Assembly (NCBI RefSeq): GCF_029643425.1
Contig: NZ_CP119106.1
Span: 3,286,001 to 3,350,000, forward strand
DNA length: 64,000 nucleotides
Direction of reading: 5' to 3'
Source of the DNA: Isoptericola sp. AK164
Lineage (GTDB): Bacteria; Actinomycetota; Actinomycetes; Actinomycetales; Cellulomonadaceae
The position numbers and the translations under genes were made by a program. Position 1 is the first letter of the stretch; every line of letters starts with the position of its first letter. Below the pieces are notes generated by a model, which saw only the letters and a program-made list of their open reading frames with translations, had not been told where the DNA came from and did not search any database. Shown piece after piece: positions 1-64,000 of this stretch.

Positions 1-343
1 GCTCCAGGGCCTCGGCACGCGCCGTCGCGGCGGGGATGCCACGCAGCCGGGCGAGGTAGACGAGCTGGTCGAGCGCCGGCTGCTTGGGGTACAGGCCGCG
101 CTCCTCGGGCATGTACCCGAACGTGCGCCGGTCCGCGCGGGTCACCGGGGCGCCGTCGAACAGCACCTCCCCGGAGGTGGCCGCGAGGACACCCATCATC
201 ATGCGCATCGTGGACGTCTTGCCGGCGCCGTTGGAGCCGACGAACCCCGTGAGCATGCCGCCCCGGGCGGCGAAGGAGACGCCGTCGACCGCCCGCAGGT
301 CGCCGAAGGTTCTGGTCAGGTCCCTGACCTCGAGAGTGGACAT
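1..343 (-). CDS. ABC transporter ATP-binding subunit, N-terminal part (runs off window)
   Basis: The protein begins MSTLEVRDLTRTFGDLRAVDG and shows a Walker A P-loop (GSNGAGKTST) near residue 36, followed by a GYMPEERGLYPKQ segment typical of the Q-loop region of ABC-2/DrrA-type exporter ATPases. Only about 114 residues lie in the window; the signature and Walker B motifs lie beyond base 1. An ATPase of this type energises an ABC-2 membrane exporter whose permease usually follows, here outside the window. The ATG is preceded by TAGGTT seven bases upstream, as in other apparently leaderless genes here. Substrate unknown. Confidence 0.85.
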   Translation of the reverse strand, partial: MSTLEVRDLTRTFGDLRAVDGVSFAARGGMLTGFVGSNGAGKTSTMRMMMGVLAATSGEVLFDGAPVTRADRRTFGYMPEERGLYPKQPALDQLVYLARLRGIPAATARAEALE

Positions 344-350
344 GGCTCCC

Positions 351-356
351 AACCTA
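351..356 (-). promoter_or_regulatory. -10 box TAGGTT of the ABC ATPase gene
   Basis: On the minus strand TAGGTT ends seven bases before the ATG. No Shine-Dalgarno sequence lies between, so a leaderless transcript is likely. Same arrangement as several other genes here. Confidence 0.45.
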
Positions 357-430
357 CGGAGCACGGGCCGCGGGCGGATCCGCCGGAAGGGGGATTCGCG
401 CGGGTCCACCACGCGGGCGACGACGCGAAT

Positions 431-459
431 CGTCAGGCATCACCGTCGGACGGCTGACG
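431..459 (+). repeat. 29-nt hairpin repeat, copy A (CGTCAG...CTGACG)
   Basis: A 29-base unit with a 6-bp stem CGTCAG/CTGACG and a 17-base interior starting GCATCACCG. Compared with the other three copies the outermost stem pair is C-G instead of G-C, so both arms changed together. Confidence 0.65.
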
Positions 460-493
460 CAGCACGTCGTCGCTCGCTGCTGACGTCGTCCGC

Positions 494-522
494 GGTCAGC
501 GTTCGGCGACGGATGCCTGACC
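494..522 (-). repeat. 29-nt hairpin repeat, copy B (inverted)
   Basis: Read on the minus strand it is GGTCAG, GCATCCG..., CTGACC over exactly 29 bases, matching copies A, C and D in length, stem and the GCATC start of the interior. It lies just upstream of the preferred start of the AbiEi-like gene and covers an alternative ATG at 513. Confidence 0.65.
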
Positions 523-593
523 GGGCACGTCGCCGTGTCCACACCCTGTGGACGACCGGTCCGGGGGATCCCGCCGGCTGGTCTGCTGGGACG

Positions 594-1583
594 GTGCCCT
601 CCCCACCGCTCGTCGTCCCGGACCGCGCTCACCGGATCGCTTCCCGGCAGGAGGGACTGCTCTCGATCGACCAGTGCCGGTCGTCCGGGGTCACCCGCCA
701 GCAGGCGGCACGCCTGGTCGCCCAGGGGCGCTGGAGCCGACCGGTCCGCGGTGTGTACGACGTCGGCGTCGGCGGGGACCCGGCGCGGGACCGGCTGGAC
801 CGTGCTCGCCGCCGGGCCTCCCTGCTCGGGCCGCTGGCGTGCCCCGGCACGGTGGTCACCGGCGTCGCCGCGCTGGTCCTGCACGGCGTCCACGGCGCAC
901 CGCTCGACGTCCGGCCCGAGGTCACGGTCCCGGACGGGTCGGCCCGCCGGGGCCCCGACCCGGTCCGCGTCCGCCGGCTGCGGCTCCGCCGCTGGTCGGA
1001 GGTCGACGGCGTCGCGTGCGCCCTCCCGGAGGACGCGTTGGCCCAGGCGGTCCCCGCCCTGCCGCGGTACCGCGCCGTCGCGATGATGGACTCGGCGGGC
1101 CACCGCGGCCTCGTCTCGCGCGCCGGCCTCGACCGGGCCCGGGAGAAGTCCGGCGACCTCGTCGGGGCGGCCGCGCGCCGGTCCTGGTGGGACGAGTGCG
1201 ATCCCCGGGCAGAGTCGCCGGCCGAGACCTGGGCACGCCTTGGCTGCGTCGACGCCGGCGTCGCGCCGGACGCGCTGCAGCTCCGGCTGGTCACGTCGTC
1301 CGGGCTGGTCGTGGCCCGGGTCGACCTGGCGTGGCTGCTCCCCGGCGACAGCGCGCTCCTGGTCGAGATCGACGGTCGTGACGTCCACTCCCGGCTCGAC
1401 GCCGTCGTCGCGGACCGCGCCCGGCAGAACCGGATCGCCGGCCGACGGACGCTGGTACGCCGCTACACCGGACGGGACGCCTGGGACGGCACCGTCGCCC
1501 GGGAGGTGGCTGCCGTCCTGGCCGCCGAGGGCTGGTTCCCGCAGCGTCCCCCGGTGGACCACCGGTTCGTCCTGCCGTCGTGA
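594..1583 (+). CDS. AbiEi/DUF559-like protein (helix-turn-helix plus Vsr-like nuclease fold)
   Basis: About 329 residues. The N-terminus (HRIASRQEGLLSIDQC, then VTRQQAARLV, then RWSRPVRGVYDV) looks like the winged-helix domain of AbiEi-family antitoxin-like proteins. The C-terminus (ALLVEIDGRDVHSRLDAVVADRARQNRI) resembles the DUF559/very-short-patch-repair endonuclease fold, with a possible acidic metal site. This architecture is common as solitary genes in actinobacteria and its function is unproven; no AbiEii-like toxin gene is adjacent. The reading frame is open far upstream (to 84), but that part covers the antisense of the ABC gene and repeat copies A and B, so the GTG at 594 is preferred; 513 is possible. 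Flanked on both sides by 29-nt hairpin repeats. Confidence 0.6.
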   Translation: MPSPPLVVPDRAHRIASRQEGLLSIDQCRSSGVTRQQAARLVAQGRWSRPVRGVYDVGVGGDPARDRLDRARRRASLLGPLACPGTVVTGVAALVLHGVHGAPLDVRPEVTVPDGSARRGPDPVRVRRLRLRRWSEVDGVACALPEDALAQAVPALPRYRAVAMMDSAGHRGLVSRAGLDRAREKSGDLVGAAARRSWWDECDPRAESPAETWARLGCVDAGVAPDALQLRLVTSSGLVVARVDLAWLLPGDSALLVEIDGRDVHSRLDAVVADRARQNRIAGRRTLVRRYTGRDAWDGTVAREVAAVLAAEGWFPQRPPVDHRFVLPS

Positions 1584-1607
1584 GGTGACCGCCCCGACGT
1601 CGCGGCG

Positions 1608-1636
1608 GGTCAGGTATCGGGGCCGGACGGCCGACC
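1608..1636 (+). repeat. 29-nt hairpin repeat, copy C
   Basis: GGTCAG, GTATCGG..., CCGACC over 29 bases; the stem keeps pairing with one A/C exception. It is followed by GGCGACGCC, similar to the flank of copy D (GGCGACGAC), so the similarity extends about 12 bases past the stem. Confidence 0.55.
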
Positions 1637-1670
1637 GGCGACGCCGTCGCGGCCACGTGGCGACGCGGAC

Positions 1671-1699
1671 GGTCAGGCATCACCGGCTGATGGCTGACC
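1671..1699 (+). repeat. 29-nt hairpin repeat, copy D
   Basis: GGTCAG, GCATCACCG..., CTGACC over 29 bases, nearly the same as copy A including the flanking CGACGCG on the 5' side. It lies between the convergent ends of the AbiEi-like and LuxR-type genes, so it could also act as a terminator, though no T-run follows. Confidence 0.65.
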
Positions 1700-1712
1700 G
1701 GCGACGACACCG

Positions 1713-2435
1713 TCAGGCGTTCCCGGCCAGTCCGTGCCGGTGGACGTAGACGACCGCCTGGACCCGGTCGCGCAGGTGGAGCTTGCCCAGGACGTTCGAC
1801 ACGTGGGTCTTGACCGTCGCCTCGCCGAGGAACAGCTCCGCGGCGATCTCCGCGTTGGACATCCCCCGGCCCACCAGCACGAGCACCTCGCGCTCGCGGG
1901 CGGTCAGGCGGTCCAGGTCCGGGGCCGACGGCGGCACCCCGGCGCCCCGGACCGCCCCGGCACCCGTCGTCCCGGCGCCGGCCCGCCCGGTATCGACCGT
2001 CCCGGTACCTGTCGCCCCGCCGGCGACCATCCGCTTCACGACCCGCTGTGTCACCTGCGGGGACAGCAGACCGTGCCCGTCGGCGACGGTCCGGACCGCC
2101 TCGACCAGGTGGTCGGCGTCGGCGTTCTTCAGCAGGAACCCGGACGCCCCGGCGGCCAGGGCGTCGAAGACGTAAGCGTCGTCGTCGAAGGTCGTCAGCA
2201 CCAGCACCCGGGAGAGGTCCTCGGCGACGATCCGCCGGGTCGCCTCGATCCCGTCCATGACGGGCATCTGGACGTCCATGAGCACGACGTCGGGACGCAG
2301 CTCCCGGGCCGCGGCGACCGCGTCGACACCGTCCGACGCCTCCCCGACCACGTCGAGGTCGTCCTCGACAGCGAGGATGAGACGGAATCCCGACCGCACG
2401 AGCCGCTGGTCGTCGACGAGCAGCACCGAGGTCAT
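1713..2435 (-). CDS. NarL/LuxR-family response regulator
   Basis: 240 residues. Receiver domain at residues 1-120 with the acidic pair DD8-9, phosphoacceptor D54 (VVLMDVQMP), T/S switch (LTTFDDD) and the conserved lysine (LLKNADA). A Gly/Thr/Ala-rich linker at about 140-170 leads to a LuxR helix-turn-helix at about 175-235 (LTAREREVLVLVGRGMSNAEIA). The gene starts inside the end of the histidine kinase gene (ATGA overlap), so the two are translationally coupled and form a two-component system. Target genes are unknown; an ABC exporter 1.4 kb away is a candidate only by proximity. Confidence 0.92.
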   Translation of the reverse strand: MTSVLLVDDQRLVRSGFRLILAVEDDLDVVGEASDGVDAVAAARELRPDVVLMDVQMPVMDGIEATRRIVAEDLSRVLVLTTFDDDAYVFDALAAGASGFLLKNADADHLVEAVRTVADGHGLLSPQVTQRVVKRMVAGGATGTGTVDTGRAGAGTTGAGAVRGAGVPPSAPDLDRLTAREREVLVLVGRGMSNAEIAAELFLGEATVKTHVSNVLGKLHLRDRVQAVVYVHRHGLAGNA

Positions 2436-3820
2436 GCGGGGTCCTGGGGCAGGGGCAGTCGCACGCGCACACGGTAGCCGCCGGTCACCCGGGGGCCGAT
2501 CTCGGCCACGCCGTGGTGGGCGGCGACCCGTTCGCGCAGCCCGACCAGGCCGAGCCCGGTGCCGGAGGAACCGGGACGCGTCCGCCCGTCGTCGAGCACC
2601 TCGACCTCGGCGAAGCCGGCGGACCCCGCAGAGCCGGCCGATGCCTCGGGTCGCCGGTCGACACGGACGGTGACCGAGGCCGTGCGGGCCGTGGAGTGCT
2701 TGCGCACGTTGGCCAGTCCCTCCTGGACGGTCCGGTACAGGCTCAGCGCGACGGGTGCCGGGACCTCGGTGTCGGCACCGGGCGGCTCGGCGACGAGCGA
2801 GAACGTGACGTCGAGACCGTCGTCGGCCTCCGCCAGCGCCGGGATGTCCGTCAGTCCGGGCCCGGGAGAACGCGCCCCCGACCCACCGTCGGACCCGCCG
2901 TCGGACGCGGTCTCGGACCCGGTGTCGCGCAGGGTCCCCACGAGGCCGCGCATCTGGGTCACCGCCTCCCGGGACGCCGACTCGATGGTGGCCAGGGGTT
3001 CGGCGGCGAGGACCGGGTCCTTGGCGAGCAACCGGCGGGCTGCGGCGGCCTGGATGCCGATGACCGAGACGTGGTGAGCGACGACGTCGTGGAGCTCGCG
3101 GGCGATGCGCAGCCGGTCGGTGACGACCGCGCGACGCTGCAGCTCGGCCGACTGCCGTTCGATCGTCGCCGCCTGGTGGGCGAGCTGCTGCCGGCGCCGG
3201 GCCGCGTTCCACGAGACCTGCCCGATCGCGATCGCGCCGAGGAAGTAGGCCATGTTGACCAGCCAGATGTGGGCGACCATCGCGGTGATCGGGTCGAGGT
3301 ACCCGGGCGGGTCGTCGAGGAGGCCCCGCGACTCGGCGGCCTGCTGCAGTCCCGACCCGACCGCGAGCTGCCACAGGAGCCACGTGAACATGACCAGCAG
3401 GCACACCCCGACCACGACGACCATCGCCTGCCGGTCCCGCGCCCAGGCGACGGCCGAGTAGAGCGCGACGAAGTAGACCGCCTGGAGGACGACCGTCATC
3501 GGGATCGACGGCACGGTGAGGCCGAGCACGAGGAAGTGCGTGTAGGCGACCGCGAGGACCGTGAGGGGGTAGCGACGGCGGACGACCAGCGGCAGGGCGC
3601 CGGCCGCGGAGAGCAGCGCCACGAGCCAGGGCGGGGTCTCCTCGTCCAGGAGACCCGCCGACCGTGCCACCTCGGAGCCGGCGACCGCCAGGACCACGAG
3701 GACGAGGCCGAGCCACACGTCGCGGCGATAGGCGTCGGCGGGATCGGTCGGGGTGCGCTCGAAGTCGGCGTCGAGGCCGAACCACTCGGTGATCAGCTCG
3801 GGGGCTCGCAGGCGCGGCAT
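2432..3820 (-). CDS. Sensor histidine kinase (HisKA_3/HATPase_c, NarL-type partner)
   Basis: 462 residues. About five hydrophobic segments between residues 35 and 200 form the membrane sensor. A dimerisation/phosphoacceptor domain follows with H244 in RIARELHDVVAHHV, then an ATPase domain with the N-box (NVRKHS, about 365) and G-box (GTGLGLVGLRERV, about 425). A Thr/Ser/Gly-rich insert near residues 300-320 lies between the two. This is the usual actinobacterial kinase that phosphorylates LuxR-type regulators such as its downstream neighbour. The ATG is preceded by TACGCT six bases upstream, suggesting a leaderless promoter. The signal sensed cannot be read from the sequence. Confidence 0.92.
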   Translation of the reverse strand: MPRLRAPELITEWFGLDADFERTPTDPADAYRRDVWLGLVLVVLAVAGSEVARSAGLLDEETPPWLVALLSAAGALPLVVRRRYPLTVLAVAYTHFLVLGLTVPSIPMTVVLQAVYFVALYSAVAWARDRQAMVVVVGVCLLVMFTWLLWQLAVGSGLQQAAESRGLLDDPPGYLDPITAMVAHIWLVNMAYFLGAIAIGQVSWNAARRRQQLAHQAATIERQSAELQRRAVVTDRLRIARELHDVVAHHVSVIGIQAAAARRLLAKDPVLAAEPLATIESASREAVTQMRGLVGTLRDTGSETASDGGSDGGSGARSPGPGLTDIPALAEADDGLDVTFSLVAEPPGADTEVPAPVALSLYRTVQEGLANVRKHSTARTASVTVRVDRRPEASAGSAGSAGFAEVEVLDDGRTRPGSSGTGLGLVGLRERVAAHHGVAEIGPRVTGGYRVRVRLPLPQDPA

Positions 3821-3826
3821 CCGTCC

Positions 3827-3832
3827 AGCGTA
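3827..3832 (-). promoter_or_regulatory. -10 box TACGCT of the kinase-regulator operon
   Basis: TACGCT on the minus strand, then six bases, then the kinase ATG. No ribosome-binding sequence fits in between. Confidence 0.45.
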
Positions 3833-3876
3833 CGGAGGAGCACCACGTCGACGCCTCCCCCGCAGGACGGAGAACG

Positions 3877-3918
3877 CGTCAGGTCCGGCGCGGCGTCACC
3901 GCCGCGCCGGACCTGACG
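3877..3918 (-). terminator. Hairpin terminator downstream of aztD
   Basis: A perfect 19-bp inverted repeat (3877-3895 with 3900-3918; arm starts CGTCAGGTCCGG) with a 4-base loop TCAC. It starts 23 bases after the aztD stop codon and ends before the kinase promoter. No T-run follows, which is common for actinobacterial terminators. Confidence 0.7.
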
Positions 3919-3940
3919 TGGGAGGGATCGAGCGGGTCGC

Positions 3941-5305
3941 TCAGTGGTCGTGGTCCTCGTGACCCTCGTCCGCGTGGTCCTCGTCCGCGTGCTCCTCCTC
4001 GGAGTGCTCGTCGCCGTGCTCCTCCTCGGAGTGCTCCGCCGCGGGCTCGCCGTACACGCCGGAGAGCTCGTTCGCCGCGACGCCGAGGTCGGCCGTGAGC
4101 CAGACCTCCTGCTCGACGAGGTCGACCGCGTGGATCTGTTGGTTCGCCGGGTCGGTGACGTAGACCGAGCCGTCGAGCGCGAGCACCGTCGGGCGCGGCT
4201 GCTGCCAGTCCGTCGGCTCCTCCCAGGAGTCGACGACCGGGATCGAGGCGGTGATCTCGCCGGACTCGGGGTCGATGACCTGCAGGGATCCGTCGGTGGT
4301 CAGGACGAGCGCCTCGCCGTCGTCACCGCGGGCCAGGGAGCGGAAGCTGTACGAGCCCGGCAGGTCGACGAGCCGGTGGCTCGCGTCCCGGGTGTCGATC
4401 AGGCTGACGCGGGTCGGCCGCTCGAGCTCCGCGTCGGGGTCGGTCTTGTAGTCACCGAGGATGACGGGCGAGGCCTCCGAACCGGCCTGGTTGCCGATCC
4501 GCGAGTACTCGTCCGGGGTCTCGACCTGCGTGAACTCGCCGTCGGCGTAGACGACGGCCCCGTTCTCGCAGCCGAGGACGACGGCCTCTCCCTGCGCGAC
4601 GGACTCGCCGTGCACGCCGGGGCAGTCGCCGGAGGAGGCGACCTCCTCGCCGTCGGCGTCCAGGACCGCGACACCGGTGCGCTCCTCCTCGGTGCCGATC
4701 GTGACGAGGAGCGACCCGTCGCTCAGCGGGACGGCCACGCCGTGGTGGGCGTCGGGCAGCTCGACGGTCTCGACCTCCGCGTCCGCCTCGGCGACGTGCA
4801 GCGACTCCACGAGCTCGACGTGCCCGGTGCCGTCGTCGAAGAAGGCGGTGGTGCCGTCGTGGACGACCGCGTGCCCGGGCCTCTCGGCGTCGTAGGTGAC
4901 GTCCGTCAGCTCCGGGGAGGCCGTGTAGTAGTGGAAGTGATCGCCGTGGCCCTCGCCCCAGGTCCCGGTGTCGAGGAGCTGGAAGCCACCGGTGGTGGAC
5001 ACCGCGAGGTGGCGCCCGTCGCCGGCCGGGTTGAGGCGGTTGAAGCCCTCGAGCTCGACGTCGCCGACCTCCTCGAGGGTCATCGCGTCGAGGACCTTGA
5101 TGCCGCCGTCGTAGGTGACGGCGACGCGGGCGGTGCGGGACTGGACCTCGGTGGGGCCCTGAGCGCTGTCCGCCGAGTCCTCGGTCTCGGCGGCGGCGGG
5201 GTCGGTCTCGGTGGCCGGTTCCTCGGCATCGGTGCCGCACGCGGCCAGGAGGCCGAGGGGCAGCGCGAGGGCGAGCGCCGTGGCGGCGCGGGATCGGGTG
5301 GTCAT
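3941..5305 (-). CDS. aztD: Zinc metallochaperone AztD-like lipoprotein
   Basis: 454 residues from the preferred ATG. A signal peptide ends in a lipobox (LGLLAAC), so the mature protein is a lipoprotein on the outer face of the membrane. The body has beta-propeller-type repeats with scattered histidines (for example GHGDHFHYY and PDAHHG). The last about 35 residues are almost only His, Glu and Asp (repeated HSEEEHGDEH-like blocks), a likely zinc-loading tail. In the AztD family the protein hands zinc to the AztC binding protein of the AztABC importer; no aztABC genes are adjacent here. Zur-like palindromes lie upstream, consistent with induction when zinc is scarce. The frame is open 14 codons further upstream, but AAGAAAG before 5305 fits better as the ribosome site. 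Confidence 0.8.
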   Translation of the reverse strand: MTTRSRAATALALALPLGLLAACGTDAEEPATETDPAAAETEDSADSAQGPTEVQSRTARVAVTYDGGIKVLDAMTLEEVGDVELEGFNRLNPAGDGRHLAVSTTGGFQLLDTGTWGEGHGDHFHYYTASPELTDVTYDAERPGHAVVHDGTTAFFDDGTGHVELVESLHVAEADAEVETVELPDAHHGVAVPLSDGSLLVTIGTEEERTGVAVLDADGEEVASSGDCPGVHGESVAQGEAVVLGCENGAVVYADGEFTQVETPDEYSRIGNQAGSEASPVILGDYKTDPDAELERPTRVSLIDTRDASHRLVDLPGSYSFRSLARGDDGEALVLTTDGSLQVIDPESGEITASIPVVDSWEEPTDWQQPRPTVLALDGSVYVTDPANQQIHAVDLVEQEVWLTADLGVAANELSGVYGEPAAEHSEEEHGDEHSEEEHADEDHADEGHEDHDH

Positions 5306-5382
5306 CGGACTTCTTTCCTCGTCGGGGACGACGCCGGGAAGCGGCACGGCGCCGGGAGCTGCGGGGGCGCCACGGACGCCCC

Positions 5383-5407
5383 GACGCGAATGAGAACCAT
5401 TCGCGTC
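5383..5407. promoter_or_regulatory. Perfect palindrome upstream of aztD (possible second Zur site)
   Basis: GACGCGAATG - AGAAC - CATTCGCGTC: a perfect 10-bp inverted repeat with a 5-base centre, 78 bases upstream of the aztD start. It contains the TGAGAAC half seen in the Zur-like site 33 bases further upstream, but the other half does not match the Zur consensus. Confidence 0.5.
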
Positions 5408-5423
5408 AACAGACCGCAGTCAA

Positions 5424-5452
5424 CCACGTATGAGAACGGTTATCAAACGTGG
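5424..5452. promoter_or_regulatory. Zur-box-like operator
   Basis: CCACGT - TGAGAACGGTTATCA - ACGTGG with one A on each side of the core. The 15-base core fits the bacterial Zur pattern (TGANAAC-N-GTTNTCA) with one mismatched pair, and the flanks extend the palindrome. It lies in the only gap upstream of aztD. Confidence 0.65.
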
Positions 5453-5458
5453 GGGGCG

Positions 5459-6235
5459 TCAGCCCCGCGAGTGCTGCACGCGGCTCGCGGCGAGGCTGAC
5501 GATCATCGCCACGAAGACCACGAGGTACACCTGCCCGACGATCGCCTCGCTCGTGGCGAGGAGCCGACCCACCGGCGTCACGGCCGCGAGGTCGCCGTAC
5601 CCGAGCGTCGTGATCGTCGTCAGCGAGAAGTACATGAACGACGTCGTCGGCTGCTCCGTGCCGAAGAAGGGAGACTCGGTGAGGTTGTCCACCGTGAGGA
5701 ACGCGTAGTAGTACATCAGCGAGATGAGCAGGTAGGCCGACACGGCCCCGAGCACCGTCGCGAGGGTGACGATCCGGTGGTGCACCAGCCGCCGCACCAC
5801 GACCACGGGGGCCAGCGCCGCGATGAGGAGCAGCAGCGGGGGCGCGGACGTGACGGCGTCCGAGGTGTCGAGCAGGAGCACGATCACCAGGGACACCGCG
5901 ACCAGCACGCCCAGCACGACGTAGGCCCACCGCCGCCACCGGGTGCGCAGGCCCGCCGCGCGCAGCGCCAGACCCAGGGTCGCCCCGACCGTGAGCGTCG
6001 TCGCCAGGCCGGCCAGCGCCGGGCCGAGCTCGTCGCCCGCGGCCCGGATGTCCACGAGCGACAGCAGCGCGACCGTCAGCCCGGTCAGGGCGAGCAGGAT
6101 CCCGAACCGGTCGATCCAGCGCGAGTGCGGGTCGAACCGGGTGTCGTCACCGGCCGGCGGCTGCGGCTCGCGCGAGATGAAGGCGTCCCGGCCGACGGGG
6201 GCCGGTTCGCGCGGCGGGTCCGGCTGCTCGGGCAC
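5459..6235 (-). CDS. Two-pore-helix potassium channel family protein (Ion_trans_2)
   Basis: 258 residues from the chosen GTG. A Pro-rich cytoplasmic N-terminus precedes about six hydrophobic segments. The last two flank a pore loop with a K+ selectivity filter, TTLGYGDL, around residue 210. This is the Ion_trans_2 layout of small bacterial K+ channels. The GTG at 6235 lies 4 bases after the stop codon of the YibE/F gene, suggesting coupling; the frame is open to 6298, overlapping the upstream gene, so the start is uncertain. No RCK or cyclic-nucleotide domain follows the last membrane segment, so gating is unknown. Confidence 0.85.
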   Translation of the reverse strand: MPEQPDPPREPAPVGRDAFISREPQPPAGDDTRFDPHSRWIDRFGILLALTGLTVALLSLVDIRAAGDELGPALAGLATTLTVGATLGLALRAAGLRTRWRRWAYVVLGVLVAVSLVIVLLLDTSDAVTSAPPLLLLIAALAPVVVVRRLVHHRIVTLATVLGAVSAYLLISLMYYYAFLTVDNLTESPFFGTEQPTTSFMYFSLTTITTLGYGDLAAVTPVGRLLATSEAIVGQVYLVVFVAMIVSLAASRVQHSRG

Positions 6236-6239
6236 GGCG

Positions 6240-7562
6240 TCAGACTCGCTCGTCGGGTCGGGTCGGCACGTCGTCCTCCGGGGTCGGGTCCGCACCATCG
6301 TGGCCGACCCCGGCGCTCGCCGCCAGGGCAGCGCCCGTGGGCACGGTGACCGCGGCGATCGCCGTCGTGATCGGGATCGCCAGCACCAGCCCGATGGACC
6401 CGACCAGCGTGCGCACGATCTCCTCGGCGATCTCCCCCGAGGTCAGCGTCATCATCGGGGTCTGGTCGAGCAGCCACACCGTCAGCAGCAGCGGCAGGGC
6501 CGCGCCCACGTAGGCGAACGCGATCGTGTAGACGGTCGAGGCGATGTGGTCGCGCCCGATGCGCATCGCCCGGGCGAACAGCATCCGCCGCGGGGCCAGC
6601 GGGGCCAGCGCCCGCAGCTCCCACACGGCCGAGGCCTGCGTGATCGTCACGTCGTTGAGGACACCCATGCCGGCCAGCACCAGCCCGCACAGCGCGATGC
6701 CGCGCAGGTCCACCCCGGGCGCGATCGTCGGCAGGTTCTGCGCGATCTCCTCCGAGGCGCCGGTGATCTGCGCGGCACCCGTCGCCCACGCCCCGATCCC
6801 CGCGGTGAGCGCCAGCCCTGCCAGGGTGCCCAGCAGCGCCACGGTCGTCCGGGCCGTCAGGCCGTGCGCCAGGTAGAGGACGGCCAGCATCACCGCCGAC
6901 GACGTCACCAGGGCCACGCCCATCGCGTTCTCGCCGGACAGCAGCGCCGGGAACGTGAACCCGACGAACACGGCGAACGCCACCGCCAGGCCGACCAGGG
7001 CCGCCAGGCCGCGCCAGCGGGCGACCAGCAGCACGACCAGCACGTAGGCGACGGCGAGGATCCCCAGGGGCACCTCGCGCTCGTAGTCCATGAACACGTA
7101 CGGCACGGGGGTCTCGGCGAAGTCGCCGATGTACAGCGCGATCACCGGGTCGCCGGGCTCCAGCTCGAACCGTGGCTCGGCCTGCATGCCGGAGGTGCTG
7201 CCGTCGGCCAGGCGGATCTCGACGTTGCCGATCGTCGAGTCGTCGGTGGTGGGCCACGACGCGTCCCCGGCGGCCTCCCCCTCGAGCGGTCCGACGACGG
7301 TCGCGGACACGAGCTCGCTGCCCTCGACGACGACCGGCACCCGGTCCGGGATCCCGGCCTCGGCGGGCCACAGCTGCCACAGGCCGAGACCGGTGGCGAC
7401 CAGCGCGGGCAGCACCAGGAGGGCGAGCACGAGCCGGGTGCGCCAGGGCGCCGGCGGCACGGGACCACCGTGCCCGTGACCGTGCCCGCCGTCGGGCAGG
7501 GTGGAGAGCTCCGTCGTGCGGGCGTGGCGGGCGCCTCGCCGGGAGCCGACGTCGGTCGTCAC
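6240..7562 (-). CDS. YibE/F family membrane protein
   Basis: 440 residues. A His/Gly-rich N-terminus (GGHGHGHGG) is followed by one membrane anchor (residues 45-65), an extracytoplasmic region of about 90 residues, then at least seven membrane segments. Typical YibE/F sequences seen include PYVFMDYERE, VFVGFTFPALL, GMGVLNDVTITQASAVWEL and IGRDHIASTVYT. The family is widespread in actinobacteria and firmicutes; its biochemical function is not established. It is immediately upstream of, and probably co-transcribed with, the K+ channel gene. The 60-bp gap to the divergent DMT transporter gene must hold both promoters. Confidence 0.88.
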   Translation of the reverse strand: MTTDVGSRRGARHARTTELSTLPDGGHGHGHGGPVPPAPWRTRLVLALLVLPALVATGLGLWQLWPAEAGIPDRVPVVVEGSELVSATVVGPLEGEAAGDASWPTTDDSTIGNVEIRLADGSTSGMQAEPRFELEPGDPVIALYIGDFAETPVPYVFMDYEREVPLGILAVAYVLVVLLVARWRGLAALVGLAVAFAVFVGFTFPALLSGENAMGVALVTSSAVMLAVLYLAHGLTARTTVALLGTLAGLALTAGIGAWATGAAQITGASEEIAQNLPTIAPGVDLRGIALCGLVLAGMGVLNDVTITQASAVWELRALAPLAPRRMLFARAMRIGRDHIASTVYTIAFAYVGAALPLLLTVWLLDQTPMMTLTSGEIAEEIVRTLVGSIGLVLAIPITTAIAAVTVPTGAALAASAGVGHDGADPTPEDDVPTRPDERV

Positions 7563-7610
7563 GGTGGCATGGTGTCATCCCGCGCCGCTCGGCCCGTGCC
7601 GCCCGCGCCG

Positions 7611-7616
7611 TAGACT
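7611..7616 (+). promoter_or_regulatory. -10 box TAGACT of the DMT transporter gene
   Basis: TAGACT followed by CCGCGG and then the GTG start codon: a leaderless arrangement that fixes the start at 7623. Confidence 0.5.
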
Positions 7617-7622
7617 CCGCGG

Positions 7623-8636
7623 GTGACCGCCCAGCCCGCTGCCCGCAGCGCCGGCACCGTCGCCGGAGTCGCCGCCGCCGTGGTGGGCGGGATCGCCGCC
7701 GCGTCCCAGTCCCGGGTGAACGGCACCCTCGCCGAGCACGTGGGCTCCGCGTTCGCCGCGGCGGTGATCTCGTTCGGCTCGGGCCTGCTGTGGCTGACGG
7801 TCGCGGTCCTGTGCTGGCCCGCGGCGCGGTCCGCCGTCGGGCACGTGCGCGGCGCCCTGCGCACCGGCGGGCTGCGCCCGTGGGAGGTGCTCGGGGGTCT
7901 GGGCGGCGGCTTCTACGTGGCGGCCCAGGGGCTGACCGTCTCCTCCCTCGGCGTCGCCCTGTTCATGGTCGCGATCGTGGCGGGGCAGTCGACGAGCTCG
8001 CTGGCGGTGGACCGGCTCGGCCTCGCACCGGGCGGCGTCCGGCTGATCACGCTCGGTCGCGCCGTCGGCCCGGCCCTGACCGTCGTGGCCGTCGTCGTCG
8101 CCGTGTCCGGGTCCGTCGGACGGGTCGAGGACGTGCACCTCGCGGTGATCCCGCTGCTCGCCGGGGTGGTCCAGGCGTGGCAGCAGGCGATGAACGGGCG
8201 GGTGCGGGCGGCGGCCGTCCCTGCACCGGCAGCCGGGCGGGCGCCGTCGTCGACGTTCCCGGGCGTGGCCGCGGCGACCTTCGTCAACTTCGGCGTCGGC
8301 ACGGCGGCGCTGCTGGTCGCGCTCGCGGTGTCGGTGCTCGTGGGCGGCGCACCCGACGGGGCGCTGCCGACACGGTGGCCGCTGGACCTGGTCCTCTACT
8401 CCGGCGGACTGCTCGGCATCGTCTTCATCGCCGTCCAGGCCGCCGTGGTGCACCGGATCGGCGTGCTGCTGCTGGGCCTGGGCCTCATCGCGGGCCAGAT
8501 CGTCGGGGCGCTGCTGCTGGACCTGCTCGTCCCGGGCGCGACGCCGCCCGGCCCGGCGATGTACCTCGGCGCCGCCCTGACCCTGGTCGCCGTCGCCGTG
8601 CCGCTGGTCGAGTCCCGGCTGCGGCGTCGCTCCTGA
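7623..8636 (+). CDS. DMT-family transporter (YdcZ/DUF606 type)
   Basis: 337 residues with about ten hydrophobic segments in two similar halves. The start GVAAAVVGGIAAASQSRVNGTL and the segment FMVAIVAGQSTSSLAVDRLGLAPGG are typical of the YdcZ (DUF606) branch of the drug/metabolite transporter superfamily. In many bacteria a single-length YdcZ protein of about 150 residues acts as a pair; here both halves are in one chain. Substrate unknown. The gene is monocistronic and ends at a long palindromic repeat shared with two other convergent gaps. Confidence 0.85.
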   Translation: MTAQPAARSAGTVAGVAAAVVGGIAAASQSRVNGTLAEHVGSAFAAAVISFGSGLLWLTVAVLCWPAARSAVGHVRGALRTGGLRPWEVLGGLGGGFYVAAQGLTVSSLGVALFMVAIVAGQSTSSLAVDRLGLAPGGVRLITLGRAVGPALTVVAVVVAVSGSVGRVEDVHLAVIPLLAGVVQAWQQAMNGRVRAAAVPAPAAGRAPSSTFPGVAAATFVNFGVGTAALLVALAVSVLVGGAPDGALPTRWPLDLVLYSGGLLGIVFIAVQAAVVHRIGVLLLGLGLIAGQIVGALLLDLLVPGATPPGPAMYLGAALTLVAVAVPLVESRLRRRS

Positions 8637-8671
8637 TCCACGCGCCGGCGTCGTCCCGTCCCCGGCACGGG

Positions 8672-8730
8672 TCGAGCGTCTCTGTTCCTCCGGAACCAGC
8701 AGCTGATTCCTGAGAAACAGAGACGCTCGA
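8672..8730. repeat. Long intergenic palindrome, copy 1 (TCGAGCGTCTCTGTT family)
   Basis: Arms 8672-8695 and 8707-8730 match at 22 of 24 positions; the 11-base loop contains CAGCTG. The arm TCGAGCGTCTCTGTT is the same as in copies at 11071 and 21460. It fills the gap between two convergent genes; no T-run follows on either strand. It may serve as a two-way terminator or be a repeat element of the REP type. Confidence 0.8.
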
Positions 8731-8746
8731 TGCGCCCGGGAGAGGG

Positions 8747-10210
8747 TCAGCCGTGGAAGCGGACCTGCCCCTGCGGGTTCAGCTCACGGTAGGTGTTCGG
8801 CTTCTGCTTGCCGACACCGGCCGCGTCGTCGATCTCCAGGACGTCGAACCCCTGCTGGATGTCGTTCGAGAAGACGTACCCGTTGTAGTAGTACGCCGAC
8901 CACGAGCCACCCAGGACCATCCGCTCCGAGGACAGCGGGCCCCGGTCGAACCAGGCGATCTCCGTCGGGTTCGACGAGTCGGTGAAGTCGAACACCGAGA
9001 TCCCGCCCTGGTACCAGGCCTGGACCATGATGTCCTTGTCCTTGACCGGGATCAGCGAGCCGTTGTGGGCCACGCAGTTCTCGGTGTTCGTGTTCGTCCG
9101 CGGGATCTTGTAGTAGCTGCGGAACTCCAGCTCGCCGTCGACGACGTCGTAGATCCCGTTGGCGCCCCGCTCTGAGCCGACGGTCTCGTTGCAGGTCGCG
9201 GCGCCGCCGCCACCGAGCTCGTCGGTGAAGACCACCTTCGTGCCGTCGTTGTTGAACGTCGCCGAGTGCCAGAAGGCGAAGTTCTCGGTGTCACGGACGG
9301 TGGAGATCACCTCGGGGTCGGCCCGGTCGGAGATGTCCATGAGGATGCCGTCGCCCATGCACGCACCGGCCGCGAGGTCCAGCTTCACGTAGGTGGTGAT
9401 GTCGTGGCAGCCGGAGGTGTTCGTGTAGCCACCCTCCGGGAAGAGCACCGGCGTGGAGACGACCGCGGCCTCGGCCGGAGCCTTCGTCGGGATCTCGACC
9501 ACGGAGATCTTGTCGTGCGGCGGCTGGCAGTCCGACAGCAGCGGGTGCGGCGAGTACGACGAGACGTAGACGTACAGCGTCTGGCCGTTCTTGCTCGGCG
9601 CCAGGGAGTTCGTGTGCGAGCCGCACTGCGTCTCGACGGCGGCGACGTACTCCGGCTCGGTCGGCTCGGAGATGTCGAAGACCTTCAGGCCCTCCCAGTA
9701 GTCGACGCCGACCGGGTAGATCGACTCGCTCTCGCAGGAGTCGTCGGTGCGCCAGGAGTCCGTGGACAGCACGAGGATGTCGCCGTAGACGGAGACGTCG
9801 TTCTGCGACCCCGGGCAGACGACCTGCGCGGCCTGCGTCGGGCTCTCCGGGTCGGAGATGTCGTAGACGGTGAACCCGTTGTAGTTCCCCGCGAACGCGT
9901 AGTCGCCGGCGAAGGCGAGGTCGGAGCTGTAGGAGTTCTCGGCGGCGAACGCCCCGTTCTTCGGGATGTTCGCCAGCAGCTCCATGTTCAGCGCGTCCGT
10001 GGTGCCCGGCTCCGTGAGCCCCTCCGGTGTCGCGGAGTCGTCCAGGGCGACGATGCTCTGGGCGGGCAGCTCGCTGCCGTCGTCGGGCGCGTCGCCACCG
10101 GGTTCGGCGAATCCCGGGGCGGCGACGGCGAACGAACCGACGGCGAGGGCGCTGGTGAGCGCTCCGGCCGCCAGGGCTCGACGCCGCTGTCTCGTGGTCA
10201 GATGACGCAC
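8747..10210 (-). CDS. Secreted LVIVD-repeat beta-propeller protein
   Basis: 487 residues from the preferred GTG, which follows AAGGAGG by ten bases; the frame is open 13 codons further upstream. A Sec signal peptide ends near GSFAVAAPGFA. The mature part carries repeated units of the form NGFTVYDISDPESPTQAAQV, VFDISEPTEPEYVAAVET and SVFDFTDSSNPTEIAWFDRG, the LVIVD repeat, which builds a propeller. Conserved histidines (SHTNSLAP, CHDITTY, FWHSATF, CVAHNG) could bind a metal or ligand. No enzymatic role is known. It is divergent from a DUF305 protein gene and the shared 66-bp gap has two palindromes, which suggests joint control. Confidence 0.85.
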   Translation of the reverse strand: MRHLTTRQRRRALAAGALTSALAVGSFAVAAPGFAEPGGDAPDDGSELPAQSIVALDDSATPEGLTEPGTTDALNMELLANIPKNGAFAAENSYSSDLAFAGDYAFAGNYNGFTVYDISDPESPTQAAQVVCPGSQNDVSVYGDILVLSTDSWRTDDSCESESIYPVGVDYWEGLKVFDISEPTEPEYVAAVETQCGSHTNSLAPSKNGQTLYVYVSSYSPHPLLSDCQPPHDKISVVEIPTKAPAEAAVVSTPVLFPEGGYTNTSGCHDITTYVKLDLAAGACMGDGILMDISDRADPEVISTVRDTENFAFWHSATFNNDGTKVVFTDELGGGGAATCNETVGSERGANGIYDVVDGELEFRSYYKIPRTNTNTENCVAHNGSLIPVKDKDIMVQAWYQGGISVFDFTDSSNPTEIAWFDRGPLSSERMVLGGSWSAYYYNGYVFSNDIQQGFDVLEIDDAAGVGKQKPNTYRELNPQGQVRFHG

Positions 10211-10228
10211 AGGCGTCACACCTCCTTG

Positions 10229-10243
10229 GTAGGGTCCCCCTAC
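10229..10243. promoter_or_regulatory. Palindrome GTAGGG-TCC-CCCTAC in divergent promoter
   Basis: Perfect 6-bp inverted repeat with a 3-base centre, immediately upstream of the AAGGAGG of the LVIVD gene, where a repressor would block transcription start. The TAGGG/CCCTA pattern resembles G/C-tract operators bound by CsoR-type copper sensors, but this match is loose. Confidence 0.5.
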
Positions 10244-10254
10244 TTTCACCCGGT

Positions 10255-10268
10255 GTGACGCCCGTCAC
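10255..10268. promoter_or_regulatory. Palindrome GTGAC-GCCC-GTCAC near DUF305 gene start
   Basis: Perfect 5-bp inverted repeat with a 4-base centre, 12 bases downstream of the first palindrome and just before the DUF305 gene. A second regulator site or structured leader is possible; no protein can be assigned. Confidence 0.35.
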
Positions 10269-10276
10269 CAGGGTAT

Positions 10277-11041
10277 GTGCAGAGATTTAACCGGATGGTG
10301 ACAGTGGACGTACAGGGAGCACCCAGGGCTCGACGGCGCCGGCTCCGGCGCGCGACGGGGACGGCCGTCGTGCTGGTCGCCGCCGCGACGGCGGCCGCCT
10401 GCACCGGCGGCGGGTCACCGGCCACGACCGAGGCGGCCGCGACGCCGGAGAGCGTCGTGGTCCAGCCCGGCCGGCCCGGCGAGGAGAACGCCACCGTCGC
10501 ACCAGAGGACGTCGCACCTCCGCGGGCCGACGACGAGTGGAACCGGGCCGACGCCACCTTCATCAGCGACATGATCGTGCACCACGCCCAGGCGCTGGAA
10601 ATGTCCGAGCTGGCGCCGGACCGGGCCGAGGACCCCGGCGTCCTGGCGCTCGCCGCGCGGATCTACGACGTCCAGGGCGCCGAGATCCACGGCATGGCGG
10701 GCTGGCTGCAGGGGCACGACCTGCCCGTGCCCGTCGAGCTCGAGGACGGCGACGGCAGCGGCCCGCGGGCGCCGGTCGACGACGCCCACGACCACGACCC
10801 CGAGGACATGCCGGGCATGCTCAGCGACGCCCAGATGGCCGAGCTCGAGGCGGCGTCCGGCACCACCTTCGACCGGCTCTACCTGGAGGGCATGATCCAG
10901 CACCACCAGGGTGCGGTGACCATGTCCACCGAGCTGGCCGTCGACGGGATCAACTTCCGCACCCAGGAGCTGGCCAACGACATCGGCGCGGGCCAGCTCG
11001 CGGAGATCGGGCGCATGCAGGACATGCTCGACGACCTCTGA
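10277..11041 (+). CDS. DUF305-domain lipoprotein
   Basis: 254 residues. A short Arg-rich start leads to a signal peptide with lipobox (TAAAC), then a low-complexity linker, then two DUF305 halves, each with the ferritin-like four-helix signature: FISDMIVHHAQALEMSELA (about residue 95) and YLEGMIQHHQGAVTMSTELA (about residue 205). The linker between them has HDHDPEDMPGM, rich in His and Met, suggesting metal contact. DUF305 proteins are often found with copper-handling genes, but no function is proven. The start is uncertain: GTG at 10277 or ATG at 10295. Divergent from the LVIVD protein gene. Confidence 0.87.
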   Translation: MQRFNRMVTVDVQGAPRARRRRLRRATGTAVVLVAAATAAACTGGGSPATTEAAATPESVVVQPGRPGEENATVAPEDVAPPRADDEWNRADATFISDMIVHHAQALEMSELAPDRAEDPGVLALAARIYDVQGAEIHGMAGWLQGHDLPVPVELEDGDGSGPRAPVDDAHDHDPEDMPGMLSDAQMAELEAASGTTFDRLYLEGMIQHHQGAVTMSTELAVDGINFRTQELANDIGAGQLAEIGRMQDMLDDL

Positions 11042-11070
11042 TCGGGCGATGGCCTGACCCCCACCGCGCC

Positions 11071-11133
11071 GGTCGAGCGTCTCTGTTCCTCAGGACTCAG
11101 CGGCTGAATCCTGAGGAACAGAGACGCTCGACC
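11071..11133. repeat. Long intergenic palindrome, copy 2
   Basis: Perfect 25-bp arms (11071-11095 and 11109-11133; arm GGTCGAGCGTCTCTGTTCCT then CAGGA). The 13-base loop contains CAGC and GCTG, which extend the hairpin. It lies between the convergent DUF305 and CPBP genes. Arms are identical to copy 3 over TCGAGCGTCTCTGTTCCTC and beyond, while the outermost bases differ in paired fashion. Confidence 0.85.
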
Positions 11134-11170
11134 GCACCCGCCGGAGAGGTCCGGCGCGCCGGGAGCCCGG

Positions 11171-11980
11171 TCAGGGTGCCGTGACGAAGATGTCGAGCAG
11201 CTCCGGGTGGTGGCCGTGCACGAGCACGGCGAACACGACGGCGTCGAACAGCAGGTGCACCGTGACGACGTACGGCAGCGACTTGTACCGGGCGAAGATC
11301 CAGCCCTGGACGAGCGCGAACGGGATCGTCAGCAACGGACCCCACTCGCGGTAGCCGAGCTCCCACAGGAACGACACGAAGACCATGGCCTGCAGGACGT
11401 TGGCCGCCTGCAGCGGGAAGTGCCGCCGCAGCAGGGCGAACACGGTGCAGATGAAGAACAGCTCGTCCCAGATCCCCACCGCGTTGACACCCACGAACAG
11501 CCGGGCGATGTCGCTGTCGCCCTCGAGCGGCGGCCAGTTGAGGTAGGCGCCCGAACCGAGGAAGTACCAGGGCAGCACGAGGTAGCCGACCACGACCACC
11601 ACGACGAGGTACAGCCACTGGCCGCGGGTCCACCGGCGCCCCGTGAATGCCGGGAACCGCACCGCCCCCGCGCCGTCGTCGTCCCGGAACCAGTACTTCG
11701 ACAGCGCCCAGGGCACGAGCACGGCCAGCGAGAGCGCCACCGTGAACCGCGCCATCCCGGCGTTCGACAGGTCGGCCTTCAGCGAGATCGACGAGACGAT
11801 CGCCATGCCGAGCGCGATGAGGCCGAGATCGCGGCCGAGCACGCGGTCGACCAGGAGTCCGAGCACGACGCCGGCGACGAGCGGCACGTAGCCGAGCGGA
11901 CGCACGTGCACGGCGAAGAGCAGGATCGCCGCCCCGCACACGAGTACGGCTGCGCTGTAGCGCGCGAGGGTGACGGCCAT
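11171..11980 (-). CDS. CPBP-family intramembrane metalloprotease-like protein
   Basis: 269 residues, about eight hydrophobic segments. The CPBP (Abi) motifs are present in modified form: IWDELFFICTVFALLRR (motif 1, with D-E in place of the usual E-E pair, then the conserved R), WELGYREWGP, FALVQGWIFARYKSLPYVVTVHLLFD (H of the later motif). The family cleaves membrane substrates in yeast CAAX processing and contributes to bacteriocin immunity in some bacteria; here the role is unknown. The ATG is set by TAGGGT six bases upstream. Confidence 0.8.
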   Translation of the reverse strand: MAVTLARYSAAVLVCGAAILLFAVHVRPLGYVPLVAGVVLGLLVDRVLGRDLGLIALGMAIVSSISLKADLSNAGMARFTVALSLAVLVPWALSKYWFRDDDGAGAVRFPAFTGRRWTRGQWLYLVVVVVVGYLVLPWYFLGSGAYLNWPPLEGDSDIARLFVGVNAVGIWDELFFICTVFALLRRHFPLQAANVLQAMVFVSFLWELGYREWGPLLTIPFALVQGWIFARYKSLPYVVTVHLLFDAVVFAVLVHGHHPELLDIFVTAP

Positions 11981-11986
11981 GCCCGC

Positions 11987-11992
11987 ACCCTA
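11987..11992 (-). promoter_or_regulatory. -10 box TAGGGT of the CPBP gene
   Basis: Minus-strand TAGGGT, six bases, ATG; no ribosome site between. Leaderless arrangement. Confidence 0.45.
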
Positions 11993-12006
11993 GCGGCGCG
12001 GCGCCG

Positions 12007-12660
12007 TCAGCGACCGGGGTGGGCCGCGCCGAGCTCGACGAACACGGCCCGGTTGAGGCGGAACGCCTCGCGGGCCTCGGACACGGCGAGGTCGACCTCG
12101 TCGGCGCTCAGGTCCAGCGCGTCGAGGCGTTCGCGGTAGAGGTCCTTGAACGGCTTGAGCCTGGAGATCTCGGGGAAGTCGTAGAACTCCAGCCCGGCCG
12201 TCCCCATGTCGTAGTGACGCTGCATCATGCGCTGCACGATCTGTCCGCCGGACAGGTCGCCGAGGTAGCGCGTGTACGCGTGGGCGGCGTACTGCGGCAG
12301 GCGCGTGCCGACGTCGTGCAGCCGCGCGACGTACGTCCGGGTGGCCGGCAGCGTGCGGACGCGCTCGCGCCAGTCCGGCCCGTACAGGTGGGCCAGGTCG
12401 CGCTCGATCGCCGGGACCCGGGTCAGCTCGTCGAAGACCAGCGCCTCCCCGCGCGCGTCGTGACGCACGGCTTCGCTCGCCTGCTCCAGCGCCGTGTAGA
12501 CGGCGTGCTGCTGAGCGGCCAGGTCGGCGTAGGCGGCGACGTCGAGGCCGCCGCTCATCAGACGCGCGACGAACCCCTCGTTCTCGGCCTGCTCGTGCTC
12601 CCGGCGCGTGCCGTCACGCAGCAGGACGGAGAGGGTGCCCTTGGGGGCGACGACGGGCAT
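12007..12660 (-). CDS. hmuO: Biliverdin-producing heme oxygenase
   Basis: 217 residues, close to the length of Corynebacterium HmuO. The proximal heme ligand is the His of TRREHEQAE near residue 22, and the distal helix motif YLGDLSGGQIVQRM is present near residue 132. It opens heme to biliverdin, CO and iron. The ATG at 12660 has GGAGG four bases upstream; the frame is open seven codons further. A DtxR/IdeR-like box lies 60 bases upstream, so iron control is plausible. Besides iron recovery, its product biliverdin is the chromophore needed by the bacteriophytochrome encoded at 35260. Confidence 0.93.
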   Translation of the reverse strand: MPVVAPKGTLSVLLRDGTRREHEQAENEGFVARLMSGGLDVAAYADLAAQQHAVYTALEQASEAVRHDARGEALVFDELTRVPAIERDLAHLYGPDWRERVRTLPATRTYVARLHDVGTRLPQYAAHAYTRYLGDLSGGQIVQRMMQRHYDMGTAGLEFYDFPEISRLKPFKDLYRERLDALDLSADEVDLAVSEAREAFRLNRAVFVELGAAHPGR

Positions 12661-12720
12661 GGGACCTCCACGGATGTTCATGACGAGGCGTCAGGACGTC
12701 TCCCACGATAGCAGCGGGGC

Positions 12721-12739
12721 TGAGGCATGCCTCACCTCA
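12721..12739. promoter_or_regulatory. Possible DtxR/IdeR iron box
   Basis: TGAGGCATGCCTCACCTCA fits the 19-base iron-box pattern TTAGGTTAGSCTAACCTAA at 13 positions, keeping the AGG and ACCT cores, and its first 14 bases are a perfect palindrome. It precedes the heme oxygenase gene and overlaps the last codons of the sigma factor gene. Confidence 0.45.
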
Positions 12740-13909
12740 TCCCCGGAGCCGAGCCGCGCACCGCAGGAGGTGGTGCCGTTCCGCCAGCGTCGCCGCCTCG
12801 TCGGCGGCCCGCGCGTACAGCTCCCACGCCTCCCCGACGTCGCCGGCGCGCTCGTGCAGGTACGCCGCGGCGGCGGTCCGCCGGGGCACCCGGTCGGGCA
12901 CGGCCTCCAGCGCCCGCAGTCCCGCGAGCGCCCCGTCGACGTGCCCGACGGCGACCGCCCGGTTGAGCCGCACGACCGGGGAGTCGGCGAGCGCCACGAG
13001 CTCGTCGTACCACTCCAGGATCTGCACCCAGTCGGTGTCCTCTGCCCGCGGGGCGTCGTCGTGCAGGGCCGCGATCGCCGCCTGGACCTGGTACTCCCCC
13101 AGCCGGTCGTCGGCGAGCGCGGCGTGCAGGACCTGCACGCCCTCGGCGATCGCCACGGTGTCCCACCGCGACCGGTCCTGCTCGGCGAGCGGCACCAGCT
13201 CACCGCGCCGCGTCCACCGGGCAGCGCGACGGGCGTCGGTCAGGAGCATGAGGGCGAGCAGCCCGGCGACCTCCGTGTCGGCCGTGGCGACGGCGAGCTG
13301 CCGGGTCAGGCGGATCGCCTCCCGCGCCAGGTCCACCTCGCCCGTGTGCCCCTCGGTGAACATCACGTACAGCACGCGGAGCACGTTCTGTACATCCCCC
13401 GGACGGTCGAAGGACCGGCCGGACAGCGTGCGCTTCGCCCGGCTGATGCGCTGGGCCATCGTCGCCTCCGGCACCATGTACGCCCGGGCGACCTGCGCCG
13501 TCGTCAGCCCGCCCACGGCGCGCAGCGTCAGCGCCACGGCCGACGCCGGGCTGAGCGCCTCGTGGCAGCAGCGGCTCAGCAGCAGCAACGTGTCGTCGGA
13601 CTGCTCGGTGGGACCCGGGTCCGGGGTGGCGTGGACCTGATCTTCCCGGCGACGGCGCGCCGTCTCGGAGCGCTGCACGTCCAGGAACCGGCGCCAGGCC
13701 ACGGTGACCAGCCATCCCTGCGGCTCGTCGGGGATCCCGTCCGGCCAGCGTCGGGAGGCCTCGAGCAGCGCCTCCTGCACGCAGTCCTCGGCCGTGGCGA
13801 AGTCGGCCCCGCGGCGCACGAGCACGCCGAGCACCCGCGGACCGAGCTCGGCCAGGAGCTCGGTCACGCGGGCGTCCGGGGCCGTGGCGCCTCCGGGCGG
13901 CACCGTCAT
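12737..13909 (-). CDS. ECF42-type RNA polymerase sigma factor with C-terminal TPR-like domain
   Basis: 390 residues. Region 2 at about 15-80 (GADFATAEDCVQEALLEASRRWP), region 4 at about 115-170 (SPASAVALTLRAVGGLTTAQVARAY, then ATMAQRISRAKRTL), then a helical C-terminal domain of about 200 residues typical of ECF42 (SigJ/DUF6596-like), with signature segments VLYVMFTEGH and LNRAVAVGHVDGALAGL. ECF42 factors lack an anti-sigma factor and are linked to DGPF-domain proteins; the gene directly upstream is such a protein and overlaps by four bases (ATGA). The C-terminal extension is thought to replace anti-sigma control. Confidence 0.92.
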   Translation of the reverse strand: MTVPPGGATAPDARVTELLAELGPRVLGVLVRRGADFATAEDCVQEALLEASRRWPDGIPDEPQGWLVTVAWRRFLDVQRSETARRRREDQVHATPDPGPTEQSDDTLLLLSRCCHEALSPASAVALTLRAVGGLTTAQVARAYMVPEATMAQRISRAKRTLSGRSFDRPGDVQNVLRVLYVMFTEGHTGEVDLAREAIRLTRQLAVATADTEVAGLLALMLLTDARRAARWTRRGELVPLAEQDRSRWDTVAIAEGVQVLHAALADDRLGEYQVQAAIAALHDDAPRAEDTDWVQILEWYDELVALADSPVVRLNRAVAVGHVDGALAGLRALEAVPDRVPRRTAAAAYLHERAGDVGEAWELYARAADEAATLAERHHLLRCAARLRG

Positions 13910-14319
13910 CCGTCCGTGGGAGGAGCGTCCGCCATGAAGGGCCGGACCTCGATCCACTCCTCGAGGGGCTTGCCGCCCTGCCCCGGTGCCGAGGACAGGA
14001 ACGCCGCCGCCTCGTGGGCCCGCTCGGTCGACTCGACGTCGATGATCATCCAGCCGGCGACGACGTCCTTCGTCTCGGCGAACGGACCGTCGGTCACCGG
14101 CGGGCGCCCCTCGCCGTCGTACCGCACGAACGTGCCCTCCGGGGACAGCGCCTGGGCGTCGACGAACTCGCCGCGCTCGGTGAGCACGTCGGCGACGTGC
14201 TGCATGAACGCGATGTGGTCCGAGACCTCCTCGGGCGTCCAGCGGTCCATCGGCTCGCGGGCGTTCGGACGCTGCTCCGGGCCGCCGCGGTAGTGCTTGA
14301 GCAACAGGTACTTCGCCAT
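13906..14319 (-). CDS. DGPF/YCII-related protein
   Basis: 137 residues. Starts MAKYLLLKHYRGGPEQRP after AAGGAGA nine bases upstream. The name-giving motif appears as PPVTDGPFAETKDVVAGWMIIDV around residues 68-90. YCII-fold proteins are small alpha/beta barrels; DGPF members are encoded beside ECF42 sigma factors and are probably under their control, with no known reaction. Stop codon overlaps the sigma factor start. Confidence 0.9.
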   Translation of the reverse strand: MAKYLLLKHYRGGPEQRPNAREPMDRWTPEEVSDHIAFMQHVADVLTERGEFVDAQALSPEGTFVRYDGEGRPPVTDGPFAETKDVVAGWMIIDVESTERAHEAAAFLSSAPGQGGKPLEEWIEVRPFMADAPPTDG

Positions 14320-14474
14320 GGTCGTTCTCTCCTTCGTCTCGAGGACGTCGTCGATCGGGCCTTCTCCGATCGTGCCGACACCCCGGGGACGGAGCCACCC
14401 GGCGGTTCTCGACATCCGGCCGGTGCGTGTCCCCGGGGCGACCTAGGCTCGCCGGTGACGACGAGGAGGTCGAC
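14320..14474. promoter_or_regulatory. Divergent promoter gap between DGPF and DinB genes
   Basis: Holds a 7-bp inverted repeat CGATCGG-GCCTTCT-CCGATCG at 14352-14372 and a -10-like TAGGCT at 14444-14449 for the DinB gene, followed by the ribosome site AGGAGG at 14465-14470. The region serving the sigma operon was not resolved. Confidence 0.35.
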
Positions 14475-15046
14475 GTGGACGAGGACGAGGTCAGGGCCAC
14501 CCTGCACCGCTACCTGCGCGACGCCCGCGAGGCGCTGCTGTGGAAGACGGAGGGGCTGTCCGAGCGAGCGCTGCGCACGCCCCGGACCGGCACGGGCACG
14601 AACCTGCTCGGTCTGGTCAAGCACGCCGCGAGCGTGGAGATCGGGTACTTCGGCGAGACGTTCGGACGCGACTGGCCGACGCCGGAGGAGACCCCCTGGA
14701 TCGCGCGGCTAACGCCGACTTCTACGCCGAGGCCGACGAGACCGCCGACGGCCTGCGCGACCTGTACCGCCGGGTCGCCGAGTTCGCGGACGAGACCATC
14801 GAGTCGCTGCCGCTCCGGGCACCCGGCCGCGTGCCGTGGTGGGGCGACCGCGGGGACGTCACGCTCCACCGGGTGATCGTCCACGTGCTCGCCGACCTGG
14901 AGCGTCACGCCGGCCACGCGGACATCCTGCGAGAGGAGATCGACGGCGAGGTCGGGCTCCAGCCGAGCGCCACCAACATCTGGCCGACGGACTGGGACGC
15001 CTACGTCGACCGGCTGCGGGGCATCGCGGACCGGTTCCCCGACTGA
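14475..15046 (+). pseudogene. DinB-superfamily protein gene with a frameshift
   Basis: The GTG at 14475 follows AGGAGG by four bases and the frame encodes VDEDEVRATLHRYLRDAREA through HAASVEIGYFGETFGRDW and EETPWIAR, a standard DinB start with its first helix histidine. At about 14705-14712 the coding potential moves to the next frame (-1), which continues ANADFYAEADETADGLRDLY, WWGDRGDVTLHRVIVHVLAD and NIWPTDWDAYVDRL to the stop at 15046. Joined, the halves give a full-length DinB protein of about 190 residues. Adding one base near CGCGCGGCTAACG would restore one frame. It is either a real loss-of-function deletion or an assembly error; both halves keep good codon bias, so any lesion is recent. 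Confidence 0.8.
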
Positions 15047-15065
15047 CGCACGGGACAATGGGGCC

Positions 15066-16304
15066 GTGCAGTGCCCCCACTACGACGCCGGCCGGTGCCG
15101 CTCGTGCACCCTCATCGAGATCGCGCGCCCCGAGCAGGTCCGCGACAAGGAGTCGCACGTGCGCGAGCTGCTCGCGGCGTACGACGACGTCTCCTGGCTG
15201 CCGGCCGTCGTCGGACCCGAGAGCGGCTTCCGCAACAAGGCGAAGATGGTGGTCGCGGGCACCGTCGAGGAGCCGGTGCTCGGCATCGTCGGGCCGCCCG
15301 GACCCTACGCGGGCCAGAGCGTCGACCTGACCGACTGCGGCCTGTACCCGCCCGCGCTGCAGGCCGCCTTCGGCCCGCTCGCCGAGCTGATCACCCGAGC
15401 CCGCCTGCAGCCGTACGACCTGGCGCCACCGGCCGACGGTGCACGCCGCAAGGTCACCCCGCGCGCCGCCGCCCGGCGCGGGGAGCTCAAGCACGTGCTG
15501 GTCACCCTCTCCCCCGACGGCGAGCTGATGGTCCGCCTCGTGCTGCGCTCCACCGAGGCCCTGGACCGGATCCGCAAGCACCTGCCCTGGCTGCACGAGC
15601 GCCTGCCCGGGCTGGCCGTGCTGAGCGTGAACGTCCAGCCCGCCCACGCCGCCGTGCTGGAGGGCGAGCAGGAGATCGTGCTCACCGAGCGCGCCACCCT
15701 GCCCATGCGGCTGGACGGGGTCACGCTGCACCTGCGTCCGCAGAGCTTCTTCCAGACCAACACCGGGGTCGCGGAGGCCCTGTACCGCCAGGCACGACGG
15801 TGGATCGACGAGATCGACCCGGCCACGCTGTGGGACCTCTACTGCGGCGTCGGCGGGTTCGCGCTGCACGTCGCCGCCCCGGGCCGGTCGGTCACCGGCA
15901 TCGAGATCTCCGCCGAGGCGGTCGCCTCGGCGACCACGACGGCGTCCGAGCTGGCCACGCTGCCCGCCGGCGCCGTCGTCGGCTCCCGGGACGCGGACTG
16001 GTGGCGCCGCGCCATGGCGGGTGTCCGGTTCGCCGCCGGGGACGCGACCGGCTTCGCGCTCGGCAGCGGGGACGACCCCGAGCTGGTCGTGGTCAACCCG
16101 CCCCGGCGGGGCATCGGAACGGACCTGGCTCGCCGGCTCGAGGCGTCCGCGGTGCAGCACGTGCTCTACTCGAGCTGCCAGGCCCGGACCCTGGCACGCG
16201 ATCTGGCCGAGATGCCCTCGCTCCGCCCCCGACGAGCGGTGCTGCTGGACATGTTCCCGCAGACGAGCCACTACGAGGTGCTGGTGCTGCTGTCCCGCGG
16301 ATGA
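15066..16304 (+). CDS. rlmC: 23S rRNA (uracil-5-)-methyltransferase, RlmC-like
   Basis: 412 residues. Four cysteines at the N-terminus (MQCPHYDAGRCRSCTLIE) form the usual Fe-S site. Then PQSFFQTN and the SAM-binding motif LWDLYCGVGGFALHV (about 258-272), followed by VVNPPRRGIG and the nucleophile/base region HVLYSSCQARTLARDL near residue 360. This set identifies the TrmA/RlmC/RlmD family; the short length without a TRAM domain favours RlmC, which methylates U747 of E. coli 23S rRNA. The GTG start is preceded by GACAAT six bases upstream. Confidence 0.9.
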   Translation: MQCPHYDAGRCRSCTLIEIARPEQVRDKESHVRELLAAYDDVSWLPAVVGPESGFRNKAKMVVAGTVEEPVLGIVGPPGPYAGQSVDLTDCGLYPPALQAAFGPLAELITRARLQPYDLAPPADGARRKVTPRAAARRGELKHVLVTLSPDGELMVRLVLRSTEALDRIRKHLPWLHERLPGLAVLSVNVQPAHAAVLEGEQEIVLTERATLPMRLDGVTLHLRPQSFFQTNTGVAEALYRQARRWIDEIDPATLWDLYCGVGGFALHVAAPGRSVTGIEISAEAVASATTTASELATLPAGAVVGSRDADWWRRAMAGVRFAAGDATGFALGSGDDPELVVVNPPRRGIGTDLARRLEASAVQHVLYSSCQARTLARDLAEMPSLRPRRAVLLDMFPQTSHYEVLVLLSRG

Positions 16305-16313
16305 CGGGCGGGC

Positions 16314-17642
16314 TCAGCGCTCGTCGACGGCGTCGAGCCACGCCTCCGGCGTCGTTCCCTCCGGCGCGCTGACCTGCACGGTCACGCTGCCCGGCGACCC
16401 GCCCGGGGTCCACACGCGCCACACGCCGTCCTCGGTCTGCTCGATACGGACGTTGCCGCGCGCGGCCTCGACGGCCACGACCTCGACCCCGGGGCTCGGC
16501 ACGACCCGGAACTCCCCTCGCTCCTCGAGGTCGAGCCCGACCGTGGTCGTGACCGGCTCGGGTGGCGGCTCGGGCTCCGGGTCCGGGGGCTCGGGGGTCG
16601 GGTCCGGCGTCGGCTCCGGTTCCGGGGACGGCGTGGGCTCCGGGCCGGGCGGGGGCTCCGGCGAGGGGTCCGCCGGCGGCTCCGGGACGACGGCGGGCTC
16701 CGGGTCCGGGGGCTCGGGGGTCGGCTCCGGCGTCGGTTCCGGCGTCGGCTCCGGTTCCGGGGACGGTTCGGGTTCCGGGGACGGTTCGGGTTCCGGGGAC
16801 GCTTCGGGTTCCGGGGACGGCTCCGGGGACGGACCCGTGGTCTCCCGCGGCGTCGGGGCCGGCGAAGGGCGCTCCATCGCCACCGGAGCGGTGGGCGGCG
16901 CCTCGTCCGGCACGTCGCCCCCGACGAGGGCGCCGGCCGCGACCGCGACCGCGGCGACCCCGACGCCGGCCGCCAGGGCCACCGGGCGCCCGACCAGCCG
17001 GCGCGCGCCCTGCACGAACCACTCCCCGGCCGCGACGAGGGCGGCGCCGAACGGCCCCAGCCAGGCGAGCGCGCCGTGGGACGCCGCCGCACCGGACGCG
17101 CCGACGACGACCGGTACCGACATCCCCGAGACGGCGGCCCCGCTGAGCAGCACCGGCGCCATGTCCCGCAGCGCCCAGGAGGACTCCCGGACGTCGATGA
17201 AGGCGCGCAGGCACCCGGTGCAGCCGAACAGGTGGTCCTCGAGCAGCTGCCGCCGGCCGCCACCGAGCCGGTGCTGGACGTAGGCGTGCAGGTCGCGCCG
17301 GGTCTCGACGCACGCCCGCCGCGGTCCGCCGCGGGCGTGGGCGGCGGACAGGGCCCGGCCGAGCTGGTCCTCGGCCTGCCGCAGCCGACGCGCCGCCGAC
17401 CTCACGTGCACGCCGAGCTCGCGCGCCACGACCTCGATCCGCCGGCCCAGGACGTGCAGGTCCCAGAGCAGCTGCTGGTCGTCGTGGGACAGCGTGGCCA
17501 GGGCGGTCCGCACGATGTCCGGGTCGACCGTCCCTTCGGCACCCGGCCCGTCGTCGTGGCCCCGGGCAGCGGCCGCGGCACGCATCTGCCGCGCGACGTC
17601 GTCGGCGCCCGACGACCCGGAGGCGTCCTGCCTCGCCCTCAC
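16314..17642 (-). CDS. Sigma-region-4-like / zinc-finger / transmembrane regulator with Pro-Glu-rich extracellular stalk
   Basis: 442 residues from GTG 17642 (GAGAGG six bases upstream). Residues 40-97 look like sigma-70 region 4 (TALATLSHDDQQLLWDLHVL, then VARELGVHVRSAARRLRQAE). Residues 117-150 carry an anti-sigma-type zinc finger (HLFGCTGC: H137, C141, C144). Hydrophobic stretches follow at about 160-205 and 218-241. Residues 255-365 are a P-E-P-S/T stalk, and the last about 75 residues form a small beta-rich domain outside the cell. Sigma region 2 is absent, so it cannot be a complete sigma factor. A one-component membrane regulator is possible. Convergent with rlmC; divergent from a FUSC gene. 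Confidence 0.65.
   Translation of the reverse strand: MRARQDASGSSGADDVARQMRAAAAARGHDDGPGAEGTVDPDIVRTALATLSHDDQQLLWDLHVLGRRIEVVARELGVHVRSAARRLRQAEDQLGRALSAAHARGGPRRACVETRRDLHAYVQHRLGGGRRQLLEDHLFGCTGCLRAFIDVRESSWALRDMAPVLLSGAAVSGMSVPVVVGASGAAASHGALAWLGPFGAALVAAGEWFVQGARRLVGRPVALAAGVGVAAVAVAAGALVGGDVPDEAPPTAPVAMERPSPAPTPRETTGPSPEPSPEPEASPEPEPSPEPEPSPEPEPTPEPTPEPTPEPPDPEPAVVPEPPADPSPEPPPGPEPTPSPEPEPTPDPTPEPPDPEPEPPPEPVTTTVGLDLEERGEFRVVPSPGVEVVAVEAARGNVRIEQTEDGVWRVWTPGGSPGSVTVQVSAPEGTTPEAWLDAVDER
16753..16824. repeat. Four 18-bp tandem repeats in the Pro-Glu stalk
   Basis: Units of the form GGTTCCGGGGACGGTTCG repeat in tandem with few changes and encode PEPSPE-type stalk units on the minus strand. 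Related but less regular repeats extend from about 16570 to 16830. Such repeats can change copy number and so stalk length. Confidence 0.7.
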
Positions 17643-17768
17643 GCGTTCCCTCTCCCCTGCCGGTCCACCGGCCTGCCACGGCGGGCTCCGCCCGCGCCGG
17701 GGACATGATCGCAGCGGTGTACCCGGTGCTGGCAAGTCCCTGCACAGGAAACGCGCCGCAGGTTCCGC

Positions 17769-18872
17769 TTGACTGAGGACGTGCGCACCACCGAACAGCT
17801 CCGTCCCTGGTCGCGTCTCCGCGACTGGTTCGCGTCCCCGGCGAACCAGACCGACGTGCTGCAGCTGGTCAAGTCCGTCGTCGCCGCCATGGTCGCCTGG
17901 GCGGTGGCCGGGTTCGCCCTCGGGCTCGAGCAGTCGTTCCTGGCACCCTGGGTCGCCCTGCTGACGATGCACGAGACGGTGCACCGCACGCTGTGGCGTG
18001 GCGCGCAGACGGTCCTCGCCGTCGCGACGGGGATCCTGGTCTCCCTGGTCGTCGTGCAGTTCTTCGAGGCCACCGTGTGGTCGTTCGGGCTGGCGCTGCT
18101 GGTCGGGCTGCTCCTGGGACGACTGCCCGGGCTGCGCACCGAGGGGCTCACCGTCGCGACCACCGTCCTGTTCGTCGTCACCACCGGCTACGACCTGTCG
18201 GAGCAGCGCGCGATCGAGCTGCTCCCCGACCGCCTGCTGGACACCGCCGTCGGCGTGGGGGTGGCGCTGCTGGTCAACCTGGTCGCCTTCCCGCCGCTGA
18301 ACGACCGCAGCGCGCAGCGGCAGATCGACGACGTCGACGAACGACTCGGCGAGCTGCTGGGCGACATGGCCACGGAGATGCGTCAGCCCTGGGACTCCCA
18401 GTCCGAGGACGACTGGATCGAACGCACCCGGTCGATCCAGCGGGACCTCGACCAGGCCTGGTCGCTCGTCCGGACGGCCCGCGAGGCCGGCCGGTGGAAC
18501 CCACGCCGACGGCGGCACCCCGGCGCCGCGCTGGCCACCTACCCCGAGGTGCTCCTGCGGCTCGAGGAGGGCGTCGCGCAGACCCAGGCCGTCGCCCGGC
18601 ACGTCCGCGACGCGAGTCGGGAGGCCTCGGACTGGGACCCGCGCTTCAAGGACCGGTACCTCGACCTGCTCGAGGAGGTCGGCCGCCGCGTCGCCGATCC
18701 GGACCAGGACGTCGCACCCCTGCGCCAGGACGTGGGTCGGCTCGCCGAGGACCTGTCCGACGAGGACCTGTCCGGCCGGTACTGGCCGTTGTACGGGGCA
18801 CTCATCGCGAACCTGCGGGCCATCATCGACATCGTCGACGACGTCGCCACCGCCCGGCCCGTGCGGACCTGA
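17769..18872 (+). CDS. FUSC/aromatic-acid-exporter-like membrane protein
   Basis: 367 residues. Hydrophobic segments at about 33-55, 60-80, 85-105, 110-130 and 150-175 with FLAPWVALLTMHETVHRTLWRGAQTVLAVATG, the typical FUSC N-terminal half, then a cytoplasmic region of about 180 mostly helical residues with many charged positions. This one-repeat form is common in actinobacteria and is annotated as FUSC or ArAE family; transport of aromatic acids is known for some relatives only. Start is uncertain: TTG 17769 or GTG 17781, neither with a good ribosome site. Confidence 0.8.
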   Translation: MTEDVRTTEQLRPWSRLRDWFASPANQTDVLQLVKSVVAAMVAWAVAGFALGLEQSFLAPWVALLTMHETVHRTLWRGAQTVLAVATGILVSLVVVQFFEATVWSFGLALLVGLLLGRLPGLRTEGLTVATTVLFVVTTGYDLSEQRAIELLPDRLLDTAVGVGVALLVNLVAFPPLNDRSAQRQIDDVDERLGELLGDMATEMRQPWDSQSEDDWIERTRSIQRDLDQAWSLVRTAREAGRWNPRRRRHPGAALATYPEVLLRLEEGVAQTQAVARHVRDASREASDWDPRFKDRYLDLLEEVGRRVADPDQDVAPLRQDVGRLAEDLSDEDLSGRYWPLYGALIANLRAIIDIVDDVATARPVRT

Positions 18873-18904
18873 GCCCACCGGGCCGGGCGGAGGCCTCGGC
18901 GCGA

Positions 18905-19972
18905 TCAGCCCTGCGGCTGGAGCAGCGGCGCCGCGACGAGCGAGAACAGGTCCTTCGGGTCGGTCGGCTCGGCGATGAGGTCGACCTGCGCCAGCAGCTC
19001 GCGTCCGGCCGGGTCGGACCGCAGGGCGGCGTGCACGAACCGCAGCGTCGTCCAGTCCTCGACGGCGAACCCGACGGAGTCGAACACGGTCACCTGATCC
19101 GGGTCCGTCCGGCCCGAGGCCTGGCCGGTGAGGATCTCCCACAGCTCGGTGACGGGGTGGTCGTCCGCGAGCTGCTGGATCTCCCCCTCGATCCGGGTCT
19201 GCGGGGTGTACTCGACGACGACGGCGGTCCCGGGTGCGGTGAGGATGCCCGCCTCGAGCTCGGTCTTGCCCGGGCAGTCCCCGCCGATGGCGTTGACGTG
19301 CACGCCGGGCGCCGCGGTCGCGAGCATGTCCGCCGTCAGCACGGTGGCGTTGCGCTTGTCGGCGGTGCACGTGGTCACGACGTCGGCCCCGGCCACGGCG
19401 TCGGCCGCGCTGGTGGCCTCGTGCACGTCGAAGCCGAGCGCCCGCGCGTTGCGGACGAACTTCTCCCGCGCCGCCGGGTCCACGTCCCAGGCCCGCACGT
19501 GGGTGGCGCCGAGCAGGGCCCGCATGCCCAGCGCCTGGAACTCGGCCTGCGTGCCGGTGCCGATCAGCGCGTGGGTGCGGGCGCCGGGCCGGGCGAGCGT
19601 GCGGGCGGCGAGCGCCGACGTCGCCGCCGTGCGCAGCGCCGTGAGCAGCGTCATCTCGGCGAGGAACGTCGGGTAGCCGTTCTGGACGTCGGCGAGGACG
19701 CCGAAGGCCGTCACGGTCTGGAAGCCGCGCGCCGGGTTCAGCGGGTGGCCGTTGACGTACTTGAAGCCGTAGGTGACGTCGTCGGACGTCGGCATGAGCT
19801 CGATGACGCCGTCGCGGGAGTGCGAGGCGATGCGCGGTCGCTTGTCGAGCTCCGGCCAGCGCCGGAAGTCCGTGGCGAGGGCGTCGGCGAGCTCGGTGAT
19901 GATCCGTTCGGGGCCGCGCTCGGCGACCCAGCGGGCGGTGGCGGCGACGTCCAGCAGGTCGACGGTGGTCAT
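18905..19972 (-). CDS. ocd: Ornithine cyclodeaminase family protein
   Basis: 355 residues. The NAD-binding GTGTQAEFQ motif is at about 136-144 and the catalytic-region FDSVGFAVEDWTTLRF near residue 305 carries the family aspartate. The substrate region KYVNGHPLNPARG matches ornithine cyclodeaminases, which turn L-ornithine into L-proline and ammonia. Its start overlaps the ddaH stop (ATGA), so both are co-translated. Together they may move arginine-derived amino acids toward proline. Lysine cyclodeaminase or a related imine reductase activity cannot be excluded. Confidence 0.88.
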   Translation of the reverse strand: MTTVDLLDVAATARWVAERGPERIITELADALATDFRRWPELDKRPRIASHSRDGVIELMPTSDDVTYGFKYVNGHPLNPARGFQTVTAFGVLADVQNGYPTFLAEMTLLTALRTAATSALAARTLARPGARTHALIGTGTQAEFQALGMRALLGATHVRAWDVDPAAREKFVRNARALGFDVHEATSAADAVAGADVVTTCTADKRNATVLTADMLATAAPGVHVNAIGGDCPGKTELEAGILTAPGTAVVVEYTPQTRIEGEIQQLADDHPVTELWEILTGQASGRTDPDQVTVFDSVGFAVEDWTTLRFVHAALRSDPAGRELLAQVDLIAEPTDPKDLFSLVAAPLLQPQG

Positions 19973-20874
19973 GAGCGCACCTCCTGCGCAGGTCGGAGCT
20001 CGAGGGTGCAGCACTTGACCGAGCCGCCGCCCTTGAGCAGCTCGGACAGGTCGATGCCGACGGGGGTGTACCCCCGCTCGCGCAGCGCGGCGTGCATCCC
20101 GGTGGCGCGGTCGGACAGGAACACGTGCTTGCCGTCGCTGACGGCGTTGAGGCCGAGCACGTCCGCGTCGGCCTCGGTCGCGAGGATCGCGTCCGGGTAG
20201 CGCTCGCTCAGGACCGCCTGGGACTCCGGGGTGAACGCCCCGGGGAAGTAGGCGACCTCCGGGCGGGTGCCGTCGTCGGACGCCGTCGTCAGCACGGCCA
20301 GCGCGGTGTCGAGGTGGTAGAAGCGCGGGTCGACGAGCTCGAGGGTGAGGACGTCGACACCGAGGCGCTCGGCGACCTCGGCGTGGGCCTCGCGGGAGGT
20401 GCGGAACCCGGTGCCGGCGAGCATGACCTCGCCGTCCCAGAGCAGGTCGCCCTCCCCCTCGTTCAGCTCCGCCGCCTGTCCGAGGGCGACGAGGCCGTGC
20501 CGCGTGCCAGCGTCGCGCATCCAGGCGTCGTAGGCGATGCCCTCGGGCTGCCGCTCGGGGTGGGTGAACCGGGCGGCGAGCGCCTGGCCGTCGACGACGA
20601 CACCTCCGTTGGCGGCGTAGACCATGTCGGGCAGGCCGGGCTCGGGCTCGACGACGTCGACGGTGTGGCCGTGCGCCTCGTAGGCGGCCTTGAGCGCCTG
20701 CCACTGCACGACGGCGTGGCCGGCGTCGACAGGGACCGTGAGGTCCATCCACGGGTTGATCGCGTAGACCACGTCGAAGTGGACGGGCGGGCACATGAGG
20801 TAGTGGCGTGCGGTCGGCGTGCGGTCGGTGCCGGTCGTCGCGGTCTGCGCGACGGGCGGTGTGAGCAACGTCAT
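19969..20874 (-). CDS. ddaH: Dimethylargininase / amidinohydrolase family
   Basis: 301 residues in the pentein (guanidine-modifying) fold: MCPPVHFDVVYAINPWMD at the start, PDMVYAANGGVVVDGQA, catalytic His in RFYHLDTALAVL (about 172) and catalytic Cys in KGGGSVKCCTLEL near the C-terminus. Members hydrolyse methylated arginines to citrulline, or arginine itself. The ATG is preceded by TAGCCT six bases upstream. Divergent from an Lrp-type regulator, which probably controls it. Confidence 0.87.
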   Translation of the reverse strand: MTLLTPPVAQTATTGTDRTPTARHYLMCPPVHFDVVYAINPWMDLTVPVDAGHAVVQWQALKAAYEAHGHTVDVVEPEPGLPDMVYAANGGVVVDGQALAARFTHPERQPEGIAYDAWMRDAGTRHGLVALGQAAELNEGEGDLLWDGEVMLAGTGFRTSREAHAEVAERLGVDVLTLELVDPRFYHLDTALAVLTTASDDGTRPEVAYFPGAFTPESQAVLSERYPDAILATEADADVLGLNAVSDGKHVFLSDRATGMHAALRERGYTPVGIDLSELLKGGGSVKCCTLELRPAQEVRS

Positions 20875-20880
20875 GCAGCG

Positions 20881-20886
20881 AGGCTA
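20881..20886 (-). promoter_or_regulatory. -10 box TAGCCT of the ddaH-ocd operon
   Basis: Minus-strand TAGCCT, then six bases, then the ddaH ATG, with no ribosome site. The 115-bp gap to the lrp gene also has several GCGCA/CGCAA/CGCATT half-site-like words around 20928-20970 that could bind the regulator. Confidence 0.45.
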
Positions 20887-20989
20887 GGGGGACAGACATG
20901 AACCCGAACGGCGTGTTTCCTGCGCATCCTGACGCAATGTCGCATTATTCCGTACCCTGGGCGCAACGAACCTGCGTCGAGGAGTGGGG

Positions 20990-21433
20990 ATGGACCAGAC
21001 CAACCGCGAGATCGTGGCGATCCTGCTGCGCGACGGCCGGGCGTCCTACGCGGAGATCGGGGACGCCGTCGGACTCTCGGCGACGGCCGTCAAGCGTCGC
21101 GTCGACCGGATGCAGGCCCGCGGGGAGATCGCCGGGTTCACCGTGCGGGTCGCCCCGGAGGAGCTGGGCTGGCGCATCGAGGCCTACGTGGAGATCTTCT
21201 GCCGGGGCAACATCTCGCCGGCCGCCCTGGAGCGGGACTTCGGGCCGATCCCGGAGGTCGTGCGCGTGGACACCGTCACCGGCGAGGCCGACGCGCTGGT
21301 GCAGATCATGGCGGGGTCGATGTCCGACGTCGAACGGATCGTCGAGTCGTTCCGGGTCAACGCCCGCGTGGACAAGACGCGCACCGCGATCGTCATGTCC
21401 CGGGTGATCGACCGGCCGGCGCGGCTGGACTGA
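20990..21433 (+). CDS. Lrp/AsnC-family transcriptional regulator
   Basis: 147 residues. Helix-turn-helix at about 3-50 (QTNREIVAILLRDGRASYAEIGDAVGLSATAVKRRVDRMQ), then the RAM/AsnC ligand-binding fold (VRVDTVTGEADALVQIMAGSMSDVERIVE). ATG at 20990 has GGAG six bases upstream; a GTG two codons earlier is less likely. Genes of this type beside ddaH-ocd usually sense an amino acid such as arginine or ornithine and control the divergent operon. Confidence 0.9.
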   Translation: MDQTNREIVAILLRDGRASYAEIGDAVGLSATAVKRRVDRMQARGEIAGFTVRVAPEELGWRIEAYVEIFCRGNISPAALERDFGPIPEVVRVDTVTGEADALVQIMAGSMSDVERIVESFRVNARVDKTRTAIVMSRVIDRPARLD

Positions 21434-21459
21434 GCCGCACCGGCCGGTCCCACGCCAGC

Positions 21460-21524
21460 ACGTCGAGCGTCTCTGTTCCTCAGGGATCACGGACTGATTC
21501 CTGAGGAACAGAGACGCTCGACGT
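21460..21524. repeat. Long intergenic palindrome, copy 3
   Basis: Perfect 25-bp arms at 21460-21484 and 21500-21524 (arm ACGTCGAGCGTCTCTGTTCC then TCAGG), 15-base loop GATCACGGACTGATT. It fills the gap between the convergent lrp and glycosidase genes. Same arm core as copies 1 and 2; the outer ACG/CGT pairs differ from copy 2's GG/CC but still pair. Confidence 0.85.
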
Positions 21525-21536
21525 CCCCTCAGGGGA

Positions 21537-24500
21537 TCACCGGCAGGTGACCGCCTCGTACGGGTGGGTCGTGGTGACCCCGCCCGCGGTGACGGTCAGC
21601 TCGCCGGCCTCGAGGGTCGGCGACTCGGCCGAGAACGGCTGCCTCCAGGTCTTGCCCGGCTTCAGCACGTCCCGGGTCCGCTCGTCGCCGAGCCCGGTGA
21701 CGGTGACGTCCGTGCGCTCGCCGGAGGTGTTGGTCACCTCGGCGACGACGAACGCGGCCTTCCCTCGGCACTCGGTGGCGACCTGGACCGTCACCGGGCT
21801 GGGCACCACGACGTGGGCCAGCGGGGAGACGGTGATCCGGTCGACGATCGGGGCCCACTGCGAGCGCAGCAGGTAGTCCGCCGGCCAGATCTCGGACGCG
21901 TAGGTCTCGCCGTCCCAGTTCGGCATCTCCTGGCCGCGCAGGGAGATCGTGTTCTCGCCCTCGACGAGGTCGAGCACGATCGTGCGCTCGAAGAAGTTGT
22001 TCTCGTGGAACGTCGGCACGAACGGCACCCGCTCGGCGTCGCCGCCGTTCACCGAGATGTCGGCGTGCCGGGCGACGGGGTTCGGGTTGTAGTGCGTGCC
22101 GTCGACCTGCTCCGGGTTGGAGAACCGCACGACGACCGCGTGCCGGCCGGCCTCGGCCGCCTCGACGTGGAACGTCAGCGTGTTGTCGTTGCCCGGCTCG
22201 CCCCCGACGCCGGTGACGGCGGCGCCGCCCTCGGCCAGGGAGTACTCGCCCACGGACGCGTCACCGGTGAGCTCGGCGTCCTCGGCCTGGTACTCGGCGG
22301 GCTCCAGCAGCCCCTCGCCCGGGGCCACCGTGAGACGGTCCAGGACGACGCCGTCGGCACCGGCGGTGACGACGATCTTGTTGACGCCGCCGGCCAGGTG
22401 GGCGGCGACCTCCTGGGAGGTGCCCAGGTCGAGCACGTCCGCACCGTTGACGGCCAGGGTGCCGTCACCCGCGGAGCCGACGAGGTCCGCACCCAGGTGC
22501 GCCTCGCCGTCGACCGGCGAGTACACCCAGAACGTCGCGGAATCGCCCTCGGCGAGCTCCACGGCGCCCGGACCGGACACGTCGGAGACCTCGTAGGTGG
22601 CGGTCCCCCCGTCGAGGACGGCGGTCTCGGCCTCGTAGACCGAGGTCGCGGCCTCGGGGTTCGGCAGGGCCAGGGTGATGCGGTCGATGATCGCGTCACC
22701 CTGCGTGGCGCCGGAGCCGTCGAGGCTCTGCGCGGCCAGCGAGATGGTGTGCGTCCCGGCGGTCAGCTCGACGGTGGTGTCCGCGTGGTCCCACACGACC
22801 CACTTGTAGGCCAGCGGCAGGTGGATCTCCTGCTCGGCCCCGCCGTCGACCCGGACGAACACGTTGGTCGGCCCCTGCTCCTGGACCAGCCCGAACCGGT
22901 TCATCGTGGAGGAGAACACCGACAGGTCGTAGGTGCCGTCCTCGGGCACGGTGACCTCGAAGTCGAGGACGCCGTCCGACCCGGTGCGCAGGCCACCGAC
23001 GTTGTACCCGCCGGAGGTGTAGAACTTCGCCACGTCCTGCGGCGAGCCCTCGGGACCGTTGAGCGAGTAGCCGGAACCGGTGTACTCGGCGTCCTCGGCC
23101 TCGTAGCTGCCCTGCCACAGCGTCGGGGTCGACGCCGTGGTCTCCCCCGCGCCGACCGGCGTGACGATCAGCTCGTAGGCGCTGGACTCGGCCAGCTCGG
23201 GCAGCTGCGACCCGTCGAAGGCCACGGTCGCGACGCCGTCGGTCACCGGGACGGTGAGGTCGGCCAGGTGCCGGGGCTGGGCGGAGTCGCCGAGCTGACC
23301 GGTCCACGGGATCTCGCGGGCGGTGACCCGCACCTCGTCGCCGAAGACGTCCGACGGGACGTTCACGAGGTCGACCGGCGCGGGGCCGTCCTGCCCGCCG
23401 AGGACGACGCGGGCCTGCCGCTGCTGCTCGTCGAGCGTGGCCAGGCCCTGCAGGCTGTAGTTCTGGCCCGGGTAGGGCGGCGTGACCTCGACGGTGTGGC
23501 CGGTCATCCGGCTGTAGGCGTTGTAGAGCCACCACTGCCCGTTGCCGCGGTTGGTCTGCACGGCCGAGTCGGACAGGTTGCCGTTGATGTTCCAGAACGC
23601 GATCATCGCCTGGACCTTGGCGTCCTCGATGGCCGACATCCACTGGATCATCTGACCGGGGACCGAGGTGTGGTAGTTGAAGGCGTACTCGTTGACGTTG
23701 ACGGGGAGTTCGGTGCCCTCGTGCTCGGTACCGGCGAAGACGTCGGCCTCCCACTCGCGGTACTCGGCCACCGACTCGCGGATGGCCTGCGGGTGGGTCA
23801 GCTCGTGCCACGTGACGATGTCCGGGACGGTGCCCTCGGCGACCGTGTGCTCGAGGAAGCCCTCGATCTGGGGCCAGAGCTCGATCGCGCCCGGCCCGGC
23901 GACGCGCATGTCCGGGAACCGCTCCTTGATGGTGCGGTACGTCTCGTCCCACGCGGCGAAGTAGTCGGTGGGGTCGGACAGCCACGAGGTGCGGTCGAGG
24001 CTCCACTGCCCCGTGCCGAACATGTTGCCCGCGGGCTCGTTGTACGGCTCGATGACGAGGTGCTCGCGGGTGTCCGCGTCGAGCGTGGAGATCATGTCGA
24101 GCTGCTCGTCCAGCACGGAGCGGTAGCTCTCGAGCTTCTCGGCGGGCGTGGCGTCGGGCTGGTCGGGCGACGGCCACTGGTAGGGGAAGCCGCGGTACCA
24201 GTCGGTGACGCGCAGGTAGACGTCCCCGCCGGTGGTGCGGGCCAGCGGTCCGAGCACCTCGAGGGCGTCGGAGCCGGGGTGCTGGGCGCCGTCCTGGGCC
24301 TTGGTGGCCACGGACTGCACGCCCATGCCCTCGACGAGGTTGTCGGTCGGCATGCCCTCGCCGTAGAGGCCGTACAGCAGCCCGGAGGCTCCGCCGGAGA
24401 ACTCACCGGTGTCGGTGCCCAGGTCGACCTTCAGCTCGCCGCGGTGCACGGTGACCTCGGCGGTCACGGTCGTGCCGGCCGCGTCACCGGCGACGGTGAA

Positions 24501-25442
24501 CGTCCCGGAGGTCTCGTAGTCGGCGGGGTCGACGTCGTCCCAGGTGACGGGCACGTCCCGATCGTAGCCGTCGGAGTACGACGCGCGGACGGCGGACGGC
24601 AGGTCGGGGGCCGACCCGGCCGAGGTGCGCACCTCGAAGACGTCCGTGCTCAGCCCCTCCAGCGTCGGGACCGTGCCGCCGAGCTCCTCGGTCAGCTCGG
24701 TCACCTGCTCGGCGCTGAGGGCCGAGCGGTAGATCCGGAAGTCGTCCACGGCACCGTCGAACGCCGGGTCCGGGTAGAACGACCGCCCGATGTAGCCGGC
24801 CTGCGCCGCGGCGTCGGTGAGCAGGTCGGTGCCCGCCACGGACGTCTCGGCCGAGCCGACGGCCACGCCGTCGAGGTAGGTGGTGATCTGGCCGGCGCCG
24901 GAGTCGAGGGTGACGGTCAGGGTGACCCAGTCCCCGGCCTCCAGCGGCCCGTGCCCGGTGATCTGCGACTCGCCGCCGGCGCCGCCGCTGGTGACGGCCG
25001 CGCGCAGGTCCCCGCCGTTCGACGGCGTGGTGAACAGGTAGCGGGACGTGTCGGTCCCGAGGTCGAAGACCCGCTGCCAGGGCCCGCCCTCGCCGTCCCA
25101 GCGCACCTGGGCGGAGACGGTCAGGTCGGCGGCGCCGTCGATGGCGTCGCGCGGGATGACCACGTGGCCGCCCAGCAGGTCCAGGGCGCCGGCGGCGGAA
25201 CCGTCGGCGGCCGTGGTCAGGGCGGTGTCCCCGGCCAGGGTCCCGTCGAGGCCGTTGCCCGACGAGTCCGGCACCGTGGTGTCCGTGACGTCGTCCATCG
25301 CGTAGTGCAGGTCCGGGTCGGGCGTGGCGGCGGCCGCGGGGGCCGCGACGGCCCCGCCGAACACGCCGGCACCGAGCATCGTCGCCGCGGTCAGCGCCGC
25401 GGTCGTGCGCCGCGGCGAGCGCCGCGGAGGTGTCGTCCTCAT
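21537..25442 (-). CDS. Secreted multidomain clan GH-A glycoside hydrolase (GH39-like) with LamG and CBM modules
   Basis: 1301 residues. Sec signal peptide to about residue 40; LamG-type jelly roll 45-250; bacterial Ig-like domain 260-335; a TIM-barrel-like domain about 335-650 with IEPYNEP (acid/base Glu about 469) and LPVNVNEYAF (nucleophile Glu about 585), the clan GH-A spacing. A beta domain follows, then three carbohydrate-binding-like modules, each starting with an EAED or EAET motif (YEAEDAEYTG, YEAETAVLDG, YQAEDAELTG), and a C-terminal domain with two cysteines. No cell-wall anchor was seen. The family name is uncertain; GH39-type enzymes include arabinofuranosidases acting on gum arabic. 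A paralogue is encoded at 47875. ATG 25442 has AAAGG nine bases upstream; a LacI-1-type operator lies 133 bases upstream. Confidence 0.75.
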   Translation of the reverse strand: MRTTPPRRSPRRTTAALTAATMLGAGVFGGAVAAPAAAATPDPDLHYAMDDVTDTTVPDSSGNGLDGTLAGDTALTTAADGSAAGALDLLGGHVVIPRDAIDGAADLTVSAQVRWDGEGGPWQRVFDLGTDTSRYLFTTPSNGGDLRAAVTSGGAGGESQITGHGPLEAGDWVTLTVTLDSGAGQITTYLDGVAVGSAETSVAGTDLLTDAAAQAGYIGRSFYPDPAFDGAVDDFRIYRSALSAEQVTELTEELGGTVPTLEGLSTDVFEVRTSAGSAPDLPSAVRASYSDGYDRDVPVTWDDVDPADYETSGTFTVAGDAAGTTVTAEVTVHRGELKVDLGTDTGEFSGGASGLLYGLYGEGMPTDNLVEGMGVQSVATKAQDGAQHPGSDALEVLGPLARTTGGDVYLRVTDWYRGFPYQWPSPDQPDATPAEKLESYRSVLDEQLDMISTLDADTREHLVIEPYNEPAGNMFGTGQWSLDRTSWLSDPTDYFAAWDETYRTIKERFPDMRVAGPGAIELWPQIEGFLEHTVAEGTVPDIVTWHELTHPQAIRESVAEYREWEADVFAGTEHEGTELPVNVNEYAFNYHTSVPGQMIQWMSAIEDAKVQAMIAFWNINGNLSDSAVQTNRGNGQWWLYNAYSRMTGHTVEVTPPYPGQNYSLQGLATLDEQQRQARVVLGGQDGPAPVDLVNVPSDVFGDEVRVTAREIPWTGQLGDSAQPRHLADLTVPVTDGVATVAFDGSQLPELAESSAYELIVTPVGAGETTASTPTLWQGSYEAEDAEYTGSGYSLNGPEGSPQDVAKFYTSGGYNVGGLRTGSDGVLDFEVTVPEDGTYDLSVFSSTMNRFGLVQEQGPTNVFVRVDGGAEQEIHLPLAYKWVVWDHADTTVELTAGTHTISLAAQSLDGSGATQGDAIIDRITLALPNPEAATSVYEAETAVLDGGTATYEVSDVSGPGAVELAEGDSATFWVYSPVDGEAHLGADLVGSAGDGTLAVNGADVLDLGTSQEVAAHLAGGVNKIVVTAGADGVVLDRLTVAPGEGLLEPAEYQAEDAELTGDASVGEYSLAEGGAAVTGVGGEPGNDNTLTFHVEAAEAGRHAVVVRFSNPEQVDGTHYNPNPVARHADISVNGGDAERVPFVPTFHENNFFERTIVLDLVEGENTISLRGQEMPNWDGETYASEIWPADYLLRSQWAPIVDRITVSPLAHVVVPSPVTVQVATECRGKAAFVVAEVTNTSGERTDVTVTGLGDERTRDVLKPGKTWRQPFSAESPTLEAGELTVTAGGVTTTHPYEAVTCR

Positions 25443-25574
25443 CAATGAGTACCTTTCGTCGTCGCGCGCCGCGTCGTGCGCGCCTCGAACCTCGTCGTAC
25501 GAGCCCCCGCCCCCCGGCGGGGTCCAGCGTCCCCTCCTCTCGTCACGTCGTCGTGGCGATGCCCGGGGCCTGCG

Positions 25575-25588
25575 TCGAACCGGTTCGA
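25575..25588. promoter_or_regulatory. LacI-type operator TCGAACCGGTTCGA
   Basis: Perfect 14-bp palindrome upstream of the secreted glycosidase gene. Its core is the same as the operators flanking the LacI-1 gene start (33987 and 34063), so LacI-1 likely controls this gene directly in addition to the upstream operon. Confidence 0.7.
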
Positions 25589-25622
25589 TGACCGGCGGAC
25601 GACGGCACGCCCCGGCGGATCG

Positions 25623-27737
25623 TCAGCCCACCGGCGTCCCCCCGGTCACGGACCCGGACCGCCCCGCGGTCCGTCCGGCAGTGCGTCCGGCAGTCCGACC
25701 CACCAGGTCGCCGAGCGCGCCGTCGCGCAGGAACACCGGCACCACGTCGAGGGGTGCGTCGACGACGACGGTGGTCCCGCCGTCGTGCACCGCACCGCTC
25801 GCGGCGTCGGTCCACCGCGCGCCGGCCGGCAGGTACACCGCGCGCTCGCGGGCACCGGCCTCCAGCACGGGCGCGACCAGCAGGTCGCGACCGAGCAGGA
25901 ACTGGTCCGCCACGTCCCAGCAGGCCGGGTCGTGGGGGAAGTCGTGGAAGAGCCCGCGCATGGCGGGCTGGCCGTCGGCGTGCGCCGTCCGCATGACCTC
26001 GCGGACGTAGCCGCGCAGGTCCTCGCGCAGGTGGACGTAGCGCTCGAGGACGGCGTACACCTCCTCGCCGAAGCTCCACAGCTCGTTCGGCCCGCCGCTG
26101 CGCAGCCGCGGCGACCCGTCGGCCGCGGTCACCTCGCGGTACGGCAGCCGGTCGCCGTGCAGGCGCATCACCGGGCAGAACGCGCCGAACTGGAACCAGC
26201 GCACGAGCAGCTCACCGAAGTCCGGGTCGGTCGCGTCCCCGTCGTGGAACCCGCCGATGTCGGTGGTGAACCACGGGATGCCGGCCACGCCCATGTGGAT
26301 GCCTGCGACCACCTGGCGGCGCAGGTCGGTGAAGGTCGAGGAGATGTCGCCCGACCACACCAGGGCGCCGTAGCGCTGGCTGCCGGCCCAGGCGCACCGC
26401 AGCAGGTTGACCACGTCGGTCTCGCCGTCGGCCCGCTGCCCCTCGGCGAAGGCCCGCGCGTAGTGCTGCGGGTAGACGTTGCCGACCCGGACGTTCGGGC
26501 CGGCGTGGTAGCGGTAGTTGTCGAAGTCGTAGACGCCGTACTCGGGCTCGGCCTCGTCGAGCCAGAAGGTGCGGATCCCGTAGCGGCCGTAGTTCTCCCG
26601 GCAGGTGTCCCAGAGCCAGCGCCGCGCCTCGGGGTTCGTCACGTCGAGGAACGCGCTGGGCCCCTGGAACGCCATGTGCACGTCCGGGCCGCGCTCGGCC
26701 CGGACCAGCAGGTTGTTCCGCCGCAGGTGGGAGTAGTTCTCCGACGTCGTGGCGATCTGCGGCCAGACCGACACCATGAGCTCGACGCCCATCTCGGCCA
26801 GCTCGTCGACCATCGCCTGCGGGTCCGGCCAGAACTCCTCGTCGAACCGGAAGTCGCCCATGCGGGGCCAGTGGAAGAAGTCCGCGACGATCACGTCCAG
26901 CGGCAGCCCGCGCCGCGTGTGCTCGCGCGCGACCGCCAGGAGCTCGTCCTGCGAGGTGTAGCGCAGCTTGCACTGCCAGAACCCCAGACCCCGCTCCGGC
27001 ATCATCGGGGCGTGGCCGGTGGCGTCCGCGTACGCCCGCGTGATCGCCGCCGGGGAGTCCCCCGCCGTCACCCAGTAGTCGAGCTGGCGCGTCGACTCCG
27101 CGGTCCACTCGGTCCGGTTGCGCCCGAAGGTCGCCCGGCCCACGGCCGGGTTGTGCCACAGGAACCCGTAGCCCGCGCTGGACAGCACGAACGGCACGCT
27201 CGCCTGGGAGTTGCGGTGGGCCAGCTCCAGGGTGGAGCCCTTCAGGTCCAGCAGGTCCTGCTGGTACAGGCCCATGCCGTAGAGCTTCTCGTCGGCCGGA
27301 GTCTCGAAGGACGCCGTGAGCTCAAGGTCCCCGCCGAGCCGTGGCCGCAGCCGGCGGGCGGTGAGGTTGAGCGACCCGCCCCGGTCCTGCTCGCGCAGGA
27401 GCGGGCGGCCGTCGACGGCGTCGTAGAACGCCAGGTCGCACCGGGTCACCTCGTACCCCACGATCTCGTGGAACCAGGCGGCCACCGTGAGCTCGACCCG
27501 CAGCCGGCCGACCGTCAGGGTCGCCCCGTCAGCGCGCGTCTCGACGCGGGCGTCGGACGCCGCCGGCGCGAGCAGCGCCCAGTCGGCGTCCTCGACGTCG
27601 CCCTGCAGCGTCGAGCGCACGCGGACGGCGTCGGCGCCCCACGGCTCGACGACCAGCGTCTCGCCCTCGCCGCGCCAGGTCAGCCGCGCGCCGTCGACCT
27701 GCAGGGACAGGTCACCGGGGACAGGTGGTGTGGTCAC
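25623..27737 (-). CDS. GH31-family glycoside hydrolase (alpha-xylosidase-like)
   Basis: 704 residues, no signal peptide, so probably cytoplasmic. N-terminal beta-sandwich to about 240, then the GH31 barrel: GFWQCKLRYTSQDELL, DVIVADFFHWP, nucleophile D394 in FWLDEAEPEYG, acid/base D464 in WSGDISSTF, and GIPWFTTDIGGF. The Glu/Ala residues after the nucleophile differ from classical alpha-xylosidases (which have a DFGE-like motif), so the substrate may differ. The C-terminus has a short GRTA x3 repeat coded by a 12-bp tandem repeat near 25665-25700. GTG start follows AAGGAG. In an operon with GH127-1 and the importer. Confidence 0.88.
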   Translation of the reverse strand: MTTPPVPGDLSLQVDGARLTWRGEGETLVVEPWGADAVRVRSTLQGDVEDADWALLAPAASDARVETRADGATLTVGRLRVELTVAAWFHEIVGYEVTRCDLAFYDAVDGRPLLREQDRGGSLNLTARRLRPRLGGDLELTASFETPADEKLYGMGLYQQDLLDLKGSTLELAHRNSQASVPFVLSSAGYGFLWHNPAVGRATFGRNRTEWTAESTRQLDYWVTAGDSPAAITRAYADATGHAPMMPERGLGFWQCKLRYTSQDELLAVAREHTRRGLPLDVIVADFFHWPRMGDFRFDEEFWPDPQAMVDELAEMGVELMVSVWPQIATTSENYSHLRRNNLLVRAERGPDVHMAFQGPSAFLDVTNPEARRWLWDTCRENYGRYGIRTFWLDEAEPEYGVYDFDNYRYHAGPNVRVGNVYPQHYARAFAEGQRADGETDVVNLLRCAWAGSQRYGALVWSGDISSTFTDLRRQVVAGIHMGVAGIPWFTTDIGGFHDGDATDPDFGELLVRWFQFGAFCPVMRLHGDRLPYREVTAADGSPRLRSGGPNELWSFGEEVYAVLERYVHLREDLRGYVREVMRTAHADGQPAMRGLFHDFPHDPACWDVADQFLLGRDLLVAPVLEAGARERAVYLPAGARWTDAASGAVHDGGTTVVVDAPLDVVPVFLRDGALGDLVGRTAGRTAGRTAGRSGSVTGGTPVG

Positions 27738-27779
27738 GTGGTCTCCTTCGACGACGGTGCGGGAACGGGGCGCGGGTGG

Positions 27780-29720
27780 TCAGGCGGTGGGCAGGAAGAC
27801 GCGCATGGTCGAGGGTCCGCGCTCGGCCCACCGGTGGTACGGGACCATCGGCAGGTCGACCGGCTCGCCGCCCGCCGGCGGCGCCGGGGGGCCGAACGGC
27901 GGACGCCCGGCGGGCTGGGCGAAGTCCGGCAGCACGACCGCGCGCACCTGCGCCCCGTCCCCGGCGGTGACCGGGGCGACCGACGTGTCCATCCGGACCC
28001 GGTCGATGTCGACACCGTCGGGCAGGTCCGTGGACTCCAGGCAGAGCACCAGCGGCCCCCGCTCGACGGCGACGCACCCGCGCACGGCGTCGACCCGCGG
28101 GTCCGGCCAGGTCAGCCGCGGCGCCACGGGCAGCTCCAGCACCACGGTGCTGCCGGTCGCCACCGTCACGTCCGCCCAGCCGGGCGCGACGGCGCGGGGG
28201 GCGCCGCCGTCGGTGCTCACGGTCGCGCCGTCGGCCCAGTGCGGCACCCGCAGCCGGAGCGTGACGGGACGTCCGGGCGCCTCGGTGACGTCCACCGTGA
28301 CCCGGCCGGAGACCGGGTAGTCGGTGGACACCGCCAGCGCCACGGCGGCACCGTCGTCGAGGGCGACCCGCAGGTCGGCCGCGGCGTACTGCACCAGCGA
28401 GACGGTGTCACCGTCGACCGCGGCCAGGTAGGTGTGCCACGACGCCAACGTGCGGGCGATGTTCGTGGGGCAGCAGGAGACCTCGAACCAGGGGGCGCGC
28501 ACGCCGCCCTCGGCCCGCGGGTTCTCCGCGTCCATCGGCACGTCCTCGCCCGCCTCGCGCTGGTGCAGCGGGTTGGCGTAGAAGAACGCGCGGCCGTCAC
28601 CCCGGGGCGAGGTCGCCACGACGTTGAAGAACGTGCGCTCCATGAGGTCGGCGTACCGGACGTCTCCCGTGGCGAGGTGGAGCCGCCACGAGACCATCAC
28701 CGAGGCGATGCCCGCGCAGGTCTCGCAGTAGGCGCGGTCCGGCGGCAGCTCCCAGTCGTCGCCGAATCCCTCGTCCTGGTGGCGCGAGCCCATGCCGCCG
28801 GTGAGGTACGTGCGACGCTCCACGGTGCGGTCCCACTGGCGCTGCACGGCCGAGAGCATCTCGGCGTCACCGGTGTCCAGGGCGACGTCCACCGCGCCGG
28901 CGGCCAGGTACAGGGCCCGCACGGCGTGGCCGCGCCAGACGTCGGCCTCCCGCACCGGGACGTCGTCCTGGTAGTAGGTCGGGGCGAGCAGCGGGATCGG
29001 GGCGAGCCTGCCGTGGCCGCGCCGGTCCAGGAACAGGCCGGCCTGGGCCGTGTACCGCGGCTCGCCGAGCGCCCGGCCGAGCTCGGCCAGACCGACCTCG
29101 ATCTCCGGGTGCCCGCACAGGCCGTCGCGTCCGTCGGGACCGAACTCGGCGCAGACCTGGTCGGCCGCCCGGCGAGCGACCTCGACCAGCGGGTCGTCGC
29201 CCACCGTCCGGTACCGCGCCACCGCCGCCTGCAGCAGGTGGCCCACGCAGTACAGCTCGTGGCCCATGGCCATGTCGCTCCAGCGGGGCTGCTGCTCGGC
29301 GTGGCCGTAGCAGGTGTTGAGGTAGCCGTCCTCGTCCTGCGCCGCGGCGATCCGCTCGGTCAGCGCACGCACGGTGGCGTCGACCCGCGGGTCCTTCGTG
29401 CGCCCGAACTCCCAGGCCAGCCCCTCGAGGAGCTTGTAGACCTCGGAGTCCGAGAACTGCCAGCCCGGACGCTCCGTCGACGTCGTGCCGGAGGCCACGC
29501 GGTCGAAGTTCGCCAGCCAGCCCAGGTGCTCCATCCACTGCAGGCAGTGGTCGAACGTCGCCGCGGTGTTGGTCGTCTGGAGCTCGCCCCAGAACCCGCC
29601 GCGCAGGTGGGCCTCGCCGAGGCCCAGCCCGCGAGATGTCGCACCGGAGGTCGGTGCGGGGACCACCGGGCGCGCCAGCACGGACGCCGGGGTGGTGTCG
29701 GTCATCGTCGGTTCGGTCAC
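27780..29720 (-). CDS. GH127 beta-L-arabinofuranosidase, copy 1
   Basis: 646 residues, no signal peptide. The zinc/cysteine catalytic set of GH127 is complete: acid/base E317 (HQDEGFG), zinc ligands E333 and C335 (YCETCAG), C416 (nucleophile) and C417 (VSCCPTN), with the 16-residue E-to-E spacing known from Bifidobacterium HypBA1. GH127 enzymes remove terminal beta-L-arabinofuranose from arabino-oligosaccharides of plant hydroxyproline-rich glycoproteins. GTG start; AAGGA eight bases upstream, which is also the end of the permease gene. 32% or higher similarity to copy 2 is apparent by eye over most motifs. Confidence 0.92.
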   Translation of the reverse strand: MTEPTMTDTTPASVLARPVVPAPTSGATSRGLGLGEAHLRGGFWGELQTTNTAATFDHCLQWMEHLGWLANFDRVASGTTSTERPGWQFSDSEVYKLLEGLAWEFGRTKDPRVDATVRALTERIAAAQDEDGYLNTCYGHAEQQPRWSDMAMGHELYCVGHLLQAAVARYRTVGDDPLVEVARRAADQVCAEFGPDGRDGLCGHPEIEVGLAELGRALGEPRYTAQAGLFLDRRGHGRLAPIPLLAPTYYQDDVPVREADVWRGHAVRALYLAAGAVDVALDTGDAEMLSAVQRQWDRTVERRTYLTGGMGSRHQDEGFGDDWELPPDRAYCETCAGIASVMVSWRLHLATGDVRYADLMERTFFNVVATSPRGDGRAFFYANPLHQREAGEDVPMDAENPRAEGGVRAPWFEVSCCPTNIARTLASWHTYLAAVDGDTVSLVQYAAADLRVALDDGAAVALAVSTDYPVSGRVTVDVTEAPGRPVTLRLRVPHWADGATVSTDGGAPRAVAPGWADVTVATGSTVVLELPVAPRLTWPDPRVDAVRGCVAVERGPLVLCLESTDLPDGVDIDRVRMDTSVAPVTAGDGAQVRAVVLPDFAQPAGRPPFGPPAPPAGGEPVDLPMVPYHRWAERGPSTMRVFLPTA

Positions 29721-29723
29721 GTC

Positions 29724-30542
29724 TCAGTCCTTGATGGCGCCCGCGGTCACACCCGCGGCGACGTAGCGCTGGGCGATCACCAGGAGGATCGCCGCCGGGA
29801 TCGAGGCGACGACGGCCGTCGCCATGATCGCGTTCCACTGCGTCGTGTTGTTGCCGATGTAGTTGTAGATGCTCAGGGTGATCGGGATGAGATCGCCGTT
29901 GCGGTTGATCGTCGAGGCGAAGATGAAGTCCGACCAGGCCCACAGGAACGCGAACAGCGACACCGTCAGGACCGAGTTGCGCGACATCGGCATGACGATC
30001 TCCCAGAAGGTGCGCCACGCCCCCGCCCCGTCGACCCGCGCGGCCTGCAGCAGCTCGCGCGGGATGCCGGACATGAACGCCGTGAACAGCAGCACGCCGA
30101 ACGGCACCGCGATCGTCGAGTCGGCCACGATCAGCCCCGGGATCGTGTTGAGCAGCCCGAGGTTGTTGTAGACGGCGTAGAAGCCCATCGCCATGACGAC
30201 GGCGGGGATCATCTGCGCCACCAGCAGCAGGAAGTTCAGCGTGCGGCCGCCCCGCAGGTGCAGCAGCGCCAGCGCGTAGCCGGCCGGAGCGGCGATCACC
30301 ACGGTGAGCAGCACCGAGCCGAGCCCGATGAGCAGGCTGGTGCCCAGTGCGGGCAGCTGCTGGGCGAACACCGCCTCGTAGCCCTCGAAGGTGGGGTCCC
30401 AGGGGAACCAGTGGGGCGGGTCCGCGCGCAGGTCGCGCGTCTGGGTGAAGGAGACGTTCACCATCCAGTAGACGGGGAACAGCATCAGCGCGGTGAAGAC
30501 GAGACCCAGAGCCGTCTTCCACCAGACCTTGCGCTCGGTCAT
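29724..30542 (-). CDS. Carbohydrate ABC transporter permease (MalG type), locus 1
   Basis: 272 residues, six membrane segments. The cytoplasmic EAA-type loop appears as ELLQAARVDGAGAWRTFWEIVMPMSRN around residue 175. The start overlaps the preceding permease stop by four bases (ATGA). It pairs with that permease to form the membrane channel of a sugar importer; the ATPase (MsmK/MalK type) must come from elsewhere. Confidence 0.93.
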   Translation of the reverse strand: MTERKVWWKTALGLVFTALMLFPVYWMVNVSFTQTRDLRADPPHWFPWDPTFEGYEAVFAQQLPALGTSLLIGLGSVLLTVVIAAPAGYALALLHLRGGRTLNFLLLVAQMIPAVVMAMGFYAVYNNLGLLNTIPGLIVADSTIAVPFGVLLFTAFMSGIPRELLQAARVDGAGAWRTFWEIVMPMSRNSVLTVSLFAFLWAWSDFIFASTINRNGDLIPITLSIYNYIGNNTTQWNAIMATAVVASIPAAILLVIAQRYVAAGVTAGAIKD

Positions 30543-31522
30543 GACGTGGCCTCCTGTCGGTGCTGGAGGCGCAGGTGCAGGAACCCGAACACCAGCGCGA
30601 TGACGATGAGCAGGTTGCCGACGGCGGCGGCCGGCGAGAAGTCGGGCTGCCCCGTGCCGAACGCCTCCCGGTAGGACCAGATGGCGAGCGTCGTGGACGA
30701 GTCGCCCGGCCCGCCCGTCGTCATGACCCAGATGACGTCGACGACCTTGAGCGTGTAGATCAGCCCGAGCAGGATCGTGATCGCGGACACCGGGCGCAGC
30801 AGCGGGAAGGTGATGGACCAGAACTGCCGCCAGGCACCGGCGCCGTCGAGGGACGCGGCCTCGTAGACGTCCCCGGGGATGTTCTGCAGCCCCGAGTACA
30901 GGATGACCAGGTTGAACGGGATGCCGAGCCAGATGTTGGCGATCGTCACGGACAGCAGCGCCGTGTCGGGGTCGGTGAGCCAGTTGATCTGCTCGCCGCC
31001 GAAGGCCGTGATCACCGAGTTGACGATGCCGTTCTCGCTGTTGAGCATCCAGGCCCACGTGGAGGCCGACACGATCAGCGGCAGCAGCCAGGGCACGAGG
31101 AACATGGCCCGCAGGGTGGTCGAGAGCCGGAAGCTCGACTTGAAGAACACGGCCAGGGCGAGGCCGAGCGTGAACTGGAAGGCGATCGACCCGAAGGTGA
31201 ACACGGCCGTGTTCCACAGGGCTGTCGGGAACGTCGACGAGCTGAACACGTCGACGTAGTTCTGCAGCCCCACGAACTCGGCGTTGCCCTGCACGAACGC
31301 GCGGATCGTGTAGTCGTGCACCGACAGGTCGATGTTCCGCATCAGCGGGTAGGCGTAGAAGAGCACGAGGTACACCAGGAGCGGTGCGGCGAAGCCGACC
31401 GCGGCCCACTGGCTCGAGCTCAGCGTCCGTCGGCGTCGGGGGGCCGACGGCGCGGCGGGCTCGGTGCCCGCCGCGCCGCGCGACTCCCCGCGCGTCCCGA
31501 CGTCTGCCGGGGTGCTGGTCAT
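30539..31522 (-). CDS. Carbohydrate ABC transporter permease (MalF type), locus 1
   Basis: 327 residues with an Arg-rich cytoplasmic N-terminus and six membrane segments (from about 40). EAA loop: DVYEAASLDGAGAWRQFWSITFPLLRP near residue 225. AAGGA precedes the ATG. A hairpin in the gap upstream separates it from the binding-protein gene. Confidence 0.93.
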   Translation of the reverse strand: MTSTPADVGTRGESRGAAGTEPAAPSAPRRRRTLSSSQWAAVGFAAPLLVYLVLFYAYPLMRNIDLSVHDYTIRAFVQGNAEFVGLQNYVDVFSSSTFPTALWNTAVFTFGSIAFQFTLGLALAVFFKSSFRLSTTLRAMFLVPWLLPLIVSASTWAWMLNSENGIVNSVITAFGGEQINWLTDPDTALLSVTIANIWLGIPFNLVILYSGLQNIPGDVYEAASLDGAGAWRQFWSITFPLLRPVSAITILLGLIYTLKVVDVIWVMTTGGPGDSSTTLAIWSYREAFGTGQPDFSPAAAVGNLLIVIALVFGFLHLRLQHRQEATS

Positions 31523-31541
31523 CAGAGGTCCTTCTCGACGG

Positions 31542-31566
31542 CCGCGCTCACGCGGGGTGAGCGCGG
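31542..31566 (-). terminator. Hairpin between binding-protein and permease genes, locus 1
   Basis: CCGCGCTCAC - GCGGG - GTGAGCGCGG: perfect 10-bp stem with 5-base loop in the 75-bp gap. It may stop part of the transcription or protect the binding-protein mRNA, so more binding protein than permease is made. Confidence 0.6.
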
Positions 31567-31597
31567 GGTGCGTTCAGGCTGACAGGCGGGACGCCGG

Positions 31598-32869
31598 TCA
31601 GCTGGTGGCGGCCTCGGCGTCGGCCTGCGCCGTCTCGAGGGCCTCGGCCGGGGTCGCCGCCCCGGACATGGCGTTCTGGACGGCGGTCCACAGCGCCTCG
31701 GAGATCAGCGGGTAGTCGGTCCCCAGACCGTCGCTGGTGCGGCCCTTGGCGCTCTGCACGGCCTCGACCCAGGGCTCCAGGTCGGGGTTCTCCTCGAGGA
31801 GCGCCTCCTGGCCCTCGGCCGTCGGCGGGATGTAGTACGCGAAGGTGTTCGCCGTCTCGACGAAGCCCTCCGGCGTCGTCATGCACTCGACGATCTGGCG
31901 GGTCACGTCGTAGCGCGCGGTGTCCTCCTGGACGGGCGCGACGATGAACTCACCACCGGTCGGCGCGGGGGCGACGCCGCCGTCCTTGGCCGGGAGCTGG
32001 ACCAGACCGGTCTCGAACTCGGCCTCGGCGGCGCTGTTGACCTGCCAGGTGCCGTTCTCCGCGAACGCGAAGTCACCGGTGAGGAACTCCTCCCAGACGG
32101 TGTTCTGGGAGTTGTTGATCACGGTGTTGGGCGCGTAGCCCTCGTCCAGCCAGCCCTTCCACAGCTCGAGGGCCTCGACGGCCTCCGGCGAGTCGAGCTG
32201 GCTCAGGTCGGCACCGGAGCCCCAGAACCACGGGAGGAACTGGAAGGTGCCCTCCTCGGTTCCGATGGCGGAGAAGGTGATGCCCTTGCTCCCGGCGCCG
32301 GTGACCTGCTCGAGGGCGGCGGTCAGCGAGTCCCAGTCGGTGATCGACGCGGGGTCGACACCGGCCTCGTCCAGGATCTCGGCGTTGTAGTACAGCGAGA
32401 GCGTGTTGGCGCCGATGGGGATGCCGTAGGCGTTCCCGTCGACGACGCCCGCGTCCAGCAGGTTCTGGTCGATCGAGGACGTGTCCAGCCCGAACTCGTC
32501 GACCGTGGTCAGCATGCCGGTGTCGGCGAGCGTGGACACGGCCGGGTTGTCGATGAGGATGACGTCGGGCGACGTGCCCTCCTGGGCCGACAGCAGCGCC
32601 TGGTTGGTCAGCGCGGTCGTGTCGTACGCGGTGCGCTCGATGGTGACGCCGGCGTCCTCACCGCAGGCCTGCACGCGGGCCTCCCAGTCGGAGGAGCCGT
32701 CGTGCTGGGGGTACGGGTCCCACCAGGTGTAGGTGCCGCCCGGCGCGTCACCGGACTCGCCGCCGTCGGCGCCGGTCGAGCCGTCGTCGCTGGATCCGCA
32801 GGCGGCCAGCGCGAACGTGAGGCCGGTGACCCCCAGGATCCCGGCACCCCGCAGGGTGTACTTTCGCAT
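31598..32869 (-). CDS. Sugar ABC transporter substrate-binding lipoprotein, locus 1
   Basis: 423 residues from ATG 32869 (GGAGG nine bases upstream). Signal peptide with lipobox TFALAAC; then a Gly/Asp/Ser linker and a family-1 solute-binding fold (YTWWDPYPQHDGSSDWEARVQACGE near the start; DVILIDNPAVSTLAD; FAENGTWQVNSAAEAEFETG). Extracytoplasmic; captures an oligosaccharide and delivers it to the two permeases downstream. Substrate is inferred from the co-transcribed GH127 and GH31 genes. Confidence 0.93.
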   Translation of the reverse strand: MRKYTLRGAGILGVTGLTFALAACGSSDDGSTGADGGESGDAPGGTYTWWDPYPQHDGSSDWEARVQACGEDAGVTIERTAYDTTALTNQALLSAQEGTSPDVILIDNPAVSTLADTGMLTTVDEFGLDTSSIDQNLLDAGVVDGNAYGIPIGANTLSLYYNAEILDEAGVDPASITDWDSLTAALEQVTGAGSKGITFSAIGTEEGTFQFLPWFWGSGADLSQLDSPEAVEALELWKGWLDEGYAPNTVINNSQNTVWEEFLTGDFAFAENGTWQVNSAAEAEFETGLVQLPAKDGGVAPAPTGGEFIVAPVQEDTARYDVTRQIVECMTTPEGFVETANTFAYYIPPTAEGQEALLEENPDLEPWVEAVQSAKGRTSDGLGTDYPLISEALWTAVQNAMSGAATPAEALETAQADAEAATS

Positions 32870-32937
32870 CACGGTACTCCTCCTTGAATTCATCTCCGTG
32901 AGTGGGTGTCGTACCCGCCCGTGGCAGCGGGCGGAGC

Positions 32938-32970
32938 GGACCGGCCGCGCGTCAGACGCGCGGTCGGTCC
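32938..32970 (-). terminator. Hairpin overlapping the LacI-1 stop codon
   Basis: Arms 32938-32953 and 32955-32970 pair over 16 positions with one G-U type exception; the stop codon of the LacI-1 gene lies at the tip. It could reduce read-through from the regulator gene into the importer operon. Confidence 0.45.
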
Positions 32971-33971
32971 GTACTTCCTCGGTCCACGATCTCCGGCGTG
33001 ATGTACCGGACGACGTGCGGTTCGGTCACCTCGCCGCCACCCTCGATGCGGCGGACGAGCTGGCGCACGGCCATGCTCCCCAACCGGTCGGGGGCGCTCT
33101 CCACGGAGGAGTACGGCAGCGAGAAGTTGCGGGCGAACTCGTCCGAGAAGCGGCCGACGACCGAGAGGTCGGCCGGGACGGAGAGCCCGCGGGTCTGCAG
33201 GACGCTGGGCAGTGCTGCCGCGGCGGCCTCGTTGTTGAGCAGCAGCCCGGTGACGTCGGGGTGCTGCTCGAGCAGCGTGCGCAGGTCGGACCCGACCTGC
33301 GGCTGGTGCGCGGCGGCGGACGCGGTGTGCAGGCGCACCCCGCGCAGCGCGGCCTGGGCGACGGCGGCGTCGCGCAGACGCCACACGTACGCACCGCCGC
33401 GCTCGACGACGTGGTCGGGCTGGGAGACGAGCAGCAGCGCGCGGTGCCCCAGCGCGGCGAGATGGTCGACCATCGCGCGGCCGGCCTCCTCGAAGTCGAG
33501 GTCGAAGACGTCGACGCCGGTCGTGTCGCGCGGCAGGCCGACCAGGGCGCCCGGGGCGCCGGCGGTGCGCAGCACGGGCAGCCGGTCGTCCTGCTCGGCG
33601 ACGTTCAGCAGGACGACGCCGTCGACCATGCGCGAGTCGGTGATGCGGCGCAGGGCGTTCGGGCCGTCGGCCTCGGAGACCAGCAGGGTGTCGTACCCGA
33701 GCTCGCGGGCGGTGTCGGTCACGCCGCGGATGTACTGCATCATCGCGGGGGCGAACTCGTCGTCGAAGAACTGGGCGAGGAGACCGATCACCCGCGTCTG
33801 CGAGGTGGCCAGGGCGCGCGCGCCGGCGTTCGGCGTGTACCCGAGCTGCCGGACGGCGTCCTCGACACGACGACGGACGTCGTGCGAGATCGCCCGCTTG
33901 CCGGACAGTGCGTACGACGCCGTGCTGCGGGACACTCCCGCGACCTTGGCAACGTCACCGATGGTGGCCAC
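32952..33971 (-). CDS. LacI-family transcriptional regulator 1
   Basis: 339 residues from GTG 33971, which follows AAGGAGG by five bases. Helix-turn-helix: VATIGDVAKVAGVSRSTASYALSGKRAIS, hinge helix with the NAGARALATSQT segment, then a periplasmic-binding-type effector domain. It most likely represses the importer-GH127-GH31 operon and the secreted glycosidase until the inducer sugar appears. Two matching operators lie upstream of its own start, so it probably regulates itself. Confidence 0.92.
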   Translation of the reverse strand: MATIGDVAKVAGVSRSTASYALSGKRAISHDVRRRVEDAVRQLGYTPNAGARALATSQTRVIGLLAQFFDDEFAPAMMQYIRGVTDTARELGYDTLLVSEADGPNALRRITDSRMVDGVVLLNVAEQDDRLPVLRTAGAPGALVGLPRDTTGVDVFDLDFEEAGRAMVDHLAALGHRALLLVSQPDHVVERGGAYVWRLRDAAVAQAALRGVRLHTASAAAHQPQVGSDLRTLLEQHPDVTGLLLNNEAAAAALPSVLQTRGLSVPADLSVVGRFSDEFARNFSLPYSSVESAPDRLGSMAVRQLVRRIEGGGEVTEPHVVRYITPEIVDRGSTDRPRV

Positions 33972-33986
33972 TGCGCCTCCTTGTTG

Positions 33987-33998
33987 CGAACCGGTTCG
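33987..33998. promoter_or_regulatory. LacI-type operator CGAACCGGTTCG (autoregulatory)
   Basis: Perfect 12-bp palindrome, 15 bases upstream of the LacI-1 start codon. Same sequence as the site at 25575. Confidence 0.7.
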
Positions 33999-34062
33999 AC
34001 AGTAGCCGGTGGGCTTCAGGTCACGCAACCCCCGTTATTTCACCGAGACTTTTCAACGTTTG

Positions 34063-34074
34063 CGAACCGATTCG
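34063..34074. promoter_or_regulatory. LacI-type operator CGAACCGATTCG
   Basis: Differs by one base from the 33987 site and is centred 76 bp from it, about seven helical turns, so a looped complex is possible. It also lies upstream of the divergent VKOR gene. Confidence 0.6.
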
Positions 34075-34149
34075 ACGATGCGAACGTGACCTGCCTCACG
34101 ATCAGCCTGACCTGCGCCGAAGTGGTGACACGAGGCCCCCGCGGGCTCC

Positions 34150-34155
34150 TAGGCT
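34150..34155 (+). promoter_or_regulatory. -10 box TAGGCT of the VKOR gene
   Basis: TAGGCT, seven bases, ATG. Fixes the start at 34163 in a frame that stays open further upstream. Confidence 0.45.
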
Positions 34156-34162
34156 TCCTCCC

Positions 34163-34786
34163 ATGGAGCCACGCGAGGTCTCGCAGCCGCCCGGTCGCCG
34201 CCACTCCCGCACGTGGGTGTTCGGCGGGATGCTGTTCTCCGCGCTGATCAGCCTGACCGCCTCCCTGGTGCTGTCGATCGACGCCGTCGTGCTGGCGGCG
34301 GACCCCGGCACGGAGCTGTCCTGCGACATCAACGCGGTGCTCTCCTGCGGCAGCGTCGCGCTGTCGTGGCAGGCGCAGCTGCTCGGGTTCCCCAACGCCT
34401 TCCTCGGGCTGATCGCCGAACCGGTGGTCATCACGATCGCGGTCGCCGGCCTCGGCGGCGTCCAGTTCCCCCGCTGGTTCATGGCCGCGGCGCAGGGCGT
34501 CTACACGATCGGGCTGCTCTTCGCCTACTGGCTGTTCGCGCAGTCGTACTTCGTCATCCACGCGCTGTGCCCGTGGTGCCTGCTCGTGACGCTGTCCACC
34601 ACCGTCGTCTTCATGACCCTCCTGCACTGGAACGTCATGGAGAACAACCTGTACCTGCCCCGGCGGGTGCAGCGCTGGGCCCTGTCGATGGTCCGCATCG
34701 ACGCCGACGTCTACCTCACCGCGGCATGGATCATCCTCCTGGTCGCCGCGGTCCTGCTGCGGTACGGCAACGCCCTGCTCGGCTGA
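34163..34786 (+). CDS. Vitamin K epoxide reductase family protein
   Basis: 207 residues, five hydrophobic segments. The first extracytoplasmic loop has the Cys pair in LSCDINAVLSCGSVALSWQ, and the active CxxC is LCPWC near residue 137. Bacterial VKOR replaces DsbB: it re-oxidises a DsbA-like thiol oxidase with quinone. A DsbA-type domain is fused to NhaA at 42836, a possible partner; no free DsbA gene is seen here. Confidence 0.9.
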   Translation: MEPREVSQPPGRRHSRTWVFGGMLFSALISLTASLVLSIDAVVLAADPGTELSCDINAVLSCGSVALSWQAQLLGFPNAFLGLIAEPVVITIAVAGLGGVQFPRWFMAAAQGVYTIGLLFAYWLFAQSYFVIHALCPWCLLVTLSTTVVFMTLLHWNVMENNLYLPRRVQRWALSMVRIDADVYLTAAWIILLVAAVLLRYGNALLG

Positions 34787-34809
34787 CCCGCAACCGCGGC
34801 CCGCGCCGA

Positions 34810-34815
34810 TAGCGT
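34810..34815 (+). promoter_or_regulatory. -10 box TAGCGT of the small membrane protein gene
   Basis: TAGCGT, GCCGCC, ATG: leaderless arrangement that supports the short gene at 34822 as real. Confidence 0.45.
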
Positions 34816-34821
34816 GCCGCC

Positions 34822-35154
34822 ATGACGACGACGCCGCAGACCTCCGTACCCGGCCTCCTCGCCCACGCCCTCGGCGCGGCGCTGCTGGTCAACGCCGTCC
34901 CGCACACGGTGCACGGCCTGGCCGGCGAGCCCTTCCCGAGCCCGTTCGCGGACCCGCCGGGCGTCGGGGACTCGACCCCGGTCGAGAACGTCGTGTGGGG
35001 CGGCCTCAACGCCCTCGTGGGCGGTGCGCTGCTCCGGGGCGTCGGGGGGTCCCGTCCCCGGACGCGGGTGGACACGGCCGTCACCGTGGCGAGCGGTCTG
35101 GCCACGGCGTTCGCCGTCGCCCGCTACTTCACCGCGGCCCGCCGCCGGGGCTGA
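34822..35154 (+). CDS. Small membrane protein of unknown function
   Basis: 110 residues with three likely membrane segments: residues 10-28 (LLAHALGAALLVNAVPHTVHG), 58-75 (VVWGGLNALVGGALLRGVG), and 85-103. It ends in Arg residues. A His in the first segment and a Pro-rich loop between the first two are the only notable positions. I do not recognise a family. It follows VKOR by 35 bp but has its own -10 box. Confidence 0.65.
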   Translation: MTTTPQTSVPGLLAHALGAALLVNAVPHTVHGLAGEPFPSPFADPPGVGDSTPVENVVWGGLNALVGGALLRGVGGSRPRTRVDTAVTVASGLATAFAVARYFTAARRRG

Positions 35155-35259
35155 TCCCCGCGGCCGTCCGGACCGTGGCGCGGCGCACGTCGCGTCGGCT
35201 CGTGAGGTGCCCCCGGCACCCGTATCCTCGTGCCTTCGGACGAACCATCGGAGGTGGGT

Positions 35260-37512
35260 GTGACCGAGCAGGGGTTCCTGGCTCCCGGTGAGGCGGTCGA
35301 CCTCGACAACTGCGCGCGCGAGCCCATCCACATCCCCGGGCGGATCCAGCCGCGCGGGGTGCTGCTCGCGCTGCGGACCGACGACGGGCTCGTCCACCAG
35401 TGCACCGAGAACGTCGCGGACGTCCTCGGCGTCGACCTCGGCACGGTCCTCGGCGCCCCGCTCGCCACCGCCGTCGGCGACGAGGCCGCCCGGACGCTCC
35501 TGACGCACGTCGCGAGCGTGGACGACCCCCGCCTGCGCAACCCCGTCGAGATCGACATCGCCGTCCACGGGTCGCCCCGGCGGTTCGAGGCCGTGCTGCA
35601 CCACGCCCCCGACTCCGCCCTCGACGGCCGCCCCGCGGTCCTGGTCGTCGAGCTCGAGCCCTTCTCCGGCCCCACCTCGCTGACCTACACGAGCACCTTC
35701 GAACCCGTGCGCGACGCCCTGACCGAGCTCGACCGGGCCAGCTCGCTGCAGCAGCTCTACGACGTCGCGGTGCGCCGGGTGCGCGAGCTCACCGGCTTCG
35801 ACCGCGTGATGCTCTACCGCTTCGACCCCGACTACAACGGCGAGGTCGTCGCCGAGGCCCGCCGGGACGACCTCAACCCGTTCCTCGGCCTCCACTACCC
35901 GGCCTCGGACATCCCCCCGCAGGCCCGCGCGCTGTACGAGAAGAACTGGATCCGGCTCATCGCCGACGTCGGCTACCGCCCGGCCGACGTCGTCCCCACC
36001 GACGACCCGGTCAGCGGCCGGCCGCTCGACCTCACCTACGGCACGCTGCGCAGCGTCTCCCCGATCCACGTCGAGTACCTGCAGAACATGGGCGTCGACG
36101 CCTCGATGTCGATCTCCCTGCTCCGCGACGGCCGGCTGTGGGGGCTCATCGCCTGCCACCACTACAGCGGCCCGCACGCGCCGTCCTACGCGGCGCGCGC
36201 CGCCGCCGAGTTCCTCGGCTCCACCCTGTCCGCCCGGCTCGTGACCCAGGCCGAGGACGACCGCGCCTCGGCCGCGCGCCGCTCGGCCGGCGTCCTGGCG
36301 CGTCTGGTGGCCGTCACGCGCGATGACGACGTCCCCCTGACCAGCGCCCTCACCGGCGACCCGGGTCTGCTGGACCTGGTCGACGCGGACGCCGCGTTCG
36401 TCGTGGCCGAGGGCCGTGTCGAACGGCAGGGCGACGCACCCGAGGAGGAGGTCTGCCGCCGGCTGGCCCACGCGCTGGCCGAGCTGGACGTCGAGGTGCT
36501 GGTCACCGACCGCCTCGCGCGCCAGGAACCCGAGCTGGCGACCCTCGTGCCCGACGCCGCGGGCATGCTGGCGCTCGTCGTTCCCGGCGGGGCCGTGGCC
36601 GTGTGGCTGCGCCGCGAGGTCGTCCAGAGCGTCGACTGGGGCGGCGACCCGCGCAACAAGGCGATCGCGCGCCGCGAGGGCGACACCGTGCGCCTCTCCC
36701 CCCGCAAGTCCTTCGCCCGATGGCGCGAGATCGTCCGCGGCACCAGCGAGGCGTGGACCGACGACGAGATCGACGTGGCGACCTCGCTGCGCTCCTACCT
36801 CGGCGAAGGCCTGCTGCTGCGCGGCCGGCGGGACATCCGCGCCGCCGCGACACTCCAGCGCAGCCTGCTGCCCACCGAGCTGCCGACCGTCGAGGGGTGG
36901 ACCATCGACGCGGTCTACGAGCCCTCGGGCGGCGGCCTGGCCGGTGGGGACTGGTACGACGCGCTCATGCTCACCGACGACCGGCTCGCCGTCGTCGTGG
37001 GCGACGTCTCGGGGCACGGCCTCTCCGCCGCCGCCACGATGGGTCAGCTGCGCAACGCGCTGCGCGCCCTGCTGGTCACCGGCAGCACCGCCGGGCAGGC
37101 GGTCGAGCAGGTCGACCAGCTGCTGCGCTCCACCCTGCCCGGCCAGGTCGCCACGCTGGTCGTCGCGGTGCTCGACCCGGAGACCGGAGCGGCGCAGTAC
37201 GTGACCGCGGGTCACCCGCCGCCCGTCGTGGTCGGTCCCGACGGCGCCGTCGTCGCCGAGGCGCTGGGCACCCCTCCGCTGGGGGTGGGCCGCCGCGAGG
37301 CGCGCACGGGGACGGCGCAGGTCGCGCCGGGCGGGTCGCTGGTGCTGTTCAGCGACGGCCTGGTCGAACGCCGCGACGAGTCGATCGTCGACTCCCTGGA
37401 GCGGCTGCGCCGGGCCAGCGAGGACGGCCCGGGAGCGTCTGCTCTCGTCCGGCTCGTCCGCGACCCGGACTCGGACGACGACGCCACCGCCGTCGTCGTG
37501 CGGCGCGACTGA
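35260..37512 (+). CDS. Bacteriophytochrome with PP2C/SpoIIE phosphatase output
   Basis: 750 residues from GTG 35260 (GGAGG five bases upstream). PAS domain about 10-120 with C18 in LDNCAREPIHIPGRIQPRG, the usual biliverdin-binding Cys; GAF about 130-310 with YPASDIPPQA (214-219), His270 (SVSPIHVEYLQNMG) and ACHHY (about 299); PHY about 320-510 with the tongue motif PRKSF (481-485); then a linker and a SpoIIE-type phosphatase about 540-745 with metal-binding Asp residues in GGDWYDA (564) and GDVSGHG (582). The conserved QPHG His is Arg here. Light or redox state would set phosphatase activity. Genes for likely protein substrates, STAS and RsbW-like, lie directly downstream on the other strand. 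Confidence 0.92.
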   Translation: MTEQGFLAPGEAVDLDNCAREPIHIPGRIQPRGVLLALRTDDGLVHQCTENVADVLGVDLGTVLGAPLATAVGDEAARTLLTHVASVDDPRLRNPVEIDIAVHGSPRRFEAVLHHAPDSALDGRPAVLVVELEPFSGPTSLTYTSTFEPVRDALTELDRASSLQQLYDVAVRRVRELTGFDRVMLYRFDPDYNGEVVAEARRDDLNPFLGLHYPASDIPPQARALYEKNWIRLIADVGYRPADVVPTDDPVSGRPLDLTYGTLRSVSPIHVEYLQNMGVDASMSISLLRDGRLWGLIACHHYSGPHAPSYAARAAAEFLGSTLSARLVTQAEDDRASAARRSAGVLARLVAVTRDDDVPLTSALTGDPGLLDLVDADAAFVVAEGRVERQGDAPEEEVCRRLAHALAELDVEVLVTDRLARQEPELATLVPDAAGMLALVVPGGAVAVWLRREVVQSVDWGGDPRNKAIARREGDTVRLSPRKSFARWREIVRGTSEAWTDDEIDVATSLRSYLGEGLLLRGRRDIRAAATLQRSLLPTELPTVEGWTIDAVYEPSGGGLAGGDWYDALMLTDDRLAVVVGDVSGHGLSAAATMGQLRNALRALLVTGSTAGQAVEQVDQLLRSTLPGQVATLVVAVLDPETGAAQYVTAGHPPPVVVGPDGAVVAEALGTPPLGVGRREARTGTAQVAPGGSLVLFSDGLVERRDESIVDSLERLRRASEDGPGASALVRLVRDPDSDDDATAVVVRRD

Positions 37513-37541
37513 GCCGGACCGTCAGCGCGCCGGGACGCCCG

Positions 37542-37985
37542 TCAGGCCGGGACGACCGGCTCCCGCCGGGCCGCCGTGAACCTCGCCCAGACGTGCTTCC
37601 CGGCGTTCGTGGCGTACCAGCCGACCGCGTCGGCCAGCCGGGCGGCCAGCAGCAGGCCGAAGCCACCGCGGGCGGAGGGGTCCTCGGCGACCTGCGGTGC
37701 GCAGGACGGGGTCCGGTCGGCGACGTCGAGGAGGAACTCCCCCTCCCGGGCGAGCAGCCGCACGGCCGCCGGGCCGCCGCCGTGCTCGATCGCGTTGGTC
37801 GCCAGCTCGCTCGCGACGAGCAGGACCGACTCGGGCACCTCGTCGAGACTCGTGCCCCGCGCGACGGGAAGGTTCGCCTCGAGATCGCCCCGCAGCGCGG
37901 CGATCTCGTCGATCGTCAGGAGCGGCCACGACCTGACCTCGCGGAACCCGTCGGGCGCGGGCGCGGCGGTGATCCTGGTGTCCAC
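37542..37985 (-). CDS. RsbW-like anti-sigma serine kinase (HATPase_c_2)
   Basis: 147 residues from GTG 37985 (AAGGAGG seven bases upstream). GHKL-type ATP site: LLVASELATNAIEHGGGPAAVRLL (N-box near 65) and ARGGFGLLLAARLADAVGW (G-box near 115). Family members bind a sigma factor or phosphorylate a STAS protein. The STAS gene directly upstream on the same strand is the natural partner. No sigma factor of the SigB/F type is present in the window. Confidence 0.87.
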   Translation of the reverse strand: MDTRITAAPAPDGFREVRSWPLLTIDEIAALRGDLEANLPVARGTSLDEVPESVLLVASELATNAIEHGGGPAAVRLLAREGEFLLDVADRTPSCAPQVAEDPSARGGFGLLLAARLADAVGWYATNAGKHVWARFTAARREPVVPA

Positions 37986-37998
37986 GATCTCGCCTCCT

Positions 37999-38325
37999 TC
38001 AGTCCGCGAGAACGAACAGCGTATCCACACCGCTCAGCTTCAGTAGATCGAGCACACGATCCGGGACGCCCGTGAGCACCGGCGGGGTGGGCTTGGCCTC
38101 CGCGGCCAGGTAGAGCAGCCGGAGCCCACCGGAGTCGATGAAGGTCACGTCGGCGAGGCTCACCGTCAGCGGCTCGTCGGCGGTGGCGGCCAGGTGCGCC
38201 TCGAGCTCCTCGCCGACGCGCTTCTTCACCGCTGCGTCGACCTCACCCCACATCGTCCAGTGGGCACGCTCGGGGTCGGCGTGCACGCCGCCCTGGGTCT
38301 GCTGGTCGTCCACAGGCATCCTCAC
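37999..38325 (-). CDS. STAS-domain anti-anti-sigma factor
   Basis: 108 residues. The phosphorylatable Ser lies in DVTFIDSGGLRLLYLAAE (about residue 66), as in SpoIIAA/RsbV. The GTG at 38325 follows GGGAGAG by about five bases; an ATG two codons later is possible. It lies 13 bp before the RsbW-like gene. Dephosphorylation by a PP2C, probably the phytochrome-linked one, would let it capture the anti-sigma kinase. Confidence 0.88.
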   Translation of the reverse strand: MRMPVDDQQTQGGVHADPERAHWTMWGEVDAAVKKRVGEELEAHLAATADEPLTVSLADVTFIDSGGLRLLYLAAEAKPTPPVLTGVPDRVLDLLKLSGVDTLFVLAD

Positions 38326-38492
38326 TCGGTCTCTCCCTGGGCCGCGTCTTCTCCGCGGACCGGAGACATATAGTGCCCGATGCTCGCGTCCCGCGCAGCA
38401 CGTCCGGCGCGCACCAGGTCAGGGCCTGCGCGTGCGCTGCCGACGGCGGTCGGGCAGGATCGGCCGCGAGGATCGACCGCCAGGAGTGACAC
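38326..38492. promoter_or_regulatory. Divergent promoter region, STAS and sugar dehydrogenase genes
   Basis: 167 bp with no credible gene. It must hold both promoters; the AT-rich part GACATATAGTGCCCGAT (about 38365-38382) is the best promoter candidate. No palindrome longer than 6 bp was noticed. Confidence 0.35.
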
Positions 38493-39587
38493 GTGCCGAC
38501 GACACCGTCCCGGGCCGCTGCCGCCAGCGTGCTGGCCGGACTGCTGCTGGCCGCGTGCAACGCGTCGGACGACGGCGGCGGCTCCGACGGCGCCGCCCCG
38601 GAGAGCGCCGCGAGCTCGCTGCCCGCCTCCCCCACCGGCGAGGCGTCGACGGTCGCGACCGGGCTGGCCGCCCCGTGGTCCGTGACGTTCGTCGAGGGCA
38701 CCCCGCTGGTCAGCGAGCGCGACAGCGCGCGGATCCTCGAGCTCGCCGACGACGGCGCGGCCCGGGAGGTCGGGGTCGTGGCCGGCGTCGACACCGCGGG
38801 CGAGGCGGGGCTGCTCGGTCTCGCGGCCCACGACCGCCGTCTGTACGTCTACTCCACGACGAGCGACGGCAACCGGATCCAGCGGTACACCCTGGACGGG
38901 GAGCCCGGCGCCTTCACGCTGGGTGACCCCGTCACCCTGGTCGACGGCATCCCCGCTGCCCGCTTCCACGACGGCGGACGGCTCGCGTTCGGCCCCGACG
39001 GGATGCTCTACGCCACCACCGGCGACGCCGGGGACCCGGACCGGGCGCAGGACCCGGACTCGCTCGCCGGCAAGATCCTGCGGATGACGCCCGACGGCGG
39101 GCCTCCGGACGACAACCCCTTCCCGGGCTCGCTCGTCTACAGCCTGGGCCACCGCAACGTGCAGGGGCTGGCGTGGGCCGACGACGGCACGCTGTTCGCG
39201 ACCGAGTTCGGGCAGAACACCTGGGACGAGCTCAACGTCGTCGAGCCGGGCGCGAACTACGGCTGGCCGGAGGTCGAGGGCGTCGCCGGCGCCGAGGGGT
39301 ACGTCGACCCGGTCCAGCAGTGGCGGCCCGGCGACGCCAGCCCCAGCGGGCTGGCCCACCTGGACGGCACGCTGTTCGTCGCGAACCTGGGCGGCGAGGT
39401 GCTGCGGGCCGTACCGGTCGACGACCCGTCGACCTCCGCCGTCGTCGTCGAGGACGAGGGCCGACTGCGCGACGCCGTCGTCACGCCGGACGGCGAGCTG
39501 TGGATCGTCACCAACAACACCGACGGGCGGGGTTCACCCGGGCCGGACGACGACCGGGTCCTGCAGCTCGAGGTCGCCGGCTCCTGA
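38493..39587 (+). CDS. PQQ-dependent aldose sugar dehydrogenase-like lipoprotein
   Basis: 364 residues. Signal peptide with lipobox LLLAAC; then a six-bladed propeller of the soluble glucose dehydrogenase/YliI family: GLAAPWSVTFVEG, GEAGLLGLAAHD, GGRLAFGPDGMLYATTGDAGD, LGHRNVQGLAW, and FGQNTWDELNVVEPGANYGWP. These carry the conserved His and Arg residues that bind PQQ and Ca2+. The enzyme oxidises aldoses outside the membrane. Genes to make PQQ are not in the window. Confidence 0.88.
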   Translation: MPTTPSRAAAASVLAGLLLAACNASDDGGGSDGAAPESAASSLPASPTGEASTVATGLAAPWSVTFVEGTPLVSERDSARILELADDGAAREVGVVAGVDTAGEAGLLGLAAHDRRLYVYSTTSDGNRIQRYTLDGEPGAFTLGDPVTLVDGIPAARFHDGGRLAFGPDGMLYATTGDAGDPDRAQDPDSLAGKILRMTPDGGPPDDNPFPGSLVYSLGHRNVQGLAWADDGTLFATEFGQNTWDELNVVEPGANYGWPEVEGVAGAEGYVDPVQQWRPGDASPSGLAHLDGTLFVANLGGEVLRAVPVDDPSTSAVVVEDEGRLRDAVVTPDGELWIVTNNTDGRGSPGPDDDRVLQLEVAGS

Positions 39588-39628
39588 CCGGCAGCGGTCG
39601 GGTCGGCCGGGCCCGGCGCGTCCGGTCA
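39585..39628. terminator. Shared terminator overlapping two stop codons
   Basis: TGACCGG (39585) pairs with CCGGTCA (39622); the inner perfect palindrome GCCGGGCCCGGC lies at 39606-39617. The outer stem includes the stop codons of both convergent genes. Confidence 0.5.
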
Positions 39629-40081
39629 GGCCGAGCACGGGCACGGCGTGCGGTCCGTGACCGCCACGTCCCGCGCGACCCGGGCCCGCTGCTGCCAGGC
39701 GCCCAGCCGGTCCGCGACGCGCTCGGCGACGGTCGGACGGCGCTGCCGCAGCCGGTACGTCGAGGCGGCGGCGTCGTCGGACACCATCGCGGCGACCTGC
39801 TCCGGGCGGCACCGGCCGTAGGTGGCGCGGAAGGCGTCGTCGAGCGCGTCGTGCATCTCCGGCGCGACCTCGCTCAGCACGACGAAGTGCTCCGCGCCGC
39901 CGACCCGGACGCGACCGCGACCGCGGGCGTCGACGACGGGACGGGGCTCGGCCAAGCGCAGGTAGACGTCGTCACCGACCTGGACGAGCCACGCCGGGGC
40001 CGGGACCTCCTCGCCGAGCAGGTGGACGACGCCACCGGTGGGCAGCGCGTCGGTCTCCGGTCGGGTCGTGGCGATCGTCAT
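39626..40081 (-). CDS. DUF2255-like small protein
   Basis: 151 residues from ATG 40081 (GAGGAG four bases upstream); a longer open frame reaches into the palindrome-rich gap and is less likely. The core APAWLVQVGDDVYLRL, GRGRVRVGGAEHFVVL and LDDAFRATYGRC resembles DUF2255, a split-barrel-like fold, sometimes near nitroreductase-like or hydrolase genes. The Cys-rich end PCPCSA is odd. Family assignment is from memory of the pattern; function unknown. Confidence 0.5.
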   Translation of the reverse strand: MTIATTRPETDALPTGGVVHLLGEEVPAPAWLVQVGDDVYLRLAEPRPVVDARGRGRVRVGGAEHFVVLSEVAPEMHDALDDAFRATYGRCRPEQVAAMVSDDAAASTYRLRQRRPTVAERVADRLGAWQQRARVARDVAVTDRTPCPCSA

Positions 40082-40125
40082 GGGGCTCCTCGAGGGGTCG
40101 GGGGTGGCGGCGGCCACAGGCTTCA

Positions 40126-40218
40126 CGGGTGACAACACCCGGGGCGCGGAATGATTCCGCCGTGGTGAGAACACCACCCGACCACGGCCGGCTCTCGTCG
40201 AGGAGTTCCCGACGAGAG
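40126..40218. promoter_or_regulatory. Row of palindromes in a divergent gap
   Basis: Four inverted repeats in series: CGGGTG-ACAA-CACCCG (40126-40141); GCGGAAT-G-ATTCCGC (40146-40160); CCGTGGT...ACCACGG (40160-40187) with GTGGTG-AGAA-CACCAC nested inside; CTCTCGTCG-AGGAGTTCC-CGACGAGAG (40192-40218). They fill the space between the DUF2255-like and vanZ genes. Operator cluster or structured RNA leader of the minus-strand gene. Confidence 0.6.
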
Positions 40219-40219
40219 G

Positions 40220-40265
40220 TGTACCGACAGGACCTGTCGGCCGGCCGGGAACCTTCCTAGCGTCG
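40220..40265 (+). promoter_or_regulatory. Promoter module of vanZ (operator plus -10)
   Basis: TGTAC-N-GACAG-N3-CTGTC (40220-40238, inside the palindrome CCGACAGG-A-CCTGTCGG), then 17 bases, then CCTAGCGTCG. The TAGCGT at 40258-40263 is six bases before the vanZ ATG. The same layout with the same spacing occurs at 40775. Confidence 0.65.
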
Positions 40266-40269
40266 AGCC

Positions 40270-40782
40270 ATGGACGACCGCAGCGAGACCCCTCGGCGCG
40301 ACCCTGCCGCGCGAGACGTGACGTGGGCCCTGACCGCCCTGACGTACCTGGGGTTCCTGGCCCTGCTCACCCTCACGCCCCGGCCGTGGGGCCGGGAGGT
40401 CGACCAGGTGCCGTTCGGCGTGCTCAACCCCGCCGCCTGGCTCTCGTCCGCCACGTGGACCACAGGGACGGCACGCGAGTTCGTCCTCAACATCCTGCTG
40501 TTCGTCCCGGCCGGCCTGCTGGCCGCGCGGTTCCGCGGGGCGTGGGGGCTGGCCGCCGCCGTGCTGCTCACCGGTGCCGTCGAGGTCGCCCAGATCCCGC
40601 TGGCCAACCGGCTGTCGGACCCCCGCGACATCGTCGCCAACGTCGGCGGCGCCCTGGTCGGCCTCGCCCTCGGCGCCGCCTCGCGGTCCGGCGCGCCACC
40701 GTCACCGCCACCGCGGCCGCCGACCGGGCGGGCGGCCACCGACCCGTCGGCCCCTGAGGGGGACCGCCGGAGCATGTACTGA
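40270..40782 (+). CDS. VanZ-family membrane protein
   Basis: 170 residues, about four membrane segments. VanZ-type motifs: NILLFVPAGLLAARF (about 75-90), TGAVEVAQIPLANRLSDPRDIVANVGGALVGLALG (about 100-135) with the conserved E, Q, R, D and N positions. VanZ confers low-level teicoplanin resistance in enterococci; most family members, including those in actinobacteria, are of unknown function. The C-terminus is Pro-rich and cytoplasmic or periplasmic. Leaderless start. Confidence 0.82.
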   Translation: MDDRSETPRRDPAARDVTWALTALTYLGFLALLTLTPRPWGREVDQVPFGVLNPAAWLSSATWTTGTAREFVLNILLFVPAGLLAARFRGAWGLAAAVLLTGAVEVAQIPLANRLSDPRDIVANVGGALVGLALGAASRSGAPPSPPPRPPTGRAATDPSAPEGDRRSMY

Positions 40783-40820
40783 CAGTGACTGTCTCGGACC
40801 GGCGAGGCCGCCTAGCGTCG
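40775..40820 (+). promoter_or_regulatory. Promoter module of the alcohol dehydrogenase gene
   Basis: TGTAC-N-GACAG-N3-CTGTC (40775-40793; GACAGT-G-ACTGTC is a perfect palindrome), 17 bases, CCTAGCGTCG (40811-40820). It overlaps the vanZ stop codon and matches the vanZ promoter module at 30 of 46 positions, with all differences in spacers. Confidence 0.65.
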
Positions 40821-40888
40821 CCGTCGGCGGTCGACGTCATCCGTCGTCCGACACCACGTCCCCCACCGAACGAGAGGTACGCACCACC

Positions 40889-41911
40889 ATGCGCGCATCC
40901 GTCATCTACGGCGCCGGCGACGTCCGCGTCGAGGACCTGCCGGCCCCGACGATCCAGGAGCCGACCGACGCGGTCGTCCGCGTCACCCTGGCCTGCGTGT
41001 GCGGGTCCGACCTGCACCCCTACCACTCCATGCCCGCCTCGGAGCAGGGCGTCCCGATGGGCCACGAGGCCATCGGCGTCGTCGAGGAGATCGGGGACGA
41101 CGTCACCGGCGTCTCCGTCGGCGACCACGTCGTCGTCCCGTTCGCCTACGCGGACAACACCTGCTCCGTCTGCCGGGACGGCTTCCAGACCGCCTGCTCC
41201 CACGGCGGGTTCTTCTCCGGGGCCCAGGCCGAGAAGCTCCGCGTCCCGCAGGCCTCCGGCACGCTGGTGCAGATCCCGGACGACGTCGACGAGGCCCTGC
41301 TGCCCTCCCTGCTCACGCTGTCCGACGTGTACCTGACCGGCTACCACGCCGCCTTCATGGCCAAGGTGCAGCCGGGCCAGACCGTCACCGTGATCGGTGA
41401 CGGCGCCGTCGGCCTCTCCGCCGTCCTCGCGGCGAAGCAGATGGGTGCCTCGACGATCATCCTCATGGGCCGCCACAAGGACCGCACCGACCTCGGCCGC
41501 GAGTGGGGTGCCACCGACGTCGTCGCCGAGCGCGGCGAGGAGGGCATCGCGAAGGTCATGGAGCTCACCGGCGGCGAGGGCTCGCACGTCGTGCTCGAGG
41601 CCGTCGGCCACATGCCCGCCTACGAGCAGTCGTACGGCGTGGTCCGCCCCGGGGGCGTCATCTCCCGCGTCGGCGTGCCCCAGTACGAGGAGGCCCCCGT
41701 CGGGTTCATGTCGCTGTTCGGCAAGAACGTCACCCTCAACGGTGGGCCCGCGCCGGTGCGCGCCTACCTCGAGGCCGCCATCCCGCAGGTCCTCGACGGC
41801 ACCATCGAGCCCGGCAAGGTCTTCGACGCCGAGGTCTCCCTCGACGACGTCGCCGAGGGCTACCGGCTCATGGACTCGCGCGAGAAGATCAAGGTCCTCG
41901 TGCGCCTGTGA
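40889..41911 (+). CDS. Zinc-dependent alcohol dehydrogenase (MDR family)
   Basis: 340 residues. GroES-like N-terminus with the catalytic zinc Cys in CGSDLHPYH (about 38), GHEAIGVVEEIG (about 58-69), an incomplete structural zinc set (NTCSVCRDGFQTACSHGG: three Cys visible), and a Rossmann domain with VTVIGDGAVGLSAVLAAK (about 170). It resembles threonine/sorbitol dehydrogenase-like actinobacterial enzymes of unknown substrate. AGAGG lies ten bases before the ATG. Confidence 0.88.
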   Translation: MRASVIYGAGDVRVEDLPAPTIQEPTDAVVRVTLACVCGSDLHPYHSMPASEQGVPMGHEAIGVVEEIGDDVTGVSVGDHVVVPFAYADNTCSVCRDGFQTACSHGGFFSGAQAEKLRVPQASGTLVQIPDDVDEALLPSLLTLSDVYLTGYHAAFMAKVQPGQTVTVIGDGAVGLSAVLAAKQMGASTIILMGRHKDRTDLGREWGATDVVAERGEEGIAKVMELTGGEGSHVVLEAVGHMPAYEQSYGVVRPGGVISRVGVPQYEEAPVGFMSLFGKNVTLNGGPAPVRAYLEAAIPQVLDGTIEPGKVFDAEVSLDDVAEGYRLMDSREKIKVLVRL

Positions 41912-42000
41912 CACCGTGACGTCGACGGCCCGGGACGCCCTGACGGCGTCCCGGGCCGTCGCGCCCCCGGGGCGGGACGGCCCCTGCCAGGATGGCCGCC

Positions 42001-42774
42001 ATGGCCTACTTCCGACGCACCGACGCCTCGACCTTCGCCCCGACCGACCTCGTGGGCGGGGCCTGGCGCACCGACGAGCAGCACGTGGCACCCACGTTCG
42101 GTCTGCTCACCCATCTCGTCGAGACCGACCGCACCGCCCGCGGACGCGACGACCTCGCACCGGTCCGCCTCACCTTCGACGTCTGGGGCCCGTACCCCCT
42201 GGCGCCCATGGACACCGCCGTGCGCGTGCTCCGCCCCGGACGCGGGGTCGAGCTCGTCGAGTCGGAGGTGTCGTGCGCCGGCCGCACGGTCGCCACGCTG
42301 CGAGCCTGGCTCGCCGGCCGCGCGGACACGACCGAGCTCGCGGACGGCGCGCCGTCGGCGGTCCCCGGACCCGACGAGACCCCCTCGTGGGACCCGACGA
42401 CGGACTGGCCCGGCGGTTTCATCTCCTCGCTCGACGTCCGACGGACCCTCGCCGGACCCGGTCGCGGCACGGCATGGGTGCGCACGGACGTCCCCCTCGT
42501 CGAGGACGAGGAGGTCGGCGCCCTCGCACGGACCGCCGGCCTGCTCGACGTCGCGAACGGCATGACCGTCCGCGCCGACCCCCGCCGGGTCGCCTACCCC
42601 AACCTGGACCTCACCGCCCACCTGTTCCGGCACCCGACGGACGGGTGGCTCGGCCTGGACACCACCGTGACGTTCGGCGCGGGCGGGACCGGGACGACCG
42701 CCTCCGTCCTGCACGACACCGCCGGGCCGTTCGGCCGGCTGGCGCAGGCGCTCGTCGTCCGGCCGCTCGGCTGA
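42001..42774 (+). CDS. Thioesterase family protein (double hotdog, TesB-like)
   Basis: 257 residues. Two hotdog halves: residues 1-110 (YFRRTDASTFAPTDLVGGAW, TFGLLTHLVETD, VRLTFDVWGPYPLAPMDTAVRVLRPGRGVELVESEVSCAGRTVA) and 135-257 (VANGMTVRADPRRVAYPNLDLTAHLFR, WLGLDTTVTFGAGG). This is the usual pattern of actinobacterial thioesterase proteins that probably hydrolyse an acyl-CoA. ATG 42001 is seven bases after CAGGAT, a possible -10; an in-frame ATG lies three codons earlier. Confidence 0.75.
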   Translation: MAYFRRTDASTFAPTDLVGGAWRTDEQHVAPTFGLLTHLVETDRTARGRDDLAPVRLTFDVWGPYPLAPMDTAVRVLRPGRGVELVESEVSCAGRTVATLRAWLAGRADTTELADGAPSAVPGPDETPSWDPTTDWPGGFISSLDVRRTLAGPGRGTAWVRTDVPLVEDEEVGALARTAGLLDVANGMTVRADPRRVAYPNLDLTAHLFRHPTDGWLGLDTTVTFGAGGTGTTASVLHDTAGPFGRLAQALVVRPLG

Positions 42775-42835
42775 GCGGGCCTGCGCCGCGCGCACCGCCG
42801 TCGTACGCTCCCGACAGCCCCCTGAAGGAGACCGC

Positions 42836-44653
42836 ATGGCCCGCCTCGACCTGACTCAGCGGCTGCGCACCGACACCGGCGCGGCCGTGCTGCTGCTGTC
42901 GGTCACGCTGCTCGCGCTGCTGTGGGCAAACTCGCCGCTCTCCGGGGCGTACTCGGCGCTGTGGGAGACCGCGGTCAACCTCGAGATCGGCGACCTGGCC
43001 TTCGACATGGACCTGCACCACTGGGTCAACGACGGGCTGATGGTGCTGTTCTTCTTCGTCGTGGGTCTGGAGGTCCGCCAGGAGCTGTCGGTCGGGTCGC
43101 TGCGACGGCGCAGCCAGCGACTCGTCCCGCTGGTGGCGGGCACGGCCGGCGTCGTCGTCCCGGCCCTGATCTACCTGGCGATCGCCGGCGGCGCGGCACC
43201 CGAGGGATGGGGCGCCGTCGTCGGCACCGACACGGCGTTCCTGCTCGGGGTGCTGGCCCTGGTGGGGCCACGGATGTCCAACCAGCTGCGGGTCTTCCTG
43301 CTGACCCTGTCCGTGGTGGACGACTTCCTGGCGGTGACGATCATCGGCGTCGTCTACTCCGAGGACGTCCGGATCGGTCCGCTGCTGATCGCGGCCGCGT
43401 GCCTCGGGGCGCTGTGGCTGCTCGGGCGGATGCGTGAGTGGCGCAGCACCCCCTACGTGCTGGTCGTCGTCGTCCTCTGGGGCGCCACGATGCAGGCCGG
43501 TGTCCACCCCTCCATCGCGGGGATGCTCGCCGGTCTGCTGGTCCCGGCCGCCCTGACCCGGCGGGCCGACGTCGTGCGCACGAAGAACCTCTACCGCGCC
43601 TACTGGCAGTCGCCCAGCGCGAGCGTCGCCCGGGACGTCCACCTCGGGCTCTCCCGGTCGATCTCGGTCAACCATCGCCTGCACGAGGTGCTGAACACCC
43701 CGGTGAACGTCGTCGTCGTGCCGCTGTTCGCCCTGGCCAACGCCGGGATCGACCTCCGGGGCGGCGCGCTCGGCGAGGCGCTCGCCTCGTCCATCACCTG
43801 GGGAGTCGTCGGCGGCCTGGTGATCGGCAAGCTGGTGGGCATCAGCCTGGGGACCTGGGCGGCGGTCAAGGCCGGGCTGGGGACGCTGCCCGACGGCGTC
43901 GGCCCCGGCAGCGTGCTGGGCGGCGCGGCGCTGTCCGGCATCGGGTTCACCGTGTCCCTGCTGGTGATCGGCCTCGCCTTCGACGACGAGTCGCAGGTGC
44001 AGGCCGCCACGGTCGGCGTGCTGCTGGCGCTCGTCCTCGCCTCGCTGGTCGCCTGGGCGCTGTTCCGGCTGGCCCGTGTGCGGTGGGGCGAGGAGACCGC
44101 CGACCTGCCGACGACGCTCGACCCCCCGGTGGACCCCCGTCACGACCACGTCCAGGGCGAGCCCGACGCCCCGCACACGATCGTCGAGTACCTGGACTAC
44201 GAGTGCCCGTTCTGCGCCCGCGCCACCGGCATGTGGCGCGACCTGCGCGACGAGCTCGACGGCCGGGTCCGCTACGTGGTGCGTCACCTGCCCCTGGACG
44301 ACGTGCACCAGCACGCCCACCTGGCCGCCGTCGCCGCCGAGGCCGCGCACCGGCAGGGGCGCTTCTGGGACATGCACCACCATCTCTTCGCGCACCAGTC
44401 CCGCCTCGAGGCGGAGGACCTGCGCGGCTACGCCGACGAGCTCGGGCTCGACGTCGAGCAGTTCGACGCGGACCTGGCGGACGAGTCGCTGCACGCCCGC
44501 GTCCGCGACCACGCCGAGAGCGCCCGCCTCAGCGGGGCCCGGGGCACGCCGACCTTCTTCCTGGACGGCGTGCGCCACCAGGGTCCGCACGACGCGGCGA
44601 CGCTGATCGCCGCGATCGAGGAGCTGGACGCCGCGGGGCGGACCGGGCGCTGA
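42836..44653 (+). CDS. nhaA: NhaA Na+/H+ antiporter fused to a DsbA-like thioredoxin domain
   Basis: 605 residues. Residues 1-410 are NhaA: LHHWVNDGLMVLFFFVVGLEVRQEL, GTDTAFLLGVLAL (Asp133 of E. coli), LTLSVVDDFLAVTIIGVVY (Asp163/164), ALSGIGFTVSLLVIGLAF (Lys/His-region helix). Residues 430-605 form a DsbA/FrnE-type domain with CPFC in YLDYECPFCARATG and the cis-Pro in GTPTFFLDG. AAGGAG lies six bases before the ATG. Such fusions are known in actinobacteria; the role of the thiol domain is unclear. Convergent with the GH43 gene. Confidence 0.93.
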   Translation: MARLDLTQRLRTDTGAAVLLLSVTLLALLWANSPLSGAYSALWETAVNLEIGDLAFDMDLHHWVNDGLMVLFFFVVGLEVRQELSVGSLRRRSQRLVPLVAGTAGVVVPALIYLAIAGGAAPEGWGAVVGTDTAFLLGVLALVGPRMSNQLRVFLLTLSVVDDFLAVTIIGVVYSEDVRIGPLLIAAACLGALWLLGRMREWRSTPYVLVVVVLWGATMQAGVHPSIAGMLAGLLVPAALTRRADVVRTKNLYRAYWQSPSASVARDVHLGLSRSISVNHRLHEVLNTPVNVVVVPLFALANAGIDLRGGALGEALASSITWGVVGGLVIGKLVGISLGTWAAVKAGLGTLPDGVGPGSVLGGAALSGIGFTVSLLVIGLAFDDESQVQAATVGVLLALVLASLVAWALFRLARVRWGEETADLPTTLDPPVDPRHDHVQGEPDAPHTIVEYLDYECPFCARATGMWRDLRDELDGRVRYVVRHLPLDDVHQHAHLAAVAAEAAHRQGRFWDMHHHLFAHQSRLEAEDLRGYADELGLDVEQFDADLADESLHARVRDHAESARLSGARGTPTFFLDGVRHQGPHDAATLIAAIEELDAAGRTGR

Positions 44654-44677
44654 CCCGTCCCGCCCCGCGGCCGTTCC

Positions 44678-47638
44678 TCAGGCGCCCGGGGGCGCGGTGG
44701 GCAGGCCGCTCACCGTGACCTCGGAGACCTTCAGGTAGGAGCCCGGCGTGGCGAACGTCAGCCGGAACCCGGTCGCGACGGTCGGGTCGATCGCGACGGT
44801 CGTGGGCTGGCCGTTCGCCGCGGGGGCCACCCCCGTCGCCACCGTCGTCCACAGGCCGTCGGTGCCGCGCGCGGCGACGTCGACCGAGGCGATGGTGCCC
44901 TCGGTGTTCGTGAACGACAGCTCGTCCACCGAGACGGCGGTCTCGGGCAGCACCTCGTAGGTCGCCTCGTCCGGCGACGAGCCGCCGTCCCAGGTGGACC
45001 ACGCCGTGCCGGTGTCACCGTCGCAGGCCCGCTGCGCCGGCATGGCCTCGTACCGCGTCTGGTGGAACGACGCCGCGACCTGGGTCCCGGTGAGGGTGCA
45101 CAGGTCGACGGGGGCCTGCGCCGGGACCGACAGCTCGCTGATCTTGAGGTACGAGCCGGGCGTGGCGAAGGTCAGCCGGAGCGCGTCGGTGGTCACCGCG
45201 TCGAAGCCCACGGTGGTGACCGCCCCGTTGGCGGCCGGGGCGACGTCCTGCGCCGTCGTGGGCTGCCACGTGCCGTCGGCGGCACGGTGGTCGACGCTGA
45301 CGTCCGCGAGGGTCCCCTCGGTGTTGGTGAAGACGATCTCGTCGGCCCCGAACGGGGAGCCCGCGTCCACCGTGAACGTCACCGGGTCGTGCGTGGTGCC
45401 GCCGTCCCAGGTCGACCAGGCGGTGGCGCCGTCGTCGTCGCAGGCACGCTGCGCCGGCATCGTCTCGTACTGCGTCTGGTGGAACGACGCGGAGACGGTC
45501 GTCCCCGCCGCGCTGCACACGTCGACGTCCCCCAGCGGTCCCCACACCTCGACCTCGGCGACGGACTGCCAGGTGCTGGTGTCGGTGTGCAGGAGCACGC
45601 GCAGCCCGGTGGTCGCCGGGATCCCCGCGGCGTCGAGCTGCACGACCGGCGCTCCGGCCGCGGGGTCCTGCACGACGTCGGCGCCGACCCCGGCGTCGGT
45701 CCAGGAGCCCGAGGCGTCCCGGTACTGGAGGTCGACGCGTGACGGCCAGGTCGCACCCGCCCCGTCGGCGTAGGTGTGCAGCACGACCTCGTCGGGCTCC
45801 TGCGTGCCGTCCCAGGTCAGCTCGAGCCACGAGTCGAGCGGGTACCCGCTGCTGGACCAGTCGTCCCAGCCCTTGGAGCGGGTGTCCCCGTCCACGGTGG
45901 TGGCCGCGAGCCCGGTGCGGCTCGAGGCCGACACCGTCGCGTCGCGCGCCAGGTTGACGGTGCCGTGCTCCCACACGGTCAGCTCCCGCGTGAACCGGCG
46001 CCCGGCGCCGAAACCGGCGCCGGCCGCCAGCGTGCCGGTCACGGTCTGCCGACCGAGCAGGTCCAGGTCGGCGTCCCAGGTGACGGCGACGTCCGACGTC
46101 GTCGTCCCCGCCTGGACGGACACGGTCGCGGGGAGCACGGCGGCCGGGTCGGCACCGCGCAGGACGGTCTCCGGGAGACCGTCGTCGACGACGGTCCAGA
46201 TCTCCTCGCCCGCGCCCTGGTCGTCCCAGTACGTCGCGTCCCAGCCGGACCCCCAGGCGGTCGGGTCCTCGTCGGCGGGGTTGCGCATCTCGAGCCGTCC
46301 GCCCTCGCCGACGGTGATCGGCAGCCACACGTAGGTGGAGTCGGCCGCGCCGTTGTTCCACCGGTCGCCGAGGTAGACGTGCCGCCCGCCCCCCAGGGAG
46401 AGCACGTCCGTGGACTGCGACCCGAAGGTCGTCCCGCGGCCGTCGCCGACCGACAGCCGCCCGTCGCCGCCCTCGGGGATGGCGTCGTAGGAGATGTTCT
46501 CGGCCGGGTCGTCGGCCTCGACGCCGCGGATCCAGGTGCCGAAGAGGTCGTCGGCCGAGTAGTAGCTCTGCGAGTTCGGCGCCCAGCCCGTCGCCCCGGA
46601 CGCGACCGTGTAGTAGGTGCCGCCGTGCTCGAACACCGCGGGCGCCTCGAGGTGGCCGCACTCCTTGACGATCTGGAAGTCGTCCCCGCGCACGGGGGCC
46701 TGCGGCGACCCGTCGGCGAACAGGTACGGGTACTGCCCGTCCTCGGAGTACTGGATGCCGACCGGGTCCTGGGTCGTGGTGTGCTCGACGTTCGTGTAGT
46801 CGGCGTTCAGACGAGCGATGTAGAGGGTGTGGTTCTCCTCGGAGGAGTACACGATGTACGCGCTGCCGTCGTCCTCCTGGAAGACGGTCATGTCCCGCGC
46901 CTGGCCCGGGACCGCCGAGCCGGTGCACGCCTGGTAGTCGGCACGGTTGTACAGCCGGAAGGACCCCGTCATGCGGAACGGGCCCGTGGGGCTGTCGGAC
47001 ACCGCGACGGCGGCCATCGACCGCGAGTACGTGCTGCCGCCGACGCTGGTCTGCCCGTCGGCGTGCCACCACATCACCCAGGTGTCGTTCTGGGCGTTGT
47101 AGAGGACCTTCGGCCGTTCGAAGATCGCGGTGTAGTCGGACGCCTGGGCGGAGTTCAGGTAGTAGTTCAGCTCGTCGACGCGCGCGGTGTCGACCGTACC
47201 GTCGTCGGCCACCGTGTTGTACAGATCGTCGAAGTAGGGGTCCTCCAGCTCGCTCGCCGTCGCGACGCTGCGCAGCGCGATCCCCTCGTTCGTCCAGTTC
47301 AGCGTGTCGGTGGAGCGGTAGACCGCGACGCCGGGGCTGTCCCAGTAGCCGTTGCTGCGGTCCTCCCCGTACCAGTAGTGGACGGTCTGGCCGTTCTCCT
47401 CGACCGTGACGACCTGCCCGCCGTGGGCCTGGACGTGCCGACCGTCGGTGTCGTACCAGAGCGGCTGGAAGTAGTCGGGTGCGATGCGCCCCGGGTCGTC
47501 GATCGCTCCGTACCGCGTGTACGTCGGCGGGTCGTCCGTGGTCGGTACGCCGTCGGCCGCGTGCCCGGCGGGCACCACGGCGGCGGACAGGACGAGTGCC
47601 GCGACGGTCGACGCGACGAGTGCATGACGAGACCTCAT
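44678..47638 (-). CDS. Secreted GH43-family enzyme (exo-beta-1,3-galactanase-like) with Ig-like and F5/8-type domains
   Basis: 986 residues. Sec signal peptide to about 28. Five-bladed GH43 propeller about 40-470: VQAHGGQVVTVEENGQTVHYWYGEDR and FERPKVLYNAQNDTWVMWWH, RDMTVFQEDDGSAYIVYSS (general-base and pKa Asp candidates), HLEAPAVFEHGGTYY (acid Glu). The QAHGG and YWYGE motifs are those of the GH43_24-like group, which includes exo-beta-1,3-galactanases for arabinogalactan backbones. An Ig-like domain (about 505-560) and three discoidin-like modules follow, the last two (ASFHQTQYE / ASFHQTRYE) near-duplicates. GGAGAG precedes the ATG. Confidence 0.82.
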   Translation of the reverse strand: MRSRHALVASTVAALVLSAAVVPAGHAADGVPTTDDPPTYTRYGAIDDPGRIAPDYFQPLWYDTDGRHVQAHGGQVVTVEENGQTVHYWYGEDRSNGYWDSPGVAVYRSTDTLNWTNEGIALRSVATASELEDPYFDDLYNTVADDGTVDTARVDELNYYLNSAQASDYTAIFERPKVLYNAQNDTWVMWWHADGQTSVGGSTYSRSMAAVAVSDSPTGPFRMTGSFRLYNRADYQACTGSAVPGQARDMTVFQEDDGSAYIVYSSEENHTLYIARLNADYTNVEHTTTQDPVGIQYSEDGQYPYLFADGSPQAPVRGDDFQIVKECGHLEAPAVFEHGGTYYTVASGATGWAPNSQSYYSADDLFGTWIRGVEADDPAENISYDAIPEGGDGRLSVGDGRGTTFGSQSTDVLSLGGGRHVYLGDRWNNGAADSTYVWLPITVGEGGRLEMRNPADEDPTAWGSGWDATYWDDQGAGEEIWTVVDDGLPETVLRGADPAAVLPATVSVQAGTTTSDVAVTWDADLDLLGRQTVTGTLAAGAGFGAGRRFTRELTVWEHGTVNLARDATVSASSRTGLAATTVDGDTRSKGWDDWSSSGYPLDSWLELTWDGTQEPDEVVLHTYADGAGATWPSRVDLQYRDASGSWTDAGVGADVVQDPAAGAPVVQLDAAGIPATTGLRVLLHTDTSTWQSVAEVEVWGPLGDVDVCSAAGTTVSASFHQTQYETMPAQRACDDDGATAWSTWDGGTTHDPVTFTVDAGSPFGADEIVFTNTEGTLADVSVDHRAADGTWQPTTAQDVAPAANGAVTTVGFDAVTTDALRLTFATPGSYLKISELSVPAQAPVDLCTLTGTQVAASFHQTRYEAMPAQRACDGDTGTAWSTWDGGSSPDEATYEVLPETAVSVDELSFTNTEGTIASVDVAARGTDGLWTTVATGVAPAANGQPTTVAIDPTVATGFRLTFATPGSYLKVSEVTVSGLPTAPPGA

Positions 47639-47688
47639 CGTCTCTCCGTTCGTTCGCGCTGCCCGCTGGGCAGCCGGCGTCGTTGCCA

Positions 47689-47708
47689 GGATGTTGACGT
47701 CAACATCC
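47689..47708. promoter_or_regulatory. 20-bp perfect palindrome upstream of the GH43 gene
   Basis: GGATGTTGACGTCAACATCC, centre AC|GT, 51 bases upstream of the ATG. Size and symmetry fit a LacI-type operator (TGTTGACGTCAACA core) but it matches none of the other operators here, so another regulator is implied. Confidence 0.7.
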
Positions 47709-47802
47709 GCAGCCGACGCTAGCGACCGTCCACAGGCTTCTCAACAGGGGGAACGCTCCGGCCGCGGAACGAACAGAAGCGAAACCGGCCCCGGACGCAC
47801 GG

Positions 47803-47839
47803 CGGCCCTCGTGCTCCGGGCACCGGAGCACGAGGGCCG
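47803..47839 (-). terminator. Terminator downstream of the second clan GH-A gene
   Basis: Perfect 17-bp stem (arm CGGCCCTCGTGCTCCGG) with loop GCA, 36 bases after the stop codon of the gene at 47875. It separates the importer operon from the GH43 gene. Confidence 0.75.
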
Positions 47840-47874
47840 TGACGGACCGGCGGCGTCACCGCCGGCCGCGCCCG

Positions 47875-50742
47875 TCAGGAGCAGTCGAACGCGTCGTACG
47901 GCACCTGCTCGGTCGCGGACACCTCCTCACCGTCGATCGTCGCGGTGCCCGTCACCGTCGCCTCACCGGCCGGGACGGACCCGGTGCGCGCCGGGAAGGA
48001 CCGGTAGGCGTTCCCGCCCGGGTCGACGTCCGTGACCGTCCGGGAGCCGTAGGCCGTCGACAGCTCGACGTCCATCGGCACGTCCTCGCCGTTGACAGCC
48101 CGCACCGCCACGAAGCCGTTGCCACCCAGGCAGCGCTGCTGCACGCTCGCCTCGAGCGCGAGCCCGTCCTGCGCACCGTCGTCGACAGTGGTGCCCAGGG
48201 TGAGCGGCGACAGCGAGAGCCGGTCGATGTTCGGCGCGGCCCCGTCGCTCCGTCCGAAGCGGAGGGTGCCGCCGTCGGTCTCCAGGGTCAGGCCCGAGGT
48301 CACGTCCCAGAACCCGTCCCAGGTGTAGTTGTGCCGGTACACGGACCGCGTGGTCGCCCCGCCGTCCTCGGTCGTGTCGACGAACCGGCTCACGACGTCG
48401 GTGTTGTACGGGTGCCCGAGGTTGACCTGGGCGTTGGCGTACGCGACGTTCAGCACGTACTCCCCCGCGCCGAGGTCGGCGGGCCGCTCCCACACCAGGG
48501 AGCCGTTCTGCCCGAGCCCGTCGACGTAGGTGCCCTGGGAGGCCCACCGGCTCTCCTGGGCGGCGGCCTCGCCCTCCAGCACGAGGTCCTCCGCCTCCAC
48601 CTGCGCGGTCGAGGCGTCGGCGTCCCGGTCGCGCACGGTGCTCAGCCCGTCGATGGAGACCGGGGTGTCACCGGTGTTGGTCAGCACGAGCTCGTTGACC
48701 CCCCGGTGCAGGTAGACCGTCGTCGTGACCGTCGCCGCGCCGGCCGGGACGTACCCCGCCTCGGCGCCCAGGTCACGACCCGAGGCCGTGACCTGCACCG
48801 TGCCCTCGACGTCGGAGGCGCCGGTGCGCACCAGGTCGTAGTAGCCGTCCTCGGGAGCCCCGACGAAGGTCTGGGACGACGCACCCGGCGCGAGGGTGAC
48901 CGCACGGGCCGCCGTCGAGTGGTCCACCGAGACGTCACCGCACAGTCGCGAGCGCCACAGCGGGAAGTGCAGCGTGTCGGGCTCCGGCTCGGCGACGTCG
49001 ATCCGGTCGAGGGTGATGTCGTAGTGCACGTCCAGCGCACCGTCGTCGTCGCTCGCGCGCAGCGAGATCGTGTGCGCCCCCGCGGTGAGGTCCACGGGGA
49101 CCTCGGTCCGGCCGCGGTAGGACCAGCCGAGGGTCGCCGAGTACGTGATGCGCTCGCGGAACTCGCCGTCGACGTACAGCGCGTGCTGCCCCCACTGCGT
49201 GTTCGACCCGTGCAGGATCCCCAGCTCGTAGGTCCCGTCGGCCGGCACCTCGATGTCGAACGTGGCCCGGGACTCCGGGGTGTTGAACGACCCGACGTCC
49301 TGCCGCCCGGACGCGGCGTAGTCCCAGTCGGCGGCCTGGTCGTAGACCTGGGCCGCGACGAGGTCGGCGTCCTCCGCCTCGTACGAGGCCGACCAGCCGG
49401 TCTCCGGCTCGTCGACGGCGTCGGACGTCGCCGGGACGACGGTGACCCGGTAGGCGGCCTGCTCGCCGTCGCCCGGGATCGTGACGGTGACGTCGCCGCC
49501 GACGGCGTCCAGACGCTGCACGCGGTCCACGCGCGGGGCCGAGGTCTCGCCCTCCTGCCCGGTGAAGTCGGTCGTCTCGAGGTAGACGTCGACCTCGTCG
49601 CCGATGGTCTGGTCCACGCCGTGCAGGACCAGGGAGCCGCCCTCGGGGTTGCCGCCCAGCAGCACCGTGGCGGTCTGCCGGGCCTCGTCGAGCGCGGCGA
49701 TCCCCTGCATCGTGTCCGGCGTGTTCTCGGCCTCCGGCGTGAGCTCGACCGTGTGGCCGGTCAGGTCGGAGTACCAGGTGTTGAGCCACCAGCCGCCGTT
49801 GCCCATCGAGGTCTGGACGGCGTGGTCGGACAGGTTGCCCGCGTAGGTCCAGAACGCCATGTCGGCGTCGACCTTGGTGTCCTCGAACATCGACAGCCAC
49901 TGGATCAGGCGCCCGGGGTTGCCCATGTCCTGCCGGTTGCCGTACTCGTCGATGTTGATCGGCAGCGGCCCGATGCCGAGCTCGGCCTCGAGGTCGCGGT
50001 ACTCCTGGTAGCGGGTGCGGTAGCCGTTGGTCCCGTCGCCCAGCGACCCGGTGCCGAGCTCGTGCCAGGCCATGATGTCCGGCACCGTGCCGGACTCCTG
50101 GGCGTGGGTGAGGAACTCCCGCACCGGGCCGGGGCGCCAGTGGGCCTCGTTCGGACCGACGATCAGCGCGTCGTCGTCCACGGAGCGGATCGCGGCGTAC
50201 GCCGCGTCCCAGTCGGCGAAGAACTTCTCCCGGTCCCCGCCGTACCAGTCCTGGTACCAGATCCAGTCGGGCTCGTTGAACGGGACCCAGGCGAACCTCT
50301 CCGGGTCCTGCCCGGAGTCCAGCACCGCCTGGACCTGCGCGCGCAGGCGGGGCAGGTAGTCGGCCTGGACGTCCTCCGGCTCCTGGTAGGGCCACCGGCT
50401 GTACTCGTCCTGCATGTAGACCACGACCTGCTCGCCGCCGTTGGCGAAGAACGGGGCGGCGATCTCCAGCGCGTCGCCGTTGGGGTGCTGCTCGCCGCCC
50501 GGCGCCTTCTGGGCGACGGTGCGCGGCCGCTGGCCGGCGATGAGGTCGTCGCTCGGGACGCCGTCGTCGCTCAGCCCGTACAGGACGCCGGTGGCGCCGC
50601 CGTAGATCTCGCCCGTGCTCCGGGTCAGGTCGACCTCGACCGTCCCGGGGGCGGCCGTGGCCGGCATCGCGCCGACGGCTGCCCCCAGTCCGGCGATCAT
50701 CGCCACGGCGGTCGCCGTGGCCGTCGTTCGTCTCAGCGCCAT
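47875..50742 (-). CDS. Secreted clan GH-A glycoside hydrolase (GH39-like), paralogue 2
   Basis: 955 residues. Sec signal peptide to about 31. Catalytic barrel starts at once (VEVDLTRSTGEIYGGATGVLYG) and has WVPFNEPD (acid/base E157) and LPINIDEYGN (nucleophile E266). The order and wording (GDALE, VPDIMAWHEL, AFWTYAGNLSDHAVQT, GNGGWWL) match the enzyme at 21537 but without the LamG and Ig-like domains. Then a beta domain, a CBM35-like module (YEAEDADLVAAQ, about 445-590), a second EAED module near 690-830, and a C-terminal two-Cys domain. Last gene of the locus 2 importer operon. Not anchored. Confidence 0.75.
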   Translation of the reverse strand: MALRRTTATATAVAMIAGLGAAVGAMPATAAPGTVEVDLTRSTGEIYGGATGVLYGLSDDGVPSDDLIAGQRPRTVAQKAPGGEQHPNGDALEIAAPFFANGGEQVVVYMQDEYSRWPYQEPEDVQADYLPRLRAQVQAVLDSGQDPERFAWVPFNEPDWIWYQDWYGGDREKFFADWDAAYAAIRSVDDDALIVGPNEAHWRPGPVREFLTHAQESGTVPDIMAWHELGTGSLGDGTNGYRTRYQEYRDLEAELGIGPLPINIDEYGNRQDMGNPGRLIQWLSMFEDTKVDADMAFWTYAGNLSDHAVQTSMGNGGWWLNTWYSDLTGHTVELTPEAENTPDTMQGIAALDEARQTATVLLGGNPEGGSLVLHGVDQTIGDEVDVYLETTDFTGQEGETSAPRVDRVQRLDAVGGDVTVTIPGDGEQAAYRVTVVPATSDAVDEPETGWSASYEAEDADLVAAQVYDQAADWDYAASGRQDVGSFNTPESRATFDIEVPADGTYELGILHGSNTQWGQHALYVDGEFRERITYSATLGWSYRGRTEVPVDLTAGAHTISLRASDDDGALDVHYDITLDRIDVAEPEPDTLHFPLWRSRLCGDVSVDHSTAARAVTLAPGASSQTFVGAPEDGYYDLVRTGASDVEGTVQVTASGRDLGAEAGYVPAGAATVTTTVYLHRGVNELVLTNTGDTPVSIDGLSTVRDRDADASTAQVEAEDLVLEGEAAAQESRWASQGTYVDGLGQNGSLVWERPADLGAGEYVLNVAYANAQVNLGHPYNTDVVSRFVDTTEDGGATTRSVYRHNYTWDGFWDVTSGLTLETDGGTLRFGRSDGAAPNIDRLSLSPLTLGTTVDDGAQDGLALEASVQQRCLGGNGFVAVRAVNGEDVPMDVELSTAYGSRTVTDVDPGGNAYRSFPARTGSVPAGEATVTGTATIDGEEVSATEQVPYDAFDCS

Positions 50743-50770
50743 TGCTGGTTCCTCTCGGTGTGGTGGGTGG

Positions 50771-51652
50771 TTACTTGACCGCGCCCGACGTGATGCCGGA
50801 GATGATGCGCCGCTGGGCCACGATGAAGACGACCAGCAGCGGCAGGCTCATGAGCACCACGTAGGCGAAGATGAGATGCCAGTTGTCGAGGTAGAGGCCC
50901 GCGCTCGCGACCTGGAACAGGTTGAGCGGGAGGGTGTCCAGCCGTCCGCCGACCACGAAGAAGGCGTAGAAGACGTCGTTCCAGACGTAGAGGCAGATGA
51001 GGATGGTCGCCGTCGACAGCACGGGGACCAGCAGCGGCAGGATGATCGTGCGGAAGACCCGCAGCGGACCCGCGCCGTCGACCCGGGCCGCCTCCTCGAG
51101 CTCGTGCGGGATCGTGCGGACGAACCCGGTGACGAAGAAGATCACCGTGGACATGTACATGCCCATGTACACGCCGATCATGCCGACGGCGGTGCCGGCC
51201 AGGCCGAGCTGCCGAAGGACCAGCACGATCGTGACGACCGCCGGGGGCAGCACGATCCCGCTGATCGCCAGGGCGTAGAGCACGGCGAACGGACGGGTGG
51301 ACCGGCGGGCGAGGATCCACGACGCCAGCGACCCGAGCGCGAGGACGCCCAGGACGGCCGGCACCATGACGAGGAGGCTGCCGCCGAGCGCCGCGGGGAC
51401 GCGTCCCTGCTGCCAGACCTCGGTGAAGTTCTCCAGGTAGTGCCAGGTGGTCGGCAGCGCGAGGTTCGGGTTGAGCGCCTCGGCCTGGGTCTTGCCGGCG
51501 GTGACCAGCACGACCCACAGGGGCGCCGCGACGAGGACGACGACCGCCGCGACCGCCACGACGGGCTGCAGGCGCCGCCACACGCCGTGGCGGTCGGCGA
51601 CCGAGCGCCGCCGGGTGCGGGCGGGGGTGGGGGTGACGGCCGTGGTGCTCAC
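50771..51652 (-). CDS. Carbohydrate ABC transporter permease (MalG type), locus 2
   Basis: 293 residues, six membrane segments; EAA loop HELEEAARVDGAGPLRVFRTIILPLLVP near residue 200. Start GTG overlaps the stop of the partner permease (GTGA), with GGAGG four bases upstream. No ATPase gene nearby. Confidence 0.93.
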   Translation of the reverse strand: MSTTAVTPTPARTRRRSVADRHGVWRRLQPVVAVAAVVVLVAAPLWVVLVTAGKTQAEALNPNLALPTTWHYLENFTEVWQQGRVPAALGGSLLVMVPAVLGVLALGSLASWILARRSTRPFAVLYALAISGIVLPPAVVTIVLVLRQLGLAGTAVGMIGVYMGMYMSTVIFFVTGFVRTIPHELEEAARVDGAGPLRVFRTIILPLLVPVLSTATILICLYVWNDVFYAFFVVGGRLDTLPLNLFQVASAGLYLDNWHLIFAYVVLMSLPLLVVFIVAQRRIISGITSGAVK

Positions 51653-52602
51653 AGGACCTCCTCCCGCTTGCGCAGGGTCCGGATGACGGGGAACGCGAGG
51701 GCCACCACGACGACGAAGAGCACCAGGCTCATGGTCGTGGCCTGGGCGAACAGGCCCTGGCCGAACGTGCGGAAGATGAAGATGTTCAGGACCTCCGTGG
51801 TGCGCGCCGGGCCTCCCCCGGTGGTCGCCTGGACGATGTCGAAGCCGTTCATCGACCCGAGCAGCGCGGTGGCCACGTTGAAGGTGACGGCCGGGGCCAG
51901 CAGGGGGAACCGGATCTCGCGGAACGTGGTCCACGCCGACGCGCCGTCGAGGCGGGCCGCCTCGAGCACGTCCTCGGAGATGGTCTTCAGGCCCGCGAGG
52001 TAGATGAGCATGGACAGCCCCATCCACTTCCAGGCGTGCACGAGCGCCACGACGACCAGCGTCCAGGTGGTGCTCCCGAGCCACGGGATCTGGATCTGCT
52101 GCCCGAGCACCGCCGACAGCACCTGGTTCACCGCGCCGTCGGGCTTCAGCAGCGCCTGGAAGACGTAGCCGACGGCGAGGGCCGACATCACCACGGGCAC
52201 GAAGAACATCACGCGGGCGAACCGGTTGACCCGGGTGTCCCGCTCGAGCAGCAGCGCCAGCAGCAGACCGAAGAGGTTCTGGAAGATCGCGACGAGCACC
52301 GCGTAGACCAGGGTGATGCGCAGCGAGGCCAGGAGGGTCCCGCTGGTGATCAGGTCCCGGAAGTTCTGCAGCCCGACGAAGCCGATCTCGGCCTTGAAGC
52401 TGGACCAGTCGGTCAGCGCGTAGACGAAGTTGAAGAGCGTCGGCAGGAAGAAGAACACCGCGAGCACGGCGAACGCCGGGAGCAGGAACCGCGCGGGGTG
52501 GTTCGCCCGGTGGCGGTCCTGCGGCCGACGGCGCTGCGGACCGCGGGCGGACGGCGCGGGCTCGGTGCGTGGTGGCCGGGTGGCCAGGTCTGGGGTCGTC
52601 AC
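51649..52602 (-). CDS. Carbohydrate ABC transporter permease (MalF type), locus 2
   Basis: 317 residues; Arg/Pro-rich cytoplasmic start, six membrane segments, EAA loop DVLEAARLDGASAWTTFREIRFPLLAP near residue 215. GTG start with GAGG seven bases upstream. A strong hairpin lies between it and the binding-protein gene. Confidence 0.93.
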   Translation of the reverse strand: MTTPDLATRPPRTEPAPSARGPQRRRPQDRHRANHPARFLLPAFAVLAVFFFLPTLFNFVYALTDWSSFKAEIGFVGLQNFRDLITSGTLLASLRITLVYAVLVAIFQNLFGLLLALLLERDTRVNRFARVMFFVPVVMSALAVGYVFQALLKPDGAVNQVLSAVLGQQIQIPWLGSTTWTLVVVALVHAWKWMGLSMLIYLAGLKTISEDVLEAARLDGASAWTTFREIRFPLLAPAVTFNVATALLGSMNGFDIVQATTGGGPARTTEVLNIFIFRTFGQGLFAQATTMSLVLFVVVVALAFPVIRTLRKREEVL

Positions 52603-52616
52603 GTCATCACCTCGAC

Positions 52617-52652
52617 GGTGCCGGGGCCGGACACACGTCCGGCCCCGGCACC
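52617..52652 (-). terminator. Hairpin between binding-protein and permease genes, locus 2
   Basis: Perfect 15-bp stem (arm GGTGCCGGGGCCGGA) with loop CACACG in the 58-bp gap. Same position as the hairpins of loci 1 and 3. Confidence 0.65.
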
Positions 52653-52660
52653 ACGGTCGG

Positions 52661-53995
52661 TCAGAAGCCCTCGACGCCCTGGGCGCGCGCGAGCTGGGCG
52701 AACTGGTCCTGGGTCTGCTGGGCGACCTCGGCGGGGGTGGTGGTCCCCTGGATCATGTCGGCCAGGTAGATGTAGAGGTCGGGGTTGGCCACGGCGAGCG
52801 CCTGCATCGACCCGACGGAGTCGCCGAGGGAGTCGTGCACGTCGAGCAGCGCCTGCGGCACGGAGTCCGGCGTCGTGACGTCGGTGCGCAGCGAGACGGT
52901 GTTCTGCGCCTCGACGAAGCCCTCGTACCCGTCGCCGAGCCAGAAGGACAGCAGCTGGCGGGCGGCCGCCTCGCGGTCGGCGTCGCCGGTGCGGAACGCG
53001 ACCAGCGCGTTGGACTGGTCCGGGATGAAGGTGCCGACGTTGCCGCTCGGCGAGATCGGGAAGAACCCGATCGTCTCGTCGAGCTCGGCCGGGTCGGCCT
53101 TGGCCTGGAGCTGCCCGAAGAACGAGTTGACCTGGACCGCCATGGCGGCGCCGCCCGCGAGCAGCGCGTCGCCCTGGTCCTCGAAGGTGGCCGTGGCGAT
53201 GTCCTCGTTGAACAGGCCCTCGTCGATCAGGCCCTGGTAGGTCTCGATCGCCCCGAGGACGGTCTCGTCGGTGAACGCCTCCTCACCGGTGTTGATCCGG
53301 TCCCAGAGGCCGTCGGCGGCGGCGTCGGCCAGCTGGACCTGCACCCACCACTGGGTCGCCCACCGGTCGCCCGCCATCTCGAAGAACGGGGTCTGGCCCT
53401 CGGCCTCGAGGTCGCGGGCGATCTGGAGGAACTCGTCCCAGTCGGCCGGCGTCCCGGTGATCCCGTGCTCGGCGAAGACCTCCTTGTTGTAGTAGACGCC
53501 CTCGACGGCCGGGCTGCTGATGAGGGCCGCGTACCGGGTGTCGTCCAGGAAGCCGGTGATGTCCCGCACGCCGGGGCTGAAGCTGTCCAGCCAGGGTGCG
53601 TCGTCGAGCGGCTGCAGGTTCGTCGGCGCGTTGAGGGCCGTGAGCATGGACGCCGTCGGCTGCCAGAAGGCCAGGTCGGGCAGGTCTCCCGTGGCGACCT
53701 TGGTCTGCACGCCCTGCTCGTACGGGTCCGGGATCGTGACGACGTCGACCTCGGCGCCGGTGGCGGCCTCGAACTCGCCGACGACCGAGTCCGGCACGGT
53801 GGTCGAGTTCTGGGCGGCCCAGATCGTCAGGCTGGTGCCGCTGAGGTCGGCGGTCGGCTCCGGCCAGTAGCCGGCCTCCTCCGTCGGACCGTCGCCGGCG
53901 GCGGGCTCAGCCTCCGAGACGCTCGGGTCGCTGCAGCCGGTCGCGACGAGCGCGACCGAGGCCAGGGCGGCGGCCGCTGTCAGATACTTCTTCAT
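52661..53995 (-). CDS. Sugar ABC transporter substrate-binding lipoprotein, locus 2
   Basis: 444 residues. Signal peptide with lipobox LVATGC; acidic/Ala linker; family-1 solute-binding fold (SLTIWAAQNSTTVPDSVVGEFEAATG near the start, KEVFAEHGITGTPADWDEFLQIARDLEAEG, QLPFW-like hinge). AAGGAG precedes the ATG. A 7-bp hairpin (CCGGGTC/GACCCGG, 54015-54034) lies upstream of it, after the GH36 gene. Confidence 0.93.
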   Translation of the reverse strand: MKKYLTAAAALASVALVATGCSDPSVSEAEPAAGDGPTEEAGYWPEPTADLSGTSLTIWAAQNSTTVPDSVVGEFEAATGAEVDVVTIPDPYEQGVQTKVATGDLPDLAFWQPTASMLTALNAPTNLQPLDDAPWLDSFSPGVRDITGFLDDTRYAALISSPAVEGVYYNKEVFAEHGITGTPADWDEFLQIARDLEAEGQTPFFEMAGDRWATQWWVQVQLADAAADGLWDRINTGEEAFTDETVLGAIETYQGLIDEGLFNEDIATATFEDQGDALLAGGAAMAVQVNSFFGQLQAKADPAELDETIGFFPISPSGNVGTFIPDQSNALVAFRTGDADREAAARQLLSFWLGDGYEGFVEAQNTVSLRTDVTTPDSVPQALLDVHDSLGDSVGSMQALAVANPDLYIYLADMIQGTTTPAEVAQQTQDQFAQLARAQGVEGF

Positions 53996-54058
53996 ATCGA
54001 CTCCTTCGATGCTCCCGGGTCGTCGGTGACCCGGTGCGGACGGGGGCTGGTCGGTCGG

Positions 54059-56176
54059 TCAGCCCGTCGGGTGGGTGATCTGCAGCAGGCGTGCGCCGGG
54101 CCGGGCGGCTCCGGGGCGTACCCGCAGACGGCCGGGCGCGATCTCGGAGACCTCCCAGTCGTCCGTGGCCGCGCGCGGGTAGAGGATCTCGACCGTGCCC
54201 TCGGGCACGGTCAGGTCGATCGTCGTGGCGGAGCCCGACCGCGCCCAGAGCGCGATCCGGCTGTGCGTCGCCGACGCCTTGCCGACGGCGACCCAGTCGT
54301 CCTCCCAGGACGGCAGGCCGATCGGCCAGAACGGTGCGCCGTCGAGGTCGGCGTCGTCCCAGGAGCGGGCGGCCTCGACCCCCTCGCGGACCAGCCGCCG
54401 CTGCGCGGCGTCCATCTGGTCGAGCCGGCCCGAGAGGTAGAGGCGCCCGGAGATCCCGGTGATCATCGTGAACGCGATCTCCTCGGCGCTCATGTCCGGC
54501 TGGGGGTAGGCCCAGCTCGCGGCCTGCTCCGGCAGGATCGACACCAGGGCACCGGCCGCGATCGGCGGGTACAGCAGCGGGTCCTGCTGGTCGGAGGTCG
54601 ACTGCAGCTCGAGACGGGACAGCATCGCGAAGTCCGCGCGCAGCCCGCCCGAGGCGCAGTTCTCGACGACGAGGTCCGGGTGCCGCCGCAGCACGCCGTC
54701 GAGCCACGACTGGTACGCGAGCGCGTGCTGGAGCAGGCCGTCGCCGGGGCTGTCCGCGGCACGGTCGGTGCCGACGCCCGGCGTCACGTTGTAGTCCAGC
54801 TTGAGGTAGCCGACGCCCATGTCGTCCACGAGGCGGTCGACCACGGCGTCGAGGTGCTTGCGCGAGCTCTCGTGGCGCAGGTCGAGCAGGTACCGTCCCT
54901 GCTCGACCACCCGGGTCCCGCGCCGCTGCAGGAACGCCTCGTGCGGCAGCGAGTCGGCCAGCGGGCTCCGCACACCGACGACCTCGGGCTCGAGCCACAG
55001 GCCCGGCACCATCCCCGCGGACCGCACGTGGTCGAGCACCCGGTCGAGGCCGCCGTCGCGGAAGCGCGCCCGCGAGGGTTCCCAGAGCCCGACCGAGTCC
55101 CACCAGTCGCCGTCGTCGTCGTACCAGCCCGCGTCGACGCAGAAGTAGTCCGCGCCGACCGCGGCCGCGGCGTCGATCAGCGGCAGCAGCTTCTCGGTGG
55201 TCGGGTCCCCCATCAGGGTGTTCATGTAGTCGTTGAAGACGATCGCGCCGCCGGCCCGCGGGGCGGACCGCAGGTGGCGGCGGTGGCGCGTCATCTCGGC
55301 CACGGCGTCCTGCCAGCCGCCGACGACGGCGCTGATCGACACGGGCACGCTCGTGAAGGTCTCGCCGGGGCGCAGCACGCGGGACCACGCGTGGTCGGTG
55401 TCGGTCGGCCCGAACAGCCCGAGCGACACCGTCCCGTCGCCCGCGGCCGTGAGCCGCTCGGCGATCTCCGCACGCCACGGTCCGTTGTGCTCGACCTGCC
55501 AGGCGAGCCCCAGCCCGGACGTCCGGGAGGCGAGGGCGCCCGCCGGCACGCGTTCGCCCGAGGACCAGGCGCCCCGGCCGACGACGGCGTGGCTCCCCCG
55601 CGCGTCCTGCTGCTGGTGCACCGCGAGGTGGGCCTCGGCGAGCATGCCCTGGTCGCGCAGACCACGGGTCGTCCACCGGGACTCGGCGAGCCACTCGCTG
55701 CTGCCCTCGACGACCTGGACGTCGGCGACGGGCCCGGCGCCGACCGGGTCTCCCACGACGAGGGACGACACCGCCTGGAGGACGATCTCCTCCTCGCCGC
55801 CGTGGTGCACCGTGGTCCAGGCCTGGAGCGACGTGCGGCCGTCCGGGAGCACCAGGTGCGAGGTCACCTCGAGACCGGTGACCTCGTCCCGCTGGCGGAC
55901 CGTCACGACGCGCCGCCCCGCCCCCGTCCCGACCTCGTGGTCGACGTACCGCAGGCGGGCGCCGACGGCGGTCGCGGTGTGCCGGAGGTTCGCGTGGGCG
56001 TGCCCGTGCCCCACGGCGAGGATCTCGACCAGCGGCTGGACGTGCCGGCCCGCGGCGTCCTCCGCCGCGTGGCCGACGTACGCGGTCACCGGGGAGTCGT
56101 CGGACCAGGAGACCTCGAGGTGCGCACCCCGCTCCCACAGGGGAAGGGTCGTGCGGTCGTGGGTCGTGCTGTCCAT
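54059..56176 (-). CDS. GH36-family alpha-galactosidase-like enzyme
   Basis: 705 residues, no signal peptide. N-terminal beta-sandwich to about 310; barrel with YFCVDAGWYDDDGDWWDSVG (347-362), GLWLEPEVV (393-400), nucleophile D461 in GYLKLDYN, ENCASGGLRADFAML (505-519) and acid/base D529 in QSTSDQQD; then the C-terminal beta domain. GH36 holds alpha-galactosidases and some beta-L-arabinopyranosidase-like members. It opens the locus 2 operon, upstream of the binding-protein gene, so it probably trims the imported sugar in the cytoplasm. Confidence 0.9.
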   Translation of the reverse strand: MDSTTHDRTTLPLWERGAHLEVSWSDDSPVTAYVGHAAEDAAGRHVQPLVEILAVGHGHAHANLRHTATAVGARLRYVDHEVGTGAGRRVVTVRQRDEVTGLEVTSHLVLPDGRTSLQAWTTVHHGGEEEIVLQAVSSLVVGDPVGAGPVADVQVVEGSSEWLAESRWTTRGLRDQGMLAEAHLAVHQQQDARGSHAVVGRGAWSSGERVPAGALASRTSGLGLAWQVEHNGPWRAEIAERLTAAGDGTVSLGLFGPTDTDHAWSRVLRPGETFTSVPVSISAVVGGWQDAVAEMTRHRRHLRSAPRAGGAIVFNDYMNTLMGDPTTEKLLPLIDAAAAVGADYFCVDAGWYDDDGDWWDSVGLWEPSRARFRDGGLDRVLDHVRSAGMVPGLWLEPEVVGVRSPLADSLPHEAFLQRRGTRVVEQGRYLLDLRHESSRKHLDAVVDRLVDDMGVGYLKLDYNVTPGVGTDRAADSPGDGLLQHALAYQSWLDGVLRRHPDLVVENCASGGLRADFAMLSRLELQSTSDQQDPLLYPPIAAGALVSILPEQAASWAYPQPDMSAEEIAFTMITGISGRLYLSGRLDQMDAAQRRLVREGVEAARSWDDADLDGAPFWPIGLPSWEDDWVAVGKASATHSRIALWARSGSATTIDLTVPEGTVEILYPRAATDDWEVSEIAPGRLRVRPGAARPGARLLQITHPTG

Positions 56177-56214
56177 CGTGGCTCCCGTGCCTCTGGCGTC
56201 GTCGCGTGGCCACC

Positions 56215-56288
56215 ATGAAAGCGTAGATCAGAAGAAATGGCAACGCTCACATCGAAATTGGTGGTCACAATTTGATCGACGCTTTCAT
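56215..56288. promoter_or_regulatory. Wide inverted repeat in the GH36 promoter (LacI-2 operator candidate)
   Basis: ATGAAAGCGTAGATCA (56215-56230) and TGATCGACGCTTTCAT (56273-56288) are inverted copies matching at 15 of 16 positions, centred 58 bp apart. The region between them is the most AT-rich stretch nearby and must hold the GH36 promoter. Two LacI-2 half-complexes or a loop are plausible. Confidence 0.6.
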
Positions 56289-56330
56289 GACGACGCGCGG
56301 CCCGGCGCCCGGGATCCGGCACCGGGGCGG

Positions 56331-57371
56331 TCAGGACGCGGTGTGCACGGCCGCCTCGACCCGACCGGTCGAGGCCCGGACGACCAGGTCGGGCACCATC
56401 CGGACCGACGACGCCGTCGTCCCCGGGGCGAGCTGGTCCAGGAGGAGGCCGACGACGCGGCGTCCGAGCGCCACGAAGTCCTGCCGGACGGTGGTCAGCG
56501 GCGGCGACCACAGCCCGCTCAGCGGATGGTCGTCGAAGCCGACGACGGACACGTCGTCGGGCACCCGGCGACCCTGGTCGCCCAGCGCCTTGACGATGCC
56601 CATGGCGAGCTCGTCGTTGCCCGCCAGGACGGCGGTCACCTCGTCGTCGGCGGCGAGGCGGGACCCGGCGTCGTACCCGGACATCGGGCTCCAGTCGGCG
56701 CCGATCACGGGCGGCACGGGTGCACCGGCCTCCGTGAGCGCCTCGCGCCAGCCGACCAGGCGGGCGCTCTCGGTGCCCACCGACGGGATGGACACGTGGT
56801 GGACCGTCCGGTGCCCCAGGTCGAGCAGGTACTGCGTCGCACGGTAGGCCCCGAGACGGTCGTCCATGTAGGCGTGCGGGACCGACTCGCCGCCGGAGCT
56901 GCTCCCGGCGGCGGCGGCGACCTTGGGCAGCCAGGCCGGCACGGCCCGGAGCGCCGCGGCCCCCGGGGGGTCGAACTCCAGCACCACGGCACCCGCGAGC
57001 GGCTGCCGCAGCGCGTGGTCGATCGCCTGCTCGGCGACCTCCGGCCGCGCCGACTCCACGACCGAGATCACGACCATGTACCCGGCCTGCCGGGCCGCCT
57101 CCTCGATGCCCTGCAGCGTGGAGGCGTAGCCGTAGCGCGTCGTGTTGCCGGCGAAGACCGCGATCATGGGCTGACCGCGGTTGGCCAGGGCCCGCGCGGC
57201 CCCGTTGGGGCGGAAGCCCAGCTCCTTGACCGCGGCCAGCACCCGGTCCCGGCGCTCGGCGCTCACCGGCACCGAACCGTTCAGGACACGCGACACCGTC
57301 GGCACCGACACTCCCGCCACCCGCGCCACGTCGGCGATGACGGGCGGTTTCACACCACGACTGTCGGCCAT
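56331..57371 (-). CDS. LacI-family transcriptional regulator 2
   Basis: 346 residues from ATG 57371, which follows TACGCT by six bases. Helix-turn-helix: PPVIADVARVAGVSVPTVSRVLNGSVPVS, hinge region PNGAARALANRGQ, then the effector domain. It precedes the GH36-importer operon on the same strand and is probably its repressor. Confidence 0.92.
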   Translation of the reverse strand: MADSRGVKPPVIADVARVAGVSVPTVSRVLNGSVPVSAERRDRVLAAVKELGFRPNGAARALANRGQPMIAVFAGNTTRYGYASTLQGIEEAARQAGYMVVISVVESARPEVAEQAIDHALRQPLAGAVVLEFDPPGAAALRAVPAWLPKVAAAAGSSSGGESVPHAYMDDRLGAYRATQYLLDLGHRTVHHVSIPSVGTESARLVGWREALTEAGAPVPPVIGADWSPMSGYDAGSRLAADDEVTAVLAGNDELAMGIVKALGDQGRRVPDDVSVVGFDDHPLSGLWSPPLTTVRQDFVALGRRVVGLLLDQLAPGTTASSVRMVPDLVVRASTGRVEAAVHTAS

Positions 57372-57377
57372 GGGACC

Positions 57378-57383
57378 AGCGTA
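57378..57383 (-). promoter_or_regulatory. -10 box TACGCT of the LacI-2 gene
   Basis: Minus-strand TACGCT, six bases, ATG. Leaderless arrangement, the same hexamer as the histidine kinase gene. Confidence 0.45.
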
Positions 57384-57400
57384 CGCGGGCCCCACGGCCG

Positions 57401-57432
57401 GCCGGTCGCGCGGTGGTGCGCGCGCGACCGGC
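57401..57432 (-). terminator. Terminator of the locus 3 operon
   Basis: Perfect 12-bp stem GCCGGTCGCGCG / CGCGCGACCGGC with an 8-base loop, 6 bases after the GH127-2 stop codon and 18 bases before the LacI-2 -10 box. Confidence 0.65.
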
Positions 57433-57437
57433 GCGGG

Positions 57438-59339
57438 TCACGGGCGGTCCTGCGGGATCCAGACGCGCATCGTGCTGGGGCCCCGGTTCGCCCAGTCGTG
57501 GTACGGCACGAGCCGCACGTCGAGGGTCGCGCCCGGGGTGGTCGCGGGACGCGACCGGTACGGCCAGGGACCCTCCTCCCGCTCGACGAGCTCGCCGGAG
57601 ACGTGCACGCCGTCGTCGAGGTCGCGCGGGACGGCGTCCGCCGCGAGCCGGACCCGGTCCACGCCGACGCCGGCCGGGAGGTCGGTCGACTCGACGCACA
57701 GCACGAGCGGGCCCCGCTCGACGGCGGCGCAGCCGCGCACGGCGTCGACCCGGTCGTCCGCCACGGTCAGCCGCGGCTGCACGTCGAGGCGCAGCCGGAC
57801 CTCGTCCCCCGCGGCGAAGCGCCGCCGGGTCGTGGCCACCGGTCCGTCGACGGGCTCCCCGTCCAGGCTCGCCCGACCCACCGACCACTCGGGCACCCGC
57901 AGGGAGATCGAGACCTCCCCCGCCGGCGCCGCGACCACCCGCACGACGACGTCGCCGCCGTCGGGGTAGGACGTCTCCACCTCGAGCTCGACCTCGCGGC
58001 CGTCGCCGAGCGTCGTGGCGATCCGGCTCGGCACGTGCTGGTGGATCTGCACGCCGTCGTCCGAGACGGTCGCGACGTAGGCGGCGAACGACGCCAGGGT
58101 CCGCGCGACGTTGGTCGGGCAGCACGACACCTCGAACCACGGGGCCCGCAGGCGCGAGAGCGCGCGGGGGCTGGCCGCGTCGGGGTCGGCCTCCTCCCCC
58201 GGCTCCCGCTTGTGCAGCGGGTTGGTGTAGAAGAAGGCGTCGCCGGCGCGGGACGGCGAGGTCGCCACCACGTTGTACATCGTGCGCTCGACGACGTCGG
58301 CCCACCGGGTGTCGCCCGTGGCCAGCAGCAGGCGCCACGCCACCATCACCGACCCGATGCCGGCGCAGGTCTCGCTGTAGGCGCGGTCCGACGGCAGCTC
58401 GAAGTCGTCGCCGTAGGCCTCGTCCTGGTGGTGCGACCCCATCCCCCCGGTCAGGTACGTCCGGCGGGCGAGCGTCCGGGCGAACTGGTCGCGGACGGTC
58501 TGCAGGAGCTCGTCGTCGCCCGTGTCGACCGCGACGTCCACGGCGGCCGCCGTGAGGTACAGCGCGCGGACCGCGTGGCCGCGCAGCACCTCGGCCTCCC
58601 GGACCGGCACGTCGTCCTGGTAGTAGGCCCGGCCGAACTCGATGTCGGGCAGGCTGCCGCGCCCCCGCCGCTCGAGGAAGAGCCGCGCCTGCTCGAGGTA
58701 GCGCTCCTCCCCGGTGGTGCGGGCGAGCTCGACGAGCGCCACCTCGACCTCCGGGTGGCCGCAGACGTCGTCGCGCCCGGAGGGGCCGAACTCGACGCAG
58801 ACGTGGTCGGCGGCGCGCCGCGCCACCCGCACGAGGGTGTCGTCGTGCCCCGTGCGCAGGCGGGCGACGGCGGCCTGGATCAGGTGACCGAAGCAGTAGA
58901 GCTCGTGCCCCCAGGCCAGGTCGGAGTAGCGCGGCTCCTGCCCGGGCCGGCCGTACTTGGTGCTGACGTAGCCGTCGTCGTCCTGGACCGCCTCGACCAG
59001 GAGCGCGATCTCCTCGATCCGCGCGTCCAGGCGGGGGTCGCTCGTGCGGCCGGACTCCCAGGCCATCGCCTCCAGGAGCTTGTAGACGTCGGAGTCGGCG
59101 AACTCCCGCCCGGTGCGCTGCTCGACCGTCCCGGCGAGCGCGTGCCGGAAGTTGTCGATCCAGCCGACCCGGGACTCCCAGTGGTCGCAGTGCGGGATGG
59201 ACACCTCGGCGTTGCGCCGCTGGCGCTCGGCCCAGAAGCCGCCGGTCAGCTCGACCTCGTCGAGCCCCAGGGGACGCAGGGCACCGCGGGCCGGGATCAC
59301 CGGCACGGGCCGCCTCGTCGCTGTCGTGGTCACGCTCAT
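57438..59339 (-). CDS. GH127 beta-L-arabinofuranosidase, copy 2
   Basis: 633 residues, no signal peptide. Complete GH127 site: acid/base E307 (HQDEAYG), E323 and C325 (YSETCAG), nucleophile C406 and C407 (VSCCPTNVARTLASF). Same spacing as copy 1 at 27780, but clearly diverged (for example YSETC against YCETC, and different N-termini), so they are old paralogues probably for different linkages. The start overlaps the permease stop (ATGA). Cytoplasmic, acting on the sugar brought in by locus 3. Confidence 0.92.
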   Translation of the reverse strand: MSVTTTATRRPVPVIPARGALRPLGLDEVELTGGFWAERQRRNAEVSIPHCDHWESRVGWIDNFRHALAGTVEQRTGREFADSDVYKLLEAMAWESGRTSDPRLDARIEEIALLVEAVQDDDGYVSTKYGRPGQEPRYSDLAWGHELYCFGHLIQAAVARLRTGHDDTLVRVARRAADHVCVEFGPSGRDDVCGHPEVEVALVELARTTGEERYLEQARLFLERRGRGSLPDIEFGRAYYQDDVPVREAEVLRGHAVRALYLTAAAVDVAVDTGDDELLQTVRDQFARTLARRTYLTGGMGSHHQDEAYGDDFELPSDRAYSETCAGIGSVMVAWRLLLATGDTRWADVVERTMYNVVATSPSRAGDAFFYTNPLHKREPGEEADPDAASPRALSRLRAPWFEVSCCPTNVARTLASFAAYVATVSDDGVQIHQHVPSRIATTLGDGREVELEVETSYPDGGDVVVRVVAAPAGEVSISLRVPEWSVGRASLDGEPVDGPVATTRRRFAAGDEVRLRLDVQPRLTVADDRVDAVRGCAAVERGPLVLCVESTDLPAGVGVDRVRLAADAVPRDLDDGVHVSGELVEREEGPWPYRSRPATTPGATLDVRLVPYHDWANRGPSTMRVWIPQDRP

Positions 59340-60160
59340 CCCTTCAACGCTCCTGACATGAATCCGTTGACGTAGTGCCGCTGCAGCACGAGGAACAGCA
59401 GGATGCAGGGGATCGTCAGCACGACCACGCCGGCCTGCGTGGCCCCGTAGTCGATGACGCCCATCACCTGCTGCCGCATGTTGACCAGCGCCAGCGGCAG
59501 CGGCTGGTTGTCACCGCTGACCAGGTACAGCGGCACCATGAAGTCGTTCCACGCGGCGAGGAACGCGAACAGCCCGATCGTGATCAGACCCGGCTTGACC
59601 GCGTGCAGGAGCACCCGGCGCAGCGCGGAGAAGGTGCCGCAGCCGTCGACCAGCGCCGCCTCCTCCATCTCGCGCGGCACCGCCTCGAACGCGATACGCA
59701 TCATGAAGGTCGCGAAGGGCAGCTGGAACACGGCCAGCACGAGCCCGACGCCCACGAGGGTGTCGTTGAGGCCGATGTTCTTCAGCCAGATCACCAGCGG
59801 CACCAGCAGCGCCGCGTACGGGACCATGAGGATGGCCAGCGTGAGCAGGAACAGGGCGTCCTTGCCGGGGAACGTGAAGCGCGCGAACGCGTACCCGCCC
59901 AGCGTCGCGACGACGAGGGTCGTCACCACGGCCACGGCCGACACGACGAGCGAGTTGCCCAGGTAGTGCCAGACGCCGTCCTGGTAGGCCACGAGGGTCT
60001 CGTAGTTGCCCCACCCGAAGCCGTCGACCTGGTTGGAGCCGGGCTGCGGGGACACCGAGGAGATCGACGTCCAGATGATGGGGTAGAGGAAGATGATCGC
60101 CAGTCCACCGGTCAGCACGTAGAACGGTGTGCGACCGGCGAGGCGGTTGAGTCGAGTCAT
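59336..60160 (-). CDS. Carbohydrate ABC transporter permease (MalG type), locus 3
   Basis: 274 residues, six membrane segments; EAA loop REMEEAALVDGCGTFSALRRVLLHAVKP near residue 170. It ends YVNGFMSGALKG, the usual MalG-type tail. 13 bp after the MalF-type permease. Confidence 0.93.
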   Translation of the reverse strand: MTRLNRLAGRTPFYVLTGGLAIIFLYPIIWTSISSVSPQPGSNQVDGFGWGNYETLVAYQDGVWHYLGNSLVVSAVAVVTTLVVATLGGYAFARFTFPGKDALFLLTLAILMVPYAALLVPLVIWLKNIGLNDTLVGVGLVLAVFQLPFATFMMRIAFEAVPREMEEAALVDGCGTFSALRRVLLHAVKPGLITIGLFAFLAAWNDFMVPLYLVSGDNQPLPLALVNMRQQVMGVIDYGATQAGVVVLTIPCILLFLVLQRHYVNGFMSGALKG

Positions 60161-60173
60161 GACGGGCTCCCTG

Positions 60174-61124
60174 TCACTCGTCCGGCGAACGCCGCAGCGT
60201 CTTGAGCTGGACGATGTTGATGATCACGAGGGCGGCGAGCACGATCACCGACAGCGCGGCGGCCATGCCCAGGTCCCGCTTCGACTCGAAGGCGAAGCTG
60301 TAGATCAGCTGCACGACCGTCATCGTCGACCCGTCGGGGCCGCCCTTGGTCAGGATGAAGAACTGGTCGAAGGCGAGCAGGGACCCGGTGACGCACAGGA
60401 TCGTGCTCATCGCCAGCGACGGGCGCAGCAGCGGGAGCGTGATGCGGCCGAAGATCTGCCACGGCCGGGCGCCGTCGATGCGTGCCGCCTCGTACACCTC
60501 GTGCGGGATCCCCTGCAGGCCCACGAGCAGCAGGAGCATGAAGAAGCCGGCGAACCGCCAGACGATGAGGATGACCGTCGACCACAGGGCGCCGGACGGG
60601 GTCCCGAGCACGTTGACGTTCGCGTCGGCCAGACCGAGCGCCTCGAGCGCCGGCGAGACCGGTCCCACCTGCGGCGAGTACAGCGCGTAGAAGAGCAGGG
60701 ACGCCGAGGCGAGGCCCAGCGACGTGGGAATGAGGAACGAGGTCCGCAGGATGCCGCGCCAGCGCGTGCTCTCCTGCACGAGCATCGCCAGGCCGAGAGC
60801 CAGCGCGATGAGGATGGCCGTGGTGATCACCGTGTACTTCAGGGTGAACCAGACCGACGGCCAGAACAGACGGTGGTCGACGACCTCGACGAAGTTCTCG
60901 GGGAAGTTGACCCCCGAGTTGCCGCCGAGCAGCGTCCAGTCCGCGGCGGACATCCACACGACGAGGACGAGCGGCACGACGAAGAGCAGCGTGACGAGCA
61001 GGGCGGTCGGGCTGGCGTAGATCCAGCCCTGCCAGACGCCGCGGTCACGGCGCCGGCGCCGTGGCGGCGGGGCGTCCGGCGTCCCCGCGGCGACGGCCCG
61101 AGGACGGGTGGGAGCGATGGACAT
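60174..61124 (-). CDS. Carbohydrate ABC transporter permease (MalF type), locus 3
   Basis: 316 residues; Arg-rich cytoplasmic start (PPPRRRRRDRGVWQGW), six membrane segments, EAA loop HEVYEAARIDGARPWQIFGRITLPLLRP near residue 220. CTGGAGATCTG precedes the ATG. Confidence 0.93.
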   Translation of the reverse strand: MSIAPTRPRAVAAGTPDAPPPRRRRRDRGVWQGWIYASPTALLVTLLFVVPLVLVVWMSAADWTLLGGNSGVNFPENFVEVVDHRLFWPSVWFTLKYTVITTAILIALALGLAMLVQESTRWRGILRTSFLIPTSLGLASASLLFYALYSPQVGPVSPALEALGLADANVNVLGTPSGALWSTVILIVWRFAGFFMLLLLVGLQGIPHEVYEAARIDGARPWQIFGRITLPLLRPSLAMSTILCVTGSLLAFDQFFILTKGGPDGSTMTVVQLIYSFAFESKRDLGMAAALSVIVLAALVIINIVQLKTLRRSPDE

Positions 61125-61158
61125 CAGATCTCCAGAGAGGGTCCGGGCAGGAGGTGCG

Positions 61159-61191
61159 CGGGCGGCAGGGCACAGGGGACCCTGCCGCCCG
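61159..61191 (-). terminator. Hairpin between binding-protein and permease genes, locus 3
   Basis: Perfect 12-bp stem CGGGCGGCAGGG / CCCTGCCGCCCG with a 9-base loop in the 73-bp gap. Confidence 0.6.
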
Positions 61192-61197
61192 GCACGG

Positions 61198-62508
61198 TCA
61201 CTGGTCGAGGACGGCCGTGATGGCCTCGTTGTCCTCGGCCACGGTTCCCGTCTGCCCGAAGGTGGCGTTGCGCGTGAGCGTCAGCCACGGGCTGTTGGCG
61301 GCGTTGAAGGCCTCGGAGAAGTAGTCCGCGACCGGGGTCCGGCCGTCGGCCGCGAGCTGGTTCATGGTGAGCGCCAGCGGGTTCTCCTGCGCGTACTCGT
61401 TGTCGAGCAGGCTGTTGCGACCGGGGACGTCGCCGCTCTGGGCGACGACCTCGAGCTGCGTCTCGTCCGAGAGCATCCAGGAGAGGAAGTTCCAGGCCTG
61501 GTCGACGTTCTCGGAGTCCTTCGAGATGCCCATGGCGTCACCGCCGAGGAAGGTCGACTGCCCGCCGTCGACGCCCGGGATGCCCCCGACGCCCACGTCG
61601 ATGCCGGCCTCCTGGGCGGCGTACACGGCGGTGTTCGGGTACTGCATCACGCCGACGTTGCCGTTGGAGAAGGGGGCGGTCCAGGTGGCGCCGTTCTCCT
61701 CCTCGGAGCCGGCACCGACGGCACCGGCGTCGTTCATCGCCGCGTAGGCGTCGTAGACGGCCTGCGCGGTCTCGGAGTCGAGCAGCGACTCGCGTCCGTC
61801 CTCGGAGAGGACCTCCTCGCCGGAGGCCCAGATCGAGGGGAACCAGGTGAAGACCAGGCATCCGCCGCAGTTGCCGCCGTAGTACGTGCCCGAGACGCCG
61901 TCCTTGTCCAGGGCGGCGATCGCCTCGGCGTGCTCGCGGAACTCGTCCACGGTCGTCGGCCCCTGCTCCGGGTCCAGACCGGCCTCGCGGTAGAGGTCCT
62001 TGTTCCACGCCATGACCGAGATGTCGGTGACGAACGGCAGGGTGTGCTTGTTCCCGTCGACGTCGGTCCCGGCGTCCACGTGGCCGCGGGTGATGTCGTC
62101 GACGTAGTCGAGCCCGTCGATCTGGGCGGTCAGGTCGGTGAAGAGACCGTTGGTGACCCAGTAGGGCAGACGGACGACGTCGCCGGCCAGGAGGTCCGGC
62201 AGCTCGCCGTTGGTGGCGGCGGCGCCGACCTTGCCCTCCATGTCGTCGTTGGGGACGATCTCCAGGTCGACCTGGTTCTCGTGCGAGGCGTTGTAGGCGT
62301 CGACCAGGGTGCGCGCCTGGCGCTCCAGCGGTGCCCGGGTCCACATCGTCAGCGTCGTGCCGTCGTCCGTGCCGGTGGCCGACATCTCCGCCGGCTCGCT
62401 CCCGGCGCTGGTGCCGCCGTCGGAGCAGGCGGTCAGTCCGGCGAGCGCCAGACCGGCCACGGTGACCGCGGCAAGGCCCTTCGCGCCCCGGAAGGTGCGG
62501 TACGTCAT
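61198..62508 (-). CDS. Sugar ABC transporter substrate-binding lipoprotein, locus 3
   Basis: 436 residues from ATG 62508 (GAGGAG six bases upstream). Lipobox LAGLTAC, Ser/Gly/Thr linker, family-1 solute-binding fold (TLTMWTRAPLERQARTLVDAYNASHENQVDLEIVPNDD; FVTDISVMAWNKDLYREAGLDPEQGPTTVDEF; GGIPGVDGGQSTFLGGDAMGI). A CxxC (GGNCGGCLVF) near residue 215 may form a disulfide. Confidence 0.93.
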   Translation of the reverse strand: MTYRTFRGAKGLAAVTVAGLALAGLTACSDGGTSAGSEPAEMSATGTDDGTTLTMWTRAPLERQARTLVDAYNASHENQVDLEIVPNDDMEGKVGAAATNGELPDLLAGDVVRLPYWVTNGLFTDLTAQIDGLDYVDDITRGHVDAGTDVDGNKHTLPFVTDISVMAWNKDLYREAGLDPEQGPTTVDEFREHAEAIAALDKDGVSGTYYGGNCGGCLVFTWFPSIWASGEEVLSEDGRESLLDSETAQAVYDAYAAMNDAGAVGAGSEEENGATWTAPFSNGNVGVMQYPNTAVYAAQEAGIDVGVGGIPGVDGGQSTFLGGDAMGISKDSENVDQAWNFLSWMLSDETQLEVVAQSGDVPGRNSLLDNEYAQENPLALTMNQLAADGRTPVADYFSEAFNAANSPWLTLTRNATFGQTGTVAEDNEAITAVLDQ

Positions 62509-62531
62509 CGTGCTCTCCTCAGTTCGTCGTC

Positions 62532-62577
62532 GAACGTTCACGCCCGGTGCGGACGCGAGGCCGAAAGCCTTTTCGGC
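62532..62577. promoter_or_regulatory. Operators upstream of the locus 3 importer
   Basis: GCCGAAAGCCTTTTCGGC (62560-62577) is an 18-base near-palindrome (seven of nine pairs) of LacI-operator shape, and GAACGTTC (62532-62539) a perfect 8-base palindrome. Both lie between the binding-protein start and the divergent LacI-3 gene. Confidence 0.55.
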
Positions 62578-62692
62578 ACATTAGGTTCTCGCGCGGGCGG
62601 TGTCAAGGACTGACGGCAACCTCGCTGCCCGATATAGTCGACGGTAGGTCGGACGACGAGTGTGCCGACGCCGAGCCGACGGAAGGGCCACG

Positions 62693-63721
62693 ATGCCGAC
62701 GAAGCCTGAGAAGAAGCGCAGGCCCGCCACTCTCGCCGACGTCGCCCAGATGGCGGGGGTCTCGATCGCGACGGCCTCGAAAGCCTTGAACGGCCGGAGC
62801 CAGGTGAAGGCCGAAACCCGTGCACGAGTTTTCGCCGCTGCCGAGCAGCTGAAGTTCTCCCCGAACGCGATGGCGCAGAACCTCATCAGCGGCCGGTCGG
62901 GGACCATCGGGCTGGTGACGCACGACCTCGAGGGCCGCTTCTCGATCCCGACCCTCATGGGTGCCGAGGACGCCGCCGGCAACGGCCGCACCTCCGTGCT
63001 GCTCTGCGACGCGCGCGGCGACGCGCTCCGCGAGAAGTACCACGTGCAGACGCTGCTCGGCCGCCGCATCGACGGCCTCATCGTCGTCGGCGCCCGCCCG
63101 GACCCGCGCCCCTCCCTCGGACCGCTGCCGGTACCGGTCGTCTACGCCTACGCACCGTCCGAGAACCCGCACGACACCTCGATCGTCACCGACAACCGGC
63201 TCGGGGGACGGCAGGCGGCCGAGCACATGCTCGCCTGCGGCCGGCGGCGGATCGCGCTCATCACCGGCGACGCGGACTACGGCGCCGCCCACGACCGTGT
63301 CGACGGCGCGCGCGAGGTCCTCGACGCGGCCGGCGCCGAGATCGTGCAGGGCGACGCCCTCTACGGCGCGTGGAGCGAGGAGTGGGGACGCACGGCCGCC
63401 GGTCTGGTCGTCGCCCAGCACCCCGACGTCGACGGGATCATCTGCGGCAGCGACCAGATCGCCCGCGGCGTCCTCGACACGCTGCGCGAGACCGGGCGCA
63501 AGGTGCCCGACGACGTCGCCGTCACGGGCCACGACAACTGGGAGATCCTCGCGCTCAACGCGCGCCCCCAGCTGACCAGCATCGACATGCGCCTGGAGGA
63601 GCTGGGACGACAGGCGGCCGCGCTCCTGTTCGACGCGATCGGCGGACGGGCCGACGAAGGGGTGCACGTCGTGGCCCCGCGCCTCATCCCGCGCGCCTCG
63701 ACGGGGCCGCGCGTCGCCTGA
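62693..63721 (+). CDS. LacI-family transcriptional regulator 3
   Basis: 342 residues from ATG 62693 (GGAAGGG seven bases upstream); the frame is open 11 codons earlier. Helix-turn-helix: ATLADVAQMAGVSIATASKALNGRSQVK; hinge PNAMAQNLISGRSG; effector domain. Divergent from the locus 3 importer-GH127 operon and most likely its repressor. Confidence 0.92.
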   Translation: MPTKPEKKRRPATLADVAQMAGVSIATASKALNGRSQVKAETRARVFAAAEQLKFSPNAMAQNLISGRSGTIGLVTHDLEGRFSIPTLMGAEDAAGNGRTSVLLCDARGDALREKYHVQTLLGRRIDGLIVVGARPDPRPSLGPLPVPVVYAYAPSENPHDTSIVTDNRLGGRQAAEHMLACGRRRIALITGDADYGAAHDRVDGAREVLDAAGAEIVQGDALYGAWSEEWGRTAAGLVVAQHPDVDGIICGSDQIARGVLDTLRETGRKVPDDVAVTGHDNWEILALNARPQLTSIDMRLEELGRQAAALLFDAIGGRADEGVHVVAPRLIPRASTGPRVA

Positions 63722-63764
63722 CCGCGCGCACCGCGGACGCGTCCCCCGACACCGGGACGTCTCG

Positions 63765-63814
63765 ACGCGCGAGGGGTGGTGCCGGATCCTCGTCCGGCAC
63801 CACCCCTCGCGCGT
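63765..63814. terminator. 22-bp-stem bidirectional terminator
   Basis: Perfect inverted repeat 63765-63786 / 63793-63814 (arm ACGCGCGAGGGGTGGTGCCG then GA) with loop TCCTCG, between the convergent LacI-3 gene and the enzyme fragment at the window end. Not related in sequence to the TCGAGCGTCTC palindromes. Confidence 0.75.
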
Positions 63815-63842
63815 GCACCCACGATCCCGTGGTCGGGTGCCG

Positions 63843-64000
63843 TCAGCCCGTCGGCTCCCACGGACCCCACGGGGTGGTGCCGGGCTCGGCGTTCCGCGTC
63901 CACCACCGCGCGGCGTACCGCTCTCCGTCGTGGACGACGACGTCATCCGCGTGGAAGATCCGCGACGGCGTCCAGACGGCATCGCCGTCCGCGGTCTCGG
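63843..64000 (-). CDS. C-terminal end of a secreted protein with a CBM5/12-type carbohydrate-binding module (partial)
   Basis: The last 51 or so codons read ETADGDAVWTPSRIFHADDV, then VVHDGERYAARWWTRNAEPG, then TTPWGPWEPTG and stop. The pattern of aromatic residues (W-x-P-S, Y-A-A-R-W-W-T, P-G-x-x-P-W-G-P-W) is that of CBM5/12 modules found at the ends of chitinases and other secreted hydrolases. No start lies in the window, so the catalytic part is beyond 64000. Confidence 0.75.
   Translation of the reverse strand, partial: ETADGDAVWTPSRIFHADDVVVHDGERYAARWWTRNAEPGTTPWGPWEPTG

Follow-up and report, generated by a model that had tools for sequence, protein, structure and literature searches.

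A dispersed palindrome family and its probable nuclease partner in Isoptericola

The window, a stretch of 64,000 nucleotides of Isoptericola sp. AK164 (NZ_CP119106.1, positions 3,286,001 to 3,350,000), carries three near-identical palindromes that probably represent a dispersed non-coding family belonging to one nuclease gene outside the window, in a partnership resembling that of REPINs with RAYTs but with an unrelated enzyme. The palindromes are associated with the nuclease gene, and palindrome and nuclease diverge together. Because the repeats match those that bracket the nuclease, and many relatives of the nuclease own different repeats, the palindromes look like companions of the nuclease and not like simple gene stop signals.

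Palindromes of the window and the family they belong to

All three palindromes, to which no strand is assigned, lie in gaps between convergent genes. Copy 1 (8672..8730; 59 bp) is flanked by a gene for a YdcZ-type exporter (7623-8636, + strand) and one for an LVIVD-repeat protein (8747-10210, - strand); copy 2 (11071..11133, with a 59-bp core at 11073-11131) by a DUF305 gene (10370-11041, +) and a gene for an Rce1-like protein (11171-11980, -); and copy 3 (21460..21524, core at 21463-21521, again 59 bp) by a gene for an AsnC-type regulator (20990-21433, +) and one for a large laminin-G/Big_4 protein (21537-25379, -). The first-pass annotation had placed the elements at these positions, and they are real: their best palindrome scores are 20, 29 and 27, against 11-12 in five shuffled windows. 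The stems are also as it described them, with 25 unbroken pairs in copies 2 and 3 and 22 pairs among the first 24 positions of copy 1, and the gene calls agree that the element is found in three of the five convergent gaps over 100 bp (of 10 in total). Its outer pairs GG/CC and ACG/CGT exist in copies 2 and 3, but beyond the 59-bp core most of the genome's 13 copies pair raggedly. That the hairpin, and not just the sequence, is kept holds in part: among these 13 copies, 4 of 26 pairs have changed on both sides with pairing retained, but the overall covariation term from RNAalifold is near zero (-0.11). No Rfam family reached its gathering threshold in the window.

The annotation had proposed a genome-wide search, and the 13 copies found in the own genome (genus Isoptericola in the GTDB sense) are indeed more than three. 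At least one copy is present in 13 of the 18 genomes of the genus, with 0 matches for the reversed control pattern. The five highest counts are those of G000 (13), G009 (13), G010 (19), G013 (23) and G017 (13); the other 13 genomes have 8, 4, 4, 4, 3, 2, 2 and 1 copies, and five have 0. A covariance-model search (E<=0.001) gave no match in 18 genomes from other genera of the family or in 22 others of the order. The 11-nt ends, GAGCGTCTCTG and CAGAGACGCTC, are nearly invariant, and the spacing between them is 33 bp in 65 of the 65 copies in which both ends are exact. The inner stem differs from species to species with pairing mostly retained; within-genome shuffles paired as well in 0 of 2000 cases in G000, G013 and G017 and in 3 of 2000 in G009, the test being weak in G014 (56/2000) and not significant in G010 (695/2000). 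Arms lacking a partner are no commoner in the own genome (3 two-mismatch matches) than matches to the reversed control (5); thus, the arms come in pairs, and a reading as uptake signals was rejected.

The context of the copies was examined in 102 copies with at most 5 mismatches (14 of the 19 in G010, 3 of 4 in G006, 2 of 4 in G012, 7 of 8 in G014 and all of those in the other nine copy-bearing genomes, plus one more-mismatched copy each in G014 and G015). Of these, 39 are convergent, 40 tandem, 14 divergent and 9 overlap a gene call, so that 93 lie outside gene calls. The annotation's reservation, that tandem and divergent gaps might carry copies as often as chance predicts, is half borne out: such copies are many, but 42% of the 93 intergenic ones lie in convergent gaps, which contain 11% of intergenic bases. 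With one copy kept per neighbour group, the convergent share is 22 of 49 intergenic copies. Convergent gaps are therefore favoured but not exclusive; convergent placement holds for the three window copies but is no general rule, since the own genome has 7 convergent copies among its 13, along with 3 in tandem gaps, 2 in divergent ones and 1 that overlaps a gene call. Copies lying within 6 kb of one another differ less than the rest of the same genome (median of 6 vs 11 differences in 33; 18 pairs, p=9e-4). A role in chromosome organisation, also suggested by the annotation, finds loose clustering only, the copies of the own genome gathering about the nuclease gene as closely as about the origin.

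The annotation had further proposed a two-way terminator, and a dispersed element of this kind, under selection at gene ends and homogenised by gene conversion, agrees with the placement. The palindromes lie directly behind coding sequences, at a median of 16 bp from the gene 3' end (IQR 9-20 bp, n=118) versus 77 for 5' gaps; convergent gaps are enriched as described; the three stems of the window fold at -38 to -59 kcal/mol; and other hairpins occupy orthologous gaps in some species. However, the GC-rich hairpin lacks the U-tract of an intrinsic (Rho-independent) terminator: as the annotation had noted, a T-run is absent, with at least 5 T in 8 within 14 bases on just 1 of the 204 flanking sides of the 102 copies. 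Moreover, among the 40 tandem copies the transcribed strand has no G.U preference (G.U-type GT 23, AC 27), 14 copies are divergent, a terminator has no need for nearly invariant ends or a fixed 33-bp spacer, and the bracketing of one gene family is left unexplained. The terminator reading thus appears quite improbable, and is weaker than a partnership with the nuclease; a pure RNA function was rejected, the sense strand being without wobble bias.

The nuclease gene bracketed by the palindrome

Two copies of the palindrome bracket a gene in G000, G009, G010, G013 and G017; in the first it lies outside the window, at G000:C1:3041743-3042747, and codes for a protein (P0001) with an AbiEi_4 winged helix and a Vsr-like nuclease domain. 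The five genomes with the bracketed gene have 13-23 copies and the remaining 13 of the genus 0-8, a relation that rests on related species. Among 48 homologue genes examined, the window type of palindrome brackets only those in these five genomes; G014, which has 8 copies, is without a bracketed partner in this set. The ends are better preserved in bracketed-gene genomes, with a mean of 0.33 mismatches (n=76), and more decayed elsewhere, with 1.12 (n=24; p=6e-5), under the same limit of 3 mismatches in both groups.

The N-terminus of the protein resembles the AbiEi antitoxin of the AbiE type IV toxin-antitoxin systems, with an AbiEi_4 match in 53 of 66 family members (E<=0.01) and a Foldseek match to 6y8q (E 1.5e-4); unlike that antitoxin, it is joined to an extra C-terminal, nuclease-like domain. 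MTES_1575 matches 29 of 66 members (E<=0.01), although in P0001 the match to this Vsr-like Pfam model (23.6 bits) is below the curated cut-off of 38.2. In the predicted structure (pLDDT 94) this domain appears to have an alpha-beta-beta-beta-alpha-beta core (H210-221, E228-235, E240-249, E255-261, H269-282, E287-293), and E212, D245, E259, D261, H266 and D275 are invariant in 66 of 66 members. Such a core with invariant acidic residues is the motif of Vsr-like or PD-(D/E)XK nucleases; the topology and acidic residues are shared with Vsr-like nucleases, among them the homing endonuclease I-Bth0305I and the REase MTES_1575, and the Foldseek match to the homing endonuclease 3r3p (TMt 0.60) is not significant (E 1.4). 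A PDB sequence search gave 0 matches at E<=1, and nothing in NCBIfam came close to its cut-off. Homologues, many of them weak matches, occur in 181 of the 198 genomes sampled from the order.

A set of short, scattered inverted repeats whose ends hardly vary could also consist of MITEs derived from a conventional transposon or, as the annotation had ventured, of REPs that a RAYT mobilises. However, the RAYT-type domain Y1_Tnp (PF01797) has 0 matches in the 18 genomes of the genus, in a search that was positive in 5 of 14 controls; Pfam does not identify the bracketed gene as a transposase; the nuclease has no match at E<=1e-5 among 50,697 phage and 72,556 plasmid records, for which a phage or plasmid origin was likewise rejected; and no target-site duplication is evident by eye in the flanks of the copies. 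The RAYT reading is largely refuted, and we give this whole class of explanation very little weight. Nevertheless, the guess of a REP-like element comes closest in kind of the three that the annotation made: the enzyme was wrong, the likely partner being an AbiEi_4/Vsr-like nuclease. Taken as a whole, that interpretation is partly supported.

The window itself encodes a paralogue of the bracketed nuclease (594..1583, + strand; 329 aa, with a GTG start chosen in this analysis), also composed of a winged helix and a Vsr-like nuclease domain, which is 55% identical to P0001 (E 8e-95) and matches PADLOC AbiEi models (up to 7e-16). It is not the partner of palindrome copies 1-3. A degenerate palindrome with the core TCAGGCATCACCG is found upstream (431..459, no strand) and a weak matching one with the same core (score 10) downstream (1670..1700, no strand), in the convergent gap 1584-1712; the segment 421-458 aligns with the downstream flank with a score of 46. 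Further paralogues are found in the own genome at 396.9 kb and 822.9 kb. The palindrome of the 396.9-kb paralogue is not dispersed in the own genome, where the two-arm pattern found two flanking copies and one candidate (total matches 5, control 6); its pattern CGTCCCGGTCCTGCGGG was uninformative, the controls being nearly equal.

Homologues with palindromes of their own

Upstream and downstream flanks are alike (score >=45) at 46 of 82 homologue loci, compared with 1.9% of 2000 cross-pairs; the set consists of 80 loci with corrected starts and two own-genome genes, a first run having left out 12 of the 80, where no gene was called, before it was repeated on all 80. Within the genus, 24 of 46 homologues reach this similarity as opposed to 4 of 547 control genes (2 of 48 homologues were dropped for a short flank); the 46-gene and 82-locus sets overlap. 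No similarity of at least 36 is seen at 27 of the 82, and in 9 of the 55 loci that have it the shared stretch does not overlap a palindrome.

Palindrome similarity correlates with protein similarity (Mantel r=0.537, 0 of 5000 permutations) over the 43 of 82 loci with a palindrome score of at least 12, although the nearest protein is the one with the nearest palindrome at just 17 of the 43. A domain-wise Mantel test on 38 loci gave similar correlations for each of the three parts of the protein (r 0.45-0.47), and so does not single out a recognition domain. Orthologues in G015 and G004, with the same neighbour genes, have other palindromes, and that in G005, again with the same neighbours, has none, while one copy remains in that genome. 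Moreover, a second dispersed family, with the arm GTGCTGACTTGATCCTCAAA (12 forward and 12 reverse matches in G003, 7 and 8 in G004), brackets a nuclease in both genomes, its downstream copy overlapping the gene end.

Where present, the palindrome upstream of a homologue lies at a median of 116.5 bp from the gene, where an operator could sit, and the one downstream at a median of 19 bp from the stop codon. Palindromes could thus be binding sites (operators or marker sites) through which the winged-helix nuclease regulates itself or patrols the chromosome but which it does not mobilise, their spread being due to ordinary duplication and gene conversion. The AbiEi-type winged helix is in keeping with this, as is the greater likeness of copies within 6 kb of each other. 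An operator, however, leaves unexplained the second copy behind the stop codon, the convergent placement of 39 of the 102 copies and the compensated stem changes, and we regard this reading as unlikely.

A proposed nuclease-palindrome partnership

Under the partnership that we favour, the winged helix and/or the nuclease domain would recognise the palindrome, most likely as a DNA hairpin or cruciform, and the nuclease would cut at the palindrome or next to it, with new copies then pasted into intergenic DNA by repair or strand transfer. Copies would survive for the most part close behind stop codons, at sites where an insertion does the least damage and where a hairpin may be harmless or serve to end transcripts. 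Binding, cutting and copying of the palindrome by the nuclease are what we infer from the association. No movement of a palindrome is seen. A clean empty site was sought in orthologous gaps and not found because these are too diverged for a junction to be placed; at copy 2 they measure 6-84 bp without the element, and 101 and 129 bp in the two that have it. Since many copies occupy orthologous loci in several species, activity would be slow.

As with REPINs or REPs and their RAYTs (TnpA_REP; REPtrons), the palindromes are dispersed and mostly intergenic, and the repeat brackets an enzyme gene, with matching flanks at many homologues. Unlike RAYTs, the enzyme is a winged-helix, Vsr-like nuclease and not an HUH tyrosine transposase; unlike REPINs, the element is a single palindrome of fixed length with nearly invariant 11-nt ends and no GTAG tag, and there are at most 23 copies per genome, REPs being known at far higher copy numbers. 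In the sections of the REPIN/RAYT reports drawn on here, the enzymes are described as single-copy paralogues, each beside its own repeat class, with which it co-evolves, and the RAYT gene itself appears to be immobile (PMC3116915; PMC8266576); sequencing reads have been screened for REPIN excision junctions (PMC3116915). CGTC-tagged REPs, described in 2013, are short palindromic repeats that do not flank a transposase gene; their sequences are different, and the portions of that report used here list five phyla without Actinobacteria and mention no nuclease partner (PMC3733652).

In the literature searched, no earlier report of such a system was found. Winged-helix, Vsr-like nucleases, with many paralogues each propagating or maintaining its own hairpin, may constitute a second, independently evolved class of enzyme plus palindrome in bacteria, a proposal to which we give slightly less than even chances. 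If true, a mode of existence like that of REPINs evolved on more than one occasion, and a candidate enzyme class exists for palindromic repeats hitherto without a partner. As the family is common in the order and matches antitoxin models, its proteins would be annotated as antitoxins or receive no functional assignment; if these nucleases have palindromes of their own and mobilise them, a role is found for a large protein family, and terminator-like repeats become mobile or maintained elements. This would provide a second system, independent of HUH transposases, for studying the persistence of small palindromes in bacterial genomes; a single genus offers many pairs of paralogue and repeat, in which the loss of an enzyme, a change in its specificity and the decay of its repeat may be traced at the same locus.

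A dispersed palindrome with a conserved hairpin

The palindromes at 8672-8730, 11071-11133 and 21460-21524 (copies 1 to 3), noticed in the first-pass annotation, have near-perfect stems, with 25 unbroken pairs in copies 2 and 3 and 22 of the first 24 positions paired in copy 1, and score 20, 29 and 27 for copies 1 to 3, against best scores of 11-12 in five shuffled windows. They are not the only copies: the source genome (G000; a single contig of 3,576,703 bp, with the window at 3286001-3350000) has 13. With at most three mismatches allowed over 22 end positions, 13 of the 18 genomes of the genus (Isoptericola in the GTDB sense, which takes in Krasilnikoviella flava) are positive, with 23, 19, 13, 13, 13, 8, 4, 4, 4, 3, 2, 2 and 1 copies, and five have none; the genomes are related, so that these counts are not independent. 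A reversed control pattern had no match in any of the 18 under the same limit. Moreover, a covariance model built from the 13 G000 copies finds matches in 16 of the 18 genus genomes and in none of 18 genomes from other genera of the family or 22 others of the order. Its best matches are weaker in G002 (1.5e-9), G015 (8e-5) and G016 (4e-4), and in G002 and G016 they fall on palindromes whose sequence is different.

The ends of the palindrome, GAGCGTCTCTG and CAGAGACGCTC, are near-constant (both exact in 11 of the 13 G000 copies), and all 65 pairs of exact ends enclose a 33-bp spacer; another 17 exact left ends lack an exact partner on the right within 90 bp. The inner stem is largely species-specific (TTCCTCAGGA in G000, TTCGTCAGGA in G009, AAAGTCCGGG in G010, NNTGCAC in G017), with on average 11.2 differences in 33 within a genome (pairs more than 6 kb apart) versus 16.0 between genomes, and orthologous loci in different species share copies despite these differences. 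When right halves are redealt among the copies of one genome, none of 2000 shuffles reaches the observed inner pairing in G000, G017 or G013, the last with loose pairing (177 of 253 inner cells), and 3 of 2000 do so in G009. The excess is weak in G014 (56/2000), and pairing is not above shuffles in G010 (695/2000), where the stem hardly varies. Thus, pairing itself is kept, and the earlier proposal that the hairpin, and not just its sequence, is maintained is borne out in G000, G013, G017 and G009. Selection on RNA would make tandem copies tolerate G.U more than A.C on the transcribed strand; tandem copies have no such excess (23 vs 27), which points to DNA or a copying process behind the kept pairing, more than to RNA.

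Placement relative to genes

Three of the five convergent gaps longer than 100 bp in the window hold the element, as first reported; ten convergent gaps of any length are called, with gene starts taken from our own codon-usage caller. The gap at 1584-1712 is without it and lies behind a gene (594-1583, + strand) paralogous to the partner gene described below; that at 63722-63842 contains a 22-pair hairpin of unrelated sequence. Around the window paralogue, 485-534 and a downstream stretch (listed as 1708-1758; roughly 1659-1708 when converted from the reversed flank) form a second, weaker matching flank pair, inverted, with a score of 40, which suggests that two or more decayed palindromes are present. 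In some other species the gaps orthologous to window 8637-8746 and 11042-11170 (L274-L283) hold other hairpins, among them ~60-bp palindromes in G005 and G015 whose sequence is different. At gene ends, a hairpin of one family seems to give way to one of another.

Gene context was assigned to 102 copies, of which 39 are convergent, 40 tandem and 14 divergent, while nine overlap a gene call; eight of these nine are at loci common to at least two species, where the gene calls may be too long. The convergent setting described for the three window copies is thus enriched across the genus but not exclusive: it accounts for 42% of the 93 intergenic copies versus 11% of intergenic bases (binomial p=5e-14) and 19% of gaps (p=4e-7), orthologous copies not being independent, and for 22 of 49 when one copy is kept per neighbour group. 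The median gap is 16 bp to a neighbouring 3' end (n=118) and 77 bp to a 5' end (n=68). Either selection against insertion near promoters or a role as terminator would give this pattern. Copies in G000 beyond the pair flanking the partner gene cluster towards the origin (median 282 kb, uniform p 0.004; dnaA is at the contig start) and equally towards the partner gene (265 kb, p 0.003). The median distances to contig start and to nuclease gene are 294 kb (p 0.001) and 609 kb (p 0.06) in G010, and 1118 kb (p 0.79) and 471 kb (p 0.005) in G013; no dnaA was found among the start genes tested on these two contigs.

A bracketed nuclease-like gene and its homologues

A gene of ~330 aa is flanked on both sides by the palindrome in G000 (the partner gene, C1:3041743-3042747, encoding P0001), G009, G010, G013 and G017, and these are the five genomes with most copies. 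Such complete separation from the other 13 has a chance of 1 in 8568 by ranking, its true weight being less because the species are related. Palindrome ends are less decayed in these genomes than in the rest (mean mismatches 0.33 versus 1.12, p=6e-5, with the limit of 3; 0.33 versus 1.38 without it, in an unevenly sampled set). Among 48 homologue genes examined, the present palindrome brackets only those five; in G006 the same neighbour genes enclose one palindrome and no gene. Two near-identical copies also enclose a tyrosine-phosphatase-family gene (Pfam) in G017 (L127:4058-4789), a short gene, acetyltransferase-like by inspection, in G013 (L072:7999-8535) and 1.6 kb of G000 in which our caller found no gene (L033:5111-6739); these segments resemble repeat-bounded cassettes or remnants.

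The AlphaFold model of the bracketed I. chiayiensis protein (L193; mean pLDDT 94, 66-sequence alignment) has a helix-strand-strand-strand-helix-strand core, and E212, D245, E259, D261, H266 and D275 are invariant in 66 of 66 sequences. This combination suggests an active nuclease of the Vsr-like/PD-(D/E)XK kind. Foldseek aligned the model with the AbiEi antitoxin 6y8q (E 1.5e-4); the similarity to the homing endonuclease I-Bth0305I (3r3p; TMt 0.60, E 1.4) was not significant. P0001 scores above the curated cut-off for AbiEi_4 and below that for the MTES_1575 nuclease, which PMC3710099 described as having a Vsr REase fold.

Homologues of the partner gene occur in 17 of the 18 genus genomes, many accompanied by a different palindrome at one flank or both, and the two flanks often match each other. 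Upstream and downstream flanks score at least 45 in 24 of 46 genus homologues versus 4 of 547 control genes; among those four, L127 and L072 carry the present palindrome on either side, and L188 is distantly homologous (E 1e-8). The same score is reached in 46 of 82 loci (80 named loci from several genera and two G000 genes) versus 1.9% of 2000 cross-pairs, a test that is not independent of the first, as the named loci contain many of the genus homologues. In 46 of the 55 loci scoring at least 36, a palindrome overlaps the stretch that the flanks have in common. Among other genes of the 80 loci, 1 of 155 has flanks scoring at least 45. Of 22 loci in the order's other families, 13 reach at least 45, without a separate control, and five have palindromes on both sides. 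Palindrome and protein co-diverge (Mantel r=0.537, reached by none of 5000 permutations, 43 loci), although in only 17 of the 43 loci does the nearest protein come with the nearest palindrome. The most telling evidence of generality comes from a single gene neighbourhood. The orthologue at this place bears the present palindrome in five species, GACGTAGCAGYTGGTCGGCC in G015 and, with one side found, CGAGCGTCGTACTTCGTCG in G004; in G005, whose genome keeps a single present-family copy, it has none.

A second family, with arm GTGCTGACTTGATCCTCAAA, is found in G003 (12 forward, 12 reverse) and G004 (7/8) at up to three mismatches, its control pattern giving no match. Each of these genomes has a nuclease gene bracketed by the family, and the downstream copy overlaps the end of that gene. 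It is more diverged in G005 (6/3) and G015 (5/3), with no such bracketed gene among those examined, and is present as single arms or one pair in five other genomes. Not every family is dispersed, since the palindrome of the G000 paralogue at 396.9 kb has its flanking pair and one candidate, and that of the G015 locus L151 its flanking pair and one single arm in G015 itself.

Palindrome-flanked homologues also occur in records named for distant genera, Propionicimonas (a MAG; L210) and Sphaerisporangium cinnabarinum (L231), by either contamination or transfer. Homologues at L242, L251, L252 and L314 have unusually similar flanks (130-226), with no palindrome found in those of L242 and L314. At G014:C1:71432-72392 (L191) the homologue is split into several frames with palindromes still adjoining, and is a decaying unit.

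Relation to known systems and possible mechanism

The suggestion of a REP-like element mobilised by a RAYT fits in the proposed way of working, which would be like that of REPIN/RAYT as outlined in PMC3116915 and PMC8266576, but not in the enzyme: Y1_Tnp (PF01797), the domain that defines that family, has no match in the 18 genus genomes. CGTC repeats without a dedicated transposase are described in PMC3733652. Open-access titles and abstract openings gave no link of AbiEi, DUF559 or MTES_1575 proteins with dispersed palindromic repeats; as far as these searches go, the association is absent from print.

Comparison of the genus genomes revealed no movement of a palindrome. The same data allow a DNA-binding protein that mobilises nothing and whose sites spread by gene conversion, and the greater likeness of neighbouring copies fits gene conversion. 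Bracketing, dispersal, kept pairing, co-divergence and the correlation with the gene are observed; that the palindrome is recognised, cut and copied is what we infer from them. In such a process the enzyme could open the hairpin on one strand, for example during lagging-strand synthesis, so that repair could copy it to another place. Recombination between the two flanking palindromes could remove the bracketed gene and leave one palindrome, as in G006.
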